Virus record (IMG/VR): IMGVR_UViG_3300017613_002316
Location: 1 to 27,279 of that record
Direction: 5' to 3' (one strand)
Length of the DNA stretch: 27,279 nt
DNA from: a virus
The notes under the pieces are model-generated. The model saw only the letters and a program-made list of their open reading frames with translations, was not told the DNA's origin and did no database searches. Positions 1 through 27,279 of this stretch are shown here, in pieces. The position numbers were made by a program, and so were the translations under genes. The stretch's first letter is position 1. Each line of letters starts with the position of its first letter.

Positions 1-420
1 ATATAAATTTTTCAATGCATCAAATTTGAAACGGCAATCTTCACCATTAATTTTTTCATAAATCTCAGGGTGATACCGGCCGCCATCAAATGATATTGAA
101 ATACCATAAGGAAGAACTTTCTTGAGTTCTTTCGCATAACTAAAATCAGCTAACTTTTTACCATTTGTTATCAAACTTACCATATGTTTGTGTTTATGAA
201 TTGTTTCAATAATTTCAAACAAATCTTCATTGAGAGTAGGCTCTCCACCTAACAAACGGAAAATAACAGTTTTCGGTAATTTTCTACATACTTCATCAAT
301 ATATTCAACCGTAATATCTGGCAAATTTCGATTAACAGCATAACAAATATTACAATTCATGTTACATCTGTGAGTAAGATCAATATAAAGCTGCCTAAAT
401 GTATTATCTTCTATCTTCAT
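1..420 (-). CDS. Radical SAM protein, N-terminal part (cut by window edge)
   Basis: The first 140 residues are in the window and the frame is open to the left edge. The cluster motif CX3CX2C is at C19, C23 and C26, in the context THRCNMNCNIC, which is the site where radical SAM enzymes bind a [4Fe-4S] cluster and S-adenosylmethionine. GGEP at residues 58-61 is the usual SAM-contacting motif after the second strand, and ITNG near 84-87 and SFDG near 110-113 match the following strands of the partial TIM barrel. The GGEP and SFDG motifs place it with the SPASM/anaerobic-maturase-like branch, but the C-terminus that would show auxiliary clusters is outside the window. Its ATG overlaps the stop of the upstream gene as ATGA, so the two are probably translationally coupled. 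The substrate is unknown. Confidence 0.88.
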   Translation of the reverse strand, partial: MKIEDNTFRQLYIDLTHRCNMNCNICYAVNRNLPDITVEYIDEVCRKLPKTVIFRLLGGEPTLNEDLFEIIETIHKHKHMVSLITNGKKLADFSYAKELKKVLPYGISISFDGGRYHPEIYEKINGEDCRFKFDALKNLY

Positions 421-1853
421 GTCAAAAGTTTCCTTATGTAATCTTCTTTGAGATTTCTTTTCCTCTTTTTTATCTCATCTGTATAGTTTCGATGATCCAT
501 TGACCACGTTTCATCTGCTATGAAACCCAAATTCCGTAACCGATTATAATAGGTATGGCCTATATGTATATGGTCGTATTTTAGTTCTTCACATACTCTT
601 GCGGCTTTTTTGAATGTCATGTCAGATGTTTCTGATACCCAATATCCATCAGACAATAAAGTATATCCCCATTTTCCTGGATTCATTGTCAATGGTGCTT
701 CTCTTTTTATAGAATCTCTAACAGGAATATACAAAGGTCTAATTGTTACAACATCAAATGGAGATTTCTCACCTTTACAGTATTTATACCATTTTTTAAT
801 ATCATCCTCATTATCATACGGTAAACCGGCTATAAAACAAGCAGATATATGAATTTTTCCACTCCAGATTTTTCTTAGATTGTTCAGTGTTTCAAGTTGT
901 ATATCAGGATGAGGACCCTTTTTGATATATTTAAGAGTTTTAGGTGTTAAACTTTCAACTCCGAATGCTAAACCTTCGGCACCAGCATCTAACATCATAT
1001 GACCTGTCTCTGGATTGTCAATAAATCCTTTCAATCTTGCAAATGTAACAAACTTTATTTTGAATGATAATTTAGAAAACATATTACACACATCTACTGT
1101 TTTCTTCAAAGTAGAGTTAAATGTTGAATCTGTCAACATATAGTTTTTGATACCATATAATTCATAATTTCTTGTAACTTCATCCTTCAATGTGTCAATC
1201 GACTTTACATTAGGATTATATCGTATATGTTTATGCTTACAAAACGCACAATGAAAAGGACAACCTCTTTCTATCTCTAACGGTAAATGCTCATCTTGAA
1301 ATAAATTATCTTCGGGTTGCCAACACATAGGGACTTTATGAAAATCAACCGGTAACATTGAAGAACAATCAATAACATTACAAAATATTTTCATATTTCT
1401 TTTAATTTGATAATTTACCAATTTTTTTATAACATATTCTGCTTCATCTAAAACCCAATAATCTATTTTTGGATATTCTCTTCTGGTATTTTCTGTATTT
1501 ATACCACCATAAATATATTTCAAATTCGGATTTTTCTTATCAAGGATTTTAAAGAAAATGTTCATAAAATCATCTGATCTTGGAAAATATTTCGATGGTT
1601 TTCCAAATAACGTATCAAGATATGGGTCCATTGAACAAAAATGTGTAGAGGAAAAACCAACAAAGAGTGTATTACCATCAATAAATTTATCAGCGATATT
1701 CTGAATATCATTTTTAGTCAAATATTCAAAGAATTCAACCACCTGAATTTTAAGACCTATTTTTCTCAAAGCATTTGCAATAATATAAGGCCCATAATTA
1801 CGTCCGAACCCAATCATCTTATTATCTGTGGAGAATATTATACCATCAACCAT
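417..1853 (-). CDS. Radical SAM protein with B12-binding-like N-terminal domain
   Basis: This 478-residue protein has two parts. Residues 1-145 look like a Rossmann-type domain resembling the cobalamin-binding domain of BchE-type radical SAM enzymes. They carry a glycine-rich start (MIGFGRNYGP, 13-22), VGFSS (65-69) and YGGIN (115-119), followed by DYWVLDEAE. No DxHxxG cobalamin-ligand motif is obvious, so B12 binding is uncertain. Residues 190-400 are the radical SAM barrel with CX3CX2C at C198, C202 and C205 (RGCPFHCAFCKHKH). The conserved E of the glycine-rich strand region lies in FGVESL. Length fits this class. It overlaps the upstream gene by 8 bp and the downstream one by 4 bp. Members of this class perform methylations, rearrangements or ring chemistry; the substrate here cannot be told. 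Confidence 0.87.
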   Translation of the reverse strand: MVDGIIFSTDNKMIGFGRNYGPYIIANALRKIGLKIQVVEFFEYLTKNDIQNIADKFIDGNTLFVGFSSTHFCSMDPYLDTLFGKPSKYFPRSDDFMNIFFKILDKKNPNLKYIYGGINTENTRREYPKIDYWVLDEAEYVIKKLVNYQIKRNMKIFCNVIDCSSMLPVDFHKVPMCWQPEDNLFQDEHLPLEIERGCPFHCAFCKHKHIRYNPNVKSIDTLKDEVTRNYELYGIKNYMLTDSTFNSTLKKTVDVCNMFSKLSFKIKFVTFARLKGFIDNPETGHMMLDAGAEGLAFGVESLTPKTLKYIKKGPHPDIQLETLNNLRKIWSGKIHISACFIAGLPYDNEDDIKKWYKYCKGEKSPFDVVTIRPLYIPVRDSIKREAPLTMNPGKWGYTLLSDGYWVSETSDMTFKKAARVCEELKYDHIHIGHTYYNRLRNLGFIADETWSMDHRNYTDEIKKRKRNLKEDYIRKLLT

Positions 1854-2391
1854 CTATTTCCATCCATTCTTCAATCGTTTTATCCTTGAATTTTTCATCA
1901 AGATATAACCCGCAAATATATTGTTTTCTGCCGCAAATATTATATTTCTCCGGTAAAATAACAAAACCTTTATTCCATTGTTTTATATGCCTGTGCATTG
2001 CCTTCTTATACTCATTTTGTGTAGTAATACAAATTTTGAATCCTTGTTCACGGCACCATTCTATCTGTTGTTTCAATATTTTTTTCCAATGCACCAATTT
2101 ATTCCTATATTCTCTAAGAACAAACAACCTTTTTGAAATTATCGCAACATCCTCATTATATTTTTCAATACCAGCTAATCCAATAATTTCTCCATTATCA
2201 AAAGCTAAAAACAACGGGTCAATTTTCTTCTGTTTATAGACACAATTAAGTAAAGATTCAGGATTATCCTTCCATGTTATTGAATCCATATTCAATCTTG
2301 TTTGGGAATTCCTGCAATCATTCATTGCTTTTCTGCAAAAAAACTTTATTGCATAAAAATATTCATCAAGTTCTTTTTGTCTTATTACCAT
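1846..2391 (-). CDS. GNAT-like N-acetyltransferase
   Basis: The 181-residue protein fits the GNAT fold. FLAFDNGEIIGLAGIEKY (61-78) looks like the β2-β4 hairpin. SKRLFVLREYRNKLVHWKKI (86-105) looks like strand β4 followed by the acetyl-CoA pyrophosphate loop and helix α3, although the loop is degenerate (REYRNK instead of R/QxxGxG/A). CITTQNE (121-127) matches strand β5. Members transfer acyl groups from acyl-CoA to amino groups, and in surface-glycan loci they commonly acylate amino sugars. It lies between the B12-type radical SAM gene (8 bp overlap) and the sulfotransferase-like gene (7 bp overlap). No clear Shine-Dalgarno site precedes the ATG, so it probably relies on coupling to the upstream gene. 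The weak acetyl-CoA loop leaves catalytic activity unproven. Confidence 0.6.
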   Translation of the reverse strand: MVIRQKELDEYFYAIKFFCRKAMNDCRNSQTRLNMDSITWKDNPESLLNCVYKQKKIDPLFLAFDNGEIIGLAGIEKYNEDVAIISKRLFVLREYRNKLVHWKKILKQQIEWCREQGFKICITTQNEYKKAMHRHIKQWNKGFVILPEKYNICGRKQYICGLYLDEKFKDKTIEEWMEIDG

Positions 2392-2921
2392 ATCGTATTC
2401 AACTTTTTAATTTCTATATTTTTGTCTTTCAAACCAAGAAAGTCCAATATCGGTTCCTTTTTTATTTTTGTTTGTAAAACTTTATCCGCAAATGATTTTA
2501 TATATCTCATGTTATCTTGAAATTTATCTTTTTTGGTTCTATTCAAAATATTTTTAATATCAATATCACTATAACCTTCCTTATTTTTCAGATAAAAATT
2601 TATAAGAGATTTCCTGTGTTCTTCTTTATTCCGTAAAAGATATATAAAATAAATTTCAGTAAAATATTCTTTTATTTCTTTTAAAACATATCCAAATTCC
2701 CGCATATATAAAAATGGTGTTCCATCAAGATAGAATTTATAATTTCTTGGCACGTCAAAGTATGAATCCAAATCTGGGGTATCAATTTCATATGGTTCAT
2801 CAAAATTTTTGAGTTTGAACATCTCCTTCCGTGGCCAAGTGTAAATTTCCTCGTATTCTTTCAAAAATGTCCAAAGAGAAGTTGTTCCTGTTCTCGGAGG
2901 CCCTATATTCAACCATATCAT
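2385..2921 (-). CDS. Sulfotransferase-like protein (PAPS-binding motif)
   Basis: The 178-residue protein begins with IGPPRTGTTSL (6-16). This is the 5'-phosphosulfate-binding loop (consensus PRSGTTxL) by which sulfotransferases hold 3'-phosphoadenosine-5'-phosphosulfate. FYLDGTPFLY (63-72) matches the conserved E/DxTPxY region. LLRNKEEHRKSLINFY (95-110) matches the 3'-phosphate-binding motif, with R97 and S105 as the expected contacts. At 178 residues it is shorter than usual family members of about 250-300, but it has a clean ATG that overlaps the preceding stop as ATGA, and its own TAA. The likely role is sulfation of a sugar or other hydroxyl made by the neighbouring glycan genes, which is inference from context. 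A kinase-like P-loop reading is less likely because both sulfotransferase motifs are present and correctly spaced. Confidence 0.8.
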   Translation of the reverse strand: MIWLNIGPPRTGTTSLWTFLKEYEEIYTWPRKEMFKLKNFDEPYEIDTPDLDSYFDVPRNYKFYLDGTPFLYMREFGYVLKEIKEYFTEIYFIYLLRNKEEHRKSLINFYLKNKEGYSDIDIKNILNRTKKDKFQDNMRYIKSFADKVLQTKIKKEPILDFLGLKDKNIEIKKLNTIW

Positions 2922-3628
2922 TTTTTACCTATCAGTAACCATCTGTGCCAATTTTTTGATAGTGATTTCACACCTGTTGTCCATACTTCTGATAATGCTG
3001 CTTTATTTATAAGCTCATCTAACGAATAAACATTATCTACATGTGTATCCCATTCCATATCTGAGGATTGTAATGCCACTATTTTACCATCCGGTATAAG
3101 TTTTGTCCACTTCTCAAGATAAATATGTTCACAACTGGTATTAATAATAAAATCTTGAGATATCTTGTCATAATTAATTTCAAACATATCCTGTGTTTCT
3201 GCATTACAACCAAACATTTCTGCTATCAATGTGCAATCTGGATCAATATCTGTTGTCAAAGCAGTATATTTGAAATACGCATAATTAGATAACATCAAAT
3301 AAAGAACACCATGCCAACCACCTACTATCAAAATATCAGGTTCGTATTTCAATCTAAGTTTATTCATACTCTGGATCAACCATTTTTTTGATTCTATTTG
3401 TCCTACCTGAAATGAATCAAAATTTTGATCTGGGAATAATAACATAGCATCCAAAACTGTCCTAAAATCAACAAACCTTCCATAATTTACTATATCCTCA
3501 AATGCTTTTTTGAGGTGTAGATTACAGTGATTTTTATATATTCTCGTAAATTCGGATAATGTAATATCGGCTTTACAATAATCCACTAATTTTTCAAATA
3601 TTATCCCTTTTTTTTCTACTGGTATCAT
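2918..3628 (-). CDS. Class I SAM-dependent methyltransferase-like protein
   Basis: The 236-residue protein has a helical N-terminal region (1-95) followed by a Rossmann-type methyltransferase core. DILIVGGWHGVLY (98-110) is the glycine-rich SAM-binding loop. TTDIDPD (125-131) supplies the acidic residue that normally holds the ribose. DMFEI (147-151) and FIINTSCEHI (160-169) correspond to the later strands. The C-terminal part (QSSDMEWDTHVDNVYSLDEL) matches the lid region seen in phage-encoded methyltransferases of this type. The target is not evident; small molecules or sugars are favoured over DNA because no DPPY-type motif is present. It ends 4 bp inside the sulfotransferase-like gene and starts 6 bp after the radical SAM gene upstream. 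The Shine-Dalgarno site is weak (GGTGA). Confidence 0.72.
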   Translation of the reverse strand: MIPVEKKGIIFEKLVDYCKADITLSEFTRIYKNHCNLHLKKAFEDIVNYGRFVDFRTVLDAMLLFPDQNFDSFQVGQIESKKWLIQSMNKLRLKYEPDILIVGGWHGVLYLMLSNYAYFKYTALTTDIDPDCTLIAEMFGCNAETQDMFEINYDKISQDFIINTSCEHIYLEKWTKLIPDGKIVALQSSDMEWDTHVDNVYSLDELINKAALSEVWTTGVKSLSKNWHRWLLIGKK

Positions 3629-3634
3629 TAGAAA

Positions 3635-4489
3635 TCACCAATTTTTGTGTGTGCAATCATCACATAAATTTTCTGTTATTTTGTCCCAAATATTTGGTCT
3701 TTTTGAACGGTTGAATGCCCAATAAATATTTTCTTTGAATTCTTTGAATGTATTATATGGTTTTATTATACCATTTATTCTTTCAGGGTATAAAGATTTA
3801 ACAAAATTACGGATCGATGAATGACAACATATATATAATTTGGCGTCTATACCCATACCTGCTTCTCCACTATCAATAAAACATCCCGCATTTTTCAGTT
3901 TTCCTGGTTTGGTTGGTTTTTCCAATAAATCCGAATACTCTCTTGACCCTATAATATGTGCATAATTCAATTTCAAACTTTTGCTGAATTCTTCAATTTC
4001 AGGTATTTGATGTTGATTATGCCTGAAAACAATAAACTGCATATTGGCGGTTCCACCAGAAGAAATAAATGTATTGATGTTTTTTATAACTTTATCAAAC
4101 GATGTTCCTCTATATTTTACGTGTGTTTCAGAATCAAGTCCGTCTATCCCAAAAAATACTTCATCATCATCATTACATATAATAGCAAATTTACTCCACC
4201 ATTTCTGCGTATGTGGTTCTCCATTTGTAAACATAACAAACCTGGCTCCTATACTATGTATGATATCTATCAAACGAAACAGATTTGGATGAAATATAGG
4301 ATCACCGAAACTACCACATAATAAAACCTTTTCAACATCAGCATTTTGCCAATCAAGCGACTCAAATTTATCTAAATCAAGATATAATTTTGGAATTTCA
4401 ACCTTCCCGGGGTATTTGTTTCTAATACATAGAGAACATTTAGCTTGACAAACTGTTGTCACTTCAACATTTACACTTTGAACTTTCAT
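3635..4489 (-). CDS. Radical SAM protein, 'CGxFGD' type
   Basis: This 284-residue protein carries CX3CX2C at C14, C18 and C21 (TTVCQAKCSLC). Instead of the usual GGEP it has CGSFGDP (58-64). FFGIDGLDSETHVKYRG (112-128) and FIVFRHNQHQI (152-162) follow. The same three blocks occur in the protein at 6292-7302, so the two are paralogues. C-terminal cysteines C203, C221, C222, C276 and C279 (LCDDC) could bind an auxiliary iron-sulfur cluster, as SPASM or twitch domains do. The reaction is unknown. Its ATG overlaps the upstream glycosyltransferase-like stop as ATGA, so it belongs to the same coupled decoration operon. Membership of the superfamily is secure; the function is not. Confidence 0.88.
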   Translation of the reverse strand: MKVQSVNVEVTTVCQAKCSLCIRNKYPGKVEIPKLYLDLDKFESLDWQNADVEKVLLCGSFGDPIFHPNLFRLIDIIHSIGARFVMFTNGEPHTQKWWSKFAIICNDDDEVFFGIDGLDSETHVKYRGTSFDKVIKNINTFISSGGTANMQFIVFRHNQHQIPEIEEFSKSLKLNYAHIIGSREYSDLLEKPTKPGKLKNAGCFIDSGEAGMGIDAKLYICCHSSIRNFVKSLYPERINGIIKPYNTFKEFKENIYWAFNRSKRPNIWDKITENLCDDCTHKNW

Positions 4490-5460
4490 CTGAAATCCTC
4501 TATAATATCAAAAATTTTATCATCTTTAGTCATTACAAGGCTATCAAAATCGTTCAGGCAGTCTTTCCATCTCCAGTAACCACCATCTTTGAGCTTACCA
4601 AAATCGTGATAAATTATTTTCTTATCAAACCATACACATTCCGGTAAAAGACGTGGAGATGGGTCCATATCCTTATCACCATACTCAGCCCACATACCAC
4701 GAATGGATGGTAAATAAAGCAAAGTATCAAATTTATACATGTAATCTTCAATAGGTGTTTTTAAAACATCCACATTATCACTCTCAAGGATTTTATATTT
4801 ATCATACCATCTGTCTTTTGTTGTTATCGTATAATGTTCAAATTTATACTTAGTCATGAAATTTTTCAAATCTTCAACAGGATAACATTTGTGATCCGTC
4901 ACCATATTCAGCATACAAGAATGTCTTACTTCTTTGTCTAACTGTTTCATGATATCAAAATACAATGACCTTCGATATTTTACATGTGGATAATCTCTGT
5001 ATGTTTCAAATACCCTATCATCATATAACATCAATACATTTTTTCGTTTTGTTTCAAATGCTTTTGTGAATTTATGCTCTGGTGGCAATTCCCATATTGT
5101 TATAACCTTTTTCCTGGGAAGAAAAATATCATAATAATACATTTGAGATGCAGAAGACATTGAAGGCGCAAATATAATGTTTGAGAAAATCTTTATTATC
5201 TTATTTGATCTTATGTAATCATTTTTATAAAATACATAGATATCCCTTTTCAATGATTCAATATCAACATCATACTTATCAGTTATTGCAAAATAAACAA
5301 CATCTGAAGGGACAATTGACATTATCATGAAGCAAACATCATACCCTTTTTCTTTAAACAAATGAAAATATTCAAAACTATCATAAAAAGAACCAGAACA
5401 AAGGTAATTAGCATCAAAATATATACATATATCATACTTTCTAATTTTTTTCATTCCCAT
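4486..5460 (-). CDS. Putative glycosyltransferase (GT-B-like), paralogue 1
   Basis: The 324-residue protein is not a textbook glycosyltransferase, but its C-terminal half is built like the donor-binding domain of GT-B enzymes. KFDTLLYLPS (243-252) is followed by DPSPRLLPECVWFDKKIIY (266-284), where the glutamate sits as the conserved acidic residue of retaining GT-B enzymes does, and then by KDGGYWRWKDC. The protein at 8219-9031 repeats this block closely (DPHPRLFHEC, then KDGSFYRF), so the two are paralogues. The N-terminus (ICIYFDANYLCSGSFYDSFEYF) resembles an acceptor-domain start. The gene overlaps its neighbours by 10 and 4 bp. A second ATG at 5454 would give a tighter ATGA overlap, and neither start has a good Shine-Dalgarno site. 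The donor sugar cannot be deduced; UDP-xylose is a candidate because of the nearby UXS-like gene. Confidence 0.6.
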   Translation of the reverse strand: MGMKKIRKYDICIYFDANYLCSGSFYDSFEYFHLFKEKGYDVCFMIMSIVPSDVVYFAITDKYDVDIESLKRDIYVFYKNDYIRSNKIIKIFSNIIFAPSMSSASQMYYYDIFLPRKKVITIWELPPEHKFTKAFETKRKNVLMLYDDRVFETYRDYPHVKYRRSLYFDIMKQLDKEVRHSCMLNMVTDHKCYPVEDLKNFMTKYKFEHYTITTKDRWYDKYKILESDNVDVLKTPIEDYMYKFDTLLYLPSIRGMWAEYGDKDMDPSPRLLPECVWFDKKIIYHDFGKLKDGGYWRWKDCLNDFDSLVMTKDDKIFDIIEDFR

Positions 5461-6323
5461 GGTTTATATGTATAATCCTCACACATCATCATTCTAACTA
5501 TTTCTTTATCACCCTTGCCATAATGATTCCAGTAATCTTTCAAACCATCATTCACATCATTAGGATGATCAACATAATGAACCTTTTTACCCATAATCAA
5601 AAATTCAAATATACTTCGGCCAAATTGTTCAAATTTGCTTCTGTCTGCTCTACGATAATAAATATACCCAGAATAATCAAACATCTTTTTAAGAGCATCA
5701 CCTTTCAGCCTGTCAACTACTCGTACAAGTTGATTACTTTGATTATAATAATCAACAATTGCGTCCGGCTCATTATCATCTCTTTCGCCCCTGAAGAACC
5801 ACTTTTGGTTATCACTAAAGGGAACTGTCAATAACGCCTGGATATTGATTTTCTTATAAAAGATAGTTGCCGGTATATATGGATATTTTATCTCAAATTT
5901 CTCATAGTTCACTTTTGGCATCAAAAACAGAATTTCGGAGAAGTGATGTTTATCCAATATTCTATTCAAATCACCAATGTCTTTCTTATAAAAGAAGTTA
6001 GTGATTCCATTCAAATGATAACTCAGCTCGGCATTATCAAAAACTATCAATTTTTTACATACAATCGGTTCAGCTTTTATCAATGAAACAAAATCTGTTA
6101 CAACATTTTTTCTTCGATGAACAATTACTTCATCTATTTCTTTTATTTTTCCTGTTTTATATCTTCTCAAAGAATTTTTAATGATGTCTTGTAAGTACCA
6201 TTTATTATAACAATTGAATACCACATCATAATCGTTACGAATCAAATAATCCTGAAAATCTAATAGGTTTATCGGAGAACCACTAATTCCTTTATGTTTT
6301 GAGACAATTGCTATTTTCTTCAA
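5451..6323 (-). CDS. Putative glycosyltransferase (GT-B-like), paralogue 2
   Basis: I place the start at TTG 6323, not at the upstream ATG 6365. TTG is preceded by GTGGAGGG with a 6-base gap to the GGAGG core, the best ribosome site in reach, and the resulting N-terminus (MKKIAIVSKHKGISGSPIN) matches that of the paralogue at 8219-9031 (MKNVVLFYIYKPLEITGSTIN). The protein then has 290 residues. ISGSPINLLDF (13-23) corresponds to the acceptor-side loop of GT-B enzymes. RSIFEFLIMGKKVHYVD (236-252) is the donor-side helix with a conserved glutamate at 240, as in the EX7E region. It overlaps the upstream radical SAM gene by 32 bp. The likely role is transfer of a sugar onto a phage or host surface molecule, inferred from motif and context. 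Confidence 0.6.
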   Translation of the reverse strand: MKKIAIVSKHKGISGSPINLLDFQDYLIRNDYDVVFNCYNKWYLQDIIKNSLRRYKTGKIKEIDEVIVHRRKNVVTDFVSLIKAEPIVCKKLIVFDNAELSYHLNGITNFFYKKDIGDLNRILDKHHFSEILFLMPKVNYEKFEIKYPYIPATIFYKKINIQALLTVPFSDNQKWFFRGERDDNEPDAIVDYYNQSNQLVRVVDRLKGDALKKMFDYSGYIYYRRADRSKFEQFGRSIFEFLIMGKKVHYVDHPNDVNDGLKDYWNHYGKGDKEIVRMMMCEDYTYKPWE

Positions 6324-7302
6324 AATAACCCTCCACTTGTTTTGTCCCACCATACCAGATTTCATCTTTCCAATCTGTTTTACACATCTTGTTACAAAAT
6401 TTTAATCTTTTATAATTATTCCATATGAATTCAAAGAATGGACTTTTCAAACATTCTTCCAAAGAAGATGTATATAAGTTTTGATGTTTTCTATATTTAT
6501 GATAATTCAATATCAAATCTCTATCACCTTGCCATAAAGTTTCTAATTTTCTTCCTTCGATATATTTCCGTGGGTCCATATATCCACAAGGCATAACAGT
6601 ACCATCAGAACAAATATACACTGACTTTCTTTTTATCAATTCATTGCACGTTATTTCTTGCTTGTCAGGCATTTCAGTTCTCGTTTGTACCGGTATTATT
6701 GTGGGTCTTTCATAAACATCATCATATATTCTTGATGTTTTGATTTTGAATACAACGCAACCAATTTCTTTTGCTATTTTTTCTGCTTCATATATTTGAT
6801 GCTCATTGTGTTTGAAAAGGATAAACTGCCAAAATGCACGTCCTCCGGCATCTATAAACGCTTTCATATTACGCATTGCAGGACCCCACTTGATGTTTTT
6901 ACGATAAATTTCATGTGTATCCTCAAGACCATCAAATGAAAAAATTACATGACTTCTCTTAGAAAAAGATAGAAGTTCCGCAACCTTTTTCCAATATTCT
7001 GGTTTATGACCAATACCTGTAGTTGCAACTTGAAACAATAATTTCTCATTTTCACTTTTTCTAATATGTTCTAAAACATCAAGAAAACGCCGATAGAAAA
7101 CATTATCTCCAAAATTGCCACATATTGTAAGTGTATGTATTTGTCTCAAAAAATCTATTGTTAGATTTCTCGTCAATACATCATAATCTAAATTTGCTCG
7201 TGATGGTACTCTCCAAAGATATCTTGCACAATATGGGCATCTTCCATTACATACAGATGTGAGTTCTAAATCTATTCTTCTGATTTCGTCAATATTCCAC
7301 AT
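6292..7302 (-). CDS. Radical SAM protein with SPASM-like C-terminus, 'CGxFGD' type
   Basis: The 336-residue protein binds the radical SAM cluster through C18, C22 and C25 (TSVCNGRCPYC). It shares CGNFGD (61-66), FSFDGLEDTHEIYRK (121-135) and FILFKHNEHQI (160-170) with the protein at 3635-4489, so the two are paralogues, about 50 residues different in length. The C-terminus adds a fuller set of cysteines: C219, then C231 and C239 in the hairpin CSDGTVMPC typical of SPASM domains, then C303 and C307. An auxiliary [4Fe-4S] cluster is therefore likely. The ATG is preceded by GGAG at an 11-base distance, and the gene starts inside the last codons of the UXS-like gene (31 bp overlap). The substrate is unknown. 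The context suggests a sugar- or peptide-modifying enzyme, but nothing in the sequence proves it. Confidence 0.88.
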   Translation of the reverse strand: MWNIDEIRRIDLELTSVCNGRCPYCARYLWRVPSRANLDYDVLTRNLTIDFLRQIHTLTICGNFGDNVFYRRFLDVLEHIRKSENEKLLFQVATTGIGHKPEYWKKVAELLSFSKRSHVIFSFDGLEDTHEIYRKNIKWGPAMRNMKAFIDAGGRAFWQFILFKHNEHQIYEAEKIAKEIGCVVFKIKTSRIYDDVYERPTIIPVQTRTEMPDKQEITCNELIKRKSVYICSDGTVMPCGYMDPRKYIEGRKLETLWQGDRDLILNYHKYRKHQNLYTSSLEECLKSPFFEFIWNNYKRLKFCNKMCKTDWKDEIWYGGTKQVEGYFEENSNCLKT

Positions 7303-8222
7303 TTATCATAATACTCCACTGTTTCTTTCAATCCATCAATCAAATCAACCCGTGGTGTCCACAATAACAACCGTTGAGCCTGTGATATATCAGGGCATCT
7401 TTGATTAGGTTCATCCTTTGAACGCTTCTTTTCATATACAATTTGAGCATCTTCATCTTCCATTATTTTCAATATTTCTTCTGCCAAATCAAAAATACTC
7501 ACATTGCCTGATGGGTCGCCTATATTTATAGGTGTTGTGACATTACTCTCCATCAATTTTATAAGACCATCAACACAATCATCAACATAACAGAATGCAC
7601 GTTCTTGATAACCATCACCGTAAATCGTAATCGGCCTGTTCAAGATAAAATTAGGCACAACACGACCATCATCTTCTGACATCCGTGGGCCATATACATT
7701 GAACAATCTGGCTATCCTGATATCAACATTGAACTGACGCTTGAAGCTCATAAACAACGATTCTGCTGCTCGTTTGCTCTCCACATAACAAGCCCGTGGA
7801 CCCAGATTATCTACATTTTCACCAAAGTATGTTTCTTTGATGGGTGTTCTAATGCTACCATATACCTCTGATGAAGATGTAAACAATATCCTGGCCTCAT
7901 ACTTCTGTGCCAACTCTAACATATTGAATGAACCATAAATAGATGTTTTCATTGTCTGCACCGGATCATTTTGATAATGTACCGGTGAAGCTGGACAAGC
8001 TAAGTGATATATTCTATCAAATTTACCTGCCAGTATCAAAAATGGTGAGCAAATGTCATGCTCTATAAATTCAAACCTAAAATTCGCCAAGCATTTTGTT
8101 AGATTATTCATGGTACTATTGAACATATTATCAATACACACAACATTATGTCCCTGTTCCAAAAGCCTTTCACATAATGGGGCACCAATTAGACCGGCAC
8201 CGCCTGTTACCATAATTTTCAT
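7272..8222 (-). CDS. uxs: UDP-glucuronate decarboxylase (UDP-xylose synthase) homologue
   Basis: This 316-residue extended short-chain dehydrogenase has the NAD-binding GGAGLIG loop (7-13) and an aspartate at 31 for the ribose. HLACPASPVHYQ (73-84) is a block highly characteristic of UDP-glucuronate decarboxylases. TSSSEVYG (115-122) and GPRACYVESKR (141-151) follow, with the catalytic YxxxK at Y146 and K150. ARLFNVYGPRM (171-181), DGRVVPNFI and YGDGYQERAF (201-210) complete the pattern. The enzyme oxidises UDP-glucuronate at C4, decarboxylates it and reduces the product to UDP-xylose. Length and motif order are complete, so it should be active. A perfect AAGGAGG site 5 bases before the ATG implies strong translation. 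It would feed a pentose donor to the three adjacent glycosyltransferase-like proteins. A related UDP-sugar epimerase activity is the main alternative. Confidence 0.9.
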   Translation of the reverse strand: MKIMVTGGAGLIGAPLCERLLEQGHNVVCIDNMFNSTMNNLTKCLANFRFEFIEHDICSPFLILAGKFDRIYHLACPASPVHYQNDPVQTMKTSIYGSFNMLELAQKYEARILFTSSSEVYGSIRTPIKETYFGENVDNLGPRACYVESKRAAESLFMSFKRQFNVDIRIARLFNVYGPRMSEDDGRVVPNFILNRPITIYGDGYQERAFCYVDDCVDGLIKLMESNVTTPINIGDPSGNVSIFDLAEEILKIMEDEDAQIVYEKKRSKDEPNQRCPDISQAQRLLLWTPRVDLIDGLKETVEYYDKCGILTKSEE

Positions 8223-9031
8223 AAAAACCTCCTTACAACTTCATCGTTCCTGTTTAAAATCCTACCTTGTAAACCAAAAGAACACATATCATTAAATCTA
8301 TAAAAACTACCATCTTTTATTTTCTTTGGGTTTTCATATAAAATACCTTTATTATAAAACAGGCATTCATGAAATAACCGTGGATGTGGGTCAAACCAAG
8401 TATCAGCATGATAATACAAATACGTATCAAAATGCTCAAACATATTATCCAAATGTATTCTTGATTTATATATGATGGGTTTGTTAGGTAAAGCTGACTT
8501 TTTGAGAAAACTATAATCTTTGTTCCTGGGTGAGTTGACATAAACACCTTTCTCAACCTTTGTCAACATTTTGAACCTATGAAACAACATCTTCATTCTA
8601 TACTGGATGTCTTTCACCTGCCACGGCATTTCACCGTATAGTGTTATATCTTTAGAATTTATTTCATCGAATGTGTATTCTTCTTTATCAGTATGTTTTT
8701 CTTGAATGACTATTAGCTCTTTGGTATGAAGCAAGTCTCTTGTCTCTTTGATTGTTTCAAAATCCAACACAAGAACTCTATCGAAAACCTTCCGTGCTAA
8801 TTTGATTTTACTCAAACAAATAATGCTATCTTTATAACCCAAATCATCTAAATCATACCGGCTTTCTGCCAAGTTGATAAACATGTCTCGGACCATTTCA
8901 TTGCCATTTATGAGTACAAGTTGAATATCTGGATTATGCTCAAAAATAGCTAAGAAATATTCGATAGCATTTATTGTTGACCCCGTAATTTCTAACGGTT
9001 TATATATGTAAAACAACACCACATTTTTCAA
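8219..9031 (-). CDS. Putative glycosyltransferase (GT-B-like), paralogue 3
   Basis: The 270-residue protein starts with TTG preceded by AGGAAG at a 7-base gap. ITGSTINAIEYF (15-26) matches the acceptor-side loop of the paralogue at 5451-6323 (ISGSPINLLDF). The C-terminus FDTYLYYHAD (201-210), DPHPRLFHECLFYNKGILY (214-232) and KDGSFYRFND (239-248) matches the paralogue at 4486-5460. It therefore links the three proteins into one family. The glutamate in the RLFHEC block occupies the position of the donor-phosphate-contacting acid in GT-B enzymes. It is shorter than usual GT-B enzymes (about 350-400), so the N-terminal domain is compact. The gene overlaps the UXS-like gene by 4 bp (ATGA), suggesting linked production of donor and transferase. 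Confidence 0.58.
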   Translation of the reverse strand: MKNVVLFYIYKPLEITGSTINAIEYFLAIFEHNPDIQLVLINGNEMVRDMFINLAESRYDLDDLGYKDSIICLSKIKLARKVFDRVLVLDFETIKETRDLLHTKELIVIQEKHTDKEEYTFDEINSKDITLYGEMPWQVKDIQYRMKMLFHRFKMLTKVEKGVYVNSPRNKDYSFLKKSALPNKPIIYKSRIHLDNMFEHFDTYLYYHADTWFDPHPRLFHECLFYNKGILYENPKKIKDGSFYRFNDMCSFGLQGRILNRNDEVVRRFL

Positions 9032-9042
9032 ACTTTTTCTTC

Positions 9043-9621
9043 CTATTCAAAAATTTGAACAAACACTTTGAATCTTTCATCTATATCATCAACGCTGTTG
9101 AGTTTATGTAGATCGCTTTCAAAAGTTCTATACTGATTGTACCACCCAGATATGCTTTCAAGTTTATCCTTACTGTTCAATAACCTTTCTAACAAATCAA
9201 TGGTTTCAATATCACCTGCATCAATGATATCAAGATATTTGTGTCGCCTATTTTTATTTGTGATAACGAACCCCTTTTCAATAAGGTCTAAATTACAAAC
9301 CAAAAACTCATAAAGTTCAAACAATGAAACAGCATTCAACCGTGTTGATATATATTCCCTGCCTTTGTTTAATATTCGCTCTCTATGACTTGTTATAGGA
9401 TCATAGTCAACTATAATCAAATCTTCTTTGATTGGTTTTCCCGCAATGTCTTTGGGATACTGAATTTGTGCTGCATGAAGTTTATTTTTGACAAAAATAA
9501 ACAATGCTTTATCAACTTCGGCCACCATTTCGGGATCAACCACATAATCATCTGGCTGAATTGTGGTATCAGTGATTTCCCATACACTTCCTTTATCTTG
9601 AATTATCAATATATTTTTCAT
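9043..9621 (-). CDS. Hypothetical protein, unknown function
   Basis: I do not recognise this 192-residue protein. The start is well supported by GAGG 7 bases before the ATG. It begins MKNILIIQDKGSVWEI, like a Rossmann or receiver-type first strand, and its next strand-like stretches are ALFIFVKN (39-46) and DLIIVDYDP (67-75). The second half is largely helical and charged, with helices around YISTRLNAVSLFELYEFLV and ETIDLLERLLNSKDKL. There is no signal peptide, transmembrane segment or metal motif. It lies between the split S74 chaperone gene and the first glycosyltransferase-like gene, at the junction of the fibre and decoration blocks. It could be a chaperone or a divergent nucleotide-sugar protein, but nothing decisive is visible. 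Confidence 0.6.
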   Translation of the reverse strand: MKNILIIQDKGSVWEITDTTIQPDDYVVDPEMVAEVDKALFIFVKNKLHAAQIQYPKDIAGKPIKEDLIIVDYDPITSHRERILNKGREYISTRLNAVSLFELYEFLVCNLDLIEKGFVITNKNRRHKYLDIIDAGDIETIDLLERLLNSKDKLESISGWYNQYRTFESDLHKLNSVDDIDERFKVFVQIFE

Positions 9622-9636
9622 TTCTTTTCCTCACTC

Positions 9637-9948
9637 CTATTTCGGATAGTTACTTTTATGTATTTCTGAAATACAATTCTTATATAATCTGGCGTTTTCC
9701 TGTTCCAGTTTATCAACCTTTTCTTCCAATTCTTGAATAGATTTTATCAATGGGCCGATGAACTCATTTGTGTTTATGGCATAGAAACCATTTCTCATTA
9801 CCACAAAAGCATATTTTTCTTTGTCGGCAACTTCGTTTACATCTTGTGCTACAAGTCCAACATGCTCTTTACCGTCAGACAATGGACCGGATTTATATCT
9901 CCAGGTGCATATCTTCAACTTTTTGATGAACTCTAAACCAAAATCCAT
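9637..9948 (-). CDS. S74-type intramolecular chaperone, C-terminal part as a separate gene
   Basis: The 103 residues are the main body of a peptidase S74/endosialidase-type chaperone domain. FGLEFIKKLKICTWRYK (3-19) and HVGLVAQDVNEV (29-40) are hallmark blocks, followed by FYAINTNEFIGPLIKSI (56-71) and a terminal coiled coil (ELEEKVDKLEQENARL, 73-88). Such domains fold and trimerise tail fibres or spikes and are then released by self-cleavage. The conserved first motif SDRRLK, which carries the cleavage-site serine, is missing here and instead ends the preceding gene in the same reading frame. Only a TAA stop and four codons separate the two. The ATG has a strong Shine-Dalgarno match that overlaps the stop (TAAGGAG, 8 bases from the ATG). 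It is therefore probably made as a separate, trans-acting chaperone. Confidence 0.88.
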   Translation of the reverse strand: MDFGLEFIKKLKICTWRYKSGPLSDGKEHVGLVAQDVNEVADKEKYAFVVMRNGFYAINTNEFIGPLIKSIQELEEKVDKLEQENARLYKNCISEIHKSNYPK

Positions 9949-9963
9949 AACAAATTCTCCTTA
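9949..9963 (-). promoter_or_regulatory. Stop codon overlapping a Shine-Dalgarno site inside a split S74 domain
   Basis: On the minus strand the TAA ending the Cys-rich gene runs directly into GGAG, giving TAAGGAG, a full match to the anti-Shine-Dalgarno sequence of 16S rRNA. Eight bases later comes the ATG of the chaperone gene, in the same frame as the gene before it. The segment both stops one reading and restarts the next, so it decides that the S74 domain is made as two chains, or as a fusion if TAA is read through. Confidence 0.75.
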
Positions 9964-10518
9964 CAAATATTTTATATCGGTTTTCAATCGCCTATCTGAA
10001 TAATTACAGTTACAAGTACACGCATAATTACAGTTACATGTGCAATAATTACAGTTACAAGTACATGCATAATTACAATCGCAAAGACACTCGGTTCTTA
10101 ATATATTCACTTGATCACGCATTTCGTTTATTGTATTAACTAAAATCGGTGCCCCTGCTGACATATATTGAGTGGTTGACCATGTTGGCGACCACGCATC
10201 ACATTCATCAAGACCTTCCACAAACATTGTCCAATCAGAAGAATATATAATATCTTCTGTGGTTTTGGGTCCTGCCTCTGCATACCACGCATCCCAGCCG
10301 GATGGTTTTGATGCACCACGTCTGCCTATCTCATAATTTATATACCACGCTAAATAATAGTAATGATAGTTTTCTTCAACAGGATCATCTGTATTTATTG
10401 TATGACCATTACAATAACCCTGTGCTGCACTATATGAACTTCGCCACGAAACCGGGCTCAATGGTGGGTCATATCCTGGATGTGATGGGCAAGAATTTGA
10501 ATGTCCTCCGCAAGCCAT
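9961..10518 (-). CDS. Cys-rich tail fibre/appendage protein ending in the S74 start motif
   Basis: The 185-residue protein starts from an ATG with AGGAGG 9 bases upstream. Residues 1-140 are rich in W, Y and G, with IGRRGASKP near 64-72 and ILVNTINEMRDQVNILRTEC (125-144), a helical stretch like those before fibre trimerisation regions. Residues 144-173 hold 12 cysteines in tandem CxCxCNY units. The last residues, SDRRLKTDIKYL (174-185), are the first motif of an S74 chaperone, where S174 corresponds to the self-cleavage serine. The rest of that domain is the next gene in the same frame. The protein is most likely a fibre or appendage tip. The cysteines could bind metal or be crosslinked; the two SPASM radical SAM enzymes encoded just upstream make enzymatic modification conceivable, but this is inference. 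Confidence 0.8.
   Translation of the reverse strand: MACGGHSNSCPSHPGYDPPLSPVSWRSSYSAAQGYCNGHTINTDDPVEENYHYYYLAWYINYEIGRRGASKPSGWDAWYAEAGPKTTEDIIYSSDWTMFVEGLDECDAWSPTWSTTQYMSAGAPILVNTINEMRDQVNILRTECLCDCNYACTCNCNYCTCNCNYACTCNCNYSDRRLKTDIKYL
10000..10092 (-). repeat. In-gene tandem repeat encoding CxCxCNY units
   Basis: Four imperfect copies of 24, 21, 24 and 24 bases lie head to tail, each starting ATAATTACA on the plus strand (at 10000, 10024, 10045 and 10069). All lengths are multiples of three, so copy-number change keeps the frame. The first three copies are nearly identical and the fourth has diverged. They encode residues 143-173 of the Cys-rich protein, three cysteines per unit. The pattern suggests growth by slippage or unequal recombination under selection for the protein repeat. 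Confidence 0.9.
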
Positions 10519-10521
10519 TTA

Positions 10522-11685
10522 TCAAGTCCTCCTAAGTAAATCTAATCCTTTCTTTACCATATCATTGATATGATAAAACTTGCAAAGATTAGGTTGATTT
10601 GTATAATCTCGCCACTTATCTAAATATTTTTCCTTTTTGCTACGTTCATATTTGGCATGATTACATCTTAGACAAAACTCAACATCACAATCATGACACC
10701 AGCCTTCATCATCAATATCCTTACCAAAATATTTACTTGCCTTTTCAAGTTCTTCAATTATACTATCATTATTTATATTTCCGATAAGATGTTTTTCCTT
10801 ACCGTCACCATATAGGCAACCGTGGCAAGTGTAAATCTGTTCATCTGTATCAACCGCAACCATGTGTTGCCCGGAGACACATATGGCACGGTTAGGTATA
10901 AACCATTTGAAAAAAGTTAGATATTGAGGCAAGTCTGCTGATTTTATCTTCACCAAAGAGTTAATATATGGTGTTTTTAATTCTTCTGCTGCTATCTTCA
11001 CCAAAGACACTTCTAATGCCTCACAATATTGAAGCATTTCATCTTTACTATATCGTTCTGATGAATAATAATCAATGGTAGGGAAGTAATTTACATTCTT
11101 ATAGAAACCGGTTGATGTAAGCTCACTGGCTAACCTTTTTATATCCATATAGGCATCATACATGTGTTTGAATGCTTCTGCCCTGATCGTTGACTTGATA
11201 ACATATGGTATCCTGTTTACATCTAACCATTTTATACTTTCAATAACTTCCTTTGAAGTCAACTTACCGGAAGCACGTCTATACATATCATGAATAGGCG
11301 CACCATCATAGGAAATCTGGATACATACTTTTGGATGCACACCAACCATTTCATCTTTATAAGCAATCAATGCCTCTTTCAAATAACCATGTAAATCATA
11401 TCCATTACTGAATATGAAAAATCTTATGGGCTGAAAACAATTTAGTTCATCTATGAGATTTACAATTTCTGCTGCTTTGATTGTCGGCTCACCGCCCCAA
11501 AAATTTATACATAACAAATCATAATTATCTTTGAAAAAAGATGAATCCAATAACTTATCTATAAATTTCTTGAAGTTATCATATTCGGTGAACTCTTTCT
11601 TACCTTTTGCATCAGTAAAGCAATAAGAACATTGAAACTGACACTCTCTTGTAACATTCAAATCAACATGGTATTCTCTATCCAT
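10522..11685 (-). CDS. Radical SAM/SPASM-like enzyme (anaerobic maturase-like)
   Basis: The 387-residue protein has CX3CX2C at C15, C19 and C22 (TRECQFQCSYCF) and WGGEPTIK (63-70) for SAM binding. IFSNGYDL (91-98) and QISYDGAP (123-130) are the following barrel strands. The C-terminus resembles a SPASM domain: C269, C287 and C290 around the hairpin VAVDTDEQIYTCHGC, then C330, C333, C338, C341 (CHDCDVEFCLRC) and a late C368. The canonical CX9-15GX4C glycine is replaced by glutamate and the second half reads CX2CX4CX2C, so it is a variant with probably two auxiliary clusters. Relatives include sulfatase-maturing enzymes and peptide thioether or C-C crosslinking maturases. GAGAGG lies before the ATG. 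It sits directly upstream of the Cys-rich fibre gene, and the TTAGGAGG of that gene lies within this gene's end. Confidence 0.9.
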   Translation of the reverse strand: MDREYHVDLNVTRECQFQCSYCFTDAKGKKEFTEYDNFKKFIDKLLDSSFFKDNYDLLCINFWGGEPTIKAAEIVNLIDELNCFQPIRFFIFSNGYDLHGYLKEALIAYKDEMVGVHPKVCIQISYDGAPIHDMYRRASGKLTSKEVIESIKWLDVNRIPYVIKSTIRAEAFKHMYDAYMDIKRLASELTSTGFYKNVNYFPTIDYYSSERYSKDEMLQYCEALEVSLVKIAAEELKTPYINSLVKIKSADLPQYLTFFKWFIPNRAICVSGQHMVAVDTDEQIYTCHGCLYGDGKEKHLIGNINNDSIIEELEKASKYFGKDIDDEGWCHDCDVEFCLRCNHAKYERSKKEKYLDKWRDYTNQPNLCKFYHINDMVKKGLDLLRRT

Positions 11686-11983
11686 TGATTTCCTCTCTTA
11701 TTTTCTCTGCCATTGCTTCAACTTCTTCTGACACATTTGAATCATGAATTGTCTGCGGTGAATGCATACTTCCCGCATCCTCTGGAATAAACAAGTCAGC
11801 TATAAGCCCTTTTGCTATTATCAAACAAACATTACTTGCCATAATGTCAACCTCTTTCAAATCCATTGAAATATTGAACAGACTTTGAGCGCACCTGTGC
11901 CTTATGAGTTTTTCCTGATCGCTGGTTCCTGCTTCACATTCACATTCAATTTTACTTGCCATTACTTCGATTCCTTCTGTCAT
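11678..11983 (-). CDS. Small protein between two radical SAM/SPASM genes, unknown function
   Basis: I do not recognise this 101-residue acidic, mostly helical protein. It has four cysteines: C14 and C16 as CEC, C31 and C53. Two short look-alike segments occur, EVMASK (6-11) and DIMASN (46-51). The C-terminus SEEVEAMAEKIREEING is a charged helix. The start is sound, with AAGGAG 6 bases before the ATG. It overlaps the upstream SPASM gene by 4 bp (ATGA) and the downstream one by 8 bp, so the three are tightly coupled. Such placement is typical of either a maturase substrate or an accessory binding partner. No classical leader/core split, repeat core or RiPP recognition element can be seen, so neither role is established. 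Confidence 0.72.
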   Translation of the reverse strand: MTEGIEVMASKIECECEAGTSDQEKLIRHRCAQSLFNISMDLKEVDIMASNVCLIIAKGLIADLFIPEDAGSMHSPQTIHDSNVSEEVEAMAEKIREEING

Positions 11984-13086
11984 GGTAATCTCCTTATTAA
12001 ATTGTTCATAATTTTTTTGAAGGTTGGATCATCCTTCAATTCTTCCACTATTCTAAACGCCTGTTCATAAGACGCTAAATACAATTCACAAATGCTTTTC
12101 AATGGGCCACCATTTTTGTTCAACTGTGAATAGGTACATCCAGCATTACAATACTTATATAACACACACTCTCTACATTCTTCAAATGTTCGTGGGTCTG
12201 TGAGATTTCTGTTATTGAGCTTGCTATGACCAGCAAAATTCCATTCAACCATAATATCTTCTGCAAAAGAATCAAATATTTCATCCTCTCCGGCTGAACC
12301 AAATCGGGCACACGGATATGCTTTACCATCTGGCATAAAACCCAAACCGTGAACCCCGGCGAAACATCCGAATGAGCGTTTGCTAAACCTTTCGGCTGCT
12401 AATGTATCTAAAATATTCAGGGCAAAAATACCTGGCATAGTCTCAATACCATCTTTGATATATTTAATAACCTGATCCGCAAGCTCTTTGATTTCAAATT
12501 GAAATACGGCAATTTCTAATGGCTCCCAAACATCATCTCTGACGAGTGTAAAATCAGGATTCATCATACCGAATTCTTCCACAAACCACTTGTAATTTCG
12601 TTTGATACTGATATCTCTGTGAGATTGTGGTGGTATCATTACCTTACATGTGTCCACACCCATATCTTTGACAATATTCATGTATCTGATTGTCTCACCG
12701 CCTTTTTGCATGGCACGTTCACCGAATTTATCCTCTTGCCATAATCCATCAAAGGATAATGAGATATTAACATTGTATTTTCTAAGTGTGTGGATCATCT
12801 CCTGTGTGATTTTCAGGCCATTGGTAGGCAGCGTGACACCTTGACATTTGGGGTCAGCATCAACTATTGGTAGGATATATTCTATGAGGCCCCAATTCAA
12901 AAGAGGCTCACCGCCGAACAAAGTTGTGGTGAACCTCTCCTCTCCATATGCATCCATAATTCTGGGCAAAGCAGCATAATGAGCATCGAAAACCTCTTTA
13001 GTCATATGCTTACTTTTGTTTATCATATAACAATATTCACAATGTAAGTTACATTTTTCTGTAACAACAACTTCAAATTGAAACAT
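11980..13086 (-). CDS. Radical SAM/SPASM maturase-like enzyme
   Basis: The 368-residue protein has CX3CX2C at C12, C16 and C19 (TEKCNLHCEYCY), FGGEPLL (57-63), LPTNG (86-90) and SFDG (111-114). Its SPASM domain is canonical. C241, G254 and C259 form CX12GX4C (hairpin MPDGKAYPC), and C304, C307, C313 and C317 form CX2CX5CX3C (CRECVLYKYCNAGC). C333 closes the set, so two auxiliary [4Fe-4S] clusters are expected. This architecture is known from anaerobic sulfatase-maturing enzymes and ribosomal-peptide maturases that modify cysteine, serine or other side chains in protein substrates. AAAGGAG 5 bases before the ATG gives strong initiation. It is a distant paralogue of the enzyme at 10522-11685. 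A protein substrate is expected from the family; which one is unknown. Confidence 0.92.
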   Translation of the reverse strand: MFQFEVVVTEKCNLHCEYCYMINKSKHMTKEVFDAHYAALPRIMDAYGEERFTTTLFGGEPLLNWGLIEYILPIVDADPKCQGVTLPTNGLKITQEMIHTLRKYNVNISLSFDGLWQEDKFGERAMQKGGETIRYMNIVKDMGVDTCKVMIPPQSHRDISIKRNYKWFVEEFGMMNPDFTLVRDDVWEPLEIAVFQFEIKELADQVIKYIKDGIETMPGIFALNILDTLAAERFSKRSFGCFAGVHGLGFMPDGKAYPCARFGSAGEDEIFDSFAEDIMVEWNFAGHSKLNNRNLTDPRTFEECRECVLYKYCNAGCTYSQLNKNGGPLKSICELYLASYEQAFRIVEELKDDPTFKKIMNNLIRRLP

Positions 13087-13097
13087 TTTTTACTCCT

Positions 13098-13778
13098 TTA
13101 TTTGATTATACAATCAACAAGTTTTTCGTATGGTGACGGATTAGTTTCAAGCGCAACCGCTACCTTGTAAATAAGTTCTTCATGGTTATCTGCCTTGCCA
13201 CAACCATTTGTAGTTGCAACAATAATATCTCTTTTGTTGACAGGGCCAATGATCCTGATAGGCACACGGCCAACGAGGCCAACCAACTGACCTTCTGCAT
13301 TTTGATTCATTACAAACCCTGGTTTTTCAGACACAACACCAACAAAACAATCAGTCAAACCTGATGTCTTTGTCAAATCAAATTCTTCCTCATAAGCTAC
13401 TTCAAGAATTGTGCCAATTGGAAATTCTTCTCTTGTTGTGTATTTTTCTGCCAGGTCTGCATATGTAGCTGTTGTAACTGTACCTGTAAATGTTGTTCCA
13501 GTAATTTCCAGCCATTTATAACTGCCACTGCCAAGACTATGTGTATCATCTGTCCCTGGAAGAAAATTACCTGCTATGCTTTGATTGGTGTTATTCAACA
13601 GAAAGGTTGAAGCATCTCCGTAAGCCGCTTCTTCCCAATCAGAACTTTTTCCAATATGAATTTTATAAGTATCTTGAGCATATATTATCCGACCTTCATC
13701 TCCTGTGGCCCATACCGGTTTCGTTGATAATTTTTCAGCCCAAAATTTACCCTTCAGTTCTATTTCTTGATATTCCAT
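13098..13778 (-). CDS. Tail fibre-like protein with shared N-terminal docking module
   Basis: The 226-residue protein is modular. Residues 1-52 (GKFWAEK, then DEGRIIYAQDTYKIHIGKSSDWEE) match the N-termini of the three tip proteins at 14577-16161, so this segment is probably a common docking module. GTDDTHSLGSGSYKWLEITGTTFTGT (75-100) is the loop repeat common in phage fibres ahead of chaperone or tip domains. YADLAEKYTTREEFPIGTIL (106-125) and LVGLVGRVPIRIIGPVNKRDIIV (165-187) form a β-rich module frequent in structural proteins of T4-like phages. No catalytic residues are claimed. The ATG follows GAAGGAGG closely, and the gene overlaps the 13747-14103 gene by 32 bp. It is probably a fibre or connector subunit. 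Confidence 0.72.
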   Translation of the reverse strand: MEYQEIELKGKFWAEKLSTKPVWATGDEGRIIYAQDTYKIHIGKSSDWEEAAYGDASTFLLNNTNQSIAGNFLPGTDDTHSLGSGSYKWLEITGTTFTGTVTTATYADLAEKYTTREEFPIGTILEVAYEEEFDLTKTSGLTDCFVGVVSEKPGFVMNQNAEGQLVGLVGRVPIRIIGPVNKRDIIVATTNGCGKADNHEELIYKVAVALETNPSPYEKLVDCIIK

Positions 13779-14103
13779 CCTCCTTCCCTACCTCCAATAA
13801 TTCAATTTCTTCATGTATTTCAGATGGTAATTGAAATTTTTCATTCAATGCTTGAAATACTTTACCCATATTTTTCACAACCTTATTTCGCATGTCGTAT
13901 GCTGCATAAGTACCATGTAATGTTTCGCTAATTCCCAAAGACAATAACTGTGGTAACATCTGGAAACCACAACCCTTCTCAATCTTTTTTTCATTAGTTA
14001 CATCATGTGTCATTAGCATTTCCCACCACATCGGGCAACCATTGGGTTGTTCCGCCGTTTCTGGACATTTTTTACAGTTCCACGCATTTTTGAATTTTAA
14101 CAT
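13747..14103 (-). CDS. Small protein with four-Cys motif, unknown function
   Basis: The 118-residue protein carries C10, C13, C23 and C45 in NCKKCPE, GCPMWWE and GCGFQMLP, a pattern that fits binding of one zinc ion or an iron-sulfur cluster. The rest (PQLLSLGISETLHGTYAAYDMRNKV) is helical and ends in an acidic tail. TAGGAG 5 bases before the ATG supports the start. It lies between fibre-type genes and a P-loop-like gene, so a role in fibre assembly or in regulation of this segment is possible. I recognise no family with certainty. Confidence 0.62.
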   Translation of the reverse strand: MLKFKNAWNCKKCPETAEQPNGCPMWWEMLMTHDVTNEKKIEKGCGFQMLPQLLSLGISETLHGTYAAYDMRNKVVKNMGKVFQALNEKFQLPSEIHEEIELLEVGKEDGISRNRTEG

Positions 14104-14111
14104 TTTTACTC

Positions 14112-14528
14112 CTAATTTATAGCTGCTCTCAATTTATCAAGAGCTTTGAATGTTTTACCTGATAAATTTATTCGACCTTTCTCCCTATTTTTTGCTTTTT
14201 CTACATAATCAATCATAGGATGCCATTCTCCAGCAGGAAAAGTATATTTTGTCCTGTCTTCTTTATATTCTGTAGAATACTGCATACAATAAATAATATC
14301 AAATTCAGGAGTATAATCTTCATCACTTGAGATAGCATAAACAAATGGACATTCAACCTCATTTTCACCAAAAGAATAAAAACTTACATCTGTGAATTTT
14401 TTCTTCAAGGTTCTGAATAATGTTGCTTTACCTTCACCATAGGGTCCATATAACAACACCCTTGGATATTTTTCCATCAACTTACTCAAATAAAATATAT
14501 GTAATCTAAATTCATCTTTTACTGCCAT
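14112..14528 (-). CDS. Small protein with Walker A-like motif, unknown function
   Basis: The 138-residue protein has LLYGPYGEGKATLFRTL (25-41), in which GPYGEGKAT fits the GxxxxGKxT/S nucleotide-binding loop and follows a hydrophobic strand. FDIIYCM near residue 80 could be a weak second strand, but it lacks the DE of a clear Walker B motif. At this length it would be a minimal or degenerate P-loop protein, so ATP or GTP hydrolysis is unproven. GGAG lies 7 bases before the ATG. A promoter-like sequence spans the gap upstream of it. Its neighbours are fibre genes, which is odd for an NTPase; it may be a small inserted accessory gene. Confidence 0.6.
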   Translation of the reverse strand: MAVKDEFRLHIFYLSKLMEKYPRVLLYGPYGEGKATLFRTLKKKFTDVSFYSFGENEVECPFVYAISSDEDYTPEFDIIYCMQYSTEYKEDRTKYTFPAGEWHPMIDYVEKAKNREKGRINLSGKTFKALDKLRAAIN

Positions 14529-14539
14529 TATTTTTCTCC

Positions 14540-14568
14540 ATTATACCATTTTTTGCTAAAAATGTAAA
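14540..14568 (-). promoter_or_regulatory. Sigma70-like promoter candidate inside the fibre operon
   Basis: On the minus strand TTTACA (14568-14563) and TATAAT (14545-14540) are separated by exactly 17 bases, five of six and six of six matches to the sigma70 consensus. It lies in one of the few intergenic gaps (14529-14576). The spacer contains a 7-bp inverted repeat (CATTTTT, loop AGCA, AAAAATG). The predicted start of transcription, near 14533, falls after the Shine-Dalgarno site of the 14112-14528 gene, which would make that message nearly leaderless. The region is very AT-rich, so a chance match is possible. Confidence 0.4.
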
Positions 14569-14576
14569 TTATTTTA

Positions 14577-15098
14577 CTACTGATACTCAGCAATACAATA
14601 TTTTATGTGATATGGTCTCCATGACCCACCCATAGAATGTTCATGTCCACCATCTGAACTAACTGTATGAATATGATTATATGTTGCTAAATCATAATAT
14701 CCTGAACTCCTATGATAGATATAAGAGGTGGGTGTTCCAACAGTATGTGAATGACTGCCGCTTTCACTCATACCAGAAATTACCCAATCACCCGTTACAT
14801 CACCAATTTTTGAATCATCATTTGTAAACAAAATTGCTTTATCAGTATGTGTTGTGTCTAAATTCCATCCAGTAGGCAAAGGGTATGATCCAAATAACGC
14901 TTTCGTATTTTGATCTAAAATATCATACGGTGTTGCAACATTAATCCATTGATTTGTAGTACCAATACATAATCGTTGATTGCTTTTAGAATATATCAAT
15001 CTTCCAATATCTGAAATATTATGGTCATATGTATCTTTGTCCGGTACAGAATGAACTTTAAATTTATTTTGGGAATTTATTGTATAAAATTTACTCAT
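14577..15098 (-). CDS. Receptor-binding tip protein with HxH motifs, paralogue 1
   Basis: The 173-residue protein has two parts. Residues 1-50 (GRLIYSKSNQRLCIGTTNQW) are the module shared with the fibre protein at 13098-13778. The rest is a collar/tip domain: ALFGSYPLPTGWNLD, WVISGMSESGSHSH, NHIHTV, GGHEHS and GGSWRPYHIKYCIAEYQ at the end. Three HxH motifs (HSH, HIH, HEH) are present. In the T4 long-fibre tip gp37, HxH motifs from three chains hold iron ions along the axis, so a metal-stabilised trimeric needle is the likely structure here. Its ATG overlaps the previous stop as TAATG, with AAGGAG 10 bases upstream. It is most similar to the next paralogue. Confidence 0.8.
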   Translation of the reverse strand: MSKFYTINSQNKFKVHSVPDKDTYDHNISDIGRLIYSKSNQRLCIGTTNQWINVATPYDILDQNTKALFGSYPLPTGWNLDTTHTDKAILFTNDDSKIGDVTGDWVISGMSESGSHSHTVGTPTSYIYHRSSGYYDLATYNHIHTVSSDGGHEHSMGGSWRPYHIKYCIAEYQ

Positions 15099-15625
15099 TA
15101 TTGAAGAACTCCTTCACAAAATTTTATATATTCTGGTCTCCAATTACCATCAAATGTATGGGTATGAATACCATCCGCCATAATAGAATGCCTGTGGTTC
15201 CATAGTGGTCTGTAAACCTTATGAGCATCATATTTTTTAAGAGATATTTTGACAGTTGCTCTATTTGTTCGACCACCATGATCATGTGCATTTGAATTAT
15301 TCATTTGTGAAATCACCCAAGTTCCTGATTCTGCTCCGATTGATCCACTACTATTTGTAATCAACACAACTTCATCATTTCTGTTTCCAATGTTCCATCC
15401 AATAGGTAGTGGATATGAACCAAATAACATTTTAGCACCTTGTTCCATAACTGAATATTCTATTGCCAAATCTCTCCATTCTGTGCTTGTTCCTATGTAA
15501 ACTTTATCATTTGATTTTGAATACACTAAACGACTTTCATCATCAGAAGTATGACCAATCAAATTGATATCATCTACTCTTTGAATCCAAATTTCACCTT
15601 GTCCGTTTATTTCATGAAAATCCAT
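15098..15625 (-). CDS. Receptor-binding tip protein with HxH motifs, paralogue 2
   Basis: The 175-residue protein has the same layout as its neighbours. SRLVYSKSNDKVYIGTSTEW (residues 31-50) belongs to the N-terminal docking module and MLFGSYPLPIGWNIG is the junction. The tip follows, with HDH, HRH and HTH, ending FDGNWRPEYIKFCEG. I use ATG 15625 rather than a TTG 51 bases upstream: AAGGA lies 5 bases before this ATG, the protein then aligns with its paralogues from residue 1, and the gene starts 2 bp after the upstream stop. The C-terminal half between the first and second HxH differs strongly from the other copies, as expected for a region that contacts host receptors. Confidence 0.8.
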   Translation of the reverse strand: MDFHEINGQGEIWIQRVDDINLIGHTSDDESRLVYSKSNDKVYIGTSTEWRDLAIEYSVMEQGAKMLFGSYPLPIGWNIGNRNDEVVLITNSSGSIGAESGTWVISQMNNSNAHDHGGRTNRATVKISLKKYDAHKVYRPLWNHRHSIMADGIHTHTFDGNWRPEYIKFCEGVLQ

Positions 15626-15627
15626 AT

Positions 15628-16161
15628 TTATCCTTGATAAACACCAACTGCTAATTTGACACTGCTGGGCCTCCAACTACCATCAAAAGTATGACTATGA
15701 TTTCCCGTATTAGTAAATGTGTGTTTATGGCTTTTGTTTGCCATTTTATTATCACCTGTCCTAACTTTGGCGTTGACATTTGTATCAGACAATCCTAATC
15801 CTGCTGTTGTAAAATGTTTATGATTACCAGCAGAAGAACCTCCTGTTATTATCCAAGAGCCACCAATATCACCTATTTGGTTTGAATAATCTGTTAGCAT
15901 AATAACTTTATCATCTACATCTTTTATATTCCACCCTGTAGGTAAAACGGATGCAAATATTAAATTCGTTCCAATACTAAATAAATCATCTATATCTGAT
16001 ATTTTTTGCCACTTTGATGAAGTACCATAATAAAAATGATTATTGTCCAAATCATATAATATTCTACCTTCATCATTTGCTGTCCATACAACATCAACAA
16101 TATCTGAAGTCCGTTGAGGCCAAAATTTACCTAATATATTAACTGTCCCGTAAATTTTCAA
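15628..16161 (-). CDS. Receptor-binding tip protein with HxH motifs, paralogue 3
   Basis: The 177-residue protein starts with TTG, preceded by GGAG at a 7-base gap. GKFWPQRTS and DEGRILYDLDNNHFYYGTS form the docking module, closest to the module of the 13098-13778 protein. LPTGWNIKDVDDKVIMLTD leads into the tip domain with HKH, HKH and HSH and the terminal FDGSWRPSSVKLAVGVYQ. It is the most divergent of the three at the C-terminus, which lacks the cysteine found before the end in the other two. The gene overlaps the 16139-16501 gene by 23 bp. Three copies in a row suggest either a hetero-assembled tip or alternative tips. Confidence 0.78.
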   Translation of the reverse strand: MKIYGTVNILGKFWPQRTSDIVDVVWTANDEGRILYDLDNNHFYYGTSSKWQKISDIDDLFSIGTNLIFASVLPTGWNIKDVDDKVIMLTDYSNQIGDIGGSWIITGGSSAGNHKHFTTAGLGLSDTNVNAKVRTGDNKMANKSHKHTFTNTGNHSHTFDGSWRPSSVKLAVGVYQG

Positions 16162-16501
16162 TTTCTCTCTCCACCTGTGTTTGTGATTTTGCTAAACTAT
16201 CTGACACCTTGAAAACCTTTTCTTTCAATCTGTCTATAAGTTCTGGTCTATTTTTAACTTTCAATCTCTCAATATTTATATCCTCAATCAAACAAAAATC
16301 AAATTTGAATTTGCCGGTATAACTCTTTTTGAGTGTTGAATTCAACTCCTCTCTAAGTTCAAGTAAATCTATACCCAAATCAAAATCCTGTTTGACACGG
16401 CGCACTACTTCATCTCCTGCCGGTGTTCTAACAAGACCCACCTTCAATTTCCTAAATTTATTTATATCATCATTGAGATAGTCTTTAAATTTCATTTTCA
16501 T
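16139..16501 (-). CDS. Small charged coiled-coil protein, unknown function
   Basis: I choose ATG 16501 over an upstream TTG at 16519, because it overlaps the previous TAA region closely and has CAGG 8 bases before it. The protein then has 120 residues. It is very rich in lysine, glutamate and leucine, with predicted helices through LGIDLLELREELNSTLKKSY and a C-terminal coiled coil (SDSLAKSQTQVEREIENLRDS). There is no known domain. Its position between the adaptor proteins and the tip proteins resembles that of small tail-fibre assembly chaperones, but no sequence signature supports that role. Confidence 0.6.
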   Translation of the reverse strand: MKMKFKDYLNDDINKFRKLKVGLVRTPAGDEVVRRVKQDFDLGIDLLELREELNSTLKKSYTGKFKFDFCLIEDINIERLKVKNRPELIDRLKEKVFKVSDSLAKSQTQVEREIENLRDS

Positions 16502-16502
16502 T

Positions 16503-17786
16503 TTATGAACCTGATGCAACTACTGTTGCCATAAGCCAATTATCATTTACAGTCCATACCCTAATTGTATCTGTAGATTGATCCTGTATTGCCCTTGGAT
16601 GAATTACCTGATTACTTCCAGCAGATGGACTACCAGGAATTGGTGGCCTACCTTTATATCCATCTGATAGATACTCATAAAATTGTAATATAGGATACAT
16701 TCTGCCTCTATTGATAGTGTGAACCAAGTCAGTATAATAACCACTTCCTGATGGTGTAAATGTATCCAAAAGGATAGTCTCAACAAGTGAACCAGAAGCT
16801 GTAATTGAAATAGCATCTCCACCGCAAGTAAGTAAAATATTGAGAAGGCTATTTATTTCGTTCATCAAGCTGTTCGTAACCACTTTATCATATGTAGAAT
16901 CAGTTGGATCATTAGTGTCAACTGGTTTGATATTATGTGGTTCTGTTGGATAACTTCTGTAATCTACATGTTGTTCAAATTTATATGCAAGTTGATTATT
17001 TAATAGTTTGTCCCTGATAGTGTCGGTATCTGTTTCATCAACACTAAAAAGGAAAGGAAACATTTGAATCTTGTCAATAATACCAGACTTAGTAACTGCT
17101 GTAAGTCTCTCAATAGACACATCATCAAAGAAAACATGTTCACTTCCATCATTTGCAGGGCCTTGACAATGTAAGTGAATATATGCAGTTGTAGTTGTAG
17201 CAGTAAAATCAAAGGTTGCAATTTGCCATGAATCTTCAATTGTTACCTGTGCTCCACCATATTCACTACCAGCTACATATCGACCAGCAAAAATATTAGA
17301 AGCTGCAACACCTAATGTACTTGGAATATATGTATAACCTGTAACACGATATTCCACGCCGACTTCTGTTGATATCAATTGATAAGCTGACGCCGTACTG
17401 CCAGTATCAATAACTTTGAGACTTTTAGAACCACTTCTAACCGTTGTTGTTTCCTCTGCCAATGTAGCATTATATGCTGACCAAGCAGAAGTTGGATCAG
17501 TTTCCATGTTACCATCTGTAAGATAGTTGAAAGGTGCCAAAGACCAAACCAAATCAAAATATTGATTAGCATTATAACCTTGTGGGTCCCATTCATTACC
17601 AATATAGAAATCAAAAAAACCGCTTGCTCCTGTTGTCCAGGTTGATTGATCTAATGAAGTACCAATTGAATCAGAAAAAACTGTAGCTTCTGTCTCTGTT
17701 CCTGTGAGATATAAATGCAAATAGACATCTTCAATTGGAACGCCTTCTTCATCTTTTAAATATAACCATTGTTGGACCTTTGCCAT
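16503..17786 (-). CDS. Appendage/adaptor protein with inserted carbohydrate-binding-like domain
   Basis: The 427-residue protein is a paralogue of the next one (17796-18599). Both start MAxxxxW, then have GFFxFxxGxE (56-64 here), MFPFLFSVDET / IFPPIFKVDET, HxIxPVDTN and SNSLMN blocks. Here residues 88-229 are extra and interrupt the shared sequence just after FDLVWSLAPF. The insert reads like a CBM4/9-type jelly roll: LTDGNMETDPTSAW at its start, RSGSKSLKV, YRVTGYTYIPS, WQIATFDFTA, and HVFFDDVSIERL at its end. Such modules bind glycans, so this subunit may contact host surface sugars or decorated phage glycans. AGGAG 6 bases before the ATG supports the start. The base protein is probably a baseplate-attached connector; its exact place in the tail is inferred from gene order. 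Confidence 0.75.
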   Translation of the reverse strand: MAKVQQWLYLKDEEGVPIEDVYLHLYLTGTETEATVFSDSIGTSLDQSTWTTGASGFFDFYIGNEWDPQGYNANQYFDLVWSLAPFNYLTDGNMETDPTSAWSAYNATLAEETTTVRSGSKSLKVIDTGSTASAYQLISTEVGVEYRVTGYTYIPSTLGVAASNIFAGRYVAGSEYGGAQVTIEDSWQIATFDFTATTTTAYIHLHCQGPANDGSEHVFFDDVSIERLTAVTKSGIIDKIQMFPFLFSVDETDTDTIRDKLLNNQLAYKFEQHVDYRSYPTEPHNIKPVDTNDPTDSTYDKVVTNSLMNEINSLLNILLTCGGDAISITASGSLVETILLDTFTPSGSGYYTDLVHTINRGRMYPILQFYEYLSDGYKGRPPIPGSPSAGSNQVIHPRAIQDQSTDTIRVWTVNDNWLMATVVASGS

Positions 17787-17795
17787 TTCGTTCTC

Positions 17796-18599
17796 CTAAC
17801 CTATTATTGTAACCTCTGCATGTTTATCCTCTGATACCCAAAGCTCTATTTGGTTTATATTCAGAGATTTTACCTTCAAAGGATCATATCTAAAATTTGC
17901 CAATCCTCCGGCCACATCACTTGCATGTGATACTTGAAGGACTGGATATTGCCTTCCAATAAAATGGCTCAAGACAGTATAATAAGCACCTGCTGATGCT
18001 GTCCATGATGTTACAGTAAAATTACGCTCAACCGCACCTGTTGCTGCAATACTCAATGTACCGGCTGATGCAATAGCAGATAAAATATAATTCATAAGTG
18101 AATTGCTAACCAGTTTATTATATACTGAATCTGTTTTGTTTGTGTCTACAGGATTGATATCATGTGGCAACGCAGCAACTCCTGAATCAACATGTGTGTC
18201 CCATTTATAAGCTAACCCATTACTGATTGTTTTGTTCTTGTCGGTTACAGTTGATGAACTATTATCTGTTTCATCCACCTTGAAAATAGGTGGAAATATA
18301 TCTATATTTGAAATAGAACCTATTTGAATACCAGCTCGTTGCCATACCAATTTGAATTTCTGTGTTGAAACATACCCACCAACATTTTCAAATTCATCTC
18401 CTACCCAAAACTCAAAAAACCCGTCACTGTTGGTTTTCATGTTAGCAGTGCTCGTATTAGTTGGTGCCCCAAGAGCATGATGTGTAAAAATATCTGCTTG
18501 TTGTGTTGGATTATCTGAAAGATATAATCTTACATCTACATCCTGTAATGGTCTACCTTGATCATCAACAATATATTGCCAATAATGAATTCTTGCCAT
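17796..18599 (-). CDS. Appendage/adaptor protein, paralogue without the insert
   Basis: The 267-residue protein shows the ancestral form of the pair. The N-terminal β-rich segment (YWQYIVDDQGRPLQDVDVRLYL) resembles an extended fibre or baseplate attachment domain and is followed by DGFFEFWVGDEFE. Residues 88-130 run straight from FKLVWQRAG to NIDIFPPIFKVDET, where the paralogue carries about 140 extra residues. The C-terminal half (SNSLMNYILSAI, then YYTVLSHFIGRQYPVLQVSH) is shared with the paralogue and ends with IELWVSEDKHAEVTIIG. It follows the tail-protein-I-like gene directly, the position of the first fibre or adaptor gene in P2-like modules. It ends with TAG, 9 bp before the next start. 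Confidence 0.7.
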   Translation of the reverse strand: MARIHYWQYIVDDQGRPLQDVDVRLYLSDNPTQQADIFTHHALGAPTNTSTANMKTNSDGFFEFWVGDEFENVGGYVSTQKFKLVWQRAGIQIGSISNIDIFPPIFKVDETDNSSSTVTDKNKTISNGLAYKWDTHVDSGVAALPHDINPVDTNKTDSVYNKLVSNSLMNYILSAIASAGTLSIAATGAVERNFTVTSWTASAGAYYTVLSHFIGRQYPVLQVSHASDVAGGLANFRYDPLKVKSLNINQIELWVSEDKHAEVTIIG

Positions 18600-18604
18600 T
18601 TTAC

Positions 18605-20890
18605 TTACTCTCCTGTTTGTTGTTTTGTTATTCTATATACTACATCCAATTGAACATTATCTGGTTTATATAAATTACTACATCTTGTATAATATAGCAT
18701 ATTGAACCTTGGATCGAAAACACCAAGTTCATTCAGAGTTTGTTCGCCTTGTTTTGGGACACTGAATTCTATAACATGATACCCATCAATTCCTGTCCCT
18801 GTGTCAGTAAAACTTATTAGTTCACCACTTGCTGACCAACTGTTCAAATCATTAGCTACAAAAGGATTGAAATAATCATCTGACCCGGTTCCTATTTTCC
18901 AATATCCTTTAGTAATTATAGCATCTTGTTCTACAAACTCTCTCTCAAATGCTATCAGTGTAGCATATCCTGACACTAATTCTGAGAATGTAACTTTATG
19001 TTCATTAGAACTTATTTCCTGAATATTTTCAGGATAAAGTCTTTCTGACTCGTGATCCCAACATTGAATAATAGCACCTTTGATGTTCATATTATGATCA
19101 ATTTTCCATGTGGAAGATGCTGACTTCTGTAAATGGTAATAATCAGCATTACGAACAAAAGCAGCACCACTTACTGATTCACTAAAGTTCAATCTCAAAG
19201 TATTATCACTCAATGATGTTGCTATATCTGGCACCAATCTATCTATTTCATGAAACCTCCAGGCTGATGGTGATGGTTCTGTAATTCCAGAATAAACTTG
19301 ATAAACAACACCTGATGGTGAAAACGAATGTGAAATATCCCACGCCGATGAACCTGATGTATTATAATATGCTGTTCCTGTGGTTCCTTCCCTTTTCCGG
19401 CCGGCAAGATACGCTGTTCCTCTTGCTGCGCCGAACCAATCAATTTTTAGAGTTCCTTTATCAACAAAATCAATTGATTTTGGATACACTATGTTACCAT
19501 CAGGATCATAAGTTTGAATTATCAACTCTGGTGAATAGATATTTGTATCTATTGTCCATGTATTATAACTTGTATCAGTATTATAAACTGATGTTTCATC
19601 ATATAAATCCACATATGGTGTATAAGCCGATGCCGCCGTAATAGTTGTTGATCCTGTAAATCTTGTATCACAAATAGCCGTGAGTCTTGGATCATACAAT
19701 GACACTGATTCACCGCTTTCATCAATTTTACCTGTAGGTGATAATAACATATGGTAATGAACAAACTTACTTACTGGTTTGATGTAGTCCCAATATCTAA
19801 GTAGTTCAGCAGTCGTATCTTCATCTATAATATAATCCTCACCTAATGGTTCACTTGATAAATCAATCTCAACTTTATAATGTGGTGACATAACCGGATA
19901 GCCTGACGGGCTTGGGTCTGCTGAACAATCAGGCCGGCCAGCAAAATTTGTATGTACCGGATATGATGTTGGATCATATCTATCATAATATATTCCAGCT
20001 CCACCACTGGGCTGTATTCCATAATATTCTAAAATATGATGGTTATCAAAATCCCTCTCATTTATATAATTGACACCTTGACGCTTAGATTTCAAACACC
20101 ATTCCACCCAGCGTTCATAGATGTTCAATTTGTTTGTGGTGTTTTCTAATAGCAATTTATATATAATATAATATGCTGTGTATGTGCCTTTACGTTTTAA
20201 CCAGTAAGGCAAATTGTCAATAAACTCTCTCAATGGTAGTTCTTCGACTTTATCCTTGTCTGTCTCAACTCCTGCTCTTGTTGCAAGATAATTGAGATGA
20301 TCAATATTTACCTCTTTAGCATCAAAAAATGACCATAATGTTTTAGTCATATTATAGATATCATGATATGCTACATCAAAGAAAATCTTAAATAACTCCT
20401 TTACATTGTCTGTTTGATTGTGTTCTGGTAATGCATCAACAGCAAAATCTTTCAAACCTTCAAAAATTATATTATAATTGGTTGATTCATTTGTAACTGG
20501 ATAAATCCTACCAAAATATATAAATCTCTTATCAATATTGACAAAATTTTCATAAGCTGTGTTTTGTCTCAACCATACATGAAAATAAGAATCCTTCCTG
20601 AAATATACTTCTTCACCCATTGTCAAATTTGGGGCACCTGTATATTTGGATTCTTTACCTCTATATTGAAATTTGAAATAATTATCTGTTATAGATTGTA
20701 TCAAAAATCTATGAGCTGACATTGCCCCATCTACTAATTGATATAGAATAACATCTGATCCACTACCTTCTGAAACAACCGTCTTACGTTTACCAAGCAC
20801 ATAAGAATTATCAGTTCCGGTACGTGTTGCACCTAAAACGTCAAAATATTCTTCTAAAATATTATGACTGCTTTCTGAAAACTTTGCCAT
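18605..20890 (-). CDS. Baseplate wedge / tail protein I-like protein with C-terminal repeats
   Basis: The 761-residue protein follows the gp6/gpJ-like gene. Residues 165-260 (ELFKIFFDVAYHDIYNMTKT, YLATRAGVETDK, LPYWLKRKGTYTAYYIIYKL) match the tail protein I type fold, which joins the baseplate arms to fibre attachment sites. It is far longer than P2 gpI, and closer in size to T4 gp7, because of a β-rich C-terminus. That part contains three related units of about 55-65 residues at 445-497, 517-581 and 595-650, each starting W-x-I and containing an I/V-Q-x-Y/W block and GxAxL/F. The ATG has GAGG 7 bases upstream. It is probably the wedge subunit that carries the fibre adaptors. Confidence 0.78.
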   Translation of the reverse strand: MAKFSESSHNILEEYFDVLGATRTGTDNSYVLGKRKTVVSEGSGSDVILYQLVDGAMSAHRFLIQSITDNYFKFQYRGKESKYTGAPNLTMGEEVYFRKDSYFHVWLRQNTAYENFVNIDKRFIYFGRIYPVTNESTNYNIIFEGLKDFAVDALPEHNQTDNVKELFKIFFDVAYHDIYNMTKTLWSFFDAKEVNIDHLNYLATRAGVETDKDKVEELPLREFIDNLPYWLKRKGTYTAYYIIYKLLLENTTNKLNIYERWVEWCLKSKRQGVNYINERDFDNHHILEYYGIQPSGGAGIYYDRYDPTSYPVHTNFAGRPDCSADPSPSGYPVMSPHYKVEIDLSSEPLGEDYIIDEDTTAELLRYWDYIKPVSKFVHYHMLLSPTGKIDESGESVSLYDPRLTAICDTRFTGSTTITAASAYTPYVDLYDETSVYNTDTSYNTWTIDTNIYSPELIIQTYDPDGNIVYPKSIDFVDKGTLKIDWFGAARGTAYLAGRKREGTTGTAYYNTSGSSAWDISHSFSPSGVVYQVYSGITEPSPSAWRFHEIDRLVPDIATSLSDNTLRLNFSESVSGAAFVRNADYYHLQKSASSTWKIDHNMNIKGAIIQCWDHESERLYPENIQEISSNEHKVTFSELVSGYATLIAFEREFVEQDAIITKGYWKIGTGSDDYFNPFVANDLNSWSASGELISFTDTGTGIDGYHVIEFSVPKQGEQTLNELGVFDPRFNMLYYTRCSNLYKPDNVQLDVVYRITKQQTGE

Positions 20891-22579
20891 TTATGTTTCC
20901 TCATTTATTACTACTGCATCAGACTGTAATATAGGAAATTGATTGAAACCAAGCTGGATTTTTCTAAGCTGATTCTCTCCTGTATATTCAATTGATGTCT
21001 CAACATACTGTGGATAATTGCTAATATTATTTGATTCATAAACTATTTTGTTGACATCCAAATCTCTCAAGTTCAAATTTCTAACGCCACGGATATTGTC
21101 AAAATTATCTGTTGGAGAAACTTGTGTGGTGTCAAGTAAATATTCTATGATATCATTGAAATTTATAATACTGTTGAAATTTTGATTGACTGATCTGAAA
21201 TAATAAATCAATTTATTTTTGATATCATTTTGTACCAATGCAAGACTATAAAGCCTTTTCAACCTTACTCCAAATTCAAAACTGAAATATACCAAGTCTG
21301 GTAATTCAAAAACCTCATACGCTGAAATCATTTTCCGTGGTTCAATATATGATTTCAAAGTTGATTGCCAGGCCGTATTATAACCAGACGGTGAAATTAT
21401 GGCAGCACTTACATTCCAATCTGTGTTCCACCATGCATCGGCTGTTCCTATTGTAGAAGAATTCCATTCTGTCGGTATAATACTCAAATAGACTTTATTG
21501 AATTCATTTACATTACCGGATGGTGCAATATCTTGTTCGCCCCAGGCCTGGGCAACACTAATATCCGATCTGCTTTCAAGATTTGATATATAATCTGTCG
21601 CTGTTACATTTCTAAATTGAGCATGTAATCCAGTTTGTGCATTGCTTTTGATTGTATTTGCATCTTCAGCGGCAGCCTGGCCAGTTGTTACACCTGAATT
21701 AGAAACTGATACAAATGAATTTGCAACCCACGTTGAACTTGTTACATCATATAAAAACTGTGTCGGTAATATTGTAATCGTTCCGGCACCTACAGCACCA
21801 TTTGACCCAAGGGTTTTCAATACTGTAAGATTTATTGTATCATCTGCTGTGGGAACACTCCTTGAAGAACTAAATACAATCTTGCTTCTTTGATATCTAT
21901 CATATACAAACTGGTAAACATTTTGAACATCTTGTAGCAAAGATAAATCATCATAAAAATCTGACAATCTTATCCACTTATTTCCATTTACATATAATGA
22001 TAGTGATGGATAATCATCATCAAGATCATTATCGTAAGCATAATTTGATGGTAATACCAGTTCGTTGTCTACAAGGTCATCTCCAGTGTAACCGGTAAGC
22101 TGTGTAACCTCACCTTGTCTTACCGTTATGTTTAAAGTAAAATCACCTGTTCCTGTAGGAGTATAACTATAAAGTGTTGTGTTAGCAAATTTTATTGCTT
22201 CTGAATCATATTCCTCAGAACTTTCTAATTGTGTATATTCTGCTATTTTATATTCATGATCCGGTGTTACTCCTGACACTGTAACCGTTACTGTTCCTCT
22301 TGATGAAACCGGACCCTTTGGTTCATATCCCATTTGCCTGGCATTTCTATTTACAGCTTCGTAAATATCTGCCGTTTCAATATGCACATTCTGTGCTATT
22401 TTGTTTAGCAAATACACATTCATCTCACCTACGTATGCCAAAAGCTCCATCAGAATAGTAAAGTTAGCACCTTCATAATCATAATCTTTGAAAACATCAC
22501 TATTAGCAAGCTGTGATTTTATCCTGTTAATTATTGTCGTAAAATCTATATTCAAATAATCTGGTACGAGCGTACTCAT
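20891..22579 (-). CDS. Baseplate wedge protein, gp6/gpJ-like
   Basis: The 562-residue protein belongs to the baseplate J/gp6 family. The N-terminus MSTLVPDYLNIDFTTIINRI and residues 38-93 (GANFTILMELLAYVGEMNVY, NRNARQMGYEPKGP) are typical. The middle is a β-rich region, and the C-terminal part (YSLALVQNDIKNKLIYYFRS, FNDIIEYLLDTTQV) is the helical dimerisation region that in T4 gp6 helps form the inner baseplate ring. It is somewhat shorter than T4 gp6 (660 residues). AGGAG 6 bases before the ATG fixes the start. It lies between the gp25-like and tail-protein-I-like genes, the same order as W-J-I in P2. Confidence 0.9.
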   Translation of the reverse strand: MSTLVPDYLNIDFTTIINRIKSQLANSDVFKDYDYEGANFTILMELLAYVGEMNVYLLNKIAQNVHIETADIYEAVNRNARQMGYEPKGPVSSRGTVTVTVSGVTPDHEYKIAEYTQLESSEEYDSEAIKFANTTLYSYTPTGTGDFTLNITVRQGEVTQLTGYTGDDLVDNELVLPSNYAYDNDLDDDYPSLSLYVNGNKWIRLSDFYDDLSLLQDVQNVYQFVYDRYQRSKIVFSSSRSVPTADDTINLTVLKTLGSNGAVGAGTITILPTQFLYDVTSSTWVANSFVSVSNSGVTTGQAAAEDANTIKSNAQTGLHAQFRNVTATDYISNLESRSDISVAQAWGEQDIAPSGNVNEFNKVYLSIIPTEWNSSTIGTADAWWNTDWNVSAAIISPSGYNTAWQSTLKSYIEPRKMISAYEVFELPDLVYFSFEFGVRLKRLYSLALVQNDIKNKLIYYFRSVNQNFNSIINFNDIIEYLLDTTQVSPTDNFDNIRGVRNLNLRDLDVNKIVYESNNISNYPQYVETSIEYTGENQLRKIQLGFNQFPILQSDAVVINEET

Positions 22580-22588
22580 TTCAATCTC

Positions 22589-22969
22589 CTATTGTGTAAA
22601 AAGCACAAACTTAACTGCTTTTATTTCTTCTAATGGTTTTATTCTAAATTCTAATCTCAAATTGTATAAATTTGCATCAAAATCTGTATCAATATTTATA
22701 GTCATAACCTCAACACGGTCTTCCCATATCCGTATAGCATCTAATATTCTTTCGGCTATCATTCTGGCAGTATCATCATCCAATGGCTCGAAAAGCAAAG
22801 ACCAAATATCTTGAGCGAATTCTGGTATCATTCTCCTACTACCCTGTAAAGTTGCTATGATGTTATTCAAGCTGTTTATAACGGCATCAGTTTCGGTATC
22901 TTTTTGAATATCACCATCTGTTTGACGTGTAAGCTCCATGTCTACATCAGAATACATATAATCTGTCAT
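22589..22969 (-). CDS. 25: Baseplate wedge protein, gp25-like
   Basis: The 126-residue protein is close in length to T4 gp25 (132 residues). It contains the hallmark run DTETDAVINSLNNIIATLQG (24-43) and MIPEFAQDIWSLLFEPLDD (47-65), then ARMIAERILDAIRIWEDRVEV. The small β-sheet DANLYNLRLEFRI ends the protein. gp25 family members sit at the baseplate centre, anchor the gp6/gp7-like wedge and help to trigger sheath contraction. The older label 'lysozyme' for this family is misleading, since the catalytic residues are not kept. GGGAG 6 bases before the ATG gives strong initiation, and the stop is TAG just before the gp6-like gene. Confidence 0.93.
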   Translation of the reverse strand: MTDYMYSDVDMELTRQTDGDIQKDTETDAVINSLNNIIATLQGSRRMIPEFAQDIWSLLFEPLDDDTARMIAERILDAIRIWEDRVEVMTINIDTDFDANLYNLRLEFRIKPLEEIKAVKFVLFTQ

Positions 22970-23506
22970 TTACTTCTCCCTAAGAACTCTATCATAAGCA
23001 CTATATAAATGTTCATACTTATCTCTATTAGCTTCCATCAAACCTAATCCTGTAGTCAAATTGGTTTTCTTTGCATCAATACCATAAGTTCCTGTCAATG
23101 AATTTACTTTATGAATATGAGTATATGTATGTGGAAAAGCCACCTGCCTATTATACTGTTGTGTTTCTGGCAAAGTAGTTGGTGACGCACTTACAACCAT
23201 TGAACCTGAATAGTAAACATACCTACCGCCTCCCCAATTTGGGTCCACAATGGCCCACTGGTGTAAATTATCTATTCCATACGAACCTGATACTTTAACA
23301 GTATATAAAGGATTGATATCATCCCTTTTCTGTGCCATCCATGCTGAAGCACCTGTTGTCATTACCGTCTGTGTCCATTCAACAGCACTTTTTTCATCTG
23401 TCAAACTATCAATAGATGTATTTAAATTGACTATTCCTGCATTCAAACCGTCTAACAGTGATGGTAGAGCATCAACCATTTCTTGTAAAACTTCATAATC
23501 ACTCAC
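22970..23506 (-). CDS. Baseplate/tail structural protein, unknown function
   Basis: The 178-residue protein starts with GTG, with GGGAGG 7 bases upstream. The N-terminus (LQEMVDALPSLLDGLNAGIV, 7-26) and C-terminus (LMEANRDKYEHLYSAYDRVL) are helical, the middle is β-rich. Two matching short blocks, SGSYGID (73-79) and TGTYGID (138-144), flank a glycine- and tyrosine-rich loop (WGGGRYVYYSGS). HTYTHIHK (126-133) might bind metal. It lies between the PAAR and gp25-like genes, so it is very probably part of the central hub or spike complex. No named family is recognised. Confidence 0.65.
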   Translation of the reverse strand: MSDYEVLQEMVDALPSLLDGLNAGIVNLNTSIDSLTDEKSAVEWTQTVMTTGASAWMAQKRDDINPLYTVKVSGSYGIDNLHQWAIVDPNWGGGRYVYYSGSMVVSASPTTLPETQQYNRQVAFPHTYTHIHKVNSLTGTYGIDAKKTNLTTGLGLMEANRDKYEHLYSAYDRVLREK

Positions 23507-23509
23507 TTT

Positions 23510-23815
23510 CTATCCTCCCACCAAAACCGTACCGGCACCTTCCAATATTGTACCTGAAAAGGCACCGTCAAACGAATCTCCCAATCGGGTACATAATGAA
23601 CCCTCAACAAATACCGTACCTGACCCTTCAATTATTGTACCTACCTTATGATGTGAACAATCAGATATAATTATATCATTCATCCGTGCTATGTTAGAAC
23701 CCTCTGCTAAACTTTTTCCTGCTCCAGAATATATAGTTCCGGTTACATCACCGTGGCCATCTCCGCCTGTGCAATAACCTCTGCCCATATCTCCTATTCT
23801 GCTACATAATGACAT
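23510..23815 (-). CDS. PAAR-like spike tip protein
   Basis: The 101-residue protein is rich in glycine with few helices. It has repeated PAAR-type blocks: SLAEGSNIARMND (35-47) and VFVEGSLCTRLGD (68-80), similar to the VFVNGxPxxRVGD repeats in T4 gp5.4. DCSHH (52-56) and the N-terminal CSRIGDM and YCTGG supply histidine and cysteine ligands for the metal at the cone tip. PAAR proteins form the sharp tip on the central spike of contractile tails. I use ATG 23815, which overlaps the previous stop as TAATG with AAGGA 9 bases upstream, rather than the TTG nine bases earlier. It is separate from the spike gene, as in T4. Confidence 0.86.
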   Translation of the reverse strand: MSLCSRIGDMGRGYCTGGDGHGDVTGTIYSGAGKSLAEGSNIARMNDIIISDCSHHKVGTIIEGSGTVFVEGSLCTRLGDSFDGAFSGTILEGAGTVLVGG

Positions 23816-24540
23816 TATAACCAATCCTTATTGAGAACATTTCCATCACCTAATATCTTTTTTATATTAGCTGTTGCTTCTGTTGTCAAACTATCCATTT
23901 TAGTATCTAAACTTCCCATGTTACTCAAAACATCTGGATTTATACTTATATCGAAACTTGAAATGAAATAATCTAAATCCCATTTAGCATCATCGGCAAG
24001 ACCAAGATACCTCAAAACATCATCAATCCTGTCATTGAAGTTATCAATCATTGACAAACACACTCCTAACTCTGATCCCTGATCTGCAAGGCAACCCAAC
24101 TTTTCATCAAGCTCTGCTACCAATGATTCCAAATTGGCCATGCCAAGAGCTGACGTTACTGCCCTCAATGGCTTCAAGAGATTAACTTCCGGTAACGCAA
24201 CAAAAGATGTTATATCATCAATAGCATCTGTTATTTCACCGTCAATATCAAGAGCATAACTTCTTACATTATTATAGATAGGGTCTAAACATGTTCCTGA
24301 AAAGTTCTTGATTTGAGTAATCGCTGTTGTTCCTGCATTGATATCATCAACTGATGCTACTGCTATGGCATTGTCAATCGTACTTTGTAGTGATGGTATT
24401 TCAGCATAACTTTTCAATTTGTTTCTCAACGTGTTTATAGTCTGCTTCAAACCAACACCGGCCTGTTCCAACGCATGTGTTTTTGTGTCAACATAGTTAT
24501 TCAAATCTTCACAAGGGTCTAAGCTGATTGGTAATGCCAT
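23815..24540 (-). CDS. Helical tail/baseplate structural protein, unknown function
   Basis: The 241-residue protein is almost all helical with many acidic and aliphatic residues and five cysteines. Long amphipathic segments such as THALEQAGVGLKQTINTLRN (16-35) and LESLVAELDEKLG (137-149) could form coiled coils. There is no signal peptide or membrane segment. Both ends overlap neighbours as TAATG, placing it between the spike and the PAAR tip gene. That position suggests a hub accessory or tape-like component inside the central spike complex; no family is recognised. Confidence 0.65.
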   Translation of the reverse strand: MALPISLDPCEDLNNYVDTKTHALEQAGVGLKQTINTLRNKLKSYAEIPSLQSTIDNAIAVASVDDINAGTTAITQIKNFSGTCLDPIYNNVRSYALDIDGEITDAIDDITSFVALPEVNLLKPLRAVTSALGMANLESLVAELDEKLGCLADQGSELGVCLSMIDNFNDRIDDVLRYLGLADDAKWDLDYFISSFDISINPDVLSNMGSLDTKMDSLTTEATANIKKILGDGNVLNKDWL

Positions 24541-25352
24541 TAGTTTATTTGCACCAGTCCACCTTCTATTTTTACAGTTCCGTTTGCCTTGACATTCATA
24601 TTTCCCCCGGCAAAAATGTTGATGTCTCCGTCAGCGGTCATATTCTCATTGCCCTTTACATGTGAATTGCTTGCGCCTAATACTATCTCATATCTGTTAT
24701 TTTGATTTCGTATAATCATATCTCCATCATGACCAATTTCAATATATGAATTTGAAGGGTGATATAAATGTAAGCGATTGGACCCTGGTGTTGAATCCAT
24801 TTCAATAACAACACCAGCATGTGTAGCCATTACTAAATTATGTGGATAATTAGTACCATATAGTGAAGGCTCATTCCATGTTTCACCGGACGCTGTAGCA
24901 ACGCCCTGGGCCTTATCAGTATTCTTCTTCTGCACAAGTGTTTCAGCCGTAACGCCTCTGGTAAGTCTATGATAATCCGGCTCATTCAATCTCTTTTCTT
25001 TTGGATAAACACCATCTGGATCATTGAAACCTGTGGTTTTATCAACTCTTTTTGTCGGAAAACTTGGAAGTGACGCAAAATACCGTGGCTGACTTAGATT
25101 ACCACTCTCGAAAAATATCATCACATGTGATCCCTGTAATGGAACTCCAAATATTCCAAATCCGGTAACACCGCCTTCATGAATAGGCAAACACGGTTCC
25201 GCCCATGGTAATTCATTTGATGGTACTCCTTCTGTATCCGATTTGGTTTTCTTCTCAGTATGTAACCCCCAAATCCTTACACGAACACGGCCTCTTTTTT
25301 CCGGGTCTACGTTTTCCTCCACAACCGCACGGTAAAAACCATTAAAATTCAT
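24540..25352 (-). CDS. Baseplate central spike protein, gp5/gpV-like, without lysozyme domain
   Basis: The 270-residue protein begins with the gp5/VgrG-type OB-fold: FYRAVVEENVDPEKRGRVRV (6-25), IWGLH, LPWAEPCLP (48-56), GFGIFGVPLQGSHVMIFFES (64-83). Residues 185-270 are a spike stem of short β repeats: LYHPSNSYIEIGHDGDMIIR, YEIVLGASNSHVKGN, then DINIFAGGNMNVKANGTVKI. It forms the trimeric needle below the hub that punctures the outer envelope. In T4 gp5 a lysozyme domain lies between the two parts; here the linker (about 100-180) shows no such domain, as in P2 gpV. The PAAR-like tip two genes downstream would cap it. GAGGA lies 8-9 bases before the ATG. Confidence 0.9.
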   Translation of the reverse strand: MNFNGFYRAVVEENVDPEKRGRVRVRIWGLHTEKKTKSDTEGVPSNELPWAEPCLPIHEGGVTGFGIFGVPLQGSHVMIFFESGNLSQPRYFASLPSFPTKRVDKTTGFNDPDGVYPKEKRLNEPDYHRLTRGVTAETLVQKKNTDKAQGVATASGETWNEPSLYGTNYPHNLVMATHAGVVIEMDSTPGSNRLHLYHPSNSYIEIGHDGDMIIRNQNNRYEIVLGASNSHVKGNENMTADGDINIFAGGNMNVKANGTVKIEGGLVQIN

Positions 25353-25353
25353 C

Positions 25354-26643
25354 TTAACCCATCCTCACAAACTCTTTTTTCTTACCACCACTAATATTCA
25401 TTTTGGTTGCTTGCACAAGATACTGTGAATCACTTCGTTCAAAACCATTTTTGATAAGAACAACTCGCTGCATGTAATTTATATTACTCGTTCCCTTGCC
25501 AACAAAATTATGAGTGATGCTTCTAACTAAATATTTTCCTTCCATCTGTTTGTTATAATTCTGTGGAAATGTTTTGTTTATACTTGGCCACTGGATTGTT
25601 ATCTGCATTCCGGCATATCGTTTCTCGTTACCTTGTATAATTATATTTATTTTATTTTGGAGTGAATATACCTTTACCCACTCATTATATGTAGAATTAA
25701 ATAGAGTTTCAGATGATCCCTCTCCTGATAACTTTTGTGTGCAATTCAAATCAGAAGCATCTGGAAATGTTGATTTTGATCCTAATAGAACAGTATCCTT
25801 TATACCATCATTGAATGTATAGTCATTCTGGATCAATTCTTTCTTAGATGTGTCAACACCTCTCCATTTTCCACCAAAGACTGAACTCATGGTACTTTTA
25901 TCTGGACCTTCGATCCACCACTCTAAAATTTTATTCTGTGTATCTGGATTTTCGCCTTCAAATACATAATCCTTAGCATCTAATGTGTTATTTTCACCAA
26001 ATAACCAATTCATTGTGTAAAAGCTCACTGAGAATGTATTATATGTATTGTTGTAACACAAATAACCACCTGTGCCGGATGAAACACCTTTAGCATGTGA
26101 CATTAGGTATTTGATACTTGTGGTTACATTCCAATAAGGCATAACCCAACCATTTTCCGCAATAGTGGAAGAATTTTCCATATTGATTTTAGTATCTTCC
26201 CAACCAATCATTTTCTTCAACAAATGTTTTACTATATCAGAACATGCTGTGTTTTCTGCAAAAGATATACTAAATTTAGGTAACATCATACTATAAAAAG
26301 AAGAATCAACAATATGTAATTCTGTAATATTTTCTGCGGTTGGATTTACATTACTTACTTGAGTAATATTTTTAACCTTCCAAATATGAAACCTGATTTC
26401 CCGTTCTTCATCAACACCATAAACAAGTGAAATCATTTCATGACCTGTCAACGGGCCCTTCTCGAATATACCGTATTTGTCATAAAATGTCAGTTTTCCT
26501 GTCATACAGAACGAAAAAATATCTTCAATAAAATAACATTCTATCAAATCGGCTGAATCAAGAATACCAACTACACGTTGATCAAGTACAATCTTGACAC
26601 TAAGGGTGCCTACATATGGATTTCTTCTTGCTGGATCAAACAT
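25354..26643 (-). CDS. Baseplate hub protein, gp27/gpD-like
   Basis: The 429-residue protein lies directly upstream of the spike gene, the usual place of the hub. DSADLIECYFIEDIFSFCMTGKLTFYDKYG (29-58) and LTGHEMISLVYG (65-76) resemble the first barrel of the gp27/VgrG hub fold, built to hold the tail-tube end in a pseudo-hexameric ring. TACSDIVKHLLKKMIGWEDT (151-170) matches the inserted helical part. MEGKYLVRSITHNF and NYMQRVVLIKNGFE near the C-terminus resemble the last barrel that docks the spike. No enzymatic motif is present. The start ATG overlaps the preceding stop as TAATG. The family assignment rests on length, predicted fold and context more than on strong motifs. Confidence 0.78.
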   Translation of the reverse strand: MFDPARRNPYVGTLSVKIVLDQRVVGILDSADLIECYFIEDIFSFCMTGKLTFYDKYGIFEKGPLTGHEMISLVYGVDEEREIRFHIWKVKNITQVSNVNPTAENITELHIVDSSFYSMMLPKFSISFAENTACSDIVKHLLKKMIGWEDTKINMENSSTIAENGWVMPYWNVTTSIKYLMSHAKGVSSGTGGYLCYNNTYNTFSVSFYTMNWLFGENNTLDAKDYVFEGENPDTQNKILEWWIEGPDKSTMSSVFGGKWRGVDTSKKELIQNDYTFNDGIKDTVLLGSKSTFPDASDLNCTQKLSGEGSSETLFNSTYNEWVKVYSLQNKINIIIQGNEKRYAGMQITIQWPSINKTFPQNYNKQMEGKYLVRSITHNFVGKGTSNINYMQRVVLIKNGFERSDSQYLVQATKMNISGGKKKEFVRMG

Positions 26644-27032
26644 TATAACTCACTCAATGTATCTATATCTTTGAAAACAGTATATAAATAATCGGCTTTC
26701 AATACTGATAAATTATCACCTGGTTCTAATTCTTCAAAAGGATTTACAACATCGGAGAAAATAGCAACAATCCACCAAAGGAAAGGAGTACCATAAAGAT
26801 CATAGGATATATTATCCCAAAATGCCTGGTTATCTCCTTCGACTTCATAGGTATCAAAAGCATAAATATCTGTTTTTACATCTTTATTAACTCTAAGTGT
26901 TTTGAATATATTCATGAATTTAGTTTCTCTATCTTCATCAAGCAATATATTAAAAAGTTTGAGCATGGATGTATTCTGTAGTGTGTTTCCTGTAAGTTCA
27001 AAAAATGATTCTGCAACTTTGGTTGATGCCAT
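26643..27032 (-). CDS. 53: Baseplate wedge protein, gp53-like
   Basis: I start this protein at ATG 27032, which has GGAG 5 bases upstream, rather than at the in-frame ATG 27089, which has no ribosome site and lies upstream of a hairpin. It then has 129 residues. IYAFDTYEVEGDNQAFWDNI (56-75) and SYDLYGTPFLWWIVAIFSDV (76-95) are characteristic of gp53, and NPFEELEPGDNLSVL (97-111) matches its LysM-like end. T4 gp53 (196 residues) clamps neighbouring wedges together in the inner baseplate; this version is shorter at both ends. It opens the tail operon in this window and is separated from the gene to the right by about 200 bp of non-coding DNA. Confidence 0.87.
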   Translation of the reverse strand: MASTKVAESFFELTGNTLQNTSMLKLFNILLDEDRETKFMNIFKTLRVNKDVKTDIYAFDTYEVEGDNQAFWDNISYDLYGTPFLWWIVAIFSDVVNPFEELEPGDNLSVLKADYLYTVFKDIDTLSEL

Positions 27033-27047
27033 TATGTCTCCAAAAAT

Positions 27048-27079
27048 AAAAAAGTCTAAAAGATTTTCACCCTTTAGAC
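27048..27079 (-). terminator. Terminator-like hairpin in the leader of the gp53-like gene
   Basis: On the minus strand GTCTAAAGGG (27079-27070) pairs with TCTTTTAGAC (27063-27054) around the loop TGAAAA, ten pairs including G-U, followed by TTTTTT (27053-27048), then A and TTTTT. The features of an intrinsic terminator are present in this direction only. It ends about 16 bases before the ATG, immediately before the Shine-Dalgarno site. It may stop read-through from the right, act as an attenuator, or stabilise a processed 5' end. Confidence 0.65.
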
Positions 27080-27088
27080 CTAAATCCA

Positions 27089-27103
27089 TTAGCTTTTAGC
27101 TAA
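27089..27103. repeat. Perfect short inverted repeat
   Basis: TTAGCT and AGCTAA flank the 3-base centre TTT, a 15-base perfect inverted repeat in the non-coding leader between the TATAAATA site and the terminator-like hairpin. It could be an operator half-site pair or a small RNA hairpin; an AT-rich chance palindrome is also possible. Confidence 0.35.
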
Positions 27104-27144
27104 GTGTGGTGTATATTTCTCACAAAAACATTGGTATGTACTTA

Positions 27145-27152
27145 TATTTATA
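27145..27152 (-). promoter_or_regulatory. T4-type late-promoter-like sequence
   Basis: TATAAATA on the minus strand equals the -10 element of T4 late promoters. It lies in the only long non-coding gap, 113 bases before the gp53-like ATG and just after the first hairpin, the expected place for an operon promoter. The same octamer occurs by chance inside several genes here (for example at 781-788 and in 3003-3011), so sequence alone gives moderate support. No gp55-like sigma factor can be seen in the window. Confidence 0.42.
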
Positions 27153-27164
27153 TTTTTTGGTCAT

Positions 27165-27235
27165 AAAAAAAGCCACTAACAAAAGCTCTGTTCAATGATT
27201 AACTATTAACCTGAACAAAATTTCGTTTTGCGGCT
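27165..27235 (-). terminator. Long hairpin terminator after the upstream gene
   Basis: On the minus strand AGCCGC (27235-27230) pairs with GTGGCT (27176-27171) using one G-U pair, and the stem is followed by a run of seven T (27171-27165). An inner hairpin is formed by GTTCA and TGAAC with GGTTAA, TAG and TTAATC inside. The G-U pair and the T run favour function on the minus strand, although the other side also has a T-rich stretch (TTTTTT at 27237-27242), so it may work in both directions. It starts at the stop codon of the partial gene to the right. Confidence 0.6.
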
Positions 27236-27279
27236 ATTTTTTAGCACCGGTGAGAACTTCAATAAGGTTATGGTTGCGA
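27234..27279 (-). CDS. C-terminal end of an upstream gene (cut by window edge)
   Basis: A minus-strand frame open to the right edge encodes the last 14 residues RNHNLIEVLTGAKK and ends in TAG at 27236-27234, exactly where the terminator stem begins. This fit between stop and terminator is the main support. A second open frame also crosses the edge and ends further on, so the choice is not certain. Nothing can be said about function. Confidence 0.35.
   Translation of the reverse strand, partial: RNHNLIEVLTGAKK

Follow-up and report, generated by a model that had tools for sequence, protein, structure and literature searches.

Two radical SAM enzymes encoded beside a cysteine-rich tail fiber gene: a candidate fiber cross-linking cassette in phages

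The question raised by this locus is which protein, and by which chemistry, is modified by two radical SAM enzymes encoded among the fiber genes of a virus. The window, i.e., the whole stretch of DNA analyzed here (27,279 nucleotides), is a 27.3-kb virus record with T4-like tail and baseplate-type genes, followed by fiber genes and then by radical SAM and sugar-type genes, and every gene of this series is located on the minus strand. The cassette (positions 9961 to 13086, minus strand) encodes E1, a radical SAM/SPASM enzyme of 368 amino acids (aa) (11980..13086); a 101-aa protein (11678..11983); E2, a radical SAM enzyme of 387 aa with a SPASM-like seven-Cys C-terminal region and shortened loops (10522..11685); and REP, a Cys-rich fiber protein of 185 aa that is the probable substrate (9961..10518). 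The 101-aa gene overlaps the E1 gene by 4 bp and the E2 gene by 8 bp, and the REP gene follows E2 after a gap of 3 bp. The initial annotation had described this layout, with two enzymes around a 101-residue protein with four cysteines, overlaps of 4 to 8 bp, and a Cys-rich fiber as the next gene, and our analysis agreed with it at each point, locating the four cysteines at residues 14, 16, 31, and 53.

E1 and E2 belong to the radical SAM superfamily, having the CxxxCxxC motif in the radical SAM core (C12, C16, and C19 in E1; C15, C19, and C22 in E2), which was invariant in the alignments, and scoring above the cut-off of Pfam Radical_SAM (6e-13 and 8e-8, respectively). The Pfam SPASM model matched both weakly and below its cut-off (0.045 for E1 and 0.032 for E2), and E1 passed the NCBIfam SPASM domain model TIGR04085 (1.1e-9; 38.6 bits versus a cut-off of 27). 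The canonical SPASM pattern consists of seven Cys residues, CX9-15GX4C - CX2CX5CX3C - C. The corresponding Cys residues of E1 (C241-X12-G254-X4-C259, C304-X2-C307-X5-C313-X3-C317, and C333) were all invariant in an alignment with 18 relatives, and this canonical spacing together with the TIGR04085 match assigns E1 to the SPASM subfamily. The alignment of E2 also contained seven invariant Cys residues, with a second block of CX2CX4CX2C and loops shorter than canonical. A profile comparison (hhalign, 99.7%) shows E1 and E2 to be related, and both fall into the same family, PHROG 1802; a third enzyme, E3, is present in many cassettes. In a PDB profile search, the best solved relative of the E1 and E2 profiles was 5wgg (E = 2.7e-35 for E1), which we take to be CteB, the SCIFF maturase.

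Whichever lineage was compared, the NCBIfam model ranking first for E1, E2, and E3 was that of the ranthipeptide maturase PapB (NF047865); the comparison covered the window, the CP220 relatives, the second clade (L162), one further E1 (L139), and E3. All of these stayed far short of the PapB equivalog cut-off of 340 bits, with 112.4 bits for E1 and 61.7 bits for E2 of the window. The QhpD and SCIFF models also matched these enzymes, and cyclophane and sactipeptide models matched weakly. E1 and E2 are thus kin to thioether-forming maturases. A viperin-like antiviral radical SAM enzyme was rejected for both (48.3 bits for E1 and 42.1 bits for E2 versus a cut-off of 180), and a metabolic reading of E1 and E2 likewise failed on the model scores.

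The cassette resembles the PapB system (PapA/freyrasin) in that this model matched best over most of E1, E2, and E3 and in that the candidate substrate contains repeated motifs with several Cys residues, whereas the scores of the window enzymes amount to no more than a third of the equivalog cut-off, the cassette has two enzymes, and the candidate substrate is an S74 fiber that has neither a recognizable leader nor the size of a precursor peptide and no CX3D motif. The radical SAM core and SPASM region of E1 and E2 align with those of CteB, although both enzymes lack the N-terminal part of CteB, the profiles aligning from about residue 100 of that protein. The substrate of CteB is a short peptide of about 45 residues. 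QhpD, the maturase of quinohemoprotein amine dehydrogenase, offers a precedent for Cys-Asp/Glu thioethers in a non-RiPP protein, although its substrate is a bacterial enzyme subunit and the candidate of the cassette would be a virus particle protein; the QhpD model (TIGR03906) matched E1 at 4e-18 and the E1 of CP220 at 2.7e-26, far below its cut-off.

The candidate substrate, REP, is composed of helical modules at the N terminus, in which E..RR is conserved, four CxCxCNY repeats read from the sequence (10000..10089, minus strand), which are the proposed cross-link region, and an S74 start, SDRRLKTDIKYL, at its end. The repeats of the window are CLCDCNY-A-CTCNCNY-CTCNCNY-A-CTCNCNY, and the C terminus, SDRRLKTDI, fits the S74 start SDxRLK, so that REP can be classed as an S74-chaperoned phage fiber. 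The remainder of the S74 intramolecular chaperone is a separate open reading frame (ORF) on the same strand (9637..9948; Pfam Peptidase_S74, 1.2e-8, profile positions 16 to 55 of 58), which begins 12 bp past the REP stop codon and has its own GGAG ribosome site. Since loci L103 and L155 share this split, while the two parts are fused in several relatives (e.g., L080 and L162), it is not a sequencing error.

Over 196 repeat units from 27 clusters, with the Cys positions fixed by the search pattern, the consensus was C-[T]-C-[N/D]-C-[N]-[Y/F] with a spacing of 7 or 8; the final position was Y at a frequency of 0.76 and F at 0.16, and N at position 6 reached 0.90. The repeats were unstructured in the AlphaFold model (pLDDT < 50) and gave no match in a fold search. 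REP differs from the substrates of PapB and other ranthipeptide maturases in that it has no recognizable leader-like precursor and no CX3D/E motif, its CxCxCNY repeats having Asn or Asp at position 4. Products of the SCIFF, NxxC, and freyrasin types have been reported with thioethers to Thr, Asn, and Asp (PMC8326336), Glu is a further acceptor of such bonds besides these three (PMC8326336; PMC9413430), and PapB links Cys to Asp across 0 to 6 residues (PMC9413430). The residues between the cysteines of the REP repeats (Thr and Asn/Asp) are of these reported acceptor types.

A different bond in REP, namely, a sactionine to the alpha-carbon or a Cys-Tyr or other aromatic C-C bond, or an epimerization, might also be the product of E1 and E2, as SPASM enzymes are of varied chemistry, each repeat has a near-invariant aromatic residue and Asn, and the cyclophane and sactipeptide models matched weakly. 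We consider this unlikely, albeit worth keeping in mind, given that the top model was a non-alpha thioether maturase everywhere tested and that closely spaced cysteines define every repeat type. The repeat cysteines could instead form disulfides.

If REP is the substrate of E1 and E2, its repeats and the enzymes should be found together, and this was approached from both sides. Searching IMG/VR (2.9 million contigs) with a degenerate DNA motif that spans two repeats (C[ND]CNYxCxC[ND]CNY) identified 35 records, 34 of which had PHROG 1802 matches. This tally is weak on its own, because PHROG 1802 also matched in 14 of 14 cellular control genomes. The matches in the virus records were strong, most of the best ones exceeding 100 bits, and usually represented two adjacent full-length enzymes by the fiber. 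One record (G006) had the repeat and lacked a related enzyme within its fragment. Two arrangements were recognized, E1 - small protein - (E3) - E2 - REP and E2 - E1 - small proteins/E3 - REP. A scan of 84,980 cellular species found the repeat pattern in a single contig, from an archaeal MAG. This contig carries E1, a 101-aa-like gene, E2, REP, and the window's own upstream genes, is the nearest relative of the window on the E2 tree, and most likely represents a virus within that bin.

For the converse scans, alignments of E1 and E2 were needed, as single E1 or E2 queries found almost nothing in IMG/VR; the best 80 of 251 and the best 80 of 147 relatives were taken and pooled with the earlier loci. 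Among the matches listed, adjacent E1/E2 pairs were present at 142 loci, which formed 44 clusters at 80% E2 identity, and a Cys-rich fiber-like gene adjoined 42 of these 44 nonredundant pairs. The co-occurrence with the fiber, proposed as a check in the initial annotation, was thus found, and the pattern that it had named as contrary, enzymes consistently beside sugar genes and without a candidate substrate, came out the opposite way: the fiber was there in those 42 pairs, often with sugar-type genes as well. This pairing, within the matches listed, supports the suggestion that SPASM enzymes may modify a virion protein after translation. With a threshold of 8 or more Cys per 60 residues, such a gene occurred on the same strand and no more than 5 kb away in 40 of the 44 listed pairs; the background for this Cys content, from ORFs of these data distant from any pair, was 29 of 1,200. 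The fibers of L155 and L174 have 7 Cys, below the threshold, and the contig of L128 stops before the expected place of the fiber; L105 is a real exception, with E1 and E2 and no Cys-rich fiber in 5.5 kb downstream. A Cys-rich fiber was also present at four loci with E2 only (L185, L193, L218, and L225) and absent from L220 and L221, copies of one phage that has E2 alone. As dozens of diverged virus lineages share the arrangement, it is far beyond chance, although the virus records in these tallies are not independent of each other and much of the pairing could be explained by physical linkage.

The pairing extends to fibers with another repeat. About 15 of the clusters, among the matches listed, contain diverged enzymes (E1 profile score below 300 bits) that were chosen without reference to any repeat, and in most of their fibers the helical modules and S74 terminus known from REP come with a different Cys motif, CICNSDCTCNAVCNCHRDCGCNY, of the form CxCNxxC. 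The enzymes accompanying this fiber type form one clade on the E2 tree (support, 99/95), and the repeat type follows the enzyme clade, CxCxCNY/F in one case and CxCNxxC in the other. Coevolution of enzyme and substrate would produce such a match, and so would linked inheritance. It also bears on the resemblance of the CxC repeats to metal-binding sequences, by which REP might hold iron-sulfur or other metal centers and E1 and E2 would be assembly factors or unrelated. We regard that as improbable, since the Cys spacing differs according to enzyme clade and since we know of no radical SAM/SPASM enzyme that loads metal.

The initial annotation had listed the 101-aa protein beside the Cys-rich fiber and a fiber tip as a candidate substrate, and its gene, lying between the enzyme genes with overlapping frames and encoding four cysteines in the window, would suit a RiPP-like precursor to which REP is a mere neighbor. 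However, its family comprises small helical proteins in which the cysteines vary, none being invariant. Hardly any remain in the second enzyme clade, whose members between E1 and E2 have 62 to 79 aa and none or one Cys, whereas the fiber cysteines are always present. The homology of these second-clade proteins to the 101-aa core was supported by a profile match (hhalign, 84.9%; E = 6.5e-6). Because its cysteines vary among relatives, the 101-aa protein was rejected as a substrate, a role that we hold to be most unlikely, and the Cys-rich fiber was retained, on the basis of the listed pairs described above. More plausibly, the 101-aa protein would be a helical partner. The type B small proteins (the LDFITSDLDDYEKFL family) were rejected as homologues (hhalign, 0.06% against the second-clade small proteins), and lacking this profile match they are positional counterparts only.

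Genes downstream in the window include an epimerase gene, sulfotransferase-like, GNAT, and B12 radical SAM genes, and genes of glycosyltransferase type. With such neighbors, relatives of some of which recur elsewhere, E1 and E2 might act in surface-sugar or small-molecule chemistry and hitchhike by the fiber. Yet the epimerase had homologues in 2 of 43 representatives and the sulfotransferase-like and GNAT proteins in 0 of 43, while the Cys-rich fiber was constant, and the best-matching models are peptide maturases, leaving little probability for such a role. A conserved upstream neighbor is a fiber-type protein with a Peptidase_G2 autoproteolytic domain (13098..13778, minus strand; Pfam PF11962, 8.4e-8), with homologues in 30 of the 43 representatives. 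Downstream of REP, a 192-aa protein (9043..9621, minus strand) has a homologue in 32 of the 43 other representative stretches, and its relative almost always follows REP in the fetched neighborhoods of the repeat-pattern records. Its good structural model found no PDB relative and two weak viral matches to which no function is assigned; it is possibly a fiber-assembly chaperone.

Cultured phages provide a case in which these genes are not contiguous. In 50,697 phage records, E1 was well matched in 15 Campylobacter records and weakly in 17 unannotated fecal phage fragments, E2 and the CP220 repeat protein were each found in 15 records from the same Firehammerviruses, and no full-length close relative of E1, E2, or REP occurred outside these. 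CP220, CPt10, and vB_CcoM-IBB_35 share E1 and E2 with the window and have a CTCDCNY-repeat protein, which in CP220 has 534 aa and six CTCDCNY-type units. The CP220 protein is encoded at 160932-162536 (YP_009169314) and has the homologue YP_009590717. The distance from E2 to REP in CP220 is 2.2 kb. E1 of this phage adjoins a probable 101-aa protein relative, and the shorter path from E1 to REP on the circular genome spans about 33 kb, with unrelated genes between. That E1, E2, and REP are all kept though apart argues for a functional tie.

We consider REP a highly likely target of E1 and E2, whatever the reaction, and the full proposal, that they thioether-cross-link the Cys repeats of this tail fiber, is in our view probable. 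REP would be made beside E1 and E2 from the overlapping operon, and each enzyme would use SAM and a [4Fe-4S] cluster to generate a 5'-deoxyadenosyl radical, which would take hydrogen from a repeat side chain (Thr2, Asn/Asp4, or Asn6 of C-T-C-N-C-N-Y). A repeat Cys held on the SPASM auxiliary cluster would then close a thioether bridge, with a change of -2 Da per bridge, while the 101-aa protein may support contacts between the two enzymes or between them and the fiber. The S74 chaperone would subsequently aid fiber assembly and be released, giving a fiber segment with non-reducible covalent bridges that would be carried in the virion.

We further lean toward the view that many tailed phages, of bacteria and perhaps of archaea, carry such a two-enzyme radical SAM machine for fiber cross-linking, with repeat and enzymes coevolving. 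No published description of such a system was found in a literature search whose coverage lay mostly outside subscription papers and preprints, and to our knowledge no virus has been described that uses radical SAM chemistry to mature its own particle. If true, this would be the first such maturation, RiPP-like in kind and a new way to finish a particle, and enzymes that stitch long repetitive proteins might be useful for stabilized protein fibers. The proposal comes with a testable substrate and with cultured phages, and the natural variety of repeats corresponds to the enzyme clades.

In these cultured phages, the relevant genes had been noticed separately: the Firehammervirus papers remarked on many radical SAM genes, and the CP220 paper also on a gene with 21-bp repeats (PMC2853527; PMC3322345). 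The authors for CP220 and IBB_35 regarded the radical SAM genes as metabolic and drew no connection to the repeat protein (PMC2853527; PMC3322345), in contrast to our proposal. Gel proteomics of CP220 identified 11 virion proteins, none shown to be the repeat fiber (PMC2853527), and 38 virion proteins are reported for vB_CcoM-IBB_35 (PMC3322345). Fiber cross-linking, if it occurs, would help to explain the abundance of radical SAM genes in this group. The Firehammerviruses of Campylobacter have 11 to 12 radical SAM genes each.

The S74 chaperone domain of REP, the Cys-rich fibre protein proposed as the substrate of the two radical SAM/SPASM enzymes (E1 and E2), is split over two ORFs in the window (9637-9961, minus strand). 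Only the first 12 residues of the domain form the C terminus of REP, which stops past SDRRLK, a stretch likely to contain the Ser/Lys pair of the S74 domain; the REP stop codon (TAA) is followed by GGAG and then by a new ATG opening the remainder of the domain. The same split is present in two related loci (L103 and L155), and the domain is fused in other relatives. A trans-acting chaperone or reinitiation may be involved. The 192-residue protein directly following REP (9043-9621), kept in most cassettes, is possibly a fibre-assembly chaperone; its predicted model is well folded (pLDDT 92.6), a search for a PDB relative found none, and its viral matches are weak and of unknown function.

Many cassettes, though not that of the window, also carry a third radical SAM enzyme, E3 (270 to 300 residues; L074:11348-12241, L078:8598-9419, and L075:7660-8502), whose gene is placed either between the E1 and E2 genes or between those for E1 and REP. 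In the lineages tested, its best model was again PapB, a ranthipeptide maturase family. The complete gene order of the window was found on a contig binned in a Thermoplasmata MAG (L252; JAEHCK010000156.1), with an extra transporter-like gene inserted between the gene for the 101-residue-like protein and E2. This is probably a virus contig, whose host is possibly archaeal or a co-occurring bacterium.

In two Campylobacter phages, the Cys-repeat protein bears the database name putative N-acetylneuraminate pyruvate lyase (HE815464.1, 74991-76592; OP654737.1, 20183-21742), for which we saw no support in this analysis.

In other loci (L239:8521-9966, L240:496-894, L241:9396-9953, L245:708-1448, L248:7848-9071, and L249:7094-7921), very Cys-rich proteins adjoin more distant virus radical SAM genes too, with quite different repeat types, such as CDSDPCACDAADNCQTC and CSCNATCYGYVA; in L239, the Cys-rich protein is joined to fibre-like helical modules. 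The pairing of radical SAM genes with Cys-rich proteins may be much wider than the E1/E2-REP cassette.

Downstream of the cassette, a large island (1-8222) encodes several further radical SAM genes (one B12-type and one cut by the record end), an epimerase gene, and genes of sulfotransferase-like, GNAT, and glycosyltransferase-like type; most of this island is not conserved alongside the cassette. Elsewhere in the window, three paralogous fibre-like proteins occur in succession (14577-16161), and their C-terminal ends are His-rich (HNHRHS/HSHTF...WRP).

Follow-up and report, generated by a model that had tools for sequence, protein, structure and literature searches.

Putative Radical SAM Modification of the Cysteine-Rich Tail of a Small Phage Protein with a Split S74 Chaperone

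Phages seem to carry a so far undescribed system for the chemical maturation of one of their own proteins. The window analyzed here is the whole stretch of 27,279 nucleotides from IMG/VR virus record IMGVR_UViG_3300017613_002316, and its relevant features are collected in Table 1. The preferred reading, which we hold to be somewhat better than evenly supported, is that phage-encoded radical SAM enzymes modify the cysteine tail of P0001, a small S74-processed structural protein, most likely by thioether cross-linking. It is highly probable that these enzymes act on P0001 in some way; thioether formation is the favored chemistry, with about an even chance of being correct. The main clue is the pair of adjacent radical SAM genes, which the original prediction for this DNA had left unconnected to the cysteine repeats.

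Table 1. Features of the window that belong to or adjoin the proposed maturation module
Feature	Position	Strand	Basis
P0001, Cys-tail protein, 185 aa, proposed substrate	9961..10518	-	ORF call; relatives L001-L025, L028-L064 and others
Cys array, four CxC[DN]CNY units	10000..10089	-	Sequence, TRF, shuffle tests
N-terminal part of P0001, three small helical modules (predicted), NxLRxxIxxExxRR-like repeat	10090..10518	-	AF2, alignment A3
S74 stub SDRRLKTDIKYL, 12 residues, Ser/Lys pair S174, K179	9964..9999	-	Stub-type relatives; dyad spacing
Rest of S74 chaperone domain and C-terminal coiled-coil-like helix, own GGAG ribosome site	9637..9948	-	PF13884; PHROGs
rSAM2, radical SAM/SPASM enzyme, 387 aa, CX3CX2C and further conserved Cys	10522..11685	-	PF04055 E=7.9e-8; alignment A2
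Small 101-aa ORF between rSAM1 and rSAM2	11678..11983	-	ORF call; similarly placed small ORFs elsewhere
rSAM1, radical SAM/SPASM enzyme, 368 aa	11980..13086	-	PF04055 E=6e-13; alignment A1
p192, conserved companion downstream of the Cys gene; beta N-terminal, helical C-terminal part	9043..9621	-	tblastn relatives; AF2
Fiber-type neighbor with Peptidase_G2 (another self-cleaving chaperone family)	13098..13778	-	PF11962 E=8.4e-8

The C-terminal sequence of P0001 is ...TECLCDCNYACTCNCNYCTCNCNYACTCNCNYSDRRLKTDIKYL*, and the protein of 185 residues ends in ECLCDCNYACTCNCNYCTCNCNYACTCNCNYSDRRLKTDIKYL. Twelve cysteines are found within 30 residues (C144-Y173), and the four CxCxCNY units are followed directly by SDRRLK, exactly as originally described. 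The units start 8, 7, and 8 residues (24, 21, and 24 nt) apart and the last one is 21 nt long; the spacing of 24, 21, 24, and 24 bases claimed earlier results from counting in the serine after the last unit, which extends it to 24 nt. Units 2-4 are nearly identical, in agreement with the earlier statement that three units are alike. The tandem repeat was detected independently by TRF (10000-10077, period 24, score 110). The strict 21-nt pattern occurs 3 times versus 0.00 expected from 100 dinucleotide shuffles, and 12 cysteines in 30 residues were reached in 1 of 100,000 shuffles of the P0001 protein. The repeat is kept in many diverged phages. The consensus over 323 units is C-[T/P]-C-[N/D]-C-N-[Y/F], and most units end in Asn-Tyr. 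Asn or Asp is found at +3 for two of the three cysteines of the consensus unit and for 8 of the 12 cysteines of the window core; the same spacing is present, more weakly, in several non-CNY cores.

The original prediction assumed a long fiber fused to its chaperone, and this was not borne out. P0001 is a short protein with small helical modules predicted in its N-terminal part, and the chaperone is a separate gene. The AF2 model, a test of the tail-fiber assumption on the monomer only, is helical with a disordered tail. Its mean pLDDT is 68.5, with values of about 70-89 in the N-terminal helices and about 40 in the Cys array, which is predicted to be disordered in the unmodified monomer. No fold match to the N-terminal part was obtained in the PDB or BFVD using Foldseek (E<=0.001). 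Profile searches of P0001 gave no Pfam match, including none to a metallothionein family at E<=0.1, and the sole PHROG match is phrog_26958, the family of Campylobacter phage CPt10_1891.

P0001 stops (TAA) 12 residues after the repeats, and the remainder of the chaperone is the next ORF, which has its own GGAG site and an ATG after this TAA. The ORF matches positions 16-55 of the PF13884 model (E=1.2e-8) and also tail spike and tail fiber PHROGs. The earlier placement of a chaperone cleavage site at this motif is supported: SDxRLK is the start of an S74 chaperone, and after cleavage before the serine the repeats would form the new C-terminus. At the start of the domain, Ser and Lys are five residues apart, which is the spacing of the cleavage dyad in endosialidase and MYRF (PMC3742443). 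Since the stub keeps this dyad, both catalytic residues are on the client and the remaining fold would be supplied by the other gene, so that cleavage would occur in trans through the stub and the separate chaperone. The domain is not contiguous on one polypeptide because a stop codon follows the stub.

A stub of exactly 12 residues, SDxRLKxxIxY[LMIF], is present in 20 of 22 stub-type relatives, and those of the other two are 15-16 residues long. For about 11 stub proteins, the chaperone ORF is located within 30 nt or right behind a tandem run of such proteins. Equivalent split ORFs are present in loci L001, L003, L011, L013, L023, and L025. In L023/L163, one chaperone ORF comes after a tandem run of four Cys proteins that all have stubs, and this arrangement suggests that one chaperone may serve several clients. 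The S74 domain is fused in 15 relatives, and no S74 domain was recognizable in the remaining fetched relatives. Programmed readthrough or frameshifting was rejected as a general explanation of the split, since the spacing and frame from stop to start vary among loci (the window is in frame; L001, L011, and L013 are not); the start and GGAG site of the downstream ORF also count against it. Sequencing error was rejected because the same 12-residue break occurs in about 20 relatives. The SDxRLK start with its dyad, the chaperone domain, and the tail fiber/spike PHROG relatives are shared with the S74/endosialidase tailspikes that carry an intramolecular chaperone. Unlike in those proteins, two genes share the domain in many members here, with the break after residue 12, and the client is a small helical and Cys-rich protein rather than a beta-helical fiber. 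S74 is a well-studied self-cleaving folding domain, and its division between two genes would be new.

The window is a phage tail locus with baseplate wedge, hub, and PAAR-type genes upstream in transcription order, and the two radical SAM genes are situated between these and the Cys gene, from which rSAM2 is separated by 3 nt. Both enzymes have the general features of radical SAM/SPASM maturases, with PF04055 scores over the cut-off and invariant cysteines in alignments A1 and A2. The TIGR04085 SPASM model is over its cut-off for rSAM1, and the SPASM Pfam model is under its cut-off. The nearest NCBIfam families of both enzymes are peptide maturases, all scoring far below the curated cut-offs. 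The best match is PapB (NF047865), with 112.4 bits for rSAM1 and 61.7 bits for rSAM2 at a curated cut-off of 340. All members of both families match the PapB model, and all those of A1 also match the nif11-peptide, SCIFF, CXXX-repeat, and quinohemoprotein-maturase models. The closest solved structure to rSAM1 by sequence is 5wgg (E=3.2e-12), the SCIFF maturase CteB.

The small ORF between the two enzymes has no family match in Pfam or NCBIfam, and Pfam profiles gave no match pointing to an RRE domain in the partner ORFs. Homologues of the Peptidase_G2 fiber-type neighbor also precede the module in several loci. Relatives of p192 were found by tblastn at the same place in many loci, 11 of 12 members match phrog_25260, and its AF2 model has a pLDDT of 90. 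No function was assigned to p192 from this structure, which gave only weak matches, some of them to DUF4376 phage proteins, and common helical arrangements in the PDB. Following p192 in L016, L018, L020, L021, L023, L024, and L025 is a conserved run composed of a P-loop-like gene, a radical SAM gene with a CNY(K/D)CEFC-type motif, a GT2-like gene, and more radical SAM genes. An A-type Fe-S carrier (PF01521) is encoded inside the radical SAM operon of L018 (L018:3884-4213), which suggests phage support for Fe-S enzyme maturation. A similar ORF was observed at L088:10131-10463.

The association of repeats and enzymes was measured in IMG/VR, where the protein search returned 25 loci and a two-unit DNA pattern returned 37 stretches. 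Of 33 records searched whole at E<=1e-30, one is a Fletchervirus without repeats; among the 32 repeat-bearing viral records, rSAM1 is present in 28 and rSAM2 in 27. The records lacking either enzyme are mostly fragments, and one of them, L058, has another radical SAM gene adjacent. The fetched locus contains rSAM1 or rSAM2 for 65 of 85 Cys-rich candidate ORFs; the strand is nearly always shared, and the distance is often 0-15 nt. At many loci, rSAM2 in particular is this close to the Cys gene. The association is reciprocal: a CxCxC protein is encoded in the fetched stretch of 41 of 49 contigs with a strong rSAM1 match (E<=1e-50). The remaining eight include L102 and L110, with a different Cys core in that place; L075, with a truncated gene; two Campylobacter phages with repeats elsewhere in the genome; L088 and L098, which end too early; and L069, a true exception. 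The recurrent gene order is rSAM1, a small ORF, a third and shorter radical SAM gene, rSAM2 (or rSAM2 first), a small ORF, the Cys protein, the S74 ORF where split, and p192. Among 84,980 species genomes, the double repeat was found in only one, on a 3-kb contig from a metagenome-assembled genome; this contig contains rSAM2 as well and is probably phage DNA.

Other Cys cores replace the CNY repeats at some loci, for example CKCDYNCTCNVDCTC or CHSNCHSD at strong rSAM1 loci and CICNSDCSCNLVCACHNDCGCNY or CPCNCNF at rSAM2 loci. The core type changes 4 times on the rSAM2 tree, the minimum possible, versus a shuffled mean of 14.7. This agreement, to which near copies and vertical descent contribute since many contigs are near copies of each other, shows co-inheritance of core type and enzyme. 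Linkage of a precursor gene to its modifying enzyme, the mark of RiPP systems, is thus found in the gene order, the co-occurrence, and the tree. Further very Cys-rich phage ORFs (e.g., CDCDRC, CQTCD, CDGDxC) were observed near more distant radical SAM genes in L129, L134, L135, L138, L139, L140, L204, and L205, and Cys-rich phage targets may form a much larger family.

Cultured Campylobacter Firehammerviruses, among them CPt10 (L015) and CP21 (L014), carry the repeats together with rSAM1 and rSAM2. The complete genome of NCTC12673, from the sister genus Fletchervirus, contains none of the three, a contrast that counts as one evolutionary event. In INPHARED, tblastn with P0001 or the bare repeats gave nothing under the low-complexity filter, and a DNA search recovers the Campylobacter phages. 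The 15 INPHARED records with rSAM2 are all Campylobacter phages, and each also matches the stretch holding the repeat gene. This gene, CPt10_1891/CPT_0180 (phrog_26958), shares the Cys repeats and the genomic presence of rSAM1 and rSAM2 homologues with the window; it differs from P0001 in being longer (534 aa), in lacking the S74 stub, and in lying far from rSAM1 in the CPt10 record (17.8 kb versus 160 kb). The gene was noted in 2010 only as the one with an in-gene 21-bp repeat, its protein is not listed among the CP220 virion proteins identified from gel bands, and the radical SAM genes of these phages, 11-12 in number, were ascribed to host metabolism (PMC2853527). Neither a function nor a radical SAM link was proposed for CPT_0180/CPt10_1891 in the literature found. 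In CP21 (G014, 78875-80009), rSAM2 contains several stops and is split into two annotated CDS (CP21_110/111), which is either sequencing error or decay. Another Cys-rich ORF, of 123 aa with CKNCINCSNCKNC repeats, is located in CP220 (L103:16839-17210) about 6.8 kb from rSAM1.

Among related phages, the repeat is conserved and its number varies, as the proposal of copy-number change under selection had anticipated. Compared with its near copies L073 and L074, locus L072 carries an additional unit, and WX1 has four units versus six in other Campylobacter phages; units are gained or lost in these phages without drift of their residues. Within-array pN/pS is biased because units are picked by protein pattern, and orthologs were therefore compared. 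For the six-unit array among nine Campylobacter phages, pS is 0.214 and pN is 0.000, with pN/pS of 0.13-0.18 in the gene flanks. Purifying selection on the repeat residues is thus shown in cultured phages.

In the proposed pathway, P0001 would be a small structural-type protein composed of a helical N-terminal part, a Cys-rich core, and a short S74 stub, with the helical part as the body and possibly the docking site for the enzymes. Two or three phage radical SAM/SPASM enzymes, two of them encoded near the gene in the window, would modify the core after translation. The core, predicted to be disordered when unmodified, would be the modification zone, where cysteine sulfurs would be joined to carbons of nearby residues, most likely as thioethers; the Asn/Asp of C-x2-[N/D] are the best-guess acceptors. 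The chaperone from the next gene would act last and in trans, trimerizing P0001 and cutting before SDxRLK to leave a rigid cross-linked tip. A broader version is possible, with somewhat less than an even chance: a virus-encoded class of radical SAM maturation, with several enzymes stapling a virion adhesin at its Cys-rich tip and with the S74 chaperone split into a 12-residue client tag and a trans-acting chaperone for multiple clients.

Thioethers are favored because Asn or Asp occurs at +3 from cysteine and because PapB joins the cysteine sulfur to the beta carbon of Asp in CX3D and tolerates other spacings of 0-6 spacer residues (PMC9413430). As in the ranthipeptide systems PapA/PapB (freyrasin) and SCIFF/CteB, radical SAM/SPASM enzymes are encoded beside a Cys-rich substrate. 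In contrast to these systems, the scores are far under the family cut-offs, two or three radical SAM enzymes are present, the substrate is a larger S74-linked phage protein with C-x2-[ND] rather than CX3D, no RRE was found with Pfam, and the module is restricted to phages as far as searched. No CX3D/E motif of PapB-type substrates is present in the window core. The module would be of the radical SAM/SPASM peptide maturation type and is not a member of the PapB family by cut-off or motif. No description linking radical SAM enzymes with a phage tail or RiPP was found in the literature, and no PMC paper contains the repeat strings except one that is irrelevant.

Several observations count against the preferred reading. 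The two enzymes fall far short of all curated maturase cut-offs, CX3D, the native PapB target, is missing from the window core, no RRE was found with Pfam, and the small partner ORFs have no family match. The distance of rSAM1 from the repeat gene in CPt10, the disrupted rSAM2 of CP21, the single evolutionary event behind the Firehammervirus/Fletchervirus contrast, the near copies among the contigs, and the absence of the repeat protein from the CP220 gel bands also weigh against it, and CxC arrays could simply bind metal. The CxCxCNY repeats might coordinate a metal (Zn, Fe, or another) in the manner of a metallothionein and stabilize a fiber tip or spike, the radical SAM enzymes modifying something else or inserting or modifying the metal site. 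The dense CxC spacing, the perfectly conserved cysteines, and the PAAR-type protein in the same window, a known kind of metal-tipped spike, are consistent with such a tip. We consider it unlikely because it leaves unexplained the reciprocal same-strand link with two specific radical SAM/SPASM families and the match of core type to the rSAM2 tree; there is also no Pfam metallothionein match, and the repeat differs from metallothioneins in its almost invariant Asn/Asp and aromatic residues. Enzymatic thioether formation, one of three options in the original prediction, is raised well above metal binding and disulfide knotting by strong genomic support. The enzymes could instead act on the core by formylglycine formation from cysteine, epimerization, Tyr/Asn modification, or C-C cross-linking. 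Their matches to anaerobic sulfatase maturase, cyclophane-forming, and other maturase models, together with the terminal Asn-Tyr of most units, make this the rival with the best prospects, at perhaps one chance among several; against it, both families score highest with the model of a thioether-forming enzyme, and cysteine dominates the core in every variant.

The product could also be a RiPP-like effector made by the phage, for example against competing phages or bacteria, with the helical part in the place of a leader and the S74 stub in that of a follower. A conserved front with a variable Cys core resembles RiPP precursors, and several relatives are without the stub; the fused S74 domain in about 15 relatives and the place beside tail genes suggest a structural role, so that an effector is rather improbable. 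Least probable of all is an ordinary disulfide-rich or simple-repeat protein whose radical SAM neighbors occur by chance or serve host metabolism, the role proposed in Campylobacter phages (PMC2853527), even though these phages contain many other radical SAM genes. It is opposed by the reciprocal link with two specific families, the gene order, and the tree agreement. Moreover, the reducing conditions of the cytoplasm disfavor disulfides during assembly.

If modification by the radical SAM enzymes is correct, phages would make covalently cross-linked and probably very stable virion or secreted parts by their own radical chemistry. For the many radical SAM genes of Firehammervirus-type phages, a defined substrate would replace the vague metabolic role. 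The gene and both enzymes occur together in cultured Campylobacter phages, which makes the idea directly testable.

A second radical SAM group is located in the window at 417-8222, with a B12-type enzyme at 417-1853 and enzymes near TIGR04317 at 3635-4489 and 6292-7302. Sulfotransferase-like, methyltransferase-like, and sugar epimerase genes are found in the same region, and the group is perhaps for surface glycan or tail modification. Three tandem similar fiber-like ORFs of 173-192 aa, with no PHROG matches, are present at 14577-16161.
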